Positions 1-64,000 of a stretch of DNA of 64,000 bases are shown one piece after another (the stretch's first letter is position 1; the number at the start of each line of letters is the position of its first letter). Origin of the DNA: Cafeteria roenbergensis (Eukaryota; Sar; Bigyra; Bicosoecida; Cafeteriaceae); contig VLTN01000002.1 of NCBI GenBank assembly GCA_008330645.1, positions 744,001 to 808,000 of the forward strand, in the 5' to 3' direction. The position numbers were made by a program, and so were the translations under genes. Below the pieces are notes generated by a model. It ran no database searches. It was not told the origin of the DNA and worked only from the letters and a program-made list of their open reading frames with translations.

Positions 1-283
1 ACTCTCCCGCGCGAGTGGGGTGCACCCCGACCGTGAAGAACAGGCGGTCGTCCTTCTCCGCAAGCTTGGCTGCCTCCGCCGTTTCGGCAAGGCACCCCGC
101 CGTGACTAGCATCTTGTCGACGCCATTCGCCCACGCTCGTTCGAGCACCTCGTCCAGGTCCGGGTCATGCTTGGACTTGCCCCGGTACGTACCCGAAAAC
201 ATGGAGTCCGTCATGTTCGCGCCAATGTCGACGAAGAGAGAGCGCGAACCGGCTGGCGCCGAAGCGGCAGCCACCGCAGCCAT
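1..283 (-). CDS. TATDN1: TatD-family DNase (TATDN1-like), N-terminal part
   Basis: The minus strand reads from an ATG at 283 to the window edge without a stop (94 codons seen). After about 15 Ala/Ser-rich residues it gives LFVDIGANMTDSMFSGTYRG, then HDPDLDEVLERAWANGVDKM and a stretch ending TVGVHPTRAGE. This is the start of the TatD metal-dependent nuclease fold, closest to the eukaryotic TATDN1 branch (DIG-N-TD opening, V/C-HPTR block). TatD proteins are TIM-barrel 3'-5' exonucleases/endonucleases that use two metal ions and act in DNA fragmentation and repair. The rest lies outside the window, so the downstream metal-binding histidines cannot be checked. It diverges from the next gene, with 270 bp between start codons. 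Family assignment is confident from sequence pattern; function is inferred from the family. Confidence 0.88.
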   Translation of the reverse strand, partial: MAAVAAASAPAGSRSLFVDIGANMTDSMFSGTYRGKSKHDPDLDEVLERAWANGVDKMLVTAGCLAETAEAAKLAEKDDRLFFTVGVHPTRAGE

Positions 284-553
284 GCGTGCGGGCGCCGCCA
301 AGGCGCGCGCGGTGTGCAGCATGCGCTGTGCTTCCGATTGCTTCAGGCGGCCGCTGTTTGCAAGAGAGCCGACAGCAGAGCTCTCCGCGTTCGCGCCGCT
401 TGCGCGCGCAGGGCCGCACAGCCGCTTGCCCGAGCCACGAAGGGAGCCCTTGGCAGGGAGGTCCGGGGAGCTCGTGCCTCGGGCGGGGCTTGCGTCGGGC
501 GTCTCCGACCGGAGTTGTGGCAGGCCCAGTCGGAGGCGCAACAGCTGCAGGCC
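284..553. promoter_or_regulatory. Putative bidirectional promoter, TATDN1-like / unknown gene
   Basis: This is the 270 bp between the minus-strand ATG at 283 and the plus-strand ATG at 554. It must hold both 5' UTRs and start sites. No TATA box is evident; the segment is GC-rich. The call rests on gene layout only. Confidence 0.4.
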
Positions 554-3500
554 ATGGCGGACCCCGGAAGCGGCAGCGACGCCGCGGGCTCTGATGGCTC
601 CGCAATGCTCAGGATGCGGGGCACAGCGCGTGCCAGCACGGTGCTCACCAGCTCGTTGCGGGTCGGGGCTGCTCCGACAAATGCTGGGCCGGGCAGCCGC
701 CGCAACACGGCAGCGACGCGCGACCGTTTTGTCATGGACGCGGAGGCCCCGGAATTGCTCCTTCCCGGGCTCGAGCCCGCCGCCAGCGATGCGCAGACGT
801 CCAAGCGGCTGGCAAAGCTCCGGTCGCACTACCAGCCGCCGCCCCCAATCTACGTAAACGGCCGCAAGCGGGTGCTGACTGGCCGCAGCGCGAGGCGCAA
901 CTCCGGGCTCGCGCAGCGCACAGCGGACCCGGGCACCAGCCCCAGGGCGGATGCGTGCCCCCCCTCGCCAGCTGGCCTGCGGTCAGCGAGGACGCGGTCG
1001 GAGCTCGCGCAGACGGCGCGTGCAGTCGCAAGCGGCAGAGGCGCGACTCACGCGCGCATGCCGTGGGACACGGCCGAGGCTGCCTCACGTCGCGAGAGCA
1101 GAGGCCGCAGACCTGCAAGCGCGCGATTCGGCCGCGCCCGGTCTGGCGGCGGGGAGGCGTGGGACGCCGCGGACCCGTACCGGCCGCAGCGCCGACTGGC
1201 GCCTCCCACGCCCGACACCGCGTTCCCTGCCGGCGGAGCGGGGCAGCCGCACGGCGGGTCCAGCGTGTGCGGATCTACCCGTCGACTTCCCGCCCCTTCT
1301 AGCAGCAGAGCCGCTGCCAAGCACGCGCTTTCCACGGGCGCGCTGGCCAGTCGGCGATCTGCAGCCGCAGCTTGGACAAGCGCTGACGTCGGCGCCGCCT
1401 CGTGCCCTGCCGAAAGGGCCAACGCGACGTCCCTCCCTGTGCTGCCTGCCTCGGCCCAGCGGCGGGGCGGGGCAGGCCGCGGCGCTGCGTCGGCTACGAC
1501 GCGCGCCGGAGCAGACGCCTCTGGGCCCGGCCCCGCGGGCAGGGCAGGCTCCCGTGCAAGAGGCAGGGCCGCTGCCGTGCGACGGCCAGGCCAGCAGCCG
1601 GTCAGTAGGCCGCAGCCCTGCCCTCACGGCACGACGGCTCGCCGCGCGCTGGTTCGCCTTTGGAGCGAGGTTGCTCTGCACGAGGGAGCGGCGTCCCTTC
1701 CGTCGCTCCCGCCGCTGCCGTTTGATGCGGAGCAGGCCCTGGAGGAGGCGGCGCAGGCGGAGGCGGAGGCGGAGGCGCAAGCAGAGGCGCAAGCCAGAGC
1801 GGCGGAGGCGGAGGCGCAAGCCAGAGAGGCGGAGGCGGAGGCGCAAGCCGAGGCGCAGCGCCTTGCAAAAGAGCATGCTGGCGGCGCAGCAGGGCAAAGC
1901 AAGGAGGGCGAAGGGATCGGCCTGGACGCCCAGAAGGCTGCCACCATCGCCAGCCTTGCGCGCCGGTGGCGGCGGCGGCAGCGCCGGTTCGGCGTGAGCG
2001 AGGACGTGGATGCCTACATGCGCGGAGACGCGCCGATTCCCGAGGTCTCCGGCCAGCACGCAGGCGCGGGAACCCTGAACGAGGATGACGCCGGGGAGGG
2101 GTCTGGCGAAGCGGAGGCACCCGTTCGGGACGCTGTCGAGACGGGCGCTGGCGAGCCGGCAACCGACCCCTTCAGCGACCGCAGCGGATCCCCCGGTGGA
2201 GTGGACGCTCGTCCGACAGCAGCTGGTGGCAGCGGAGAGGTGCAGGAAGGGCCGGGGGGAGCCTGTCGCAGTGGTCAAGCGGCCGGTGGCGCCGATGGGG
2301 GAGGAAGCTGCCTTGCTGCAGAGGCGGGCAGCGAGGCCGACGTCCCCGCGTTCAGCCCGCGCGGGCCGCCTGTGAGTGGCTCCCCTCCGGGGCCCGGCGA
2401 GGCGGAAGCAGCTCCCGCTCAGCCTGCGGCGAGCGGTTCCGAGCTGGAGGCCCAGCCTGCAGGCGGTGCTGGCGCAGGTGCCGGTGCTGCTGCCGAGCCG
2501 CTGATCGTTGACCCTTCAGCAGGTACTGATGACGGCACGCATGCGATCGTCGCTGGGGCCGGGTCCGGCTCTGCGTCCGCGGCACTGGCCGCCGAGCCTG
2601 CCAGGGCGAGCGCTGCCCCCGCTTCCGGCCCGACAAGCAGAGCTCTGTCCCGGGCATCTTCTCACTCGGCGCTCCGCTCCAGCAAGCAGCTCAAGGTCCT
2701 TGCTAGGGTGGGCTCTACGGTATCGCCCGTTGCGGCAGAGCTGGAGCGGCGGTTGTCCGTGGAGCGGGAGCGGGCCGGTTCGTCCCGGCCCAGCAGCTCC
2801 GCCGGCAGCGCGATTGGCTTCTTCCACGACGACGCGCAAGCGCAAGAACTGCCACGGCGCGTGCCGGACGAGGTGGGCGGCTCCGCCGCTGGGCTTGGGC
2901 AATCTGCACTGGACGCTGACCGCGCCGCCTCTCATGGCGGCGCACCAGGGACTGGTGTATTTGAGGGAGTAGCCTCGCACAGCGGGGCCGCAGCGGCAGC
3001 GACTCGCAGGGCAGCCGTCGTTGTCTCGCCTGCAGGCCGCGGAGAGCCAGGCAGCGCCGCCGTCGAACCCCGATCCGCTGCTGGCGTTGTTGACGCTGTC
3101 GGACCCGGAGACGGTGGCAGCAGCGGCCCTGCCTCAGCTCGCCTGGCAGCGGCGCAAGCCGTCTCCGCTGGAGATGGCACTCATTCTCCGGATCAGCAAC
3201 GTGCCAGCGAGGGCTCTGGCTCCGGGTCGGGCGTCACGGCCCGAGCAAGCCCCCAACCCGCCTTGCCAGTCCAGCAGCCAGCGGCGGGTGACCCGGAGAG
3301 AGCACGCACCACTCCGCGCGATACCGCAACCGCAGTCGTCGGTAGTCCAGAAAGCCCCGTAGCTCATGGAGGAACGCCGCCAGCCGAGTCAGGTCCAGCG
3401 AGCACAGGGCAGACTGGCGGTGGCACCGGCGCCGGCCTTGACTCCGAAGCTGGTGCCGGAGCCCGTGCTGATGCTGGTGCCGGTGCTGGTGCTGGTGCTG

Positions 3501-5179
3501 AGGACAACGCCGTTGTGTCGCCGCCCGAGGGGTCTGTGGCACGTGAAAGCCAGCCCACTTCGGGTCTGCCAACCCCGCAGTCACGCGTTCCAGCGTCAGG
3601 TGCTGCCTTTGCTCCTGACGCATCGCGTGCCCCTAGTGGCAAGCCACTGCCCGGTCAGAGCGACCCAGAGGACCGTGTTAGCCAGCGTGCTGTCGGGATC
3701 GTGCACAACTCTGCCACACCTCCTGATCCAGCGGCCGATGGGCCTGCGGATGGGCCTGCGGATGGGCCTGCGGATGGGCCTGCGGATGGGCCTGCGGATG
3801 GGCCTGCGGATGGGCCTGCGGATGGGCCTGCGGATGGGCCTGCGGACGGACCTCCCGATGGGCCTGCGGACGGACCACCCGCTCAAACCAAGGCGTCGCT
3901 TCTGGGAGAGCTCCCGTCGCTCGTCTCGCCAGGGCGCCCCCGTGCGTCAGGAGTCGGGCCGGATCGGCCCGCGGCCAGTGCAGCAGACCCGCTGGAGGCG
4001 GCAGCGAGGGGCGAGGTCGGCGCCCACGCGGAACCACAGGCCGGCGGAAGCGCGGCCGCCCCCAGCGACGGCAGCGGTGAGGCGCAGCCGGTGCCTGAGT
4101 GGCAGAGCCTTCTGCTGGCAGGGTCTGGGAGCGGCGGCATCGAGCTGCACGCGAGGCGGCGGTCCAGGCCCCGAAACCGGAGCGGGACTCCTCGTCACGG
4201 TGGCACCAGCTCCACTCCAGGGCGCAGCAGGCTCGCATCACGGGGCGGTGCCGCGGAGGCCGGTCCCGACTCTGCTCGCCGGAGCGAGGCTGGCTCGCGG
4301 GGCGCGGTGCCGGCCACAGCACCCTTGGCCCGATCGCGCCGCGCCTCTTCGGGCTTTGCGTTCGACGACGACCTCGCGGCACTGCAGGCGATGGTGGTCG
4401 CAACGCGTTCGCGGGCGGTTTCGCGCTCTGGGTCGGTGGCGGACGGGCTTCGGCACGCACGCACGAGCAGCGTGTCCGCCGGGCAGAGCGAGGGCGAGGC
4501 GGTGGAAGACGCTGGGACAGCGGGAAGCGAGGAGGGGCCGGGACGGGAGCCTGAGGGGGGGGCTGGGGGAGACCATGAGACGGGTGCGGGTGCGGAGGGG
4601 GATGGAGCTACGGCGGACGAGAGGCGGCGGCGCCGGTCAACGCTTCGCGTCAGCACGGGGGTGTCGAGCCCGCAGGCTCCGCACGGCTTTGGGGGCGGTC
4701 CTGGCCACAGCGGGGACGCGGGTGCGCAGGCTGGAGAGGTCGAGAGGTTTGGCGTGGCAGCCTTCCAGCGAGGGTCCGAGCAGAGGCTTCGGCGCCACAG
4801 CAACGCAGGCGACGGTGTGGCGGCGGCTGCTGCTTCCGCGGCGGCGGCGGTGCCGGCACGGGTGGAGCCCGGCCACGCGCCGGGGAGCAAGTCCGCAGCG
4901 GCGTCGCGGGCGCAGTCGCCGCGGCATTCAGCGAGCGACGCCACTGCGGCCTCACACGGAGGCGCGCCGGCGGGCGGGCGGTCACGGCCAGAGCAGCTGG
5001 ACATCCCTTCGTCCTCGCCGAGCGGCCGCACCGGCATCCACCGGGTGGACACGGCGAGCTCCGCCGGGGGGCTCCTGTCCACCCGCGCAGCCTCGATCTT
5101 GCAGAGCGCGCTGCAGTCGCTGCAGACGCCTCAAGGAATCGCGCTTTCCGACTCGGACGAGGACAGCAGCGACTTTTGA
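554..5179 (+). CDS. Large disordered Ser/Ala/Gly-rich protein, unknown function
   Basis: A single open frame encodes 1541 residues from the ATG at 554 (good CCATGG context) to TGA at 5177-5179. The frame is open back to 110, but the upstream part lacks an ATG, overlaps the TATDN1-like gene and looks non-coding. No enzymatic domain is recognisable. Visible parts are a basic N-terminal third with a short motif around residues 79-115 (LRSHYQPPPPIYVNGRKRV), an Ala/Glu/Gln helical tract at about 392-442 (coiled-coil-like), a basic patch RRWRRRQRRFG, many SGS/SRS serine motifs, a perfect PADG repeat at about 1060-1110, and an acidic tail ending DSDEDSSDF. This may be a scaffold or phospho-regulated protein, but that is a guess. 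Its start and intron-free structure would need transcript support. Confidence 0.6.
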   Translation: MADPGSGSDAAGSDGSAMLRMRGTARASTVLTSSLRVGAAPTNAGPGSRRNTAATRDRFVMDAEAPELLLPGLEPAASDAQTSKRLAKLRSHYQPPPPIYVNGRKRVLTGRSARRNSGLAQRTADPGTSPRADACPPSPAGLRSARTRSELAQTARAVASGRGATHARMPWDTAEAASRRESRGRRPASARFGRARSGGGEAWDAADPYRPQRRLAPPTPDTAFPAGGAGQPHGGSSVCGSTRRLPAPSSSRAAAKHALSTGALASRRSAAAAWTSADVGAASCPAERANATSLPVLPASAQRRGGAGRGAASATTRAGADASGPGPAGRAGSRARGRAAAVRRPGQQPVSRPQPCPHGTTARRALVRLWSEVALHEGAASLPSLPPLPFDAEQALEEAAQAEAEAEAQAEAQARAAEAEAQAREAEAEAQAEAQRLAKEHAGGAAGQSKEGEGIGLDAQKAATIASLARRWRRRQRRFGVSEDVDAYMRGDAPIPEVSGQHAGAGTLNEDDAGEGSGEAEAPVRDAVETGAGEPATDPFSDRSGSPGGVDARPTAAGGSGEVQEGPGGACRSGQAAGGADGGGSCLAAEAGSEADVPAFSPRGPPVSGSPPGPGEAEAAPAQPAASGSELEAQPAGGAGAGAGAAAEPLIVDPSAGTDDGTHAIVAGAGSGSASAALAAEPARASAAPASGPTSRALSRASSHSALRSSKQLKVLARVGSTVSPVAAELERRLSVERERAGSSRPSSSAGSAIGFFHDDAQAQELPRRVPDEVGGSAAGLGQSALDADRAASHGGAPGTGVFEGVASHSGAAAAATRRAAVVVSPAGRGEPGSAAVEPRSAAGVVDAVGPGDGGSSGPASARLAAAQAVSAGDGTHSPDQQRASEGSGSGSGVTARASPQPALPVQQPAAGDPERARTTPRDTATAVVGSPESPVAHGGTPPAESGPASTGQTGGGTGAGLDSEAGAGARADAGAGAGAGAEDNAVVSPPEGSVARESQPTSGLPTPQSRVPASGAAFAPDASRAPSGKPLPGQSDPEDRVSQRAVGIVHNSATPPDPAADGPADGPADGPADGPADGPADGPADGPADGPADGPADGPPDGPADGPPAQTKASLLGELPSLVSPGRPRASGVGPDRPAASAADPLEAAARGEVGAHAEPQAGGSAAAPSDGSGEAQPVPEWQSLLLAGSGSGGIELHARRRSRPRNRSGTPRHGGTSSTPGRSRLASRGGAAEAGPDSARRSEAGSRGAVPATAPLARSRRASSGFAFDDDLAALQAMVVATRSRAVSRSGSVADGLRHARTSSVSAGQSEGEAVEDAGTAGSEEGPGREPEGGAGGDHETGAGAEGDGATADERRRRRSTLRVSTGVSSPQAPHGFGGGPGHSGDAGAQAGEVERFGVAAFQRGSEQRLRRHSNAGDGVAAAAASAAAAVPARVEPGHAPGSKSAAASRAQSPRHSASDATAASHGGAPAGGRSRPEQLDIPSSSPSGRTGIHRVDTASSAGGLLSTRAASILQSALQSLQTPQGIALSDSDEDSSDF
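3737..3878 (+). repeat. 12-bp in-frame minisatellite (PADG repeat)
   Basis: About twelve copies of gatgggcctgcg run head to tail inside the preceding coding frame, giving (Pro-Ala-Asp-Gly)n. The last copies carry point variants (gacggacct, cccgatggg). Perfect copies followed by degenerate ones suggest recent slippage expansion. Confidence 0.9.
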
Positions 5180-5379
5180 CCCGCGCAGCGGTGCATGGTG
5201 TCAGCAATCAGAATCGGCCGTGTGTGTGCACGTTGTGGCGAGGCTGCACAGGCGCCCGCGGCGCCAGAATCGCCCCCGCGAATTCGACGGCAGCGGGCGT
5301 CCCTGGCAGAGGCGGCGGGTCACGCGCTCCCGAACTGCACGCGCGAGCCAGCCCCCCGGCGCCACTCTTTGATTCTGCG

Positions 5380-6928
5380 ATGGCCGCCGCTTCCGCCGCC
5401 ACCCCGGAGCCGATTGTATATGGGCAGTACACTGTGCCCCACTTCTCAGAGATGGTCAACTTCTCTGTCGGCCAGGTGAGCTTGCGGCGCGCGGCGCCCC
5501 GGCGGACGTGCAAAAACCCGGTTTGCCGCGTGCCACGCTTCGCTGGCGTCGACAGCGAGCCCCTGCTGCTTTGGGTCCTGCACCCCTCCCCCGCAGCCCG
5601 CCTCGACCATGCTGCCCCTGGACAAGATCCGCCAGGCCGCGGCCAAGAAGTTCGCGGAGACGGACGTGACCTTTTTGCAGTACGGAGTTGTGTCCGGCTA
5701 CGAGGTGTTCCGCAAGTCCCTCGCCGCGTTTCTGGCCAAGCACTACAAGCGCGGTGAGGTGCCGCCCGTGCTAGGCATTCCCGCGCGGGCGAAGCGCGGC
5801 CGGTGCGGCGCAGGGGCGCGAGTGGGGCGAGGGGCGGGAACTGTCGCCATGACGGGTCTCTAGTCTGACCCGGTTGAAGCCCGCACCCTGCGCTCACCCC
5901 AGCCGCTCGCCTGTCGCGCCCCGGTGCCCGCAGACGTGGATCCGGAGCGGCTGTTCGCCACCAACGGCGTGACGGGCGGCCTGACCCTCTTGTGCTCGCT
6001 CTTCACGACTGCGGGCGACTCGGTGGTTGTCGAGGCGCCTAGCTACTTCCTCGCACTCAACATCTTCAAGGAGCTGGGGCTCAAGGTCAAGGAGGTGGGC
6101 ATTGACGAGGAGGGCATGGATGTCGACGCCCTCGAGGCCCTGTGCAAGGCCGGGGAGGCGCCTCGCGTCGTGTACACGGTTCCCACGTTCCACAACCCCA
6201 CTGGCTACACCATGTCCCCCGCTCGGCGCGAGAAGCTCGTGGCGCTCGCCGAGGAGTACGGCTTCGTGGTGTTTGCCGACGAGGTCTACCAGCTCCTGGG
6301 CTTCGCCGACACCCCCGAGCCGCCCCCGTCGCTCTGCACGTACGACAAGTCGGAGAAGGGCTGCGTCGTCTCGCTGGGCTCCTTCTCCAAGATCCTCGCT
6401 CCCGCGCTTCGCATGGGCTGGTACGAGGCCCACCCCGCCCTCCTCGCCCGCGTGGCCGAGAGCGGCCAGCTCGATTCCTCGGGCGGCATCAACCCGGTCA
6501 TTTCCGGCATCGTGCAGGTTGCGCTGGACGACGGGCTGCAGGAGGAGCACCTCAAGGCCGTCAAGGCGGAGCTCGGGGCCCGCGCGAAGAAGCTCTCGTC
6601 GGAGCTGGAGAAGCAGCTCCCTGAGGGGTGCTCCTTCGCCCCCATCGGGGGAGGATACTTCGTCTGGATCAAGCTCCCGGAGGGGGTGGAGGGCGCCCCG
6701 CTCCTGGCGCACGCTGCCCACAGCCACAAGGTTCGGTTCCTGCCCGGCACCAAGTTCGGCGGGCCGCAGCTGAGCGGCCGCATCCGCCTCAGCATCTCCT
6801 TTTACCCTCCCGAGGGCATCGAGGTGGGCGTGGCGCGCCTGGCAGAGGCGATCCGAACCTTTGTCGCCAACGGGTGCAAGCCCGTCGCGGGAGACGAGGC
6901 CCTCAAGGCGGCGGCAGGGACTCGCTGA
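5380..6928 (+). CDS. PLP-dependent class I/II aminotransferase
   Basis: Three exons, 5380-5475, 5597-5753 and 5934-6928, join in frame to 415 residues. Both introns are GTGAG..CAG. The product is a fold-type I aminotransferase of the 2-aminoadipate/aromatic (LysN/ARO8-like) branch. Evidence in order: PLPLDKIRQAA-type N-terminal arm; ATNGVTGGLTLLCSL; the HNPTGYT motif at about residue 170; FADEVYQLLGF; the PLP-binding lysine in SLGSFSKILAPALRMGW at about 237; and a C-terminal RIRLSISFYPPEGIEVGVARL. The family transfers amino groups between amino acids and 2-oxo acids using PLP; the substrate cannot be fixed by eye. No targeting peptide is obvious, so it is probably cytosolic. The following gene is tail-to-tail with 347 bp between. 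Confidence 0.9.
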
Positions 6929-7275
6929 GGTCGCCCCAGGGCCGTATCGCTGCGGTTGGCGGCCGGGGCCCCCAGCATGCAAGCACGCATGCGAGCGCCA
7001 GTGCATGTGTGTCAATGCGTGTGTCAACGGTGGCGGAGGCGGGCAGACAGTCGCGCGACACACAGTGCCCGAATGCGTGGCCGGGAGCGAGGCTGGCCGG
7101 AGCACACGCAGATGATCATGTCTTGGCTTGGACGAAGACTGCCCCGCACGGGGAGCGTGCGCTTGCAGGCCCACAGTCCGACACAAGACGCGCCACGAGG
7201 GCGTGGGGAGCGCAGACGCTGGCGAGCCGCGCCCAGGGCAGCTCCCATCAGCCACACGAGCAAGCGGCGGCACAG
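6929..7275. other. Intergenic, tail-to-tail
   Basis: 347 bp between two convergent stop codons. It contains GT/CA-rich runs (for example gtgtgtcaatgcgtgtgtc near 7005-7026) that look like 3' UTR sequence. No gene or RNA is supported. Confidence 0.5.
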
Positions 7276-8688
7276 TCACTGAAGCTCGACGTCAGCACTG
7301 GCCGCGTCAACCTCTGCAGCCGACTGCTGCGGCTGCCCCGGCTGCGGCGTCTGGCGCTCCGCTGCCGCGGAGTGCCACTGCCCCTCGTCGCCGTGACTCG
7401 ACATGGCGACCCGCCGGCTCCCGCCGCCATCCCTGCCTGCAGCCGAGGAACGGTGCCCCGCGCCGGCATGGCCCTGCACGAGCGAGGCCGGTCGCCCGCG
7501 GGGCAGGCCGCCTGGCATGACGGCGTCGACGTCTGCCTCTGACGCGCCTCGCCACACCAGCAAGCCAGCGCCAGCCGCAGCTCTGAGCGCCCGTCGCAAG
7601 GACGCAGCGTCTGCGCCTGGCCCAGAGACCGGCAGCGAGCCGGTGCCGGGTACCCGCCCCCAAGCGCGGCTGATTGCTGCTGCAGCCTCTGCTGCATCGG
7701 CGGGATCACTGTCTGCGTACTCCATCGGGAAGCCATCGGCGACAACGACGACGTCTGCGGGGTCCCGCGATGGCCGGGACCCCGACCCTCCGCTGGCGAC
7801 ACCGGCCAAATTGAGGAGCAGGCCGAAGAAGCCGGTGGACTTGGAAGCGGCCGCGGGCCGTCCCCCGGATGTGCGCTGGCGGGCTGAGTGCCTGGCTGGC
7901 CGCTTGAACACCAGCCCCCTGTCGTACAGCAGAAGCGGCGCGCTGGCAGGCGCCGAGCCTCGCAACTGGGCGGTGGCCTCCGCCTCAATGGAGTGCCTTG
8001 GAGCGAGGGTCAGCGACAGGACTGCGGGAAGCACGCCGCAGGGCAAACGGCTGGGCGGGCTCGAATGCTTGGGCGCGCGGTGGGCCGTTGGGCACGCAGT
8101 CGGCGTGCCAACGCGCATTTGCGGCAGGTCGCACCGATCCTTGGCGCAGCACCGACGCGGGTCCGAGTCAGGAAGAGCCTTGCCTCCCCGCGGTGCGAGA
8201 GGCCTTCAACTAGCTCGTGCCGAAACTGCGACGGATGGGCGGACGACCAGGCGTGCGTGCGGGAAGGGATCATCCAGCGTCGCGGCGTGAGTGCAAGCGC
8301 GGTTGCCAGCGCACCCTGCAGCCTCGCCTCAACATCGCCTGCACGCGACGGGGATGGCACACGTTCAGGAGGTCGCACCATGTCGATGTGAGAGAACAGC
8401 ACGGTCTGGATGTCGTCCACGCGGGGAATCGTGGCCAGCAGACCAGCCCGAGGCGGGCCGGCGCCGCCTTGCTCCAGGGTTGAGATTCTCCACACAGCAA
8501 ATCCCACAGCCACAAGCGCAACTGCGCGCCACCTCCACGGCGGGAAGCAGGGGGAGGGGGGGAGTCCGTTGCAAGCAAGAGGCAGCGCGAGAAGCGTCGT
8601 GCGACCACTCGCTGCACCGCCCGAAAGGCGCACACGGCCTCGCCGACTCACGCACTCCCTGGCGCGCCCAGCTCATCACGGCATCCAC
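7276..8688 (-). CDS. Membrane-anchored protein of unknown function (structure partly resolved)
   Basis: Exon 1 (8652-8688) is a 37-nt exon, MDAVMSWARQGV, ending before GTGAGT. Exon 2 begins at 8521 after a CAG and completes the codon as Leu, giving a hydrophobic segment LALVAVGFAVW typical of a signal anchor or single membrane helix. It continues RISTLEQGGAG and IPRVDDIQTVLFSHIDM. The last exon starts near 8027 after CCGCAG and runs to the stop at 7276. It includes LLLYDRGLVFKRP, STGFFGLLLNLAGVAS and DPADVVVVADGFPMEYADSD. The donor that ends exon 2 is not certain; phase-compatible GTGCGC near 8311 and GTGCGA near 8130 are candidates. No family was recognised. It diverges from the Kelch-BTB gene, with 159 bp between start codons. 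Confidence 0.5.
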
Positions 8689-8847
8689 AGGCCTGACGAG
8701 GGCCTCTTGCGCCCCAGCCGCGCGCTCCAGCAGCAGAGTGCGAGCCGCTCACGCGCGGTTCGTGTGCCATCTGCAGAGCAGAGCGTCCGCTGCCGTCGAC
8801 GGGTCCGTCCGACAAGGACGGCACTTGCCCGCGCCGGCGCTGACGCA

Positions 8848-11800
8848 ATGGCGTGGACGCAGTTCACGACCAAGGACCCCCATCGCCCTGGGGCGCGAGA
8901 GTGCCACTCGATGGTGGCGGTGGGGTCCACATTGTACGCGTTTGGTGGCAATGACAAGACGAGGCGGTTTAATGACCTGCACGCCCTCGACTCCGGTCAG
9001 TTCCGGCCTTGCCGAAGCTCGTCCTCGCCCGGCCCCGGCGTGCGAGCCTGCAGCCGCGAACCGCCCTCAGCATTTTGGCCGGAGGCGCCCCCCGCCCCCC
9101 GCCCCCCCCGCGGGCGCGTCAGGGCGGGCTGGGCTCGCTGTCTCGCGGAGCTGGCCCAGCGGGGACCGGCCTGATGACAGGACCAATGGTCTCTTGCGTG
9201 GACAAGTGCCCGCGAAGCTGCCCGCCCGCCTGCGCTGCCCCAGCCCCCAGTCCCCCCCCGCGCCGATGGACAAGCGCGCTCTGGCGCGAGAGCACGCGCG
9301 GATGCCCATGCCTCGCGCGCTTGCGCGCCCCCGCTGCGCCGCTTTTCGCAGAGAGCTACTGCTGGGCGACAATAACGCCCGCCGCGGGCAGCGAGATCCC
9401 GTGTATGCGAACCGCCCATGCTGCCACGACATACGCGCACTTCATGATCATCTTCGGTGGCTGGAACGGCGAGCGCGAGCTGGACGACGTGTTCAGCTTT
9501 GACACCGGTGAGGCACGCGGCGGCAGCCGGCACGCGACCCTCTCCGGCTTTGTTCGAAGCGACCAGCGTGCGCTTCACTCGTTTTGCTCCTTCAGCGCCC
9601 CTTGTGTGTTTCCCGCTCGCAGAGGCCCTGCTTTGGCGGGAGCTCAAGGGGTCCGGCCCCGGACCCAGCGGGCGGCATTTCCCGGCGCTGGCGGTTGTTC
9701 GCAAGCAGCTCATGGTGTTTGGAGGCTTCAACGGCACACACTGGTGCAACGACGTGCACGTGATGAACCTCGGTGAGCACCCCCCCCCCCGCAAGCCGAG
9801 CTTGGCGCGCTGTCAAAGGTCGCGCCGCTTGCACATCTCGCGCCGTCCTCGGGCCGCGAGCGGCGGCCGGCTGCGGCGGCAGCGCTCGAGCTGCGCTCCG
9901 GACGAGTCTTAGCTGCGCGAACTGTGCATTTTCGTGCGAAGTTTCCCCAGCCCCGACAGTTGCGGCATGCCAGCGCCCCCGCTTGTCCCGCCCTTGTCGG
10001 CCCTCATACTCCGCATGGCGCAGAAACCCTTGCTTGGACCAAAGTGGATTTGCAGGGCCCAGCGCCGACTCCGCGCGCGTCGGCCACTGCTGTGGCGGTT
10101 CCTGGCGACCGGGTGATCGTCTTTGGTGGCTTCGACGGAACGGCCGGATCCAGCGAGGGTGCTGCTGGAAGCGACTTTCGTGACGATGCCTGGGTGTTGC
10201 ACACCGTGGACGAGTCGGGCGCGGAGGCGTTCGCCTGGGAGGCGCTCGAGAAGCCGACTGGGCGCCGCCGCCAGGATGTTGTGTGGCCGCCCCCGTCTTC
10301 CGGGCACTCTGCCACAGCCGTTGGGAGCCACATGGTTGTTTTCGGTGGCCGCTCCAGCGAAAAGCGATTCAACGGCACCTTCGCCCTGAACAGCGACACA
10401 ATGGTTTGGACCGAGCTTGCCACCCGCGGCCAGTTGCCGTGCCCCAGGAAGACGCAAGCCATGGCGTGCGTGGGGTCGCGGGTCTTCGTTGTGGGAGGTC
10501 ACAACGGCGGCCCGGATGGCTGGCTGGACGACTGCCACATCCTGCACGTGGGGAGTGCCCTGCGGTCCGCAAGCGTGGCAGCCGGCCCGCTCGCTGGCTT
10601 CATGCCAGCGACGGCTCCAGCGCCAAGCCCCTCGGCGTCCGACTCCGCCTCCCTCCGCCGCGACCTCTGCTCCCTGCTCGACTTGGACCTGACCGCCGAC
10701 CTTCTCAGCCCTCCGCCGCCGCTGGACGGGTCCGAGGATACGTTCGGGCCTCGAGACGAGACTGCGGCGGCGGCCTTCGAGTCCATCGCTCGGCGCCCGA
10801 CACGCGGCGCCGCAGGGCTCTGGCCCACCTCTGACGACCAGACGGCCCCTCGCGACCCTGTCTTTCCAGGATTGCGGGCCGGCAGCTCGACTGCCCTGCC
10901 ACTTCGCCGCACCGTTGCCGACGACTGGGGCTCCCGCACGCAGCTGGGTGACGTGACGTTTGTGGTGCAGGGCCGCAGGATTGCACTGCACAAGTGCGTT
11001 CTCGCAGCCAGGTCAGAGTACTACCGTCGTGAGTCCGTTCGCGTAGGCTGGGGCTGCATCGCGCCCGCCCCCTGTCGCTGCTGCGCCTTTTGCTCGGAAC
11101 AGTGCCCAGCTTTTGGCTGCCTCAGAGCGACGCGCCGAAGCCTCTGGCTCGTTGCTACTCTTTCCGCGCAGAGATGTTCACGTGCTCCATGGCCGAGGCC
11201 GTCGAGGCCCACCCCGTCATCCCACTGGTTGACGTCCCCATCCCCATCTTTCTCGCCCTCATCCGCTACATCTACGCCGACCAACTGCCTCCCCGGCCAG
11301 TTCGCGACCGTCTGGTCCCAGGTTTGCTCCAGCAGGCTCAGCGCCTTGGCATCGTGCGCCTCTCGGTGCTCTGCCAACAGCACCTCGCCTCGCGCCTCTC
11401 GGTTCACAACGCCGTGGCGATGCTGGATGCCGCAGACACCCACGGCGCAATCCCGCTGCGCCGCGCGGCCTTTGCATTCGTGCTGGACAACTTCGCGGCC
11501 GTGTCGCGCACGCTGGCGTTCCTGCAGCTCCGCGCCGATCTGCTCCGCCACATCATGTGGCGCAGAGCTCGCCGGCGGAGCAAGCCGCAGGACCGCCGAG
11601 CCTTGACGTGGGACGCGGTGGAGCAAGGCCTTGACGATGCCAACAGGTCCCCCGAGGTGGTCTTTGAGCTTTCCTCCGAGGAGGACGCGCGAGCGGCAGC
11701 AGCGCAGCAGGGCGCCGCAGGGCCGTCTTCCTCCTCCTCATCTTCATCTTCTTCTTCTTCTTCTTCATCTTCTTCTTCATCTTCCTCCTCCTCCTCTTCC

Positions 11801-12910
11801 TCCACCGCGGTCGGAGCAAAGGCGCAAGCTGGCGCGTCGACCGATCCGTCTGCAGAGGGCGCCGCTCACTCGGCGGCTGCTTCTGCTGCCGCGGCTGAGG
11901 ATGCGACTGGAGGAGGCCACGTCGCCATCGCGCCCTCGGCCGCAACGCAGCGCCTCTCCTCCGTCCTTGGCAGGCGTGCCAGCGACGCTGCGGCTTGCGA
12001 GGGCGGGAGCACGGCGCAACTGGGGCAGTGCGCGGCAACAGCGTTCGCTGCCGTGCTGGAGAATGGTGCCAACGTCGGCAGGAGCAAGCGGCCGCTTGCG
12101 GCAGCCGATAGCCCCGACGCCAAGCGAGCGCGCCCGGCGCAGGCAGCGGCGACGCAACGCAGCCAAGCACGTGGCCCTGCCCAGCTTGCAGCTGCGGGGG
12201 ACGTGACCGAGCGCCCCCCGCTGGCGCTAAGCGAGGAGGAGGGTATGGCTCACGAGGACGACGAGGATGACGAGGACGAGGACGAAGAGGCGAGGGAGGA
12301 GGAGGCCGAGTGCGAGGAGGACCGCCCTCAGCCGCCATCCAGCTCGGTGCCGGGGCGCCGGCCAGCGGTTGGGCTGGGGGTGGCAGTTACGGCCCAAGGG
12401 CCGGGTGCCCGGCCAGTGGGCGCCAGTGTGCCCCGCATGAGCGGGCACGGGGCGGACGACAGCAACGGGAGCGTGGAAAGCCCCAGCGTGGGGGGCTCCA
12501 GGGCTGGGGCCGAGGAGGCGCACTCCGAACACAACGGAACTCGCCAGCGTCTGAGTGATGCTGTTGCAACCGGGGCACAGGCTTCGCGCCGAGGCGTCGG
12601 CGATGAGTCAACGACAAATGGGATGGCTGTGGGCAGGGTGCATGGGGGGTTGAGCGCAAGGTCCGCGTGTGCCGGCACCGAGCATCGGGGCACTCAAGTC
12701 GACGACGGGGGCGAGGAGCACGGTGTTGGCGACGACGACGATGATGACGGCGGCGACGGTGACGACGAGGACGGCGACGAGGACGGCGCCACGCGCGACG
12801 GCTCGACACTCGCAAACCACGGCGCGGCCGGTCGCCGTCGCCCTGCGGGAGCGTCCTCTCGCCCACGCCCCGTGCGCCGTTCTGCACGCGCTCGCCGCGT
12901 CCCCAAGTAG
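8848..12910 (+). CDS. Kelch-repeat BTB/POZ protein (LZTR1-like)
   Basis: Five exons (8848-8995, 9352-9507, 9623-9772, 10024-11028, 11172-12910) give 1065 residues; all four introns are phase 1. The first exons each carry one kelch blade (LYAFGGNDKTRRFNDLHALD; IIFGGWNGERELDDVFSFD; LMVFGGFNGTHWCNDVHVMN). Three more lie in exon 4 (VIVFGGFDG, MVVFGGRSS, VFVVGGHNG), making a six-bladed propeller. A BTB domain follows (GDVTFVVQGRRIALHKCVLA, split by an intron at SEYYR, then MFTCSMAEAVE) with a BACK-like helix region. The tail is disordered: a 25-30 Ser run, acidic blocks, KRAR and a basic C-terminus. Such proteins are substrate adaptors for CUL3 ubiquitin ligases, and LZTR1 has the same Kelch-then-BTB order. 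That it pairs with CUL3 is inference. The basic tail suggests a nuclear location. Confidence 0.9.
11727..11806 (+). repeat. TCN-codon microsatellite encoding poly-Ser
   Basis: An imperfect run of tct/tcc/tca triplets encodes an uninterrupted serine tract in the disordered tail of the Kelch-BTB protein. The low GC of this run stands out from its surroundings. Confidence 0.85.
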
Positions 12911-13101
12911 GGGCAGTTTGTTCCGTTCTCGCCAAGTTGCCGGTCTATCGGCCTTGCAGCGAGGGCGCGTGTGAGTGCATGGCTGTGCTCCATTGTTAAG
13001 GGGCCCTTTTGAGAGCGCAGGGCCTTTTGGGTCCTGGTGCCTGCCTCCACGCACAGCCTGCCACTCGCGCGCTGTCTCTGAACACTGCAGCGAGCCCGCC
13101 C

Positions 13102-14717
13102 TCAGCCCCGCACTGCAGTCCTGCGCAGCCACTCCTCCACACGAGACTGCAAGTCCCGCCTGGGCTTGCAGTCTGCAATGGCGCACGGTTCCGCTGTCAG
13201 CGGGTCCGGCCCAACCACGCCAGCATCGCCAGGCCGCTCCTGCCGGCCGCCTCGCGCCAGCATCCAGCCTGCAAGCGAGGCCGCGTCGCACACGAAGCCG
13301 CTGGGCGTCTCGACGGGGTCAAGCATCGCCTGGCCGGAAAACGGACACAGCAGGTCTTGGCTTGGCCGCACAAGGGAGGCAGCGGCTCCCGGCCCGCCAG
13401 CGGGGAGCGCCGCAGCCGCGCCCCTCAGCCGGCCCAGGCCCCCTGCCATCGGCGGGAGGTGGTGGGGAGCCCTGGCAGCGCTGCCGCCGCGCCCCCCGAT
13501 GCCCGTCCCGGGCGATCCGGCGAGGTGCGGCAGGGCGGCTGCAGGAGGGAGACCCTGCTGCGGGGGAAGCGCTGGTGCTGGAGAGCCCCCCGGCGAGGCT
13601 GCGGCGTCGGCAAGCGCGCGCCCGGCAGGCGATGCGGCCTCGGCTTCCGGGTCTGCATCGCTTGGAGGCTCGTGCTCGGTCGTTGGCGGTGCGCGGTCCC
13701 CGTGCGGGACGAAGGAGGGCGTAACCCCCTCAGAGGGCGAGGCAGCGCCCTCGTCGTCGGCCGCAAGCAGGTCTGCTGACATGGCCTCCACGCGCCGGTG
13801 GGTCGCCTCGTGGGCAAAGGCAAGGCGAGCGAAGGACGGGCAACCACGGAACACTGGCAGCGCTGGGTCAGCTGACAGCAGGACAGCGCTGACGGTGTGC
13901 CAGTCGGCATCGCTCAGCGCCAGAACCGCCGCCCGGAGGGATCGAAGCAGGGCCGACTGGTGCGGCGACGGCTCCCACAGCGCGCCGCTCGCCGCTGCCA
14001 CGACGCCGCCCTCGTCGTCATCTTCGGCGTCCACCGCCGCAAGCGCCCGCCGGCGCTCAAGGGACGGCGTGCTCGCTTGCGTGGGGCCGCCCGAGCGGAG
14101 GGCCCCGGCGGGGAGGGGGCTGCCCCCGGGCGGCGACGCGAAGCCCTTGAGCAGGGCGGCGGCACGCCCGGCACGTGGCGCCCCCCCATGAGCAGGAGCG
14201 GAGGAGGCGGCGGGCACCGCGAGGGGCAGGCCGGCGCTCCCGCCCGGGCCAGCGGCGACCCCCGGTGCGGCGGTCGTCGCTTCGCCTTCCGCTCCGCTGC
14301 CCAGCGCGTCCGTGTTGATGCACAGCCGGAGCAGCGGCGAAACCGCCCACTGCGCGCCCTTGGGCAGGACTGCGGCGCACCGCGCGAGCGTCTCCACGTC
14401 CCCGAGAGCCCCTCGCTGGCCGCGGCATCGCAAGGCTGCAGTGGCGCAGAATGTCAGGGCGACGGCCAGGCTCCGGGCGGCCCGCCCTGACGGGTCAGAA
14501 CCAGCGGCCCCGCCCCGCGCGGACGCGCTCGTCTCCGCTTCGTCGAGGCAGAGCGCCAGGAAGGGCAGGGCCACGTCGCGGCAGAGGGCCTCTCCGTCGG
14601 CAGACGACAGCGCCGAAAGGATTGTCCGTGCCGCGCGCGGCCCAGACCCCCGCAGCAGCTCGTTCAGGAGGCCGAGGGCCGAGGCGGCCAGCTGGTGGAC
14701 GTGCGCGCGCTCAGCCG

Positions 14718-14749
<32 letters not shown>

Positions 14750-15847
14750 CCGTCCACGACGGCGCCACGGCCGGTGGCGCCTTTCCTCTGGGGTGTCGTG
14801 GCGTTGGGCTGGCACGGTGCCGGGCCGGCTCCGGCTCTGCCGATGGCCGAGCCTGCAATGCCGCCGCCTGATAGGCACCCCACTGCCAGCAGCGGGGCCA
14901 CCGACGCCCGCATGGTGCGCAGCGCGTGCCTTGCCGGCTCCAGGAGCACCGCCGCGAGCGACGCACGTCTCTCAACGAGGCGATCGCTCAGGTTTCCCAT
15001 GGAAGGCGCAGCAGAGCCCCCGCCAGACCCGGCGCCCGCGCGAGCCCTCCTGCGCCCCCGGCGCGTGGGCCTGGAGGGGTCAATGGCGCCAGCGGCGTCG
15101 GACGCCGCGGCTGCGAAGTGCGCGTCCGCGTCAGCCGCCCGCCGCAGCGTGGCTGCAGCAGCCGCGCGCACGCCCAGCGGCGCCGCAGGCATCACCATGA
15201 CGGACAGGAGTGCGTCTACCGCCGCAGGCACCCTGCCGCCGAAGAGCTCCATGGTGGCAGAGCCGGGGAGCTCGCCGCCCGCGACGCGGAGGGCCAAGCC
15301 GAGCACTGACGCGTGCACGCCGTCGCACGACGGCCCGCCGCCCACCTCCGCGGCATCCAGCAGCGCTTCCAGCTCGTCGTCGAACGCATCCCCGTCTGGC
15401 CCCTCCACGAGCCGCTCGGCGACGCGGCTGGCTTCGCGGCCGCCCACGGAGTCCAGCAGCAGGCACAGCACGTCCACCGCCGCGTGGCGGCAGTCCAGTG
15501 GCGCGTCGGGGGCGGACATCATCGCGGTCTGTGTGTGCGCGCGCGTGTGAGCGGAGGATGAGGAGGACGAGGACGGGGGGCTGGGTCGGGCGGCGGAGCA
15601 CGGCGCGCGGCGCTGAGCGGGCGGTCGCAGAAGCCAGTCTGAGCGACCCGTGCGCTCGCGAGCGTTGGGCGGCCGCCTCTGGGCTCACTGCGAGGTCCAC
15701 CACCTCCAGCTTCTCCGCTAGGGATGCTTGCGCCGCCGCGCGCGGGAGCGCGCCTCGCGCGGCAGACCGAATGCGAGCGGGTCCGCGGGAGTTCCGCAGC
15801 GTTGTCAGCAACTGCGTCAAGTCGCCGGCTGGGCCATCGTCGTCCAT
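13102..15847 (-). CDS. U-box protein with helical-repeat N-terminus
   Basis: Two exons on the minus strand, 15689-15847 (53 codons) and 13102-15528, join in phase 0 to 861 residues. The N-terminal two thirds is helical and Ala-rich with armadillo-like stretches (AAVDVLCLLLDSVGGREASR; ASVLGLALRVAGGELPGS; ALGLLNELLRGSGPRAARTI), broken by Gly/Ser linkers and an acidic Asp/Glu repeat. The C-terminus has a U-box-type fold: LLCPFSGQAMLDPVETPSGF, then CDAASLAGWMLA, DPLTAEPC, and LQSRVEEWLRR. U-boxes bind E2 enzymes without zinc. Putative role: an E3 ubiquitin ligase in which the repeats bind substrate. A U-box at the extreme C-terminus after ARM-like repeats is less usual than the plant U-box-then-ARM order but resembles UFD2/CHIP order. 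The start ATG at 15847 diverges from GAR1 by 240 bp. Confidence 0.75.
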
Positions 15848-16087
15848 TGCGCGCGGCCCTCCGCGTCCGCAGCGCTGTCAGTCGCCCGTCCGGTCGGCGC
15901 GCGCGCGGGCACTCCCCGCGAGGCCGCTGGTCAGCGTGGCCCGCGCCGCCGGCCGTTTCGTTCCGGCCGCCCAGCGCGGCAGAGCCCCTCTGCCGACGCA
16001 AGGCCAGGGCTCTGCTTTGGCCTCACGGCTGAAAGGGCTTGGTGCGGCGGCTCGGCCGCGCCCGCGCCGGCACAGCGGGGAAACAGC
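15848..16087. promoter_or_regulatory. Putative bidirectional promoter, U-box gene / GAR1
   Basis: 240 bp between divergent start codons (ATG at 15847 on minus, 16088 on plus). GC-rich, no clear TATA element. Called from layout. Confidence 0.4.
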
Positions 16088-17178
16088 ATGTTCCGTGGTC
16101 GCGGCGGCGGACGTGGCGGATTCGGTGGTGGCGGCGGCTTCGGCGGCCGTGGGCGCGGCGGCGGGCGCGGCGGCGGGCGCGGCGGCTTCCGCGGCGGCCG
16201 TGGCGGCGGGCGCGGCGGCGGCGGCGGCTTCTACGACGGCCCGCCCGCCGAGGTGATGGGTGAGCGCCCCTCTGGCTCAGGGCGATGCGGTTTGCAACGG
16301 ATGGTCCCGGGACCGCGCGGCCCGGGTGCCGCCGGTGGGGCGCTACGCGGGCGCGCGTGCGCAGCCTTTGCCGTGCTCACACCGATTTGCAAGGGAGCAA
16401 GGCCGCCGCCCACTTTGAGGGATTTGCCGCCGCCTGACCGGCCTCGGCGCCTGCCCCCACCCGCTCGCTGCCCTCCCCGCGCGCCCATCCCGCCGCAGAG
16501 GTCGGCACGTACATGCACGAGTGCGAGGGGCAGATGGTGTGCAAGACTACCGTGCCGGAGCAGGTGCCGTACTTCAACGCGGGCATCTACTCCTCCACCA
16601 TGACCAAGTACGGCCAGGTGGACGAGGTCTTTGGCGCCGTCAACGATGTTGTGAGCCCGGTTTAGTCTCGCATGGGCCCTGGCTGCGCTGCCCGCGCGGC
16701 CAGTGCGGTCGCCGGCAAGTGCAAAAGCAATGGTTGGCACAGCGCTCCAGGTTGCGTCCGGCCTCGCGCCCCTGGCCGCCGTGGCGTCGCTTCTCGACGT
16801 GGGTTGGCCCTTTGCGGTGACCATTTACCTTTGCCGCAGCTCTTCTCGGTGCGCTGCGAGACCGGCGTCGTGGCAAGCTCGTTCAAGGAGGGCGACAAGG
16901 TCTACATCGGCACCGACAAGATGCTTCCCGTGTCGCGCTTCCTTCCCAAGCCCAAGGGCTCCGGTGGCGGCTCTCGTGGTGGATCTCGTGGTGGATCTCG
17001 TGGCGGCAGCGTGCGGGGCGGCTTCAGGGGCCGTGGCGGCTTCGGCGGCCGCGGTGGCGGCCGCGGTGGCGGCCGTGGTGGCTTCGGCGGCCGTGGTGGC
17101 GGCCGCGGTGGCGGCCGTGGTGGCTTCGGTGGCGGCCGTGGCCGCGGCGGCTTCGGCGGCGGCCGTGGGCGCTACTGA
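16088..17178 (+). CDS. GAR1: H/ACA snoRNP subunit GAR1
   Basis: Three exons, 16088-16259, 16499-16650 and 16840-17178, join to 220 residues, close to the usual GAR1 length. The protein opens and closes with Gly/Arg-rich (RGG/GAR) domains. Between them is the conserved core: [69 protein letters not shown] and [16 protein letters not shown]1 binds the pseudouridine synthase Cbf5/dyskerin in H/ACA ribonucleoproteins, which modify rRNA and snRNA in the nucleolus. The introns split the core, with phases 1 and 0. The C-terminal RGG part is built from near-identical ggccgtggtggc-type units, so it is prone to length change. Identification is strong. Confidence 0.95.
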
Positions 17179-17476
17179 GTGCCCCGCGCGCCGTTGTCGT
17201 GTTGCTGCCCGGCATCGCGCAACTCCTGCCGGTCGCCGGGCCATGCGGCCGGTGCCCCCCCCCCCTTCCTCCCCCCTCTCCTGTGCGGAACTGCGTGTGT
17301 GATTGCTCCCACTGCCTGCCAAACCCGCGTCTCGCGTGTTTCACCCCTCGTTCGCTAGACCAGCCCTGCCAAGCGGCTCCTGGCCTCACCCAATCGGCCT
17401 TGGGGAGCCGAGAGCCCGGTGTTTCACGCAGTGTTGTGGCAGTCGTCAGCGCGCCAAACCTGGTCCCGCGCCCCAG

Positions 17477-18948
17477 TCACACACGCTCGTCGTCCGGCAT
17501 GGTCTCGCCCGCGGCTTCCATGATACGCTTGGCCGCGTCGTCCCGAGAGAGGAGCAGGTCGATCTCTGCCAGCCGCGCCTTGAGGCGCGCCTCCGCCTGC
17601 TCGCGGCTCTCGATCTTCACCGGGACCCAGTCCGGAAGCCACGCCATGGCGGTGGAGCTACCGATGTCGCCCTCCTGGGCGCCAAGCAGCCGCCCAGCAA
17701 GCCACTGCCCGATGGTGCCGGCCTCCTTGTCAGACCGGTCGGACAGCCGCTCCGCCTCCGCCCGCGCTTCCTCGCCCAGCAGCACGGACTTGGCTGGCCC
17801 CTCGCCGTCGTCCTCGCCCAGCGCCCGGCGTAGCGCGGCTGCCTGCTGGCGCGCTCTGGCGGCATCAAAGCTCTCCACTGCGAGCTGCCCGCAGAACCCA
17901 AAGAAGCCCCACGCAACAGCGCCCTGCAGCCCCCTGACGGGCCCGGCTGCGAGCGTCAGGAGGGACAGCAGCGGTCGAAGCAACGGCGCTGCTGGGAGTA
18001 CCGCTGTCGCCGGACAGGGCGCGGACAGCAGCGGGCGCCGCGCCGGGCAACAGCGCGCAGCGGGCCCCGCGCCCTCGCGCATGCTCTCGGGGCAGGGCGG
18101 CAGCGGGGCGGCAGGGCGGCAGCGGGGCGGCAGCGGGGCGGCAGCGGGGCGGCAGCGGGGCGGCAGGGCGGTAGCGTGGCAGCGGGGCAACGAGGAGCCG
18201 CTCACCGTGGAGGGAGGTGAGCAGGCCGCCGGATATGGACCCAGCGACGGCGCTACTCATGCGCGGCAGGCCCGGCCCCGCAGTCATCATGGTTTCTCGC
18301 GCGGCTGCGGGCGGGGCGGGGCGGGGAGGGGAGGGGGTTTGGCGGCAGGGAGTAGCGGGGCTTGCCAGGCATGCACTCACCTGCCGAGAGCCGCGTGCAG
18401 TGCGCCTCGTCCGGTACGCTCGATGCAGGCGCTATGTGGGAGCAACGCACGCCGCAGAGCGTGGCGCGGGTTCGCATCGCGACACTCACTGAAGAAGAGC
18501 CCCCCAAACACGCCGTAGTTCACAAACATGCCAACCACGTACACGGGCATGCTCTGGCGCCGCACGACGGCGAGCACCGCGCCGGTAGCAGCGCCCACCA
18601 TAGCTGCAGAGGACGGCGGGGAGGAGGTGGGGCGTGGGGGCGTGGGGGGAGCAGGGCACAGAACTCGACCAAGTCGCGGTGACCAGGGCGCGACGGGCCA
18701 GACGCGCAAGCGAGCAGAAGCGCCAATGCGAAGGGCGCAACGCACCCGCAATACCAGTGTACACGATGACGTGCTGCGCCGACTGAACCCCGCCCCGCGA
18801 AGGCTGGGGCGGTGCGCCTGCGGAAGCAAACAGAGAGCGCCGCGGTGCAACGGCAGCGCGTTCAGGACGGGGAGGGCGCTCAAGAGGGCAGCCGCGCGCC
18901 AGCACCAACACGAGCAGCTTCGCGCCCCCACTGCAGCTCACTGGCCAT
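17477..18948 (-). CDS. Four-helix-like small membrane protein, unknown family
   Basis: Five exons rejoin in frame: 18942-18948 (only ATGGCCA), 18746-18817, 18490-18603, 18206-18304 and 17477-17988, giving 267 residues. All introns are phase 1. The N-terminal half has hydrophobic segments (HVIVYTGIAAMVGAATGAVLAVV; YVVGMFVNYGVFGGLFFS; SSAVAGSISGGLLTSL; LLRPLLSLLTLAAGPV; VAWGFFGFCGQLA). Gly/Ala-rich helices of this kind resemble mitochondrial inner-membrane proteins of the Tim17 type in layout, but no signature was confirmed. The C-terminus is hydrophilic, with LPDWVPVKIESREQAEARLK, a short helical segment. One acceptor is a NAGNAG (17989-17994). A mitochondrial or ER membrane protein is my inference. 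It diverges from PKR1 by 107 bp. Confidence 0.72.
18095..18190 (-). repeat. GC-rich tandem repeat inside an intron
   Basis: Repeats of an 11-bp unit (ggggcggcagc with shorter variants) fill part of intron 4 of the preceding membrane-protein gene (intron 17989-18205). On the coding strand it reads as C-rich, GCTGCCCC-type repeats. Confidence 0.8.
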
Positions 18949-19055
18949 TGCCTTGGCCGGGAGGGGACAGAGTGTGGCCGGCTTGGCAGTCGCGGGCTCT
19001 GCTTGGCCCGGCGCACAACGGGCTGGCTTGCAGCACCGGGAGACAGCGGGCTGCC
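18949..19055. promoter_or_regulatory. Putative compact bidirectional promoter
   Basis: Only 107 bp separate the minus-strand ATG at 18948 and the plus-strand ATG at 19056, the tightest divergent pair in the window. Both start sites and 5' UTRs must fit here or overlap. Confidence 0.4.
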
Positions 19056-19591
19056 ATGACCGAGCAACCCCAGAAAGGCGTCGTCATGGCAGCGGTGGGG
19101 GCGGTGTGGGACAGCATCGTGACTCCCGGAGGCTCCAGCGGGCTGGTCAGGACATTTGCCACTGTCATGGGGCTGCTGGCCCTTCCGATTGTGTTCTTGC
19201 TGTTCGAGACAGGTGCCAACTTGCACGTCATGGTGATGGCGGCTTTGTGGTGCGGACTGGCGGCGTCGATGTGGTGGTGAGACGGCCCTGTTGCGCGGGG
19301 GGCTTGCGGCCCGGCTGTTGTTGCACTCGCTCACGAGCCCCTCGCTCCTTCGGCACCCGATCGCAAGCTCGCAGGGTCTGGACGGTCCAGCAAACAGTCG
19401 AGGCAACGGAGGGGTCCTTCTCCGCGAAAGAGGCGGACACTGGCAAGGCCCCCAAGGTGGAGGCGCCTGCTGCCGACGAAGTCACGGCGGCGCACAGCGA
19501 GCAGCTCGCAGACGCGCCGGCCGAAGTGGCCACTGCCGCGCCGGTCGCGTCGCCACCGAGCGCGCGGCGCCGGCGGCGCAAGGCCGAGTAG
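19056..19591 (+). CDS. PKR1: PKR1-type ER membrane V-ATPase assembly factor
   Basis: Two exons, 19056-19276 and 19375-19591 (phase 2 junction completing a Trp codon), give 145 residues. The N-terminal region shows the Pkr1 pattern: AVWDSIVTPGGSSGLVRTF, a membrane helix (VMGLLALPIVFLLFETGA), NLHVMVMAALWCGLAASMWW and WTVQQTVEA. The tail is Ala/Glu-rich and ends in a cluster RRRRRKAE, an ER-retention-like basic end. Yeast Pkr1 is a small ER protein needed to assemble the V0 sector of the vacuolar ATPase; the same role is inferred here. The WD-S-TPG motif and two-helix layout are the main evidence. The family is small and divergent, so confidence is moderate to high. Confidence 0.78.
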
Positions 19592-21426
19592 CGTGCATTG
19601 AGTGAAGCTGTGCTTGAGGCTTGGCGCCAACGCGTTCAATGGCAAAGCGCCGCAACGGGGTCGAATCAGGATTGGCGGGCAGTGTGCGAGACGAGCGCGG
19701 CAGGGGGCACACAGGGGGGCGAGCATGGCGGCGGCTCGGGGGCAAGCCAGAGAGACCAGCGAACGGGCAGCGGCACGGAGGCACATCGGGCGACTCCCCC
19801 GCGCCGTGCAGCGTCCCCGCAGAAGCGGGTTCGGCAGCAGGCGCGGGGAGGCACGCACGTGCTCCGGCCGAGCGCGCTCCGGTACATCTCTCGCCCTGCC
19901 CTCGAGCCGTGGTCGCAGTCGCACAGACTCTCGTGAAGGGGAGACTGGCAACCGCGCCCGCATGCGCGCGCCACCCCCTCCTCCCTTCCCAGCCGACGCC
20001 GCCGCAGCAGGTCAAGCGCACCACGCATCCAGCACACAGAGTCCGACATTGGGAGGGTGGGAGGCAGGGCGAGGGCCGCCAAAAGCAAGCCCTGCCCATC
20101 CTCATAGCAAACCGAAGGCGAGTCAAGCTCGTCAGGATGCGTCTCTCCCCGCGCCTGGCACGGTACGTGATGCCAGCCACGGGACAGCCGGCCACGCGTG
20201 CGCGTTCGCCTCGCTGGATCGCCGGCACACCGCGCCCATCGCTGGCCCCACCTGCTGGCACTCCCGGACGCTGGCGCCCCAATGGCGAGGACGCCACCCC
20301 GCGCGCTGGCCAGCAAGCCCGAAGGCAAGCGGCCTGCTGCACAGGGAGAGCGGTCTCGTCGGTGGGGGAGCCAGGACGCCCGGGCGCGACAAGAGGCGAG
20401 GGAGCAGGACGGGGCGAGGACCAAGCGAGCGGGCGAGTCGGCGCGTAGGCAAGGGTGCTCCGCGGCGAGAACCGAGCGGCAGCGGGGAGAGCGACGAGCG
20501 AGAAGACTGCCTCATCAAAAGAGCAGACAGGTTGGGGCCGAGTTCCTCGGCGACCTCGTCTCGGGCGGCGAAAGCCAGCCGTCACAGATAGAGGCTCCCA
20601 GGTGACCGGGCCGGCTGGCCGCGGCGACAAGGAAGAAGGCGAGGAACTGGCCGTTGAGGGACGAACACGACAAGGTGTTCGGTAGGAGGAAGCAGATCTC
20701 AGGAGCAGCAAAGTCCAGAGCAGAACAGGCAGGCTAGGGCGATCGGAGCGAGGCAACGCGCACCGAGGCAGCAGCAGGAGGCGGCGGAGCGACACGGAGA
20801 AGCGCACAACACAGCGGACGAGCGCCAGGCGGCGGGCGGGACGCACCCAGCCAGGGAGAGGCTAGCGGACCCGCGGCGCGAGGCACCGATGGGCGCGCGA
20901 GGCAGCTCAAGCAGAGGGGCTGTGACAAGGGACAACCGCAGGGCAGAGACTCCACCTGGCAAGACTGGCCGTGGCGGGATGGGGGCAGGGAGGGGCGAGG
21001 CGCACAGCTAGCGGCAGGGCGCTGGACAGCGAGCATTCAAGACGGCATGCAGCGTGGGCGAAGCAGGGCAAAGGTCGCCAGGGCGACCAGAACCCTGCAC
21101 TCGACCCCGCGCGCGCCAGTCTGAAGCCAGCTACCGCGTCCCCGCCGCCGGCTGGCGCCCCTAGCGCCCCCCGCCCACCCCATACCCATCCGTGCCAGTC
21201 CCACCGGAGCCACTGGTCCCCGCGTCGTCGGTCATTCAGCACCTCGCTCTCGCTGCCCGCGACCCACACGGGCCCGCGCTGCAAGGGCGCGCTATCACCT
21301 GGCAGGGCGCAAGGCGTCCCGCCGCGCGCGCAAGGCATGTCACCCCACCGAGTTGTGCGCTCTCCAGCGCTTGCACATCCTCCCGCGCACGATCCCCGGG
21401 CGCGCGCGTCGCAGTCGAATCGTCTT
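19592..21426. other. Gene-poor 1.8 kb gap with T-depleted stretch
   Basis: No coding frame with splice support was found between the PKR1 stop and the ankyrin-gene stop. Several open frames exist on both strands, but they are Arg/Pro/Gly-rich, lack homology-like motifs and overlap each other, as expected from high GC alone. From about 20380 to 21060 the plus strand is strikingly poor in T (the 60 bases from 20761 contain none) and rich in A, G and C, unlike the neighbours. It could be a long 3' UTR of the minus-strand ankyrin gene, a non-coding RNA, or a promoter of unseen genes. Confidence 0.5.
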
Positions 21427-22563
21427 TCAGAACCAGTCCATCCCCACCGACTCGCCCTCGGCCGCAACGCACCCAGCAGCGTGGCTGGAGGATGCGGCCA
21501 AGGATGCCATCGAGGACATCGTCCACGAGCTCGTGGACGACGCCATCATCGGGCGCTTGGCGCTGCACTCCGCGGGAGACAGGTCGTCCGACTCCGCAGG
21601 GCGCTTCCTGCTGGACGTCGCGAGCGCCGCGTCGATCGAATCGATGCTCACGCGAGACACCGCAGGCACGTCAAGGCGGAAGGATGCCATGCTGCACACC
21701 GGGGCGGGGGACGCCCGCATTCCGGCCGGGGACGGAGACGCCATCGCCGAGGTTCCCCCGATGGTGGACATGGAGGACGAGGCGAGCGAGAAGGCCGGCA
21801 CCGCCGAAGCCTCTGCAGTGGCGGCGGCAGCCGCGAGCGCAGCCGGGCTCATGGAGGGGGTGTTGGGGCGAGGGGGGAAGCCGCAAGACAACGGCGACGA
21901 GCGCTGACGAACGCGCAAATGGCGACGGCCGGTTGCCGTTGCGGAAATGCCTGCCATGGACGGAGAGCCACAGTCCGCGGACTCGACGAGAGAGGCGAGC
22001 GCCGGGAAGTTGTTCCGAGCCGCGTAGCTGGAGGGGGTGCGGAAGAGCGAGTCCCGGGCGCTGGCGGAGGCGCCGCACTCGAGCAGCGCCCTCACTGCCA
22101 AGTCGTGCCCCTTGGCGCAAGCGGCGTGCAGCGGGGTGGAGCGGCACTTGGACTTGGCGCTGATGTTCGCCCCCAGCCTCGCGAGGGCGCGGATGCAAGC
22201 CGCGGAGCCCGCGAGGGCGGCGTAGTGGGCCGGCGACAGGCCCTGAGAATCTGCAGCGTCCAACCGCGCGCCCGCGGCTGCCAGCGCCTCCAGGCAAGCC
22301 GGAGCCGCGAGCCGCGCGGCGGCGTGGGCGGGGGTCATTCCATGATGACCATGCTTCACGTGTACGGAGGCCCCGAGACCCAGAAGCGCGTCAACGAGGT
22401 CGGCACGGCCGATTGCGCAAGCAAGGAGCAAAGGTGCGGGAGATGCACCAGTGCCGGCCAGCATGGCCTCCCTCGCGTGCCGCGGTTCGGAAAGAACGCG
22501 CGTGACAATCGCTTCCACCTCGCGGTGGGCTTGTGCCGCCTCTGATGCGCCCTGGGCCGCCAT
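21427..22563 (-). CDS. Ankyrin-repeat protein with nuclear-type tail
   Basis: A single exon encodes 378 residues from the ATG at 22563. The frame remains open further upstream, but that part overlaps the end of the next gene and is low-complexity. About four ankyrin repeats lie at residues 40-165: APLLLACAIGRADLVDALLG, MTPAHAAARLAAPACLEALA, GLSPAHYAALAGSAACIRAL and STPLHAACAKGHDLAVRALL, with the typical TPLH-A and GA-V turns. The C-terminal half is Ala/Ser-rich with SSRKRPAESDD and AKRPMM, which look like nuclear localisation signals, and ends MDWF. Ankyrin repeats mediate protein binding; no catalytic domain is visible, so a nuclear regulator is a reasonable guess only. The antisense strand has an equally long open frame, judged a shadow. 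Confidence 0.8.
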   Translation of the reverse strand: MAAQGASEAAQAHREVEAIVTRVLSEPRHAREAMLAGTGASPAPLLLACAIGRADLVDALLGLGASVHVKHGHHGMTPAHAAARLAAPACLEALAAAGARLDAADSQGLSPAHYAALAGSAACIRALARLGANISAKSKCRSTPLHAACAKGHDLAVRALLECGASASARDSLFRTPSSYAARNNFPALASLVESADCGSPSMAGISATATGRRHLRVRQRSSPLSCGFPPRPNTPSMSPAALAAAAATAEASAVPAFSLASSSMSTIGGTSAMASPSPAGMRASPAPVCSMASFRLDVPAVSRVSIDSIDAALATSSRKRPAESDDLSPAECSAKRPMMASSTSSWTMSSMASLAASSSHAAGCVAAEGESVGMDWF

Positions 22564-23033
22564 GGCGCCCCGGAGCAAGTGGCGAATGTTTGGGCGCGAT
22601 GGCGCCGACGTCGCCGCACGTTCGTTCGAGTTCTCGCGGGCAGAGCGGGAAACGCGCAAAAAACCGCCTTCTCGCCCCTGCTCCTGCCTGGACCAGGGCC
22701 CGCCCAGGCGAGCTCTCCCGCCGACGGGAGAGCGATCCGCAGGCAGCATGCGCTGGGGCGCGGGGGGGGCGGGACCCTCTGCGGGGCCGGAACCACGCGC
22801 TGACAACGCTGACGGCGCCGAGCTGCCGATGCCAGCAGAGGTGCGGGCGGGTCGCAGGCCAGAGTTGGGTCCCTGGCTCGGGCGCGGCGAGCGCGGCGAT
22901 GACGGGCGCCCCCGGGCAGGAGCCCCGGGCGCGCGCGCTGCAGCCGGGGCCGCGTCCGCCGCCGCCGGACGCCGCAAGCCCTGCCCCGCCCCGGCGGGCA
23001 GGCGCTGGGGCCCGGAGGCCGCCTGCGAGCGGG
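22564..23033. other. Intergenic between two minus-strand genes
   Basis: 470 bp upstream of the ankyrin start and downstream of the DDAH stop. It should contain the ankyrin promoter. Open frames through it are Pro/Ala/Arg-rich and not supported as exons. Confidence 0.45.
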
Positions 23034-24441
23034 CTAGGCGCTCCACAGCAGCACGCTGCAGCAGGTCAGCGCACCGTCAGCCTTGGCAAGCTCCGACATG
23101 TCGACCTCCTCCACCCGCAGGCCGGCTCTCCCTGCCGCCTCGTCGATGATTGCCGCGCTGCGGGGCGCAGTGCTCGCGGGCGGGCGCATGACCAGCCCGT
23201 TGGCGAACACGACATTTGCTGCCGCTTCCGAAGCCGGCACGAGAACCTCTCCCAGGCCCCGAGCGGAGGCCAGACCCCGGTCTGACGGCGAACCGGCACT
23301 CCCGCCGGGAACAACCCACACGGAGGGCCGGTCGCCGGAGCGGGGGTCTCCCGCGCGGGGCCGGTCGCGCTGAGGGCCGCTCGAGTCCGGGGCGGGACGC
23401 TTCACTGCCCTGTCGAGCCCCGAGCGGGCGCTCCTGATTGCGCTGGCGACTCCCCTGCCAACGGCATCGTCCTGCGCGAGCAAAAGCTCGGGGCCCAGCA
23501 TCGTGGCCACGCTCTTCAGGTGCAGCATGCTGAACTCCTCGCCAGCCTCGCCGGCCACGCGCTCCAAGTCCACGGCGATGACGGGCACGGCGAAGGCGTG
23601 CGCCGCGGCGAGGGCGCACGCCCCCGCAAGGTTGGACCTGGCCGAGAGGCCCACCACCAGCTCGTGCCCCGTGAACAACACGTCCCCGCCGTCCACGCGC
23701 GGCCTCTGAGCACGCACTGCCGGCGCCGCGTCGGCGCTCCGCAGGGCTCCGGTCGCGCACAGCTCCGTCAGCCGTGCGACACCCGTTTCCAGCGCGACCG
23801 CGAGCTCTCCGCTGGCGGCGAGCGAGCCGCCCGCTGGGGCTGGCACGGGAGAGCCAGTCGCCGCCGCGTCGTGCTGCATCGCAGCGGCTTCCGCCTCGCG
23901 CCGGGCGTGGCCCATGGGCAGCAGCGTGGCGCTGCCGGGCACGGCGTTGATGGGGTCCTCTACGAAGCACGAGTCGGGCATGTCGTCCCTCGCGGGGAGC
24001 CTGACGACCTTGGGCACCGCCGAGCGGAGAACCTCAATGTACTGCTCTGCGTTCGAAGCGACATGGCGAATGGTGTTAAAGGGGGGCGCGGTCCTCGCGG
24101 AGGGGTCGAGGCGGTGGAGTGGGAGCCAGCGCTGCAAGGCGAAAATCCCCTCGGCAACGTGGCGAATTGCCCAGCCCCACAACCTCAACCTCAACCTCGC
24201 GGGGCGCTCGCGGGCTGCGGCCGGGGGCTCACCGTGCTGCTTGGAGGCGAGGCCCACGTCGATGCGCACCTGCGGACGACTCCCGCGGAGGTGGCCCCGG
24301 GCGGCGCGCGGATGTTGCATGGCCGGTGTCGGTCGCGCCAGAAGCTCAACTTGGCCGAGGGCTCACTTGCTCCCCGCCCATGCGCAGCGCGGAGGCGAAC
24401 GAGGCGGGGACGGGCCGGACCAGTGCACTGGTGTAGCGCAT
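23034..24441 (-). CDS. N(G),N(G)-dimethylarginine dimethylaminohydrolase (DDAH)
   Basis: Three exons, 24367-24441, 24233-24269 (37 nt) and 23034-24046, join to 374 residues. The start reads MRYTSALVRPVPASF, then RIDVGLASKQHEQYIEVLRS. The active-site landmarks of the guanidine-modifying fold are present: LPARDDMPDSCFVEDP, DGGDVLFTGHELVVGLSAR, a catalytic His in FSMLHLKSVATM, and a C-terminal DGALTCCSVL holding the nucleophilic Cys. DDAH hydrolyses methylated arginines (ADMA, MMA) to citrulline and methylamines, removing inhibitors of nitric oxide synthase and recycling arginine. Compared with the animal enzyme (about 285 residues) there are two Ala/Gly/Pro-rich insertions, about residues 95-150 and 255-310. 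Identification is strong; physiological role in a protist is inferred. Confidence 0.92.
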
Positions 24442-24624
24442 GAGCGAGCTGGCGGCGGCCATGGCGAGGGCGCACGCGCGGCAGGGCCGCCCGCCGAGTC
24501 GCGGTCAGCCTGGCCGGTGCGAGTTTTGTTCCAGCTTGCGGTCGTGCGAGCAGCGCGGCAGAGCCGGGCCCCCGTCGCATCGCTGTGCGGGCGGGCGCGC
24601 ACCCCTGCGCGCAGGCGCGCAACA
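24442..24624. promoter_or_regulatory. Putative bidirectional promoter, DDAH / CDK-like kinase
   Basis: 183 bp between divergent ATGs at 24441 (minus) and 24625 (plus). No canonical core element is evident. Called from layout. Confidence 0.4.
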
Positions 24625-26273
24625 ATGCCGGGAATCACCGTGTGCGAGGTGCTGGGAGAGGGCACGTACGGGCGGGTGTACCGGGCGCGCACGGAGACGG
24701 GCGACTCTGTGTGCGTCAAGGAGTTTAAGGCCTCGGAGGCGGACGGGGGCATGGTCAGCGTTAGCACCATTAGGGAGCTCCAGGCGCTGCGGGAGCTTCG
24801 ACACCCAAATGTTGTCGAGTGAGGCACTGGCGTGGCGGCGATTCAGGGCCGTTCCACAAGCCTGGTGCGCTGCTGTCCGCCCGCGCGCGACGGCTAACTG
24901 CCCGCGAGCGACAGCCCCCTCCACGCCGCCCCCCCCCCCCTGCATGCAGGCTGCGGGACGTGGTCTTCCTCAAGCCGAGTTCCGTGGGCCTTGTATTTGA
25001 GCACGCCGAGGCCGATTTGGGGCAAGTGATCTACGCGGCGCCGGCCCACAACCGCGGGCTGACGCGCCGCCAGTCCCTCTCCCTCTTGTACCAGCTGCTG
25101 GCAGCCCTCTCGTTCTGTCACGCACGGGGATTCATGCACAGGGACATCAAGCCTCAAAACCTCCTGGTTCGGGCCGACGGCGTCCTCAAAGTGGCGGACT
25201 GGGGCCTCGCGCGCTGCACCGATCGCGGCGGCCGTGCTCATACTGCCGAGGTCGTGACGGTGTGGTATCGCGCGCCTGAGCTCCTCCTTGGGAGCCGCCA
25301 CTACACTCCAGCGGTCGACCTGTGGTCAGCCGGCTGCGTCTTCTTCGAGATGCGGGAGGGCCGCCCCATGTATCGCGGAAGCTCCGACTGGGACCAGCTT
25401 GTCAGGGTGTTCCGGTGAGCTGCAGTGGCAGGGCTGCAGGCCACTGCGTGTCCCCCCCCCCCCCCCCCGTCCCGCATGGCAATGCAGGGTCTTGCCCCCC
25501 CCCCCCTCCCCCCCCAAGATTTGGCTGTCGCGCAGACGCTCTGGGAGTCCCGACGAGGAGTCCTGGCCAGGGGTGTCCAGCTTGCCGGAGTGGCATAGTT
25601 CCCTTCCAAGGTTCCCTCGCCGCCGTCCCTCGAGCGCCGCGCTCAGGATTGATGCCCTGGAAGCCGACCTGCTCGACGTGAGCCGCACACCCGGCCAGCG
25701 CACTCCCACAGCCTCCGCCCTTCGCGCTCCTTGGCTCCCGCGCCTTGCAGCAACATGCCAGCGACTTGGCCGCCTCGTCGTGCCTGCATCGCACTCTCGC
25801 AGAGACTTCTTGCCTTGCACCCCGAGTCTCGCCTCACCGCGGGCGAGGCACTGGCGCACCCACTCTTCGACGAGCTCTTCCCCTCGCCGCTCAGCCACCA
25901 CCTTGCGCATGATGCCGTGGTGGCGGCAGCCTCGCTTGCTCGTCACGCTGGCGAGGAGGCAGGTGGCGCAGCGACCAGCAGCGGCGGCGTGGAGGGCGCA
26001 GACCCCCCCGCCGCAGCAGCCTCCGGCGAGAGGCCAGGTGCAAGTCCCGCTCGCGGAGGCTGCGGGGTGCTGGACTCGTCCCTGGTCGCGAGGGCACTGG
26101 ACTTTGGGGCAGCTGCGGGGCCGAGCCAGACCATTGTCTCCCCCCACGGCGTGTCTTCAGCGGCCAGTGCCGCAGAGGGCAGGCATTCCGAGCTGAAGGG
26201 GACGGCTGGGGGTCGGCGGCCGCGTCGGAAGCGCGGCAGGCCCCAGAGCGCGCGCCGCAGCGACGAGAAGTGA
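24625..26273 (+). CDS. Cyclin-dependent-kinase-like Ser/Thr kinase
   Basis: Four exons, 24625-24818, 24950-25414, 25536-25677 and 25803-26273, join to 423 residues. Kinase features in order: Gly loop GEGTYGRVYRA; the ATP lysine in CVKEFK; an alpha-C helix motif VSVSTIRELQALRELRHPN, equivalent to PSTAIRE; HRDIKPQNLL at about 128-137; DWG in place of DFG (KVADWGLARC, about 147); an activation segment AEVVTVWYRAPELLLGSRHY, where the CDK threonine position reads VVT; VDLWSAGCVFFEM; and a C-lobe ending RLLALHPESRLTAGEALAHP. The C-terminal 130 residues are disordered, ending in a basic stretch GRRPRRKRGRPQSARR, likely nuclear. CDK group membership is clear; the subfamily and cyclin partner are not. 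Confidence 0.9.
25453..25516. repeat. Poly-C tracts in kinase intron 2
   Basis: Two long cytosine runs, interrupted by a short non-C segment, lie in intron 2 of the CDK-like gene. Such tracts sit in several introns here and are error-prone in sequencing, so their lengths are uncertain. Confidence 0.75.
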
Positions 26274-26427
26274 CGCGCGCAGCCGCACAAGAATGGCGCC
26301 ACCGCAGCAAATTGGCGGTGCGCCCCCTTGACCAAGCCGCCCTGGTGCCGCGCGCCACACGGACACCCCGAATCAATCCCCCCAGCGGAGGCAAAGCGAG
26401 CTCGACGCGTGGCGAGCCCGCGCGCTG

Positions 26428-27414
26428 CTAGTCCCCGCCTGATCCAGCCGACGTGGGGCTCGATGCACCCGCCTCCAGGGGCGATCCGGGCAGGGATCCG
26501 GGCGGGGAGTCGCCACCGACCGCCTGCGGTCCGTCCGCCGCCTCATCCGCAGCCGCTGTGTCGAGGCGCGGCCGGACCGGCTCCATGCCCGCCCGCCGCA
26601 CCATCGCCCCTGTGGCCCTGCCGGCTTCTGCATCCTCTTGGGCCCGGCGCCGCTTGCGGGACACGCTCACCTCGGCCGCTGAGTACTGCGGGGCCAGCAC
26701 CTCCTGCTCCGGCAGCCCGGCTTTGGCTCGTGCTGCGGCCTCGGGCCCGAGAGCTGTGAAGGTGGACGTCAGCGCCTCCACGACCCGGCGTGCTTTCGTG
26801 GCGCCCATGCCTGGTACTCCCTGCACAGCCTCCAGCGGCGCGCGCGCGACGGCCGCGACCGTCTTGAACTGCGCAGCGAGGCCGTCGGCGTCCGCCCGGT
26901 TCACGGAGCGGATGGTGGTGAGGGCCGTCATGACCTGGCGGCGCAGGCCCTTCTCCTGCCGGGGCATGATCGCCTTGGCGGGTGCCTGCTCCATGGCCTT
27001 GAAGGACTCCACGTACCTGGCAACCTCGGCCGCGCTCCACCCCAAGAGCGCAACGAAGCCCTGGGCCATGGCGTCTCGGCACAGCTCCTGCAGGGGCACG
27101 TCGTTGTCACCGGCGTCGACCTGCACGAGCAAGGCCTTGACCCGGTACTCTCGCCCCACCCCGCGCATGCGCTTGGTCGCGTACCGCGGGTGCAGCAGGT
27201 GGTACTGCAGCGACACGAACACCGCGGCCAGCCCCCTTCCCAGCACAAAGTCAGGCCCGCCAATGTCCTCGTACCGCCACGGCACCGAGCGCACGTGGCC
27301 CAGGACTGGGTTGCCCCGCTGCCGCTTGTGCACCAGGATGTGGTCGCCGGCCAGGGCGGCAGCCGCCGCCCCAGTCGGCTTCCCGCCGGGCTGTGCGCCG
27401 CTCGCAGAGGCCAT
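26428..27414 (-). CDS. ERCC1: DNA excision repair protein ERCC1 (Rad10)
   Basis: A single exon encodes 328 residues from the ATG at 27414. The central domain is clear: ILVHKRQRGNPVLGHVRSV, PWRYEDIGGPDFVLGRGLAA, VFVSLQYHLLHPRYATKRM, VKALLVQVDAGDNDVPLQEL and ALLGWSAAEVARYVESFKAM. It is followed by tandem helix-hairpin-helix motifs (LTTIRSVNRADADGLAAQF; VQGVPGMGATKARRVVEAL). ERCC1 pairs with XPF to cut damaged DNA 5' to lesions in nucleotide excision and crosslink repair. ERCC1 has a degenerate nuclease site, so it is the non-catalytic partner. A disordered, basic-then-acidic tail of about 100 residues (SRKRRRAQED as a possible NLS) extends past the usual end. It is head-to-head with COA5. Confidence 0.95.
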   Translation of the reverse strand: MASASGAQPGGKPTGAAAAALAGDHILVHKRQRGNPVLGHVRSVPWRYEDIGGPDFVLGRGLAAVFVSLQYHLLHPRYATKRMRGVGREYRVKALLVQVDAGDNDVPLQELCRDAMAQGFVALLGWSAAEVARYVESFKAMEQAPAKAIMPRQEKGLRRQVMTALTTIRSVNRADADGLAAQFKTVAAVARAPLEAVQGVPGMGATKARRVVEALTSTFTALGPEAAARAKAGLPEQEVLAPQYSAAEVSVSRKRRRAQEDAEAGRATGAMVRRAGMEPVRPRLDTAAADEAADGPQAVGGDSPPGSLPGSPLEAGASSPTSAGSGGD

Positions 27415-27569
27415 GGCGCCCCCCCCGGTCTGTGGCTGGTGCGCGCCTTGCTGCTCGGCGTGGTCCTCGGTGTGGCGGCGCTCGGGCGGCGAGCATCTGC
27501 TCGGCAGAGCGTTCGGGCCTGAGGCGCGACGGTGGCTTTGCGGAAGCGGCACTCGCCGCCTTTGACTCC
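27415..27569. promoter_or_regulatory. Putative bidirectional promoter, ERCC1 / COA5
   Basis: 155 bp between divergent start codons. GC-rich, no TATA box seen. Called from layout. Confidence 0.4.
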
Positions 27570-27994
27570 ATGGACGGCGCCCCCCGAGCCTGCCGCGACG
27601 CGATGCACCAGCTCGCGCAATGCCTCGCCAAGTCGCAGTGCATCTCGGACGGCCACTCGGCCCGCGAGTGCATGCAAAACGGCGAGGTGCCGCAGTGCGA
27701 TGTGAGCCCAGCTGCCCCTCCGCCGACGAGGCCCTGCGACGGCCGCCGCGGCGCTGCGCTCGCAGTGCCGGCGGGCCGCTTGCCGTCTTCCTGCGGCGTG
27801 TGCAGGCGCTATGCTGGTGCGCTGCGGGTCAGGCGCCCGCTTTGCCTCCCGCCCCGCGCGGCCTCTCCCCGCGTGCGCAGCTCTCCAGGCGCGCCCTGTA
27901 CGAGTGCCGGAGGGGGCAGCTCGACGCGCGGACTCGCATCCGCGGGCAGCGGTACACCGACCTGTTGGGCAAGGCTCAGGACGCGGAGGAGTAG
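27570..27994 (+). CDS. COA5: Cytochrome c oxidase assembly factor COA5/PET191
   Basis: Two exons, 27570-27701 and 27881-27994, joined in phase 0, give 81 residues. The cysteine spacing is that of the PET191 family: ACRDAMHQLAQCL, SQCISDGHSARECM, PQC, then RRALYECRRGQLDARTRIRG. The last block, with Y-x-C-(R)-R-x(n)-D-R-R-R-G, is the family hallmark (human COA5 has FECKRSMLD-R-RFRGRKGY). These small twin-CX9C-type proteins are imported into the mitochondrial intermembrane space, oxidised there, and are needed to assemble complex IV. The small size matches the family (74-108 residues). The Mia40 import route is inferred from the cysteine pattern. Confidence 0.9.
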
Positions 27995-28273
27995 GCGAGC
28001 AGCTGCTCCGCAGCGCGCTGCGAGCAGCCCCACAGCCGGGCGCTTGCGCGTGGGCGGCTCCGTGCCCAGGTCGCAGCGATGTCGGTATGCGTGTGATTGC
28101 GTGGCATTGTGCTCCGTGGTAGGGTCGCCAGACCCGGCTCAAATCCTGCGTAGCGTTGCCCGTCGCCCCAGCCCGGCTGATGAGCATGCGACAGAGTTGG
28201 GCAGCGACTCTGCGTTTTGCAAACCAAACTCCACGCCGACGGAGCACTCGAGCGCCCGCGAGCCGCGCCAGCG

Positions 28274-30879
28274 ATGTCCGACCCTGCGGCCGTCGTGGCC
28301 TCGCTGCGCAAAAAGAAGGCGAACAAGAGATGCGCCGACTGCACTTCGCGGGTGAGCGCGGCGGTCGCGCCGCGCGGGGTGCAGCCACGCTGAGTCGCGG
28401 GAAACCCGAGATCCTCAGTTAGCCCCCCCGCCGTTTGCGTCCCCTTCCCTTGGCCCGCCTCCTTCCCCCTTCCCTCAGAGCGCGACTTACATCTCGACCA
28501 AGTTCTGGACCTTCATCTGCTCGGACTGTGCGAGCGCCCAGTGAGCCAAGCGCCACGCGTCACGCGCCGCCGCCACGCTTTTCCCGGCCGCATTCGAGGC
28601 GAACGGGGCCGGGCGCGCCTCTCGCCGCAGCCCCCTGCGCCACGCAGACGCCCCGGGCGCGCCCTTGCAGGCGCCAGCGGTTGTCCCTGCGCTCAGACCA
28701 TGCCGCCCCGCGTCGTGCCGCGTCCTCGCAGCCTGCACCTGTCCTACCCGGCCAAGGGCATTTCCACCTCGGTCATCTCGAAGAAGGAGGCGGACAACCT
28801 CGCGCGCATGGGAAACGCGCGCTCCAACTCGGTGTACATGGGCACGTTCCGGGAAGGCGACTATGACATCCCCACTCCCAGGTCGGAGGCCTCGGCTCGT
28901 CAGACATTTGTGCATCTCAAGTACGAAGCCAAGCGGTGAGCAGTCTCGCACCTCCGCAAAGTGCGCGCCCCGGCCGTGCCGCGGTCTGCCCGCCGCGCGC
29001 ACCTTGCGACCCCAGTGCCACGCGTGCTCCTGTGCGTGACGGCGGCTGTGCGCGCTCTGGCCCTCGCAGCTGGATGGCCGAGGACGGAGCCGCCTCGGTC
29101 GGCTCCTCGGCAGGCGAGCCTGCGGCTGGCTTCGGCGCCTCGGCGTCCCCCCGGTCCCGCGCCACCAGCGGCACAAGCGCAGGCCACTCCGCCCGCTCGC
29201 CGGCCGGGGGCGCCCTGGCCGGGGCATCGGGCGGCCGGTCGCGTGGCGCGTCTGCGGCCGCCACGACCAAGCTTCAAATCAGGATGGGCGTGGCCACCAA
29301 CAGGCCCCGAGGCTCGTCCGGCCACACGCGCCCGTCGCGCCTCAGCGGGCCGCGCGGAGCTCCGCGCGCCGCCGACAGCAGCGCGACCGAGGACGCTTTT
29401 GGCGCCGTGGACGCCTTTGGCAACGGACCCCCCACCGCGCCGCCCAGCGGCGCGGGCGACGCCGGCGATGCCTTTGCATTCGATGACACAGCGGCGCCTT
29501 CGTCAGCGCCCCCAGCTGCACAGGATGCCTTCAGCTTCGACTCTCCGCCGCCGCGCCCCGCAGCCCGCACCGCCGCGCCCGCCGACGACTTTGGCTTCGA
29601 CGCTCCGCCCTCGAAGCCGGCCCCCGCCGACGACTTTGGCTTCGACTCGCCACCCCCGCGCGCGGCGGCAGCCTCTCAGTCACCCGCCCCCGCCCCAGCG
29701 GCCAGCGCTGCCGCCGACGACTTCGGCTTCGACTCGCCCGCTCCGGCAGGCAAGCCCGCCTCCAACGGGGCGCGCGCAGGCGCCCCCGCGGCCGCCGCTG
29801 CTGACGACTTTGGCTTCGACTCCCCCCCGGCCGGCGCCCACTCCAGGAGCACGCCATCACGCCCTGCCGCCCCCAAGGCCGCCGCCGACGACTTTGGCTT
29901 TGACTCCGCCCCGGCGGCCACTGCAGACGACGACATGGGCGACCTCTTCGGAGCCAGTGCCTCCCCCGAGGAGTCTGCAGCCAAGGCTGAGGCCCGTGCT
30001 CGCGCGGAGTCTCACCAGCGCCGCTCGACCCTCACGGGCAACCTCGACGCGCTGTACGAGAAGGCCGCCCAGGAGCGCGCTGCGGCGCAGCAGGCGGCCA
30101 TGCAGCTGCAGATGCAGCAGCAGCAACAGCAGCAGCAGGCGGCTATGCACCACCACGGCCACGGCCACGGCGCCTTCCCGCACAGCCCAGCGCCGCCAGC
30201 CAGCGGCAGCGGCAACCCGTTCGGCTCGCCGTCCCCTGCCCGGGGCGCGCCGTACTACCCGGCGATGGGCCCCGGCGCCGCCCACGGTTCCTCCGTCGCC
30301 GCCGACCCGTCGGACCCCTTCAGCGCCATCGCCGGAGCGCCTCCCACGTACGGCCACTCGGAGGCTTCCGCGGGCCACGGCGGCATGCCCGCTCCCGGCA
30401 TGCCTGCTCCCGGCATGCCCGCCCCCGGCATGCCCGCCCCCGGCATGCCCGCCCCCGGCATGCCCGCTCCGCCCTCGCACGACCACAACCCGTTCGGCCC
30501 GGACGACGATGCCCCGGCAGCCTACTCCGCGCCCAGGGCGGAGCCGGACCCCTTCGCCGGCATCGTGGACATGACCACCGCTGCCGACCGCTTCCAGCCT
30601 GATAAGCCGGGCAGTCTCGCGCAGGCCACGATCACACCGGTCAAGGCGCCCAAGGCGGACGGCCCCCCGCCCGCCAGGCAGGCGTATCGAGCCCCCGTGG
30701 CTTCCCGAGCCGACCCCTTCGGTGCCCCTGCCCCCGCTCCGGCCGCACGTGCGCCGCCCCCTGAGCCGTCCCACTCCGCCCCGGAGGAGGACTTGTTCGG
30801 GTCCTTTGCGCCGCCGGCCCCGGCGCCCGCGCCCGCCGCGCCGGCTGCCGAGGCGAGCAACCCCTTCGACATGTTCTGA
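28274..30879 (+). CDS. ArfGAP-domain endocytic adaptor (AGFG/SMAP-like)
   Basis: Four exons, 28274-28351, 28479-28540, 28732-28935 and 29070-30879, join to 717 residues. The N-terminus is an ArfGAP zinc module: CADC-x16-CSDC, then AHLHLSYPAKGISTSV, EADNLARMGNARSNSVYMG and FVHLKYEAKRWM. Where ArfGAPs carry the catalytic arginine finger five residues after the last Cys, this protein has Leu. The long disordered tail has at least five DDFGFDS repeats, DPF motifs, a QM-rich helix, a GMPAP repeat, and NPF motifs including the final SNPFDMF. NPF/DPF motifs bind EH domains and AP-2, so a clathrin/endocytic role is likely. Without the arginine it may bind Arf without stimulating GTP hydrolysis; that is inference. 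Confidence 0.88.
30382..30472 (+). repeat. 15-bp in-frame repeat (GMPAP)
   Basis: About six copies of ggcatgcccgctccc with C/T variants run in frame in the ArfGAP gene, encoding Gly-Met-Pro-Ala-Pro. Near-perfect copies suggest recent expansion. Confidence 0.9.
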
Positions 30880-31207
30880 GCGCGCACGTCACGCCGGGCT
30901 CTGCGCAGCCGGTGCTGCGCTGCGTGCACCTTCATCCTTGCGTGTCTGTGAGTCTCTCTGCGTCGGTGTGCCGGTTCGTGTGCGTGGGCGTGGGCGCCGG
31001 GCAGGCGCACAGCAAAGCCTGCCGGGCGGCAGCAGTGCGAACCAAGCAAGTTGCACCAGCACTGGGCAACCCCGGGCGCTGTCCCCAGGGGCAAAACCGC
31101 GCTTCGCCACACCACGCCGCGCCACATCCCCGCGACCTCTCGAGCAGCAGCCTGTCAGAGGCTCGCGCGCACGCCTGGCGGGCGGTCGACGGCAGAGGCG
31201 CGCTTCC
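30880..31207. other. Intergenic, tail-to-tail
   Basis: 328 bp between the convergent stops of the ArfGAP and PSMA6 genes. GT-rich stretch at 30930-30990 of the kind seen in 3' UTRs here. No gene seen. Confidence 0.5.
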
Positions 31208-32466
31208 TCAGTCGGCCTCGGCGATGGCGGTGAGGTGGGCGTCAACCTCTGCATCGTCCAGCACAATGGCGTCCTTGGCGGTGACCACCGCCACCTCGAT
31301 GTCCCTGGCCTTGAAGTCTTCGCCCAGCACGGCCTGCAGGGTGTCCACGGTGGCGCGGGTGACCTCCTCGCGCGTCCTGGGGGCGGTGTCGGACTTGATC
31401 TTCTTCTCGAGGTTGTTCACTGCCTCCTGCTCCTTCACCCCGGCCGCCGCCGCCTTGTATCCCATGCAGAGGCCGGCAGGGTCGATGCGCCACAGCTGCG
31501 GGCCGAGCTCGTCGTCCACGGCCATCAGCATCACCACGACGGAAAAAATGCGCCGCCCGGCGTGCTGCGTGAACACCTGGGCCTTGTCCGCCACGCGGCG
31601 CGCAAGGAAGTCAACCGGGATGGCGATGCCGTTGTCGAACTGAAACTCGGACGCGATGCGCCTTGCCTCAATCGCAACCTGCCGTCCGTCAGCTGCGCGC
31701 CAGGACAGGAGCAATCACACACGCGCGCAAGAGCATCGCTTGCCAGGGTGGAAAGCCAGGCACGGGGGCGAGCGGCGGGCGGGGGCGCTGGGGGCGAGTG
31801 CCAGTGCTGAGAGAGCCCAGCACCCGTCTGCGCGACCGGCAGCCGAGCGAGCCACTCACCAGCGACGCCCGTCATGACGGCCATGATCGAGTCCGTGATC
31901 TTGTACACGTTCGTGACAGAGGAGGCCACCACCATCTTGTCCTGCGGCGGGCGCGGGGCGGCGGCACACACCGGCAGCTCGGCGCCTGGCGGCTGCAGCC
32001 CGCGGGCGCGCTCCCGGGCGCCAGCCAGCCGAAACACCCCGGCGCCAGCGGCTGCCGCAGCGCCGGCCGAGTCGTGAAAACCACCGAGCGGGAGGGGGGC
32101 GCCCGGGAATGGCGGGTCGTTCCCTGCGCTCCGGCGCGGCGTTCGAGGCGGAAGCCAGGCCGCGGGCTCACCTGGACCTTCTTCTCGGTGGCCACAACGA
32201 CGCAGTCCTCGCCGCGCATTCCCACAGTGGTCAGCGTGCTGGTCTTCACCCGCTTGAAGGCGTACTCTGCGTTGCGGCGGGGCGGGAGAGGCGGGGGCAG
32301 GGCGGCGGCGCAAAGGCGTGGAGATTTGTTCAGGGACGCCAACCCGCCCCAGCGCGAGGTTGCCCCGCTCCCGCGCCGCGCAGCGCGGCGGCTCACCCAG
32401 CTGGTAGAGGCGGCCCTGGGGGCTGAACACCGTCAGGTGCCTGTCGTATCCGGACTCGCGGGCCAT
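31208..32466 (-). CDS. PSMA6: 20S proteasome subunit alpha type 6 (PSMA6)
   Basis: Four exons on the minus strand, 32397-32466, 32172-32266, 31860-31941 and 31208-31692, join to 243 residues, matching the roughly 246 of the family. The N-terminal alpha-subunit signature is [16 protein letters not shown] followed by LEYAFKRVK. Then come [94 protein letters not shown] and a C-terminal [12 protein letters not shown] like PSMA6. Alpha subunits form the outer rings of the 20S core and lack the catalytic Thr. The assignment to alpha-6 rests on the YDRH-TVFSP and DAHL-AE-D ends. It is head-to-head with PEX12, 133 bp apart. Confidence 0.95.
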
Positions 32467-32599
32467 GGCAACCTCTAGGCGTGCTCGCTGCCGCGGCCGA
32501 GCGCCGGGCGGCGAGCTCGATCCAGCAGAGCTCCGGCCGGGCAAGGCTGCGGGCGGCAGCGAGCGCGGCACTACCGTGCCGGCGGGCGGCCCGGCGGCC
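32467..32599. promoter_or_regulatory. Putative bidirectional promoter, PSMA6 / PEX12
   Basis: 133 bp between divergent starts. The PSMA6 ATG lies in a palindromic CCATGG (32463-32468), so a plus-strand ATG at 32465 also exists in frame with PEX12. The downstream ATG at 32600 is preferred because the earlier one would overlap the PSMA6 coding start. Confidence 0.45.
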
Positions 32600-33970
32600 A
32601 TGCAGGCCGCCGCGTTCGCCTCCGCCCTCAGCCAGGGCGCTCGGGGCGAGGCCCGCGGGGGCCCAGTCCCGGCCAGCGTCTTCGACGTGCTGCTGGCGCT
32701 GCAGCTAGAGCGCAGCCTTTCAGGGGCGCTGGCGGCCCTGTACAACGACGGCGTGGGCGAGCTGTTCCCCCAGCATGCGCGACAATTGCGCTCGTGGTCC
32801 GGGTGGGTGGGCGCGGCTGCAGGTGCCCTGATGCACTCTGCAACGCTCGGAGCAGCGGACGCGTCTGTGTTCGAGGCGCTGGCCGGGCTGGCGCGCGCTC
32901 CCGTGCGGCAGCCTGCCGGGCGATGGCGCATGGCGTCATTGCTCTTGCTGGTCGCGCACCCGGTGCTGAGGGGCGCGCTGGAGGAGGCGGCCTCCAGCTG
33001 GCGCCGGCAGCGGGATGAGAGCCGGGACGACGGCGACGGCGACAGCGACAGCGACAGCGACGACGAGCGTGCTGGGCCCGCCGTCCACGAGGGAGACGGC
33101 CCCGTGGCCGACTGGGCCGCCGGGGCAGCGGGGCAAGCCGAACCCCCTGGGGTGGCAGATGCGTGGGGGCAGCTGGCTGGAGGCCTTCGCGACGCGGCCT
33201 TGGGCTGGGCCGGCCTGCAAAGCCGGGCGCTGTTAGGCGGGCCGCCCACGGCGCTGAGGGTGCGGGACGCGCTGCCCGCGCTGCTGCTGGCGGGCCTGGA
33301 TGCCTGGTCGGGGCTTCAGCTGGGAGCCTTTGCCATGGGCGCGAGCCCGCACCCGACGCCGCTGCACTGGGCCGCCGGGTGCACTGCGGTGGCAGCGGGC
33401 GGGCCGGGGCCCAGGGTGGGGAGGGCACCTGCACCGGGGGCCGCTGTCTCTCGGCGGCGAGGCGGGGGGGCGGCGGCTTGGGCGGCTTGGGCAGCGAGGC
33501 TCGCTGTCCTGGCGGGGGTTGCGGCTCTGCAGCTGGCTCTGTGGCGCCGGGCGCAGCGGCAGCGCCGCGCAGCCGCGGGCGATGGCAGCAGCGCGGTCCC
33601 TGAGCACGTGCGGCGGCGCCCCAAGGGCACGGTGCCCCCGCCCCCGGCCCCGCCACGGGCGGTGCTGGACAGGCAGGCGCGGCTCGCGCGGGCGAGCGGG
33701 CGCGCGGAGCAGGCGGAGGAAGAGGCGCCAGCTGCACGCCGCTCCGTCGCAGCGATGCTGGCGCTGGTCCCGGGTAGCGTGCCGCTGCCTCTGGACCCGC
33801 GACTGTGCCCGCTGACGCTGCGGCCAATGGTGGCGCAGACGGCGCTACCCTCGGGCATGGTGTTTGATAGGGAGGCAATCCAGGCGTATGTGTCCACGCA
33901 CCGCGCTTGCCCGGTGACGGGCGCTGTGTGCGAGCCTGCATGGGTGATCCACCTCGTGAGTGACTCGTGA
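32600..33970 (+). CDS. PEX12: Peroxin PEX12-like, degenerate C-terminal RING
   Basis: A single exon encodes 456 residues. N-terminal features match PEX12 (SVFDVLLALQLERSLSGALA; ALYNDGVGELFPQHARQLRS), followed by Ala/Gly-rich hydrophobic membrane segments and a C-terminal module LCPLTLRPMVAQTALPSGMV, REAIQAYVSTHRACPVTGAV, WVIHLVSD. This order and the final ACPVTG-x-hydrophobic-HL pattern resemble PEX12 (CPLC..., VFCYRC, YV-H-ACPITG, LIKLY). PEX12 forms the PEX2-PEX10-PEX12 ubiquitin ligase channel in the peroxisome membrane, which recycles the import receptor PEX5. Here most RING cysteines are absent, so the module is U-box-like. An acidic Asp/Ser insert and a Ala/Gly-rich loop enlarge the middle. 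Assignment is by pattern; a search would confirm it. Confidence 0.78.
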   Translation: MQAAAFASALSQGARGEARGGPVPASVFDVLLALQLERSLSGALAALYNDGVGELFPQHARQLRSWSGWVGAAAGALMHSATLGAADASVFEALAGLARAPVRQPAGRWRMASLLLLVAHPVLRGALEEAASSWRRQRDESRDDGDGDSDSDSDDERAGPAVHEGDGPVADWAAGAAGQAEPPGVADAWGQLAGGLRDAALGWAGLQSRALLGGPPTALRVRDALPALLLAGLDAWSGLQLGAFAMGASPHPTPLHWAAGCTAVAAGGPGPRVGRAPAPGAAVSRRRGGGAAAWAAWAARLAVLAGVAALQLALWRRAQRQRRAAAGDGSSAVPEHVRRRPKGTVPPPPAPPRAVLDRQARLARASGRAEQAEEEAPAARRSVAAMLALVPGSVPLPLDPRLCPLTLRPMVAQTALPSGMVFDREAIQAYVSTHRACPVTGAVCEPAWVIHLVSDS

Positions 33971-34276
33971 CTGCGCCGCGGACGCTTGGACTCGTTTTTT
34001 GTTGCGAACGAGGTGCGCGAATATGACCCAGGAGCGCGTGAAGAGGGCCGCGTGCCTCGCTGGGCGGGCCAAGGGCGCGGGGGTGGGGCCGTGCTCGGCC
34101 AGTCGCCTCTTGCTGAAGCTGACTCACACGATGCTCTGCAGCAGAGGCTGTACTTGCGGACCTCGCACTCGGCCGCAACGAGTGCACGAGCGGGTCGGAG
34201 GGGGGAGGAGGAGTATCGAGGCCTTGCCGGTGTGGTCCCCTGCCCCTGGCAGCGCTCCCGCCAGCTCGCGCGGCTC
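33971..34276. other. Intergenic, or undetected 5' exon of the methyltransferase
   Basis: 306 bp between the PEX12 stop and the chosen methyltransferase ATG. The methyltransferase frame stays open across it but contains no earlier ATG, so it is either 5' UTR or hides an upstream exon. Confidence 0.4.
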
Positions 34277-35584
34277 ATGGACACCCTCGAAGGCGATGAT
34301 GCCGAGTGGGTGGCGGTGCTGCCGCTTGCGAGTGGCGAGTGCTTGGGCGTTCGCGACTCGGCAGTCTCCGCAATCTGCGACGACGCGCACGCTTGCGCCG
34401 TGTCGAGGGAGTTGTACCTCTGGCAGCCGGGAGGGGCGCCCTCCGTGGTGCAGGGCGCCGCCGTGGTGCGTGTGGGCATGTCGCCAGCAGACTACGCGCA
34501 AGCGGCAAAGCGCGGCGACACGGCCGCGCGAGTTCGCGCCACCACCGGACGTGTGTGGTCCGTTGGCCCAGCGTCGTGCGCGACGCGCGCTGGGCCGCGG
34601 TGCGAGCCAGCGTACTTGGAGTGCATGGCCGAGGCTGCCAAGGCCGCCCTCAGTCCGCGCCCTGGCGACTGCCTGCGCGTGCTTCACATCGGTCTGGGCG
34701 CTGGATCGCTGCCATCGTGCCTCGCGGCGTGGGCAAGCGGCGGCGGCGTGGCGCTGAGGCAGCTCGTCGCCGAGTCGGACGCCGGCATCGCGGCAGTCGC
34801 CGCCGCGGCCCTCGGGTGGGCGGGCCGCGCCACCAGCGCCAGCCCGGAGGCAGCGGGCGACGCCTTGGCCCTGGGCAAAAGCGACCCCGCGCCCTCTGCG
34901 GACGAGGCCGCGCCGGAGCCAGCGTCGTCGCCCGCGGGCGCCTCGCGCAGTGCCGCGGCGCTCGAGGCCAGAGGGGCCGGCGAGCAGTCCCAGCGTCCCC
35001 GCTCCGGCGGCGGCTCGTCGCTGCTGGCACACGTGGTTGCGCCTGGCGAGGCGGTGCTTTCGTGGCTCTGCCGGGAGGGACCGGCGGCCGGGCTCGGGCG
35101 CCTGGACGCGGTGCTGGTCGACGTCGCTGGCTCCGGGGCCGATGCCGCGAGCGGGCTTGCGGCTCCGACGGCCAGCTTCGGAGCCGGGTGGCGTGCTGGC
35201 CCGGGCGCGGGGTCGGCGGCGCTTCGTGGGGCGGTGCGCGTCCTGCGGCCGGGCGGCGTGCTGGTCGTGAACGTGCTTGGCGCCGCAGGGAAGCCGAGCA
35301 GCGCTGCTGTCGAGGGCGTGCTGCGGGCGGTGAGGGAGGCCCTGGCCCTCGAGGGCGAGGGAGGAGCCGGTCCTGCCGACGCGTCAGCGGCGGCCTGCCT
35401 GGCCGAAGGTTGCGACAATGTTCTGGTGCGCGCTCGTCGGCGGCATGGCGGGCGCTGCGCTCCGGCGGGGGCAGCAGCTTCAGCGAGGCACGCGGCAGGC
35501 GGGTGGGTGCCTGTGAGCGGCACGCTTGGAGAGTGGCGAAGCGCGTGTGAGGAGGCGGGCGGCGGCGGCGACGAGCCTGCCTGA
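34277..35584 (+). CDS. Spermidine-synthase-type class I methyltransferase
   Basis: The first in-frame ATG is at 34277, giving 435 residues to TGA at 35582-35584. A Rossmann methyltransferase fold is visible: motif I LRVLHIGLGAGSLPSCLAAW at about residue 135-155, an acidic post-I residue in LRQLVAESDAGI, motif around LDAVLVDVAG, and RGAVRVLRPGGVLVVNVLG near the C-terminus. The GxGxGSLP and PGGxLVVNV pattern is typical of spermidine-synthase-like and METTL13/eEF1A-lysine methyltransferase-like proteins. A Ser/Ala/Pro-rich insertion at about 190-250 separates motifs. The substrate (polyamine or protein) cannot be told by eye. The stop is 53 bp from the convergent thiolase stop. Confidence 0.72.
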   Translation: MDTLEGDDAEWVAVLPLASGECLGVRDSAVSAICDDAHACAVSRELYLWQPGGAPSVVQGAAVVRVGMSPADYAQAAKRGDTAARVRATTGRVWSVGPASCATRAGPRCEPAYLECMAEAAKAALSPRPGDCLRVLHIGLGAGSLPSCLAAWASGGGVALRQLVAESDAGIAAVAAAALGWAGRATSASPEAAGDALALGKSDPAPSADEAAPEPASSPAGASRSAAALEARGAGEQSQRPRSGGGSSLLAHVVAPGEAVLSWLCREGPAAGLGRLDAVLVDVAGSGADAASGLAAPTASFGAGWRAGPGAGSAALRGAVRVLRPGGVLVVNVLGAAGKPSSAAVEGVLRAVREALALEGEGGAGPADASAAACLAEGCDNVLVRARRRHGGRCAPAGAAASARHAAGGWVPVSGTLGEWRSACEEAGGGGDEPA

Positions 35585-35637
35585 AGTGACCGGTTTTGCT
35601 GCAGGCGCCGAGCGCTGGCGCGCGCTTCCAGGCGCTC

Positions 35638-37462
<1,825 letters not shown>

Positions 37463-37828
37463 AGTTTCTCCGGCGGGCAGCGGCCACAGTGCCATGACAG
37501 GCCCGAGCTTCCCAGCCGGCCGGCCTTCGTGTTGGGGACAAATATTGCGCGCAGCGGCGACGGAGCCCTCACGGAGTGTGAGAGCATCCGCGGACGCGAA
37601 GCGTGCCACCTTGACGCGAGCCCGCCCCCTCGTGTCCCAGCTGCCCCCCCCCCCACGCGGGCCACGTCGCCGCACTGCGGCGCCCGCAGCCACCGCCGCC
37701 ACCTGGCGGCTCTCGGGGCAGCAACGTCACATGGTTGCGGCGACCGGCCAATATTGCCGCCCCGACAAAGAATGCCCGGCGCGCAGCGCGCGAGGCACAA
37801 GCAAGCACTCGACTGCTGGGTGGCAGAG
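37463..37828. promoter_or_regulatory. Putative bidirectional promoter, thiolase / SLBP
   Basis: 366 bp between divergent ATGs at 37462 (minus) and 37829 (plus). Contains C-run at 37640-37660 and an AATATTG pair (37541 and 37749 area) that stands out as relatively AT-rich. No coding evidence. Confidence 0.4.
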
Positions 37829-39535
37829 ATGGCCTTCCGCGCGTTTAGCTCCTCGTCGAAGGGCTGGGGCGACTGCGACTCGGGCGACGAGCTCGAGGTC
37901 CCGCGGCGAGCGCTGGCGTTCGCTCGCAAGGCCACCCCCGCGGCAGTTGCGGCCACCTGCTCGCGCCCCGTGCGGGCGGACGACCTCCGCCAGCTTGCAG
38001 ACGACTCGCAAGACGGCATCAACTTGGCATTCAAGCAAGTGAGTGGGGCTCGCATGCCGTGGGTCCCCCAGACACGGTGCCGTCCTTGGCGCCCCGGCTG
38101 GCGACAGAATTCAAATGACGATTCCGCGCCCACTCCTCGGAGTCCCCACGCTGCCCCCTCGACCTGGCGCAGACCCTGACGATTGCCGGTGATGAAGATG
38201 ACGCAGCGGCCCCGTCCATGGCAAGCGCGCTTCAAGCCGTGAGCCTCGGAGGGCGCGCCGAATCGCGCGGCTGCCGGCGGCGATTCGAATTTTGCGACCC
38301 ACTCGGCTGCTGTTTGCCGTGGCCGCAGAGTCCCCCCCCCCCCCCCCCGCGCGCGCGTGCGTGTTGGCCATGCAAGTGTGTCATTGCGCCTCTCTCGTGC
38401 CCCCCTCGACGCGCTGGCTCGCAGGCCATGTCCCGCCGGCCCCGGGAGCAGGCGGCGGCCGCAGCTCCGACCCGCAGCCGCAAGCGGTGAGCCCGCCCAC
38501 GGCGAGAGCCCCGGGGGGCTGGCGCTGCACAGGCGCCCCGCTGCGCGTGCGCTCGTCGCCTGCCGTTGCCTGTCTTGACGCCACTGGTGCTGCTTCCTGC
38601 CGCGCCCGTGCTCCGCCTCGCTCGGCCTCCTCCTGCGCAGCACCGCTGCCGGCCGCCCCGTCGGCGAGGCTTCGCCGCAGAAGCCGCTGAGCCCCCTTCC
38701 TGCGTGGAGCGCGCGCGTCAGCTCAGGCCAGTCCTTCGCGGCCGCGCTGGCGGGAGCTGGCGCCGGCACGGCGGCCGCCGTGGCCCCGTCCACCCCGCTC
38801 TCGGCCGCGGCTTCGGCTGGCGACGCGGCGACGCCGCAGACTGCCCGCTCGTCTCCGCCGTCGCTGGCCCGCGCGCTCTCCTACGCGTCGGCCGCAAGCC
38901 GTGACGCCCTTCCGCAGCAGAGCCTCGGCAAGCGGATGAAGCGCGCCCTGCTCGACGACGCCGGGGATACGGACGCTCCGCGCGCCCGCTCCGCGAGCGA
39001 CGCCGCAGCCCGCGCAGAGGACGGCGCTCCATCGCAGGGCGCGGTTGGCTCCTCCTCCGTGGCTTCCGGCGGGGAGTCGGCGGGACCAGAGGCGGCGGCG
39101 TCCGAGACGGGCAGCGCTCCCAGGGGGACTGAGCGCCCGGCGCCTGAGCCCCTCACCGAGGACCGCGTTAGCAAGCGTAGCCGCCAAATCGACCTCGGCA
39201 AGGCCACGACTGGCTACCGCCGCTACGCCGAGGCGGTTCCGCGGGAGGCACGTATCCCCGGCAGCGAGTTCCACCCGACCACGCCCAACGCCCGGGCGGG
39301 TGAGAGCAAGCGACAGTGGATGGGGAGGGCGCGCCAGTGGCGCCGCCAGCTCCACCTCTGGGACGAGGGGGTGCCTGATGGCGCGCCCGACCTCCGCCTC
39401 CCCGCCCCGGCCCTCGGATCGGCAGCGTCCGCCGGCACAGCGGGCCGGCGTCGTGCCCGTGGGCCCAAGCGCGCCGCTCCCAACGCCGGGCGCCGTTCCT
39501 CTGCCGCTGCGCCCTCCCGGGCGGACGAGGCATGA
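37829..39535 (+). CDS. SLBP: Histone mRNA stem-loop-binding protein (SLBP)
   Basis: Four exons, 37829-38038, 38173-38238, 38425-38486 and 38722-39535, join to 383 residues. The RNA-binding domain lies at about 262-330: SKRSRQIDLGKATTGYRRYA, EFHPTTPN and WMGRARQWRRQLHLWDEG. These match SLBP (RQKQIDYGKNTIGYQ-Y, the HPRTPN threonine motif, and W---W---L--WD). SLBP binds the stem-loop ending replication-dependent histone mRNAs and directs their 3' processing, export and translation. The N-terminal two thirds is Ser/Ala-rich with the basic patches RPREQ..SRKR and LGKRMKRALLDD, likely nuclear signals. Its presence implies histone mRNAs with stem-loop ends in this organism, an inference that could be checked in the genome. 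Confidence 0.93.
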
Positions 39536-39992
39536 GCGGTGCTGCAAGCTGCGCCTTTGCTGCTCGTCTGGTCGAACAGACCCGTCTGTCTGTGGCCCGT
39601 CTGTGTGCATTTGGCTGCGTTTGCGTGTTCGTGAAGGGCCTGCCCCTCGCAACGGCGCATTGAGAGGGCGCGTCCTGGCGTCAGTGCCCAGACAGAATTC
39701 ACGCAGCTAAGGGGGCGGGGGGGGCGCGGCTACATCCGCAGCGCGGGTGGCGGGGCTGCACCGGAGCGACACAGCGCACGCACACAGACCCAGACTGACC
39801 GGCTGACGCAAGCTGGCCCGCCGTTGCACCGAGCGGCGGCGCGGCGAGGAAACCTAGCAGGGGCACGCTCACGCAGCGATGCACAGCGTCTCTCTCACTC
39901 TGCCCAACGCAACCCAGCCCCTCCCCCAACCCCGTCTTGCTCTGGGCAGGTTAACCGCCATCCACGAGCGCGCACGCACGAGCTGGTCGCGG
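39536..39992. other. Intergenic, tail-to-tail
   Basis: 457 bp between the convergent stops of SLBP and the RING-ligase gene. Short T-rich and G-rich runs and no open frame with features. No RNA gene seen. Confidence 0.5.
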
Positions 39993-41832
39993 TCACACGC
40001 CGGCTATGAACACGCGGATGTTGCCAGTCACCCCCTCCCGGCACACCGGGCAGCTGTCCGGCGCGGAGTGCCCGATGCAGTCCGTGCAGAAGCAGAGGTG
40101 GCCGCATGGGACGACGGCGACGGAGGCGGGCTGGTCGTAGCAGATGATGCACTCGCCGAGCCGGTCCGACAGCGTGAGTGCCGGCTTAGGCTGGGGCTTG
40201 GGCTCTTCGAGGAGCCTCAATGCTTCCTCCAGCTCGGTGGCGCGGGCAGTGAGGCGGGCGCACTCGCGCATCGCCGAGTCGCGTTCCGCTTTCGTCGCGT
40301 CGCAGACGGCGACCGTGTGAGTGATTTCGTCCTGCAACGAAGCCTTTTCGACCTTGAGGATCATGATGGCCTCTTCCGCGGGCACCCCGTCGATCAGGGT
40401 GTGCCGGTCGGCGACGGCGGGGGCTGCGGCGGGGGCTGCGGCGGGGGCTGCAGCGGCGGCTGCAGCGGCCGCCGCAGCGGAAACAGCGGCAGCCGAGCTT
40501 GCAGCGTCCAACGCCTTTTGCACGCGGGCGACGCCGCCGCTGTCGCGCTTCAGGCGGAGCAAAGCCGAGCCGCTGATCGGCTCGATCGGCGTGAGGTCTT
40601 GGTGTGGGGACTTCATTCTGTACCCGTCAGAGTGCTGCGTGGCGTGCCAGCAGACGTCGACCCACTCGTCCGTGGAGGCGTCGGCAACCACCCAGCCCGG
40701 GTATCCGTCCATTCCGTCCTGGTCCATCCACGTCCAGGTCGGCCCCCGCACCACCATGGTGCCCTTGGGAAGCACCGATCCCGGCGCGGGCTGCGCCAGG
40801 CGCCGATACACGAGCTCAACCGACACGCCGCTGTCGGGCAGCGTGTAGTTCACGGTGGTCAGGCCCGGAGCAGCAATCGCCCCGCTCAAGGAGGCCTGGA
40901 CCTCGGCGGGCAGGGCCCTGGCGGCGGAGCAGCTTGGGTCCAGCCGCACTGGGACGATGTCCTGGCGCGAGCGGCTGAACCGGTACGTGTTCTCGAACCC
41001 CGTCTGCCACAACACGGTGGCCCACCCGCTCTCGGGGTCCGCCTCCTCCTTGACCCACCCGATCGCATGCATCGCTCCGTCTTGCATGTCCCACTTCCAC
41101 CTGCGGTGCAGCGGCAAGGATTTGCGGGCGAGGGAGCCATGGAGCGAGAAAGGCCGGAGGCGCGAGGCTCGCAGCCGGCCCGACCACGCACGCCTCGCGT
41201 GGAATGCAGGGAGTGGACCGCAGCACGACTCACGTTGGGCCTCGGACGACGACGGTGTTCGCTGGCAGCGGCTTGCTGGCGTCGCCGACATGCAGAATCC
41301 GCATTCGCGCCTGCACCTGCTGACCATTCGCCGCCTTGTAAGCGACCACCTTGGGGAACGTCTGGGAGTGGCAGGACGTGCAGACCCGTTGAGCAGGCCT
41401 TCCCCTCGGCAACGGCGGGCTGAACCACATCCCTGCGCGGCGCAGCGAGGCGAAAGCAGTGCAGGGCCAGAAAAAATTGGAAAGCTCCGCGCTCGGCGAG
41501 GACACGCTCGCGCAGGCTGCGGCCGGCTCGTGACTCACCAGCCAAGCACTCAGCGGAACAGACGTCGCATTTGGACTGCACAGCGGGAGGGCGGGGAGGA
41601 GGGCAGTCGGAAAAGGCAGGGGGAGGCCGAGTCGAACATCGGCTCGGTCCAGGCAAAGCCGCGGCCGAGACACCATCACTCTGAGCGGCGGCTCGCGCTG
41701 TCTCACCCCTGCAAGCGCCCGCGGCAAGGCGCTGAACCTCGGGTCGGCACGCAAGGGCACGCCCGGCTCGATGAAGCAAAAGGACCGCCCCCTGAACGCG
41801 GGAATGGTCGTGTTTGTCGGGGCGCTAGCCAT
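39993..41832 (-). CDS. RING E3 ligase with zinc finger and two MIB/HERC2 domains
   Basis: Four exons, 41707-41832, 41538-41574 (37 nt), 41234-41432 and 39993-41100, join to 489 residues. Near the N-terminus is a cysteine cluster, KCDVCSAECLAG ... VCTSCHSQ, a small zinc finger. Two MIB/HERC2 domains follow: VVVRGPTWKWDMQDGAMHAI with GWVKEEADPESGWATVLWQ, and MVVRGPTWTWMDQDGMDGYP with EWVDVCWHATQHSDGYRM. Then an Ala-rich linker, a coiled coil (RLTARATELEEALRLLEE) and a C-terminal C3HC4 RING (ECIICYDQPASVAVVPCGHL, CFCTDCIGHSAPDSCPVC). MIB/HERC2 domains occur in mind-bomb ubiquitin ligases. A ubiquitin ligase is likely; substrates are unknown. It diverges from the DUF2817 gene by 440 bp. Confidence 0.88.
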
Positions 41833-42271
41833 CACGGGCTGCTCGCACAGCGCGGGCACCGCCTGCGGTCGATTGCAGAGAGGCGCGCAGCTGGATTGCC
41901 GAGCAAAAAGGGAGCCCCTAGGCGGAGGCCAGAGACAGCGTTCCGCAGCGCTCGGCGCGGGCGAGTGCGGCACTGTTGCCCCGAGGTCTTTTCGGGCAGA
42001 GACCTGGCGAGGATCTCCACTCTTGGGCGCCTGAACGACACTTGCGGGCTCGCGGCTGGCCGGCACTCGCCGGCCGCCGCGAAGGACCACATCTCGCAGC
42101 AAATGCTGCTTTGGCGGAGCTGGTGCGGGCGGTACACCCAACGAGGGCCTCCGCGAGCCGCTCGCCCGCGGCGGGCGAGGCCAACCCGTGCCTGGCGCGC
42201 TGTGCAGAGCGCGCGGGAGGACGGCCGCGGCTCGCCCGCAGACACGCACCCGCGCGTCCCTCGGGCCGGCG
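41833..42271. promoter_or_regulatory. Putative bidirectional promoter, RING ligase / DUF2817 gene
   Basis: 439 bp between divergent starts. Open frames across it are low-complexity. No core promoter motif recognised. Confidence 0.35.
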
Positions 42272-43903
42272 ATGGAGTGCTGCATCGACGAGTACTTCTC
42301 CCCGAGCTACCGCGTTGCCCGGGGGCGGTTTTTGGACGCAGCCGCCGCAGCGGGGTTTGAGCTGGAATCGCTGTGCTTGCCCGAAAAAATGTGAGTCCCT
42401 GCCGCGTCCACGACGCCGCCCGCCGGGGGCGGGGACAGCTCGGGCAGCCAGCCTGGCGCGGCGCGCAGCTTCCCCTTCAATGGCCGAGGGTGTCCCGCGC
42501 CAGAGCCTCTGCAGGGACAGCTGCACGAGGCGGAGAAGCGTCGGGGCCGCAGGGCGGCCCGCGCGGCCCAGCGTCGCTGGCTGCGCTGGCCTTGCCTGGA
42601 CGCGTTCCCGCGTTGCGTTTACGCCACTGCATCGACGCTGCGCGCGTGTTGCGACCGCAGGGGCCCCGACGGCGAGCCTCTGTTCATCGACATTGCGTTT
42701 TCTCGCGGGTCGGCGCTCCGGCCCGGCGAGAGTCCGGACGCGCTGTTCCTGCATTCCTCGGGGACGCATGGCGTGGAGGGCTACATCGGCTCGGCGATTC
42801 AGCTCAGTTTGCTCGCGCAGGCCGCCTCGGGGTCCCGCCCCGAGCTTTGCCCGCCCGCGAGGGGGATGACCGTGTTCATTCACGCGGTCAACCCGTTCGG
42901 CTTCGCGTGGAACCGCCGCTTCACTGCCAGCAACTGCGACCTCAACCGGAACTGGCTGGTCCCTGCCAGGTTCGTGGAGCTGGCCAAGCAGGGCGTCCCG
43001 GCCCTCTTCGAGCGGTTTCGCGGCCTGATCGCGCCGGACTACGTGCCCGACCCGGATTCGTGGTCCGAGTGGCTTTACGTCCGCGCCAGCGCCGGGATCG
43101 CCATCGCGCAGTGCGGGCTGGACGCCCTCAAGGAGGCGGTGGCGGCGGGGCACCACAGCGACCCCGAGGCTATGTACTTTGGCGGCGCGGAGCTGTGCGA
43201 GGAGCCGCGCCTCATCGTCGCCGCCCTGCGCCGCATCGGGGCGCTGCAGGAGGTCGCGGCGGACGCCCCCGGGGAACCAGCCGAGGGCGAGGCCGTGTGG
43301 CAGCCGTGGGGCGCGTCCGACGCCGGCGGCCTGTTTGAGGGCGTGCGTGGCCCGGCCCGCCTCGTCAGCGTCGACGTCCACTCGGGCCTCGGGGAGGCCG
43401 GCCAGTCGTCCCTCCTCCTCAGCGGAACAGAGGGCGGGGAGGAGGCGGCGACGATTCGCCGCGCTCTCGGCCTGGCTGCCCACGACGCGGCGGCCGGACC
43501 CAAGTCCGCATGCGTGCAGGACGCATCGGCTCTCGGATCGGCGGGGGTCGCGTACACCACCCGCGGTGGCTTCTCCGAGGCGCTGGCATCCGTGCCCGGC
43601 CCCGCCGGCCTGCCCGTGGGCGCGGAGCCCTCTCCCGCCGCCTACTCAGGCGTCCGCCCCGCTGACCGGGTGTGCATCGCGCAGGAGTTCGGCACCGTTC
43701 CGACCACGGACGTGTTCTTCGCCCTGCGCGCCGAGAACGCGCTCTACCAGAGCGATGAAACCGCTCCGCCATCGCACCCCCTCCGGCAGCAGCTCCGGGC
43801 GGCGTTCTTCCCCGATGACGCCGCGTGGCGCCGCGAGTGCTTGGCGCAGGGCGTGACGGTGGCTGTGGGTCTGGCCGCTCATGCCTTCGCCGGGCGCGAC
43901 TGA
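42272..43903 (+). CDS. DUF2817 (M14-peptidase-like) protein
   Basis: Two exons, 42272-42390 and 42661-43903 (phase 2 junction), give 453 residues. The start MECCIDEYFSPSYRVARGRF is followed by IDIAFSRGS and HSSGTHGVEGYIGSAIQLSL, then HAVNPFGFAWNRRFTASNCD and LNRNWL. These are the DUF2817 hallmarks: an HGVEG-type metal-binding start and a NPFGF-(x)-R-N-NVDLNRN block that mirrors the Zn carboxypeptidase (M14) active site. SVDVHSGLGEAG and EFGTVPTTDVFFAL complete it. A zinc-dependent hydrolase, perhaps acting on peptides or amides, is expected, but members are poorly characterised. No signal peptide is seen, so it is probably cytosolic. Family call is confident; substrate is unknown. Confidence 0.88.
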
Positions 43904-44196
43904 GGTGACGCGGCGTGCTGCCGCGTATCGGCGTGTCGGCGTGGTGCCGCATGTCGGCGTGTCAGCGTGGTGCCGCGAATCGGCGTGTCGGCGTGTCGGC
44001 GTGTCGGCGTGCTGCCGCGTAGCCCCCACCCCGACCGCAGGGGGGCGCCTCCTCGGAGAGCGTCGTGATGCAAGCGCGCAGGCCAGCGTGAATGGTGCGT
44101 AGGCCGCCAGCGTGTGAGCGCGTGAGTCGCGTTCGCAAGGCAGGAACAACACGCGGCACGAGCACCATTGATCTGTCTTGCGCCAGCGGCCGGCAC
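43904..44196. repeat. Degenerate GTGTCGGC-type tandem repeat in intergenic DNA
   Basis: From about 43915 to 44025 the plus strand consists of variants of gtgccgcgtatcggcgtgtc and gtcggcgtgtcggcgtgt. It lies between two convergent genes (DUF2817 stop and carrier stop). No gene or RNA is supported; it is a short imperfect minisatellite. Confidence 0.75.
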
Positions 44197-45309
44197 TCAG
44201 GCGGCAGAGGGCTTCGCTCCGCCCGCGGCCAGCCTGTGCAGCGCGATCGCCACGAGCAGACGGGAGCTGCCGAGCAGTCGCTCGTAGGCAGCGAACATCA
44301 CGGCGGCGTTGAGAACCGTCTGGAGAAGCTTGGGCCCCATGCCGCGGAACAGCGCTGGGGCGCCGCCCTCGGCCACCAGGGCGCTCAGAGCCTCCCACGC
44401 GCCGGCAGGGCGGCGCGGGCGCGGGTCCGCTGGCGTCTGAGCGTCGGCCACTGCCTCTGCTGAAGCAGCCGCAGCCGATGCCGCGTCGCGCTTCGCGTCC
44501 GGGGAACCCGCCGAAACCGGCGCAGCGGCTGCACGGTCGACACCGGCCTGCATTCTCGTCTGAACAACCTGCAACGGGAACGTGACCACCGTCGCGACGG
44601 CCTTGGCAAGGGCCCCGGCGGCAAAGCCCTCCACCGCGGACAGCCCTCGGCCGGACTTGCCGGTCAGCGCAGCCCGCAGGCGCTCGTACGCCAGGAACTG
44701 AATGGCCGGGTTGGCGCAGAGCACGAGGGACACAGGCAGCGAGCGGAACAGGCCTCCCACGCCCTCGTCCGCCACGACGGAGGCCATTGCGGACAGCAGC
44801 GTGGGCTCCTCGGGCGGGTCCTTGGCCTCGCCCGCGGCCCCGCCAGCGCCGTGCGACGCCTTCCACAGCTGAACGCGCTTCGCCGCGGTCCACAGCGGCG
44901 AGGTCACGGTGGCGTTGACCGCGCCCGCAGCGTAGGCCACAGCCAGCGTCTCCAGGGCTGACGGCGACCGAGGCTTGCCGCCGCCAGAGTTCCGAAAGCG
45001 CTCCGCCGCGCCCTTGAAGCTCTCGTACGTGAAGAAGTAAATTGCCTGCGACACGGCGAGCGTGCCCATGGTTGCACCTATGCCGCGGTAGAGGCCCTGC
45101 AGCGCCCCAGACACGCCTTGCTCCTCCACAAGCTTGGCGACCATATCCAGGGGAGACGAGGGGCTGCTCTCGTCGTCTGCGGCCCGCGTCTGCATGGCGG
45201 ATCGAATGGTGTCGAGCGGGTAAAGCAGCAGCATTGCCATGCACGATCCGGACATTCCGGCGAGCGCATGGGCAAGAGCCTCCTCCGCTCCGCCGCCGGC
45301 TGCAGACAT
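44197..45309 (-). CDS. Mitochondrial carrier family protein (peroxisomal PMP34-like)
   Basis: A single exon encodes 370 residues from the ATG at 45309. The frame is open further upstream, but that part is Arg/Thr-rich and unlike a carrier. Three tandem carrier repeats are visible: LAHALAGMSGSCMAMLLLYP with LDTIRSAMQTR; YAAGAVNATVTSPLWTAAKR with GLFRSLP; and FAAGALAKAVATVVTFPLQV with VQTRMQ and ALFRGMGPKLLQTVL. The PLDT-x-R and PLQ-x-x-QTRM motifs and GAx-KAVAT resemble SLC25A17/PMP34 and plant PXN, which carry CoA, NAD and adenine nucleotides across the peroxisome membrane. Repeat 2 has PLW instead of P-x-D/E, as in that subfamily. An Ala-rich loop interrupts repeat 3. Substrate is inferred from similarity only. 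Confidence 0.87.
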   Translation of the reverse strand: MSAAGGGAEEALAHALAGMSGSCMAMLLLYPLDTIRSAMQTRAADDESSPSSPLDMVAKLVEEQGVSGALQGLYRGIGATMGTLAVSQAIYFFTYESFKGAAERFRNSGGGKPRSPSALETLAVAYAAGAVNATVTSPLWTAAKRVQLWKASHGAGGAAGEAKDPPEEPTLLSAMASVVADEGVGGLFRSLPVSLVLCANPAIQFLAYERLRAALTGKSGRGLSAVEGFAAGALAKAVATVVTFPLQVVQTRMQAGVDRAAAAPVSAGSPDAKRDAASAAAASAEAVADAQTPADPRPRRPAGAWEALSALVAEGGAPALFRGMGPKLLQTVLNAAVMFAAYERLLGSSRLLVAIALHRLAAGGAKPSAA

Positions 45310-45572
45310 TCGGCTCGCCCCTCGCTCGGCGGGAGTGCGGATCCGCGAGGCGCGGACGCCAGAGGGAGCAGCGGCAAGCGGTGCGCGAGCGGCCGCGTTT
45401 TGCTCTGCCCCGCGACGGGTTGGCGACTGCCCGGAGCCATTCGTGTGTGTGCGCGCGCTGCCAATAAGAACGCGCCCGATCGCAAAGAGAAACGCGCGCA
45501 TTCGGAGCTGTCACATTGCACAGTGAGCCACCCAGCCACTCAGCAGGGCGCCGCGGCGGCGGTTGTCGCCTC
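45310..45572. other. Intergenic between carrier and IML1
   Basis: 263 bp between two minus-strand genes (promoter of the carrier, 3' end of IML1). No feature identified. Confidence 0.4.
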
Positions 45573-48515
45573 CTAGATGGAGGCGAGACACGACTCCAAG
45601 ATGCCGTCCACCGTCTCGACTGCAACCGACAGGCCAGCCGCAAAGTCCACCATCTGCAGCGCACGCTGGCCAGCCGGTGGCAGGCCGGCGGACTCCCCGT
45701 GCCCCCAGAGGCTGCGCGCCTTGCACGGGGCCACCACCGCGCCGCTGGCGTCTGCGCGCAGCAGCAGCTCCCCTGCGGAGAGCGAGGCCTCCTGGAACGC
45801 AGATTGCTTGGACGGCTGGCCGCCCTTGCCAGGAGCAGCACCGCTGGCTGCGCCGCTGGCTGCACCGCTGGCTGCACCGCTGGCTGCACCGCTGGCTGCG
45901 CCGCTGGCTGCAGCACTGGCTGCAGCACTGGCTGCGGCACTGGCTGCAGCACTGGCTGCGGCACTGGCTGCAGCACTGGCTGCGGCAGTGGCAGCGCCGC
46001 TGCCAGACTCGGCAACCAACGACGCGCGGAAGCCCCGCGCGTCGAGGCACGGGACCGCGCTGCGGCCGGCCGCCGAGCCCCCCGGCACCACCAGCGTCGC
46101 CGCTCGGCCCACGGCCGCCGAGTCCAGGCGGGGGGGAAAGAGTGGCGCCGCCGCCTGCAGGTATTGCCGCGACCACCCGCCCCCGCAGCTGGACAGGATG
46201 CTCGGGTGCCGCGAGAGCGCGTGCGACGCCTCCGCGGCCGCCGCCGCCTCGGCGCGAAGCTGGAGCTCAGCTGCAGCGCGCGACGACCCCGCACAAGCGC
46301 CCCTCATCGGCGCTGCGAGAGCGGCATCGCCCGTCTCTGCCGCCGCCGCCGCCGCCGCCCCCTCGGCGGGAGCCGGGGTCGCGCCAGCCGCAGCTGCCGC
46401 CCCCCTGGCTGTCCCGGCCAGCTCCGATACTCCCGCAAGCTCGGCCAGCTTGCCCGCTAGGGGACGGGTCCCGGGCAGGATGACGTCGCCGGCCATTCCG
46501 AAGCGCGACGTCGCCGCGTCCTCGAGCAGCCGCAGCGCCGGGCCGGCTCTGCCCGTGGCGGTGTCCAGCCACCACCGCGGGCTCAGGCACGCGCCGGAGA
46601 GCGGGAGCCGCACCGCCGATGCAAAGGGCGGCAGGGTCGTTGCGTCGCCGGCCCGGGCAGCAACCGCGCCGAGGGCGTGGTGGAGGCGGCTAGCGCCCGC
46701 CAGAAGGCGCGCGACGGACAGAAGAGCGTGCCTGCGGCGAAGGGCGTCCCCAGGGAGGGGGTCAAGCGCTGGGGGCCGCGGCGCTGCCGAGGGCCACCCC
46801 GGCGCGTGGCCCGGCGGGGCGGCCGTTCCCGGCCCCGCGGAGGGCCTGAGCATCGCGATGCGATCGCACTCCACCGCCACCGGCAGAGCTGGCATGCGAG
46901 CCAGGGCGAGCAGGCGGACCGTGGCGAAGCCCTCCCTTGTGGCCCGCCGGTCCAGGGCGGCTGCCAAGTCACGCACGCTGTCCGCCCACGCCGTGACCCA
47001 TCGGAGGCTCAGCACGAAGGCGATGCGACCGTCCATCACGTGCGGCACCGTGACCTGCGCCCAGCCGTCCCGGTGCAGCGGGGCCTCCACCCGCACCCGC
47101 ACGTCGCTGCCGCTCGGGTGGGGCAGCGGCGCAACGGACGTGGCCGCGCGGGAGGAGCGGAGCGACTTTGCGGCGAGCCCGGCCACAGCCTTGGCCAGCT
47201 GGTCCAGCGACGACCGGGGCGACAGGCCGGGCTCTGCCGCTCCGGCAGGCGCGGCCGCGGTCGCACAGCTCTCGACAGAGAAGCCGGTGGGGCCGCTCGC
47301 CACCGCCTGGAGAGCAGAGGCCGCCTGGGGAACCGACGCCGACGCCCAGCCCCACGCCCCGTCGAAGCCGCTCCGGCTCGCGTCCGGAGTCTGCTCGTCC
47401 TGCGCGCTCGAGGACACCATGGTGACCCGCAGGAGATCGGCTCTGTCCATGAGGGCGTCGCTCACGGGGCGGAGAGCCTTGGCCATTCGGTTGGCCTCGG
47501 CGCGGACGCGCTGGCGGATGGAGCTGGTGGTGGCCGCAGCCGCCGCGCCGGCGCCCGAGGCTGCGCCGGCGGAGCCCGCTGGCGCGGCACCGCCATCCGC
47601 CGGCCCGACGGCGGCGGCAGGGCGCCCCGCGGTGGAGGCCGCCGACGCAGAGCTGTCCCTCTCCGTCTCACTGCGTGGAGGCCCGGTGAGCACCCCGAGC
47701 TGTGCCGATGCCACTGTGGCGGCACGGCGCATGAGGGAAGCCGCTGTGGACCGCGCACCAGCCGCGGGCGCCGGGGCGGGCTCGCCGGAACCAGAACCCG
47801 CCGGCGGGAGGCCCGCCGGCGACGACGAGCCGTCGTGCAGCGCCGCAAGCTGCTGCTCGTAGGCGGCGGCCGACCAGCAGGGCGACTCGCGCGCCAGGCT
47901 GGGCACCGGGAAGCCGCGCCGGCCCCACCACGAGATGCCGACGTCCAGCGGCACCCACACCGGCGGCACGGTGGCCTGAGCTGGCGCCTGCTGCAGCCCC
48001 GGCCCCGAGGCGTCAGCCGTGGACCCCTCCGCACCAGGGGCAGCCGCCGCGGGGTCCGAGTGGGCCGAGCCTTGGGAGCGCTCCCTGCCCTGCATGGACA
48101 TGGACGAGCGAGCTGGGCCGTGCGATGGCGGGCGTGTGGCGTCCGAGCCGCGGCGAGAGTGGCCGGCGCTGGCAGCGCCGTCGGTCGACGGCGCTGCTGC
48201 TCCGCCGCGCTGCGCTGGGAGCATGCCAGCCCCGGCGATAGTCGCGAAGCGCCGGAGGCTGCCAGCGGGCCCTGGCGAGCCGGGGCGGGAGTCCGCCGGG
48301 ACGGCATCGCCTGCCGGCCGGAGGAGATCGCCAGCCTTGCGCCGCCGCGCCACGCCGCCCGCTCCGGCCGAGGGCTGCGCACGGGGCGGAGCAGAGGCGT
48401 CATACTTGCTGCCGTCCGACGCTGCCCGCGCGAGGTGCCTGTCTCCGCCGGCTCCGGCTCCCCCGCTGACGCTGGGCGGCGCGTCCACGCCGGGCGGGCA
48501 GGCGACGGTCGTTGC

Positions 48516-48549
<34 letters not shown>

Positions 48550-50850
48550 GTTTTGGCGGCCGTGCCTGCTGCCCCCGTGCCGCCAGAGCCGACGCTGGTG
48601 CTGGCGCTGTCCCCGGAAGTGTCAGGCCTCGCCAGAGGCGCAGAGGAGCTCCGACCCATCGGTGCGCTGCTGCCACCGTTGGCTGCGCGGCGCCACGCTG
48701 CTGCCTCAGCATGTTCGCCATCCGCAAACGACGACGGCGGCGACGACAACGGCGACCCGGACGGCAGCGTCGCGCCCTGCCGGCCGGCAGTGAGGGGGAT
48801 CGGGGTTCCCCGAGCCGAGCCGGCTGGCGCCCCGGCAGAGGTGCGGCGCAAGTGCGACGGAGGCTCGTCGATGGACCCGAGCGCGGCGCCACAGGAGGAG
48901 GAGCTCGAGTGCGAGGCGGAGGACACCTGGTGGGAGAGCTCGCCGGCCCCAGTCGGCCCGCCGAATGCCTCGGGAGGGTGCATCGCCGAGGCTGCGGGGC
49001 GCTCCCCGCCCTGGCCAGCAGGGGGCACAGCGGCGTCACCCTGGGGGTCCCTGGCGCTGCTGCCCGAGCTCGACTCGGCGGAGGACAGCGCCCGCCGATT
49101 GGCAGCAGCGCTCGAGGACGCGCCGATCACGTTGAGGCTGGCCGTGGACCCGTGGGCGGGTCGCACGCGCTGGACAAAGCCGCGGGCCGCCGCGCTGTGC
49201 GGCCGCTCGACCTCGGCCGTCAGGTCAAACCCGCGCTGCAAGGCGTGCTCCCCGCCAGCGCCGAGTAGCGCGGACGAGACGTCGTCCACGAGGCTGCCGA
49301 GGCTCCCGCTTCTGCCACTTGAGGACTGCCCGCTGCCTCTGGTCCGCCTGCGGAACGGCCGGGCCGCGCTGCCGAGGGGCAAGGCGAAGGTATGGCCGCC
49401 CTCCGACCGCGGGTCCCCGCGCTGCGGGAGTAGAGCCAGGAAGAGGCTGTTGGAGTCCACGCTCTCGCCAAGGCCCTCGTCGTTTCCCGAAACAAGGCGG
49501 TCGAGCAAGTTCCAGCTCACGCCAGGCGTGGCCAACATCTCGCTTCCGAGGGCGCCAGCGCCCGCCCCGCCCGCGACGCCTCCAGCCCCGGCAGCGCCCC
49601 CACCGACGCCCGGGGCCGCGTCCCGCCACCCGAAGCGGCGCAGGCCAGGCAGCCTCAGATCGCAGCCCGCCTCGGCAAGCGTGAACCAGAACGAGCCCGC
49701 AACGGCGGGTCGCGGGCGCCCAGCTGGCCCCGAGCCAAGCGAGTCGCCTCCCACAGCTGTCGACCCCGGCGGCGTAGCAGCCAGCCTGGCGACAGAGTTG
49801 GCCGTGTGGCTGTCGGGCTGCTCCAGCGGACCGTCGAGCGAAGCCGCAGCAGCTGCTGCAGCGGCAGCTGCCGCAGCCGCGGCTGCAGCCGCCGCCGCCG
49901 CTCGGGCCGCCCCGCTCGAGTCGCGCGAGTGGCGGGAGCCCTGAGTTGGCCGAACCACCGACACGGTCGAGCCAATGCGGCCGGTGACTGAGAGCGGCAC
50001 GAGCGCGCGCAGCGCCGGGGAGCCGTCAGCCGCCCCGCCTGCCACGCCGCTCCGCGATGGCACAAGGGCCCGCCCCTCCGTTTTGACGTCGAGCGGCAGC
50101 CCCGCGTCCAAGCCACTCCTCGCTCCCGGGCCTCCTGGCGGGGCTTGGTGGTGAAGCGCAGTCGCTCCCGACGACGGAGCAGCGAGGGAGGTGGACCTGA
50201 GGGAGGCCGAGCTTGCGCCGCGCGTGTGGCTGTTGCGGGGGGTCCTGCCGCCCTGGAGCTGACTGGCGCCGCCGCTTCCGGCGCCGACCACAAGGGCGTC
50301 CGACCCAGGCTGCCTGGCAGAGGCAGCAAGCGCAGCTAGCGCCAGGCCGTCGTGCGCCTCGGAGCGGAACAACACGTACTGGCGCACGTTCATCTTGCGC
50401 TCCGTCGGCTCGTACTCCAGGCAGTGGACGACGGACTCTGCGGTCATCCAAACGCGAAGCACGCTGGCAGAACCGCGGGCTGCGCCGGCGGGTTCAGCTT
50501 GGCGCCCAGGCGCAGGAAGCCCGAGGCGGCTGGCGAGCGTGGCCAAGGTGGCGGACGTGGGCACGGACGCGAGAGTCAGGCTCGCCGCCCCGGTGGAAGC
50601 GCGAGGCGTGACGGGGGTCAGCGTGCCGGACGGGACTTTGTCCATGTGCCCTGCCGACACGGTCTCCAGCCTGAAGGGCACCACCTTCGCTGCGCGGGCC
50701 GGCAGCGCACGGCCCGCTTGCTCTGCAGGCCTGGCGACTCTCACCGCCGACCCGGGGCCTGCCAGTGTGGCAGCGAAAGTCTCCATCTCTCGCTGGGAGG
50801 CAGAGGAGGAGGCGCCAGGCACGAACACGCGGTCATCGTCGCCCTCGTCG

Positions 50851-50887
<37 letters not shown>

Positions 50888-53800
50888 GTTGCTCCGCACT
50901 CGTGTTGGCGCTGCCACGGCCCGCCCCTTGCTTCGAGCCCCGCTGCCCGCCCGCGCGCTGCTGGTGTCTGTGCAGCCTGGCCAGACGGCCTGTTGAGGCG
51001 GTCGCCGCTGCCGTGGCATGACGGCCGTGCTCCCCGAGGGAGCTGTGGCTCCGCTGTATCATGCCACTGCTCACCATCGCAGCAGCGCCCTGGGCAACGC
51101 GCCTGGCAAGCTCCCTGCTCCGGCTGCTGCTCGGCGCCGGAATCCCGCTCGCAATGTCGCCCGGCTCTCCAATGCCCCGCCCGACCGACGTGGACGCCCG
51201 CCCGCGGGCGGACCCGCCGGCGATTCGCGGCCCAGCGGGCGCGCCTCCGCCTCCTGGCCGAGCCTGCGGTGGCACGACGATCTGGAAGGACCTGTTCAGG
51301 CGCTCCGCGATGAGGTCCTCCACCACTGACATGAACGAGCCTCCAGCGGGACCCCGGTCTGGCACAGGGATGGGCTCGTCCGAGATCTCAAAGTTGGCGT
51401 TGAGGTCGGGCGCGGAGGACATGACGTCGGTGGTGAGCGGGAGGGACGCGGGCTCTGTGAGAGACGTCCAGTGGGGCCGCGTGGGGGCCAGCGGGGACGC
51501 CACCGCCACCGCCCCGACGCCTGCCGCCCCGTACAGGGTGCTTGCGGTCACGAGCGCCGTGCTGAGCCTGGAGTTGCGACCGGGGTCCGCCCTTGCCGCC
51601 GAGGCGCCCAGCCCGAAGGGGTCGACGGGCGGGAGGAAACCTGCCTTGCCAAGCAGGCTCGAGTCCGACTCTTCGCCGGTGCCCAGAAGCGATTCGGCCA
51701 GGGGGCGCGCCCCCGAGAACAGGTGGCTCCACCGGCGGCGGTTGGCCGTCAGCATCCAGTCGAGATCCATCCGGCGGCGGAACGGGTTGAACCCCGGGGC
51801 CAGGCGCGCAATGTCGCGCTGCACTCGAGAGGCGGCGCTCGTGTGCTCGGTGGCGCCCACGGAGCCGGCCGGGGGAGCAGCATGCCCAGCGGGTCCCGGA
51901 GCACCGCTCTCGCCCATGCTGCGCAGCGCCGAAGCGCTGCCAGCAAAGCTTGGGCCGGAGCCGCCGGCTCGCGCGCCTCCCAGCTTGGGGGTGCCCATTG
52001 CCGCAAGTGCCGCGCCGCCCCTGCGTCGCGGCGGAACCTGGACAGGCGTCATCGAAGGCGATCGCAAGGGCAGGCCCGACGTCGGGCCGCGGGCCTGCGG
52101 TTGCGTGGGCGTGGGCGCGGCGCCGACGCGATGCTCGTGAGCGCCGCCGGCAGCGGGTGCAGCGCCGCTCCTGGTGCGAGCGGCGTTGCCACTCGCCGGG
52201 CCGCTCGACCCGGCAGAGCTGGCGCGGCGAGACGAGGCCGCGCTCAGAGGCAGGGCGATGGCCGACAGCAGCGCCTTGCCGGCGCCGGTGGCTGCGTCAG
52301 AACGCGGAGAGGGCGGCGTCGCGCACGCCCCCGGCTGCGGAACAACGCCGAACGCCGCTTCAGCGCGAGGAAGAGTGCCGCCAACAGAGCCAGGGGCGGC
52401 ACTGGTGGCGCGGGAGGCGTGCCCGCCCTTGCCGCCAGTTGCGCGCCTCGAGACCCCAATCGCAGAGTCGGCCTGCGCGACAGCACCAGCGCCGATGGCT
52501 GGGGGGCCGCTGACCTGCCTCGACACGCCGGGGGGCGAATCCTGCCGCGACGGGCTGTGCCGACCGGAGGCTGCCCCGGCCGTTCCGCGGCCCAATAGCT
52601 CCGTTACCCGTGGCGAGCGAGCGGAGCGCGATGTTGCCTCCTCAGTCCCTCCGCCTCCGCACCTGCGCCCGCTGCTTTGAACGCTCCTCGGAGAGGCCGG
52701 CGCGGCGCCAGGGTGGGCTGCCTGAAGCGGCGAGACCTCAGGGCCCACCACGGCAACAGGTGCCTCAGTGGCTCCCGTGGGACTATGGCCAAGAGGCACT
52801 GCCTGTTGGGGCGGCCCAGCTGCAGCCGGCACGCGCTCCCCCGGTGCGGCGTGGGGCGGGCACTGCCCGGTCCTGGGCGACGAGGCCGACATCACAAGCG
52901 CCTGTCCAGCGCTTCCAGACCTCCCGTGCGAGGGCTCGGGTGACGAGACGTGCGCCTCGTGCTGAGACCGCGGCTTGCCGCCTCCCTTCCCAGGGCCAAC
53001 GGGCCTTGGAGGCGTGCTCGAGCGGCGGCGCCCCGAGACGCGACGGTCCAGGCTGCCGCCAGCGGAGGGGGCGCCACCGACGACGGGAGGCGCACCGGCG
53101 CCGCCAGCGCGGCCCGGTCGGCCGCTTCGCTCGCTGTCGCGGCTGTTGCTGCTGTCGTCTCCAGAGCTCTCCGAATCTGTGAACGCTTCCGCCTCCGCTG
53201 GCGCAGGCGCCTGAGACGGAACCGACGCCCTCCCAGCTCGGGACGGAAGGCCAAGCGACGTGCTCGAGGCCCCGCCCGGCTGCTTTGCGAGCCCGGAGTG
53301 CTGCCCATGCTGGCCGAGGGGAACCGCGCCAACGAGTGGCTCCGCGCGTCCAGCGCCCCCCTCGCGTGATTCGCCGCGGCGGGGGCGGCCCCCGCCAACA
53401 TGGCTGACTGGCGGCATTGCTGCGGCTTCCGGGCTACCCGGGCTGGCGGGCATTGGCTCAGCAACCTGGGCAGGCGGCAGGCGCGAGCCCTCGGCTCCCA
53501 CGGACTTGGGGGCGCCGCCTTTGCCGCCCGGGGCGAAAGCCAACCTGCTCTGCGAGTCGCTGGGCAGCGGCTGCGCGGGTGGCACCTTGCTCGCTGGAGC
53601 GTCGCTTCCAGGCGGAGGAGGCGTGCCCGGCCTCATCGCCACGGCCGCCTCCTGAAGCGACTGCGCGCCCGAGCGCCTTGATCCAGCCATGGACTCGGTC
53701 GTCGGCGCCGTCGTGTCCGCTTCCCCGGCCGCGGGAGGCCTCCCGTCACTCTTGGCAGTGCCTGTAGCCCCAGGGAGCCCGATACCCTCGCCCTCCCCGT

Positions 53801-56800
53801 GCCGAAAGCTGAGCATTCCAGTGCGCCGCGGCAAGCCCAGGCCGTGCGAGCTGGCAGCCGACCCGACCAGCTGCGCCTGGCCTGCGCCCAGAACTGCGAG
53901 GCTGCTCACGCGCCTAGGTCTTTTGGTGGACCTCGGGTGGTTGCCGGCAGCCCGGACCGCACCCCCTGCCCAGTGCGCGAACCTGTTGCCGCGCCCTGGC
54001 TCCGCCGACCCCGGACCGCTCCAGTCCTCGTCCGTCTCGTTCACCACATCAAGCACGCGAACGGCGTGGCCGGTGGCAGCCGCCGCATGGGCGAGCCCGT
54101 CCGCAGCGCCGGCGGGGGGGTGGGTCCTGGAGTCGGTGGGCGACGCACCGCCGTCGCTTGCCCGGGAAGAAGGAACCTGGGGGGCTGCGAGTGACTCCTT
54201 AGCCGCCGAGGCCTGCCCCTTCCCGGCCACCGCTCGACTCGCCTGCCAATTGCGCACAGATGCGCCTGCGCTGCCTCCGCTCTGCGACCGCTGCCGCCCC
54301 CGCTTGGCAACCGAATTCGAGGGGCCTGCTTGGCTTGGATCCGCCCCGATTGCTGCTGCGCGCCTGCTCTGCAGCTCGGCTTGCGCCCCGCCCGAGAGGG
54401 CTGCCCCGAGGCTCAGGTCCGTCACCGCCCGCAGAAGCGGCGACACGTGGTCCCCGCGCCGCCTGCGCGTCGAGGGCCCGCCCCAGGAGGAGGTGGAGCT
54501 TGAGAGCATTGCGGCTTCTGGCGGCGGGCGCAGAACCCTCGCACCGGGCGAGCCTCTCGCAGCGTCTCCGCCGGCGGAAACGCCGGGCGCCACGGGGGGA
54601 GCGGAGACCAGCGAAGCGGCTCCTCCACTCGCGCCGAACACGCCGCCCGCGCCGCCTCCTCCTGCCCCCACACCCGTCGCGTCGTTGGGGCCTATGGAGG
54701 GCGATGCTGCCCCGCCGAAGAGGCTGGGCGCGCGCTGGGGCGAAGGCCAGGGCCCCGGCCCGCTCCTGGGCTGTTTGACCCCGTCAAGCAGCGTGCCCAG
54801 AAGTGGCATCCCGCCGCCGTCTGTGCCGCTCTGCAAATGGGCCATTCGCGTGCCTGCCGGGAGCTGCAACGGCGCCGGGATCGCAACGTGACTCGACATG
54901 GCGGGAGCCCCGAGTGTGAGCGCGTCCCCTTCCGGCAGAGGAGTCCACGAACTCTCGGCGCCTACGCCTCCGTCGCGAGCCGCTGGGCCGCTCGCCTTGA
55001 GCAGCGAGCCCGGTGTTGCTGCCGCCAGCCGCGAGCTTCCCCAGTCGTCGAGGGATACCATGCTGAAGCTGGGGGAGTCGGGGCACCGCGCGTCGTCTGC
55101 GAGCGCGACGTGGGCGTCCTGCAGCGGGGCTGCCCAAGACCCCGCCCCCCCCAGCGGGCCGCTCGGCACGCTGCTCTGGGCTGCAGAGGCCGTCTGTCTG
55201 CCAGCGCGGCTGGCTGCAGCACCAGCTGAAGGCCCTCGCGGCCAAGCGCCGGCGGCGGCGCTCCGGCCCCAGAGCAGGGGCAGGCGCCGGGCAGCCTTCT
55301 GCTGCGGGGGGTGCGCCGGCGAGGCCGTTGCCGCGACTCGCACCGAGCACACGGACACTGCCGAGACCGTGTTGGCCCGCACCATTGGCCTTCGCGGCGC
55401 GAAGACCGGGTCCGGCAGCGGCGGCCCACCCGAGGCGATGGCTTGCTTTGCCTTGACGCCCTGCTGGTTCCAGGCGAGGGACTCGTCGATGTGCGGCAGC
55501 ATCCCCAGGCGAGAGCCGGCGTCGCGGGCCAGCGTGGCGTGCGCGTGGGACACCGCGGACTCGATGGCATTGTCGTGGAGGCGAAGCTCGTCCAGCAGCC
55601 CCTGCGAGGGTTGCGGCACGGAGGACCGTGGCACGCGCGTGACCCGGTCGGTGGCCGACACTGGCGCCGGACACGCCCACGTGGGGAGCGGCAGGGCAAG
55701 CCCGAAGCCGCTTGGGGAGCCGTCCTGGGTGCCCCCTGTGGAGAGGAACACTGGCAGCCCGAGCGCCGCTGCTGCTCTCGAGCTCAGCACCGCAGTTCCT
55801 GGCTCCAGAGCTCTCTCCTCGAACGCGCCGCTGAGCGTGTCCTGGCTCCCCAAGCAGGGCACACTGCCGTAGCGAATCCAAGGAAGGCCGAACTCAAACT
55901 TGGGCCCCCACGAGTGAGTCGAGGCCAGCCCAAGGCGCGTTTGGCCCAGCAGCAGGCGGATCGCCACCACGGAAGACGCCGCAGCGGACGGGTGGGCAGC
56001 AGCGCCAGCGGCCAGCGAGGAGCGCGAGGCAGACTGCCTGAACGGCCCAGAAAAGACCCGCGGCGGCGCGTCCTTGCTTCCTGGCTGGATGGGCGCTGCG
56101 CGTGGGGACGTCGACGCGCTTCCGCCCGTCGGCTGCGGCGTCGGCCCAGGCGAGGCAGGCGCGAGTCCTCCAGGCCGAGCCGCGCGGGCTGCGAGCCGCG
56201 GCGACCTCCAGACGTCTGGCCCAGTCGCAGCGCCAGACTGAGGAGCCGGCTGAAGCGCGCCCGCGGCGGCCAGGTCCAGCAGGCTGCCCGAGAACCCCCG
56301 CAAGCGGTGCGAGGCCGAGGCCGACATTCGATCCGGGTCAAAAGCCCTGCCGGGCGCGCTGTGCTGCGCGTCCGTCACTCCCCTGATGGCGGGACGCACC
56401 AGCATCAGGGGGCCGTTCCGCGACGACGGGGCAGGGACAAGGAGCAGGGGGGCAGGGGCTGTCGTCCCCTCCAGGCTGCGGCGGCCTGCACGCATCCACG
56501 CCCACCCCTTGCCCGTGGCCGCCAGGTCCGAAACCGACGGGCGGTGGGAGCCCTGTCCTTCGACCGCCGCGTGCCCGCCGCTGCCCGCCACGGGGGGCAT
56601 CAAGGCCTCCACAAGCACCGACCGCGCCCTGCCGTCTCCGCTGACCACCACCATCCGCCTCGAGTCGCCACGGCCGGCGGACCCAGAGGCAAGCCCCCCT
56701 GCGCCGCCCCGCCTGCGAAGGTTCACACTGCTGCTCGAACGCTCGGCGGCGCCCACAAGCCTGGGCGACGATTCCGCGGCCTCTTCCGACGCAGGCGCAC

Positions 56801-59800
56801 GGCCCAGCAGCTCGTCCGAGCCCGCAGCCGACGCGACGGCGCCGCCGCCGCCGCCGCCGACTGGCTGGCCGTAGGAGGGCCTCCGCGGCGAGCGCGACGC
56901 CAGCGCCGGCGAAAGGGGGACGTCGGGTCGGTCCTTGCGCAGCCTGGCCGATGGCCTCGCCTTGACGGCCACGGGCACGGCCGCGATGGCGGCGTTGGGG
57001 AAGGAGGAACTCCTGTGTGACTCCGACAAGCGCGGCCCTGGGTGCTCCGCGACGCCTGCGTCGCCGCCGAGGTGGCGCTTCAGCAGAGACGACCGCCGCG
57101 CCCTGCTGCCGCTGCTCGGAGCTCGCCTGTCGCTGTAGCCATCCTCCACGTCGGCGTCGTCGTCCTCTGCGTCGCCAACGTCGCTGGCAGCAGTACCCGC
57201 GCTGGGAGCCGTCTCCCGGGAAGGCTGCCCGACGGCCCCCTCAAGGAAGCGCCGCTGAGCCCCGCCGGGGCTGGTCGCGTGCGGGGCATCCCCAAGCGCG
57301 GTGGAGGGCACAGGCAGCCCCAGGCCGTGGGTGCTTGCTGCGGTGCCGCCGGCAGGCGGGGCACGGCCGGGCAGTCCTCTCCAGACAGCAGCAGCTGCAT
57401 GGACCCTGTGGCGGGCGGCAGCGTGGTCAGAGTGGAGAGAGGCAAGGGCGCCAGTGGAGAAGTGGGACGAGAGCCCGTGGCGGGAAACCGAGCGACGCGG
57501 CGCCATGCCAAAGAGGCCGGCCGCGCCCCTCCCGGGAACGGACGGCCCGAGACCAGAGGGCTTCACCCCGCTGGCCGTGGCGCCGGGCGCGCGCTTGGAC
57601 GCGCCCACGAGGCCCGTCTCCAGGGCGGAGGTGCCGATGAGGATGGTGCGGCCGGAGGTGGAGCTCCACGGGACCCACACGCCGCGGGCATGAGCGGCGT
57701 GGGGCGGGGCGAGCGCTGCGTCACGCAGCGCAGGGCATCCGCTGGAAGGCAGGAGCAGGCCCCTGGCGAGTGCCCTGCCCATGTCGGCGGCGGCGGCCAA
57801 CGCTTGCTCGCGCGAGGCCGAGCCTGACCGGACGGCTGGCTGGCTAGCAGAGTCGTCCCCGCCCACCAGCGTGCCTGCTGCCGGCGTGCCAGCCTCCTCA
57901 TTGAGCGTGCGCTCGTGCTGCCCGGCCTCCAGCCGCAGGCTGGAGCCCTGGCCGGCCGCTCCAAAGTGACCGCAGGCTCTGGGCACGCCGGCTTCACCTG
58001 ACACGGCGACGCCGGCTGCGGGGTCCAGGCGCTGCTGCGCAAGAGCCGCGGCCTCCTGCTCAGCCTGCTCCTCCATCTCCTGCTCCAGCACCGCCAGGCT
58101 CCACAGGTCCGGGGGCTCCTCCGTGACGACCGGGTGGCGATCGCCCTGCTGCCTCGCCGCGCGCCACAGGTCGCTGGGGCGCACCTCCATGGGAGAGTGC
58201 GTGCTGGGGTTGCCGTCCGAGGGCGAAACGAGCCCTGCGCCCAAGAGCCGGCCCAGCAGGGGCCGGGGCACGATGTGGCCGTCGGTGGTCAGGCGAGGCG
58301 CCGCGATTGCAAAGATGATGCTGGGCGCCGGCGGGTCGATCCAGGAGAGGGTTTGGTGGAGCGGCTGGCTGGCGGCGCCGGCGGGGTCGTCTGAGGCCTG
58401 GTGGGCGCCCGCCGTGCGCCAGTCAAGCAGGTACGCCGACTCGGCCCGGGTAGCCAGCTGGCTCCCGGTGAGGCCGTCGAAGCCCCACTGCCCGAGCGAC
58501 GGCACGGGCTTGGTCGCTGCCAACCAGGCAGGTGGGGCGCTTCGCTTCGAGTGCGAGGAGCGGCTCTGCCGGCCGCCGTGCGCCGAGGCAGAGCGCGCAC
58601 CGCTGTCGGAGCTTGCGTTGCCCGACTGGGACCACTCGTGGTGAGGCAACGAGGCCGGGGAGCCGGCCCTGCCAGCCGCCGAGCCCAGGCTTGCGGCGCC
58701 GCCCGCGGCCGCGGCCATCGGACTCTGCTTCTGCTGGTCGGCGGGCCGCTCGGCGTCGGAGATGGCGCGAACGTCGCCGAGGCCGGCCATCGCCCGCAGC
58801 GCCGGCGCGGCTTGCAGGGCCGCCATGAGCGCCGCCGCCGCCGACTGCCTGCCCCCCTGCCTCCACCAGCCGGCCCACGCGTGCTCCAGGGCCACGTCGG
58901 CCTGCAGCACCAGCGGGCCTGGCGGGCACTTCCTCGGGTCCGAGCCCACCGCGGAGTAGGCCGCGTCATCGTCGTCGTCGGGGCGGTAGAAGGACGCGTG
59001 CAGCCAGTGCGGCATGCGGTACTGGTCGAAGCCAAAGACCACCACTCTCTCGGCCTCCCGCTCCTCGGCGCGCAGACGCCGAGCGGCCTCGTCCTCCTCC
59101 CCTCCGGCGACGGAGGCAGCGGAAGAGGCAGGGAGCCGCCCCGGAGGGGCCGGCGCCGGGGCACCCGAGGGGGGGGGCGGTGCAGCCAGCCCAGCGCGGC
59201 CGCGCAGGTCCGCCGCCTGTCCGTCACGCCCTGACGTGGGGGCGGCCGGCGTGCGGCCAGCGGGCATCTGCGCGTTCCGGGGGGGCTGCTGACTGAAGGG
59301 GCGCCTCAGAGGGCTCGCGGGGGGGCTGGATGGCGCCCTCACGGAGCTCCTGTTGCTGGTGTGGGAGCCAGTGCGGCGGTGCCCGGGGCCGCCGTGCTGT
59401 CGAATCGGCGCTGCCGCGCCTGATGGGCCCTCCTGGGCGCCTCCGTGAGAGTCCGACGAGAGCACAGACGCCTTGGCTGCCTCCGGCGCGAAGACGAAGA
59501 GCGGGACGTTGTGGAGCGGCGGCGCGCCGCAGCAGACGAGGTCGCAGCCAATGCCCGAACTCACCATTCGCTGCTTGGTCAAGCGAGTTAGCGGGGCATC
59601 AACGTGGAAGATGCCCTGGCCGGCGCTCACGACGACGAGGTGCTGCCCGTGCCTGGCCATGTCCCGCGCCCGGTGCGCCCCCGCGAAGAGGTCCAGGCCG
59701 CAGTTGATGGCCTCGAGCAGGGCTCCCTGCGAAGAGAGCGACGGGGTGCACTGCCCCGAGAATGGGTACCGAGGCCGCGAGCCGCCAGCCGCGCGCGACG

Positions 59801-61856
59801 CGGGGGAGCCGGAGCCGGTCGGCGAGCGGTCCCCGCCTGCCTCGCGCTCTGCCCCGGCCCCGGCGGCGGTTCCGGCGCTGGCACCTGCGCTGCCCTCGGC
59901 CTCTGCCCCCGCGAGACTGCTGCTCGCTGCGTGAAACTTTCGCCACGCGTCGGGAACGCCCCACTCCGCAACAGAGGGGAAAGCTCGAAGCGCCAGCCGC
60001 AGTCGCTGCACGAGCGAGCCCCAGCCGCCCTCCGGGGCCACGCCGTCGTGCACCACCATGAAGTGGTCAATTCGCGGCCTGCCGCCCTGCCCAACCACAG
60101 CCGCGGAGGAGCCGTCGAGCAGCCTGTCGTACAGGCCCGCGGCGCTCCACGCGTCGAACGCCTGCGTCGACTGCAGCGCCGCCAGCGCCCTGGTGAGCGC
60201 GGCGGTGCTCCTGGCAGGAGGGCTCGCCCTCCGCGCTGAGCCGCGGCTGGGCGCAGGGCTGGCGCGGTCGCTGGCGCGGTCGCTGGCGCGGTCGCTGGCG
60301 CGGCTGCCTGTGCCGGCGCCGGCGACGCCCGGCGGCGTCAGAGCCTTGGCAAGGTCGCCAGGCCGCGAGACCCCGACATCGGCCCCGGCAGAAGCTGCCA
60401 ATGCGGCCTCTGGCGTCTGCAGCCCGGACGCGTCAGGCGCCTTCTCTGCATCGCGGGGCCCGCCGGTCGGATGCGCCGCCGCGACAGAGCGAGCGCAATC
60501 CTGATCTTGGCGCGGCGATGCCGATCGCGGCTCCCCTCCAGAGCCGGGCGCCGGCCGCGCGACCTGCGAGCGCTCTGACTCCGGCTTTGCAAGCGGCTCG
60601 CGCCCGTCTGCCGTCTCGCCCGCGGTGCCTGCAGCCGTAGAAGCAGCGGATCCCTCCACGGCGGACGCCACGTCAGTCTCTGAGTCGATGGCTGCTTCGA
60701 GAGCGGCAGCCGGGCTAGCTGCCCAGCCGCCCCCAGCTGCGGCGTCGGCCGGCGCCGCTGCCAGCTCCACTGCAGCCGCCGTGGCCTCCGCCGGGGTAAC
60801 GACCTCGGACACCCCCTTGCCCGCCGCCGAGGCCGCCGTCTCAAGCGCCGCAACGGCGCCTCGAGCGAGCAGGTCCGGGTCGGCAAGCCACACCGAGGTG
60901 CCGTCCAGACCACGCCACGCAGACCGCAGTCGCTCTGAGGCCAGCTCACGGAGCTCCGCCACCGCCTCCACCACCGCCGGGTCGACGTCGAGGTGGGATC
61001 GCGAGAAAATGCACAGGGTCAGCCTGTGGTCGCAGTTGAGCCGCGACCAGCGCCGGAGCAACGACTGCACGAACGACACCATGGCCTCCACGCGGACCCT
61101 CCCGTCCGCGCCCACGTCCCAGGCGTCGCTGGAAGCCTGGAACATGACGACCACGTGCGCGCTCCTGCTGCGCAGCGCCACGCGGGTGGCAGAGCCCACG
61201 AGGCCGCTGCGCACGCGGGAGCCCTCGGCGCTGTGGAGCGCCTTGATGGTGAGCCGCGTGCCGCCCACCGTCACCATCTCGCCCTCGTGGAGGCACATTC
61301 CAGCCATGGCGCGCGTCAGCCGCCAGACCTCGCCGTTTGGCATGTGCGTACCCTTGCAGCTGGCCTCCACCAGGCCCAGCGACGCGGACTGCTCGGACAC
61401 TGCCCAAATCGCCAGGCGCTGCCGCGCGGAGATATGGAGCAGGTCTGCGCTGCGCGTCGCGATGGACAGCGCAGCGCGGCCTCGGAGCGTGGCCAGGCGC
61501 CCGACCTTTAGCACCACGCGCGATCTGCGACGCAGTGCTTCCAGGGACTGGGCCGCCTGCTCGGCAAAGGCATCGGCATGCGCATGGCCGCTGCGGCCCT
61601 GCTGTCCCGCGACTGGAGCCAACGCGGGGTCGCAGCCGCACAGCAGGTCGCCGACGCGCACGGACGCCAGCTTTGCCGGGTCCACAACCGTCTCCACCGC
61701 GTGAGCCTCTGCGCCATGCGTGGCCACCTCAATCACGACGGGCTCCAGAGACCTGACCTCTCCAACTGCGGCGCTGGCGCTGTCTGCCGCGGCCGAAGCG
61801 GCAGCCTGCGATTTCTTGCCCCCTGCTTTGGTGATGCGCATCATTTTGCGCATCAT
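45573..61856 (-). CDS. DEPDC5: Giant DEPDC5/IML1 GATOR1 subunit, single exon
   Basis: One uninterrupted 16.3 kb frame, ATG at 61856 to TAG at 45573, encodes 5427 residues. Conserved DEPDC5/IML1 blocks occur in order but far apart: VVLKVGRLATLRGRAALSIA (about 115-135) and VVVMFQASSDAWDVGADGRV with FVQSLLRRWSRLNCDHRLTL (230-280); LLEAINCGLDLFAGAHRARD and LTKQRMVSSGIGCDLVCCG (700-770); MPHWLHASFYR; MLTANRRRWSHLF (about 3370); SLTEPASLPLTTDVM; LIAERLNRSFQIVVPP (about 3525); ESVVHCLEYEPTERKMNVRQ (about 3800); GVSWNLLDRL; and a C-terminal block AFVLSLRWVTAWADSVRDLA (about 4960). The DEP domain could not be found by eye. Inserts are Ser/Ala/Gly/Pro-rich and disordered. In GATOR1, IML1 restrains Rag GTPases and TORC1 during amino-acid starvation at the lysosome/vacuole. 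Human DEPDC5 is about 1600 residues. Confidence 0.88.
45838..45994 (-). repeat. 12-bp in-frame repeat near IML1 C-terminus (Ala/Ser/Gly)
   Basis: About twelve copies of a 12-bp unit (plus strand gctggctgcacc and variants) encode Ala-Ala-Ser-Gly/Ala blocks in the IML1 frame. Third-base variants alternate between sub-arrays, suggesting stepwise expansion. Confidence 0.9.
48511..48549 (-). repeat. CAG/GCA triplet run encoding poly-Ala in IML1
   Basis: About 12 contiguous gca triplets on the plus strand read as Ala codons in the minus-strand IML1 frame. Another Ala run lies at about 49835-49905. Confidence 0.85.
50839..50888 (-). repeat. GTC/GAC triplet run encoding poly-Asp in IML1
   Basis: A tcgtcg-type run on the plus strand reads as about twelve consecutive Asp codons (GAC/GAT) in IML1, giving a strongly acidic block. 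Confidence 0.85.
60258..60303 (-). repeat. 12-bp in-frame repeat in IML1 (ASDR)
   Basis: Nearly four copies of ggcgcggtcgct encode Ala-Ser-Asp-Arg in tandem within the IML1 N-terminal linker. Confidence 0.85.
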
Positions 61857-62154
61857 GGCTGCCCCGCCCGAAAGGGTCGCCGAGAGGCACCCGCCTTAGC
61901 GACGCGCCTCCCGCGGCGAAGCTGCGGCGCCGGCGGGTGTGGCGCCTCGCTCGAGCCAGGCCAAGCGTCGACGGGTTGCCGGAGACCGAGTGCTCTGCCA
62001 GGCGCAATTGCCACAGAAATGGGAGGCCTCATGCCCACTGGAGCGCGAGGCGGTGGACGCAAAGACGAACGGGCCGCTGGTGCAGTCTGCGGCGTAGTGC
62101 GGGGGTCGGGGGCGACACTGCGGCACTGCGTGGCGGCCTGGGCCGCAACGACTC
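61857..62154. promoter_or_regulatory. Putative bidirectional promoter, IML1 / cyclophilin
   Basis: 298 bp between divergent ATGs (61856 minus; 62155 plus). Must drive a 16 kb transcript on one side. No TATA box seen. Confidence 0.4.
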
Positions 62155-63425
62155 ATGGCAGCGATTGCAGCACGCGATATCGGGGCGCCGCTTCCCAAGG
62201 TGTGGCTCCGCATTGACATTGACGGAGAGCCAGCGGGCATCGTCACGTTTGTTCTTCGCGCGGATGTCGCTCCGCGTGCCAGCGAGAACTTTCGCGGGCT
62301 GTGCACCGGGGAGTACGGCCGCGGCCGCTTGACCGGCAAGCCGCTGTCCTTCGCGGGCACCGCATTTTTCCGCATCATCCCCGGCATGATGGCAGTCGGA
62401 GGCGACATAGAAGTGAGGCGATGCAGCGCCGCGAGGCCGCCCGAGGGCGTTGGGTGGGGGTGGGGGGGGGGGAGCGGCCATTGGTTTTGCTGCGGTTGCG
62501 TGTGGGGTCGCGGCGGTGCACGCGGCTCCTTCACTCGCAGCTCAGCCCAAAGCCCCCTGCATTGGCCTCGCAGAACAACGATGGGACAGGCGGAGAGTGC
62601 GTGTTTGAGCAGGGCAAGGGCGCGCTGGCAGAGGGGCGCCTCGCTGACGAGTCGTTCTTGCTGCGACACACCGGCAGGGGCGTCCTCTCCACGGCGGTGC
62701 ACCGGGGCCCTGACACGGGCGCGTCCGCGTTTAACCTGACGTTCGCCCCTTGCCGACTGCTGGACGAGAGGGCTGTTGTCTTTGGGTACGCCGTTGCCGG
62801 AAGAGAGGTGCTTGACCGGCTGGAGGCGTGCGGAGACGCCGCCGGGTGGCCCACTCGGCGCGTCACGGTCGGCGCATGCGGGCAGATGGTCGGGGACGGG
62901 ACGGCCCAGGTGGCCAGGCCTGGGCCCATGGCGCGCGCAGAGGGCGGCGCCGCGGCTGCAGCGGGACTGGACGATGCGCCCCGCGCCCCCGCCTCTGCCC
63001 GGCCAGGTGACGGGCGGCCAGCGAGCGGCACACCGTCGCCCGGTGGAGCAATCTCTGGAGACGCGGGGGCCGCGAGCAGCGCCAGGGCTGCCACGGTGGG
63101 GCCAGCCACCGACTCGCTGGACCGCGCTCTGCTGCCGCCGGCTTCAGCAGCGGCGCCAAACTGTCCCGCCGTGCCGCACAGCGGCACGGACCGCGTGGCT
63201 CACTACACGACTGAGAACCAGGCCTGGCCTACGGGGCCAGGGCCTGCTCGGGCCGGCGCGGGGTCGTTGTCTGTGGCAGAGCTACGGGCCAAAGGCAGGC
63301 TGCCCCTTCCTCTTGCGCCGCTTCACGCGGCGGGCAGGCAGGCAGTGCTCCCTCGCGCCGGCACGGGGGCGCCCGCCGCCGCAGCCGCTCCAGTCACCGC
63401 CACGGGCGGCGGTCCCCGCCCTTGA
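62155..63425 (+). CDS. Divergent cyclophilin-type protein with long tail
   Basis: Two exons, 62155-62412 and 62574-63425 (phase 0), give 369 residues. The cyclophilin fold is clear over residues 1-175: PKVWLRIDIDGEPAGIVTF, LRADVAPRASENFRGLCTGE, LSFAGTAFFRIIPGMMAVGG, GTGGECVFEQGKGALAEGRL, LSTAVHRGPDTGASAFNLTF and DERAVVFGYAVAGREVLDRL. By alignment from memory, Arg55 is kept (FFRIIPG), but Phe60, Gln63, Phe113, Trp121 and His126 positions read M, V, N, L and A. It may therefore have little or no prolyl isomerase activity or cyclosporin binding. The second half is Ala/Gly/Pro-rich and disordered. Cyclophilins catalyse proline isomerisation; here a scaffold role is possible (inference). Confidence 0.88.
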
Positions 63426-63804
63426 AGGGCAGACACGGGAACCAGCTTGCTGCAGGGAGAGCGGGGCGTCGGAGCGGCCCCCGTGCCAGAGAAACGTGAC
63501 TCGCTCGCCACGTGGGCGGGTCGTGGCGGGCCGGACTGGGCTGGACCGGGTCGCGATCCGCAGGCGGGAGCGCCGCTCCGCTTCCCGGCCCGTCTTGCAA
63601 CCCTTTCCGAAATACCGTGGGGGTGGCACTGCCTGCCGCCGTAGCGAGTGCGAAGGCATCGGCTGCTGTGCGACGGGAAGGCAACCACGCTTCGTCGCAG
63701 CCAGCCCGCACATTGCAAACACTCATCGGGCGCGCCGCACGTCCGGCCCGCGGCAAGCACCCCGGTAGGGCACGCCCCGCTCGCGCCAACACCACAAGCG
63801 TCGC
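63426..63804. other. Intergenic, tail-to-tail
   Basis: 379 bp between the cyclophilin stop and the stop of the partial minus-strand gene at the window end. Nothing recognisable. Confidence 0.45.
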
Positions 63805-64000
63805 TCAAAAGCCCTTGGCGGCACGTAGGAGCTCCTGCTCGGCGACCGTGACGTTGTACGACCGAGTGGACCAGCCCGGGCGGGTCTGGTACTGCCCCGG
63901 GCCGGGCAGCTCGCTGGGCCGAGAGGCGAACCGCGCTGAGCGGCTGAGGCGCGACGGCGACGAGCCCCTCGCGGCAGAGCTCGCCCGGCCACCGCGCGGC
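63805..64000 (-). CDS. PG-rich-repeat ciliary protein, C-terminal end
   Basis: The minus strand is open from the right edge to TGA at 63805-63807, giving the last 64 or so residues. They include LPGPGQYQTRPGWSTRSYNV followed by TVAEQELLRAAKGF. PGPGxY followed by a spaced SYN is the sperm-tail PG-rich (STPG/SHIPPO) repeat, found in proteins of axonemal microtubules. The remainder lies outside the window. It implies a flagellated cell. Only one repeat is visible, so the call is moderate. Confidence 0.65.
   Translation of the reverse strand, partial: PRGGRASSAARGSSPSRLSRSARFASRPSELPGPGQYQTRPGWSTRSYNVTVAEQELLRAAKGF

Follow-up and report, generated by a model that had tools for sequence, protein, structure and literature searches.

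A 5427-residue IML1/DEPDC5 open reading frame in Cafeteria roenbergensis, probably enlarged by linker inserts

A protein of the IML1/DEPDC5 family is encoded on the minus strand of a Cafeteria roenbergensis contig by a single open reading frame of 5427 codons. We consider it very likely (a probability of roughly 85%) that the gene is a conventional Iml1/DEPDC5 orthologue, greatly lengthened by linker inserts as part of a genome-wide habit, with a DEP domain that has been lost or has diverged. Its size would derive from Ala/Gly/Ser-rich segments, probably disordered, that were inserted into the linkers between domains or expanded there, as well as inside the domains. The genome is intron-poor and has about 70% GC, and such insertion appears to be habitual in it, being seen in other large proteins and thus not specific to the gene. 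The frame lies within a 64-kb window, the whole stretch of DNA that was analysed, in which an Rfam scan and a tRNA scan were both empty. Published primers bear out the source as Cafeteria roenbergensis/burkhardae, a marine bicosoecid flagellate: a 22-base TBP primer has one exact match in the genome and its reversed control none, a second primer is exact, and a third differs by one mismatch at the same locus. An algal origin was rejected on these primer matches; the search for a Rubisco large subunit was also empty, as it would be too if a plastid contig were missing.

The family assignment rests on profile and structure-database searches. The Iml1 N-terminal domain (Pfam PF12257) is matched with E=2.1e-49 and 168.6 bits, against a curated cut-off of 26.2, and all six PDB matches to residues 1-3700 at E<=0.01 are DEPDC5/Iml1 chains. 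These results confirm the IML1 identity proposed by an earlier sequence-only reading, which had left it to an HMM search to decide. Every matched block is colinear with DEPDC5/Iml1 (Table 1), the first two being strong and the others weak, and the proposal that the conserved blocks are kept in order is borne out by comparison with the human and yeast structures, with the same weakness in the later blocks. The labels N-terminal domain, SABA and SHEEN/SHEN follow what we take to be the domain limits of the human protein, and the human counterpart of the PHWLHASFY island is presumably PHWINHSFY. The SHEEN block of about 80 residues scores 10.9-12.5 bits against human and 9.9 against yeast, which is not significant alone, and it gave no DEPDC5/Iml1 match when the PDB was searched with residues 2701-5427; at E<=0.1 that search returned no DEPDC5/Iml1 chains at all and only two acidic low-complexity matches. 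Likewise, no GATOR1 chain was matched by residues 4100-5427 at E<=10. The C-terminal trace of PF19418 scores 15-19.2 bits, short of the cut-off of 27 (E of 0.019, 0.0103 and 0.0026 in different searches). This sub-threshold trace lacks a PDB match, and no other locus of the genome matches the profile at E<=1. A single-sequence AlphaFold model of residues 4600-5427 (mean pLDDT 40.1) was too poor for a fold search.

Table 1. Positions in the window of the IML1 frame, its conserved blocks and its downstream neighbour
Feature	Position	Strand	Residues	Basis or remark
Complete IML1/DEPDC5 open reading frame	45573..61856	-	5427 aa + stop	ORF list, Pfam, codon-statistics frame test
N-terminal domain and first part of SABA	60981..61472	-	129-292	Pfam IML1 profile positions 1-136
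Second part of SABA	59475..59744	-	705-794	Pfam IML1 profile positions 200-286
PHWLHASFY island	58947..59081	-	926-970	Resembles human DEPDC5 block by eye only
Giant insert/linker	51813..58946	-	971-3348	A/G/S/P/R/T-rich except island 1964-2018
NPF...LTANRRRWSHLF block	51714..51791	-	3356-3381	Colinear with human DEPDC5 598-622; alone not significant
WTSLTEPASLPLTTD block, start of Rag-binding SHEEN/SHEN region	51237..51476	-	3461-3540	Colinear with human and yeast; weak alone
Island, perhaps later SHEEN part	50331..50477	-	3794-3842	Assigned by eye
SWNLLD island, perhaps SHEEN end	49422..49535	-	4108-4145	Assigned by eye
Expected DEP position	47949..49421	-	4146-4636	No DEP match, no domain-like island
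DEPDC5_CTD trace	46905..47162	-	4899-4984	PF19418 positions 48-133; below Pfam cut-off
C-terminal island, perhaps CTD end	45576..45710	-	5383-5427	Assigned by eye
Mitochondrial carrier, downstream neighbour outside IML1 gene	44197..45501	-		One frame; 71 bp past IML1 stop

The single open frame of 16.3 kb that had been noticed in the letters withstood several examinations. Read from 61856 to 45573, it comprises 5427 codons from its ATG and 5440 from stop to stop, and the remaining five frames across the same stretch carry 27-67 stops apiece (mean 45.6). A chance open frame arising from high GC was ruled out by simulation: when 290 kb were generated five times with an order-1 Markov model, the longest stop-free runs were 611-777 codons and no run reached 900 or more. 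When a codon model was trained on nine other frames, it gave the ORF frame the top rank among all six in 49 of the 54 windows (100 codons each); the five exceptions all went to one antisense frame and none to a same-strand shift, such that the ORF frame outscored both same-strand shifts in every window. A purely synonymous codon test preferred it in only 25 of 36 windows, and in the codon tests the scores were lowest within parts of the inserts. The frame has coding character in most windows, and it would be translated as one chain of 5427 residues.

An open frame is no proof of intron absence here, because in the neighbouring proteasome alpha gene (32.46-31.2 kb), where three introns were read by eye, one frame remains open across all of them. 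Much of the Ala/Gly/Ser-rich sequence could accordingly represent introns that stay open at 73% GC, with a mature protein nearer 1500-2500 residues, and the low coding scores in parts of the inserts fit such hidden introns; the intron-free status is a reading of the sequence itself. From four introns read by eye we derived the splice signal GTGAGY...NCGCAG. Donor-like GTGAGY motifs are at chance in the IML1 frame (7, versus 7.9 +/- 2.7 in 200 synonymous shuffles), as are GTGAGY...NCGCAG pairs in any phase (11 versus 10.9 +/- 5.2). In-frame pairs exceed the shuffle expectation (8 versus 3.95 +/- 2.35), which leaves room for short in-frame introns. However, two of the seven GTGAGY sites fall in the matched SABA block (residues 743 and 765) and another (4113) in an island assigned by eye, and treating all in-frame candidates outside those blocks as introns removes only about 213 residues. 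Hexamers enriched outside long frames yielded no clean splice consensus, because composition differs. Against hidden introns also stand residues 801-3340, which hold no stop in the ORF frame versus a mean of 21.4 in the other five, together with the failure of simulated DNA to stay open beyond 777 codons and the unanimous preference over same-strand shifts. We regard hidden introns on this scale as quite unlikely. Of the earlier description of the gene as intron-free, the uninterrupted frame stands, while the open frame cannot by itself serve as proof. The accompanying statement, that in most neighbours introns follow one another at intervals of a few hundred bases, holds only in part: the proteasome gene agrees with it, but the mitochondrial carrier has all three of its Pfam stretches in one frame, and the published genome average is 1.67-1.89 introns per gene (PMC6972860).

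That low average also bears on the earlier suggestion of re-copying from mRNA, by which a spliced transcript would have given rise to a gene stripped of introns; the contrast between an apparently intron-free IML1 and the intron-bearing proteasome gene might point that way. Such an origin is unnecessary in a genome with a mean of fewer than two introns per gene (PMC6972860), and the genome yielded no second IML1. Genome-wide searches covered 36,303,456 bp on 167 contigs, and the IML1 profile search gave two matches, both inside the frame described here, with no second gene, intron-bearing or otherwise. Unrelated long frames are uninterrupted too, and re-copying would leave the inserts unexplained; we consider it highly improbable.

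The inserts themselves account for most of the protein. Only about 15% of it lies in domain-like islands, the remainder being mostly rich in Ala, Gly, Ser, Pro, Arg and Thr. Windows rich in these residues hold 72% of IML1, compared with 39-61% of seven other long frames, 36% of the mitochondrial carrier and 17% of an ABC transporter. The Ser/Ala/Gly-rich inserts first seen between the blocks are real, with a giant one at residues 971-3348, and they are probably disordered. In-frame microsatellites exist, as had been remarked, yet tandem arrays total just 417 bases, or 2.6% of the frame. At the DNA level, residues 800-3340 matched only themselves in a genome search that skipped simple repeats and very common words, and a repeat- or transposon-derived insert was ruled out by this result together with the small share of tandem arrays.

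Comparable frames occur elsewhere in the genome. Our sample of 290 kb (0.8% of the genome, not random) contains one longer frame, of 6948 codons, encoding a SPRY+HECT ligase, and four further frames of 1964-3162 codons. Raptor_N sits in a frame of 5083 codons, at a locus of which 3.4 kb was read, and the frames of NPRL2 (1116 codons) and NPRL3 (1217) are two to three times the human length; frame lengths were counted stop to stop and therefore overstate the proteins. The UCH, EF-hand and PDZ frames and the HECT ligase are unrelated to IML1, yet they share its style of composition and length. Of the explanations offered in the sequence-only reading, these results support a lineage extremely tolerant of insertions, as other large proteins lie in long, Ala/Gly/Ser-rich, uninterrupted frames. 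They do not support a new TORC1 regulator architecture peculiar to IML1, since unrelated frames are similarly inflated, although the DEP domain was not found. Searches on protist Iml1/DEPDC5 insertions, on protein length and low complexity in protists and on Cafeteria introns and low complexity turned up no title on giant proteins of this genome.

The DEP domain (PF00610) gave no match at E<=1 in the full 5427-residue protein and none at E<=10 in residues 4100-4700, and the IML1 frame contains none of the six genomic locations that match it at E<=1. These Pfam searches of protein, piece and genome uphold the earlier remark that no DEP domain is recognizable. We assume that the PF00610 model detects the DEP domain of human DEPDC5. 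A single-sequence AlphaFold model of residues 4100-4700 was too poor for a fold search (mean pLDDT 38.1), and within 4146-4636 this low-confidence model has just two short helices, at 4186-4209. Because there is no DEP match, we class the gene as a member of the IML1 family without a recognizable DEP domain, not as a DEP-bearing DEPDC5. As judged by profile matching, the domain is lost, or has diverged past recognition.

The GATOR1 partners NPRL2 and NPRL3 are both encoded in the genome, as are a zinc ribbon of the GATOR2 type and Rag-family GTPases (best matches E of 1.6e-44 and 5.6e-40; the family also scores in two of 14 control genomes). The NPRL2 frame carries an arginine that aligns to human Arg78 (YPRNAL versus YSRNAL; about 3 bits, in the correct order within the frame), which is the catalytic arginine of GATOR1 according to PMC7464330. 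By analogy with other eukaryotes, a GATOR1 complex would form in Cafeteria, in which the SABA region would hold the NPRL2-NPRL3 pair, the SHEEN region would touch RagA and NPRL2 would supply the GAP arginine; when nutrients are short, this complex would turn off RagA and thereby TORC1. Long frames encode several proteins of the TORC1 branch but not the two best Rag matches. This pattern, with the missing DEP match, might reflect functional remodelling, in which Raptor, Iml1, NPRL2 and NPRL3 had their inserts selected together to serve as tethers, condensate formers or platforms for phosphorylation that replace DEP-linked GATOR1 contacts. However, a pathway-specific cause is not needed, because unrelated large proteins (the HECT ligase, UCH, EF-hand and PDZ frames) look alike in composition and length, and we think such remodelling unlikely. 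There is correspondingly only a small chance that the bicosoecid TORC1 scaffolds (Raptor, Iml1, NPRL2 and NPRL3) are now giant, mostly disordered proteins with functional inserts, and that GATOR1 there works without DEP.

With a conventional orthologue lengthened by linker inserts as the preferred reading, the IML1 gene itself is the expected one, and an ancient signalling protein apparently accommodates about 3,800 residues in excess of its human counterpart, nearly all of low complexity. Giant frames without interruption can occur several times over in a protist genome that is rich in GC and poor in introns, and gene predictors trained elsewhere may cut such frames up. For TORC1 biology, the gene amounts to a natural experiment on whether GATOR1 can do without its DEP domain.

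Among known systems, human DEPDC5 (GATOR1; PDB 6ces, 7t3b, 8fw5) has IML1 N-terminal and SABA blocks that follow one another as in the Cafeteria protein, and shares with it, as weak matches also in order, the NPF/NRRRW and WTSLT/LTTD blocks and the CTD trace. Its partners NPRL2, NPRL3 and Rag are likewise encoded in the Cafeteria genome. The human protein has 1603 residues whereas the Cafeteria protein has 5427; the two strong blocks are separated by 68 residues in human and 412 in Cafeteria, and the second strong block and the NPF block by 210 and 2561, respectively. Human DEPDC5 carries a DEP domain, unlike the Cafeteria protein, in which none is recognizable. Yeast Iml1 (SEACIT; PDB 8adl) resembles it in the N-terminal block and, weakly, in a WTSLTEPA-type block; at 1584 residues, it is exceeded 3.4 times in length. 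Within Cafeteria, the HECT ligase (6948 codons) and Raptor (5083) are similarly uninterrupted, with conserved domains beside Ala/Gly/Ser-rich sequence; their families are unrelated to IML1, and what the three have in common is style, not ancestry.

The minus-strand frame runs for 5440 codons from stop to stop and encodes 5427 residues from its first ATG. In five order-1 Markov simulations (290 kb, same composition) the longest open runs were 611-777 codons, and thus a chance open frame was ruled out as its origin. The sequence-only reading had called this frame a giant DEPDC5/IML1 and had proposed a profile search, which confirmed the assignment with a Pfam match to the Iml1 N-terminal domain (E=2.1e-49). 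When residues 1-3700 were compared with PDB sequences, all six matches at E<=0.01 were DEPDC5 or Iml1 chains. These matches are strong for residues 129-292 and 705-794, and weak for residues 3356-3381 (NPF block) and 3461-3540 (putative start of the Rag-binding SHEEN region), which lie in the correct order relative to DEPDC5/Iml1; the last block also aligns weakly to yeast Iml1. No GATOR1 chain in the PDB was matched by residues 2701-5427 (E<=0.1) or 4100-5427 (E<=10). The Pfam model of the DEPDC5 C-terminal domain scored below its cut-off at residues 4899-4984 (E=0.019, 0.0103 and 0.0026 in separate runs), the sole place in the genome for this family at E<=1.

The earlier statement that no DEP domain is recognisable also holds. 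The expected position, residues 4146-4636, has no Pfam DEP match and, under our composition rule, no domain-like island; a poor single-sequence structure model places only two short low-confidence helices there (4186-4209). A genome search for DEP at E<=1 gave six places, three of them over the curated cut-off, and none falls in the IML1 frame. Judged by these comparisons, the predicted product is an unusually long IML1-family member without a recognisable DEP domain.

Features discussed in the text. C numbers are contigs of the genome (G000) and L numbers are locus labels; the window lies on C2.
Feature	Location	Strand	Remarks
IML1 frame	window 61856-45573	minus	
DUF2817 protein	window 42395-43903	plus	E=7e-52; adjoins mitochondrial carrier
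Proteasome alpha subunit	window 32460-31200	minus	three introns
Longest frame in sample	C10:90140-110983 (L033, L026, L034)		terminal HECT, SPRY upstream
Weak DEP match	C4:114706-114870 (L011)		inside 2953-codon open frame
NPRL2 frame	L023, 2909-6256		
NPRL3 frame	L022, 4929-8579		same contig as IML1, ~0.2 Mb away
Raptor_N	C41, around 78286-78735 (L041)	minus	5083-codon open frame

Published data give 70.1% GC for strain BVI and 1.67-1.89 introns per gene among Cafeteria strains (PMC6972860), which a later paper names C. burkhardae (PMC8547959). A 22-base primer for the C. roenbergensis TBP gene (PMC6972860) has one perfect match in this genome, against none for its reversed control; a second published primer also fits exactly at that locus, and a third, based on another strain, has one mismatch there. 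Splice signals (donors GTGAGY, acceptors NCGCAG) were taken from four introns, three in the nearby proteasome gene and one in the TBP gene, which were identified by eye with conserved protein sequence as the guide. A single reading frame runs unbroken across the three proteasome introns; openness alone is therefore little proof over short stretches, and automated gene prediction could readily mistake introns for coding sequence here. By the same token, short introns may be hidden within the IML1 frame, and its in-frame donor-acceptor pairs, 8 against 3.95 +/- 2.35 expected, are a mild point against a single exon. However, GTGAGY sites number 7 against 7.9 +/- 2.7 in 200 synonymous-codon shuffles, and all pairs at 60-400 nt number 11 against 10.9 +/- 5.2. 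Two of the seven donors (residues 743 and 765) lie inside the matched block of SABA, a DEPDC5 domain, and a third (residue 4113) falls in an island placed by visual inspection; treating all in-frame candidates beyond these two regions as introns would remove ~213 residues. Also against such introns, when codon usage was modelled on nine further frames, with IML1 left out, the ORF frame scored best of the six frames in 49 of 54 windows; a single antisense frame won the remaining five, and a same-strand shift won none. A weaker test of synonymous choice alone favours the ORF frame in 25 of 36 windows. We conclude from sequence statistics that, taken together, the inserts are probably coding, although short introns may be present.

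A simple rule based on hydrophobicity and composition, with thresholds that we chose, places 837 of the 5427 residues in domain-like islands, and for 3884 residues the surrounding 41-residue window is at least 60% A/G/S/P/R/T. Because the insert at residues 800-3340 is unique in the genome at the DNA level and the inserts are mostly not tandem repeats, they look like old low-complexity sequence rather than recent mobile elements.

Long frames were sought in 290 kb (0.8% of the genome), comprising the window and its C2 surroundings, the loci of NPRL2 and NPRL3, 10-kb pieces from eight arbitrary sites, and another 20 kb around one of these pieces, added because that piece was open throughout; the sample is thus not random. 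In it 28 frames reach 900 codons or more, antisense shadows among them, and in the simulations none does. IML1 is second to a frame of 6948 codons, and four others have 3162, at least 2944, 2879 and 1964 codons. The frame around the weak DEP match on C4 perhaps encodes another giant protein. An insertion-tolerant lineage, one of the earlier interpretations, is thus favoured by the recurrence of long uninterrupted frames, whereas a special status for IML1 is not, as the same genome has a longer frame. The length of IML1 is not special here; the inflated large proteins of this genome are more remarkable than this gene alone. Re-copying of the gene from mRNA, also suggested previously, is unnecessary, because the search for another IML1 in the genome found none and long frames without interruption occur here repeatedly.

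A survey describes GATOR1 and Rag GTPases across most eukaryotic groups, including stramenopiles, and reports that green algae, land plants and certain parasites have lost them (PMC5745459). Given this spread, the simplest reading is that Cafeteria IML1 would be a standard GATOR1 scaffold whose linkers have grown longer. Frame lengths are given from stop to stop and somewhat overstate the proteins; the frame of a GATOR2-type zinc-ribbon protein has 1894 codons and those of the two best Rag matches 463 and 479. Arg78 of human NPRL2, the catalytic residue according to a review (PMC7464330), aligns weakly with an arginine in the NPRL2 frame. At the Raptor locus, of which 3.4 kb was read, the frame assignment covers Raptor_N only, and the frame passes into A/G/S-rich sequence; towards the end of this locus, the opposite strand carries what by eye looks like an ESCRT-III CHMP/Vps20-type protein. 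Human Raptor has ~1335 residues. In NPRL2 and NPRL3, domain blocks are dispersed in Ala/Gly/Ser-rich frames two to three times the human length (1116 codons against 380 residues, and 1217 against 569). From the second SABA block to the NPF block, human DEPDC5 has 210 residues, whereas Cafeteria IML1 has 2561, its largest gap.
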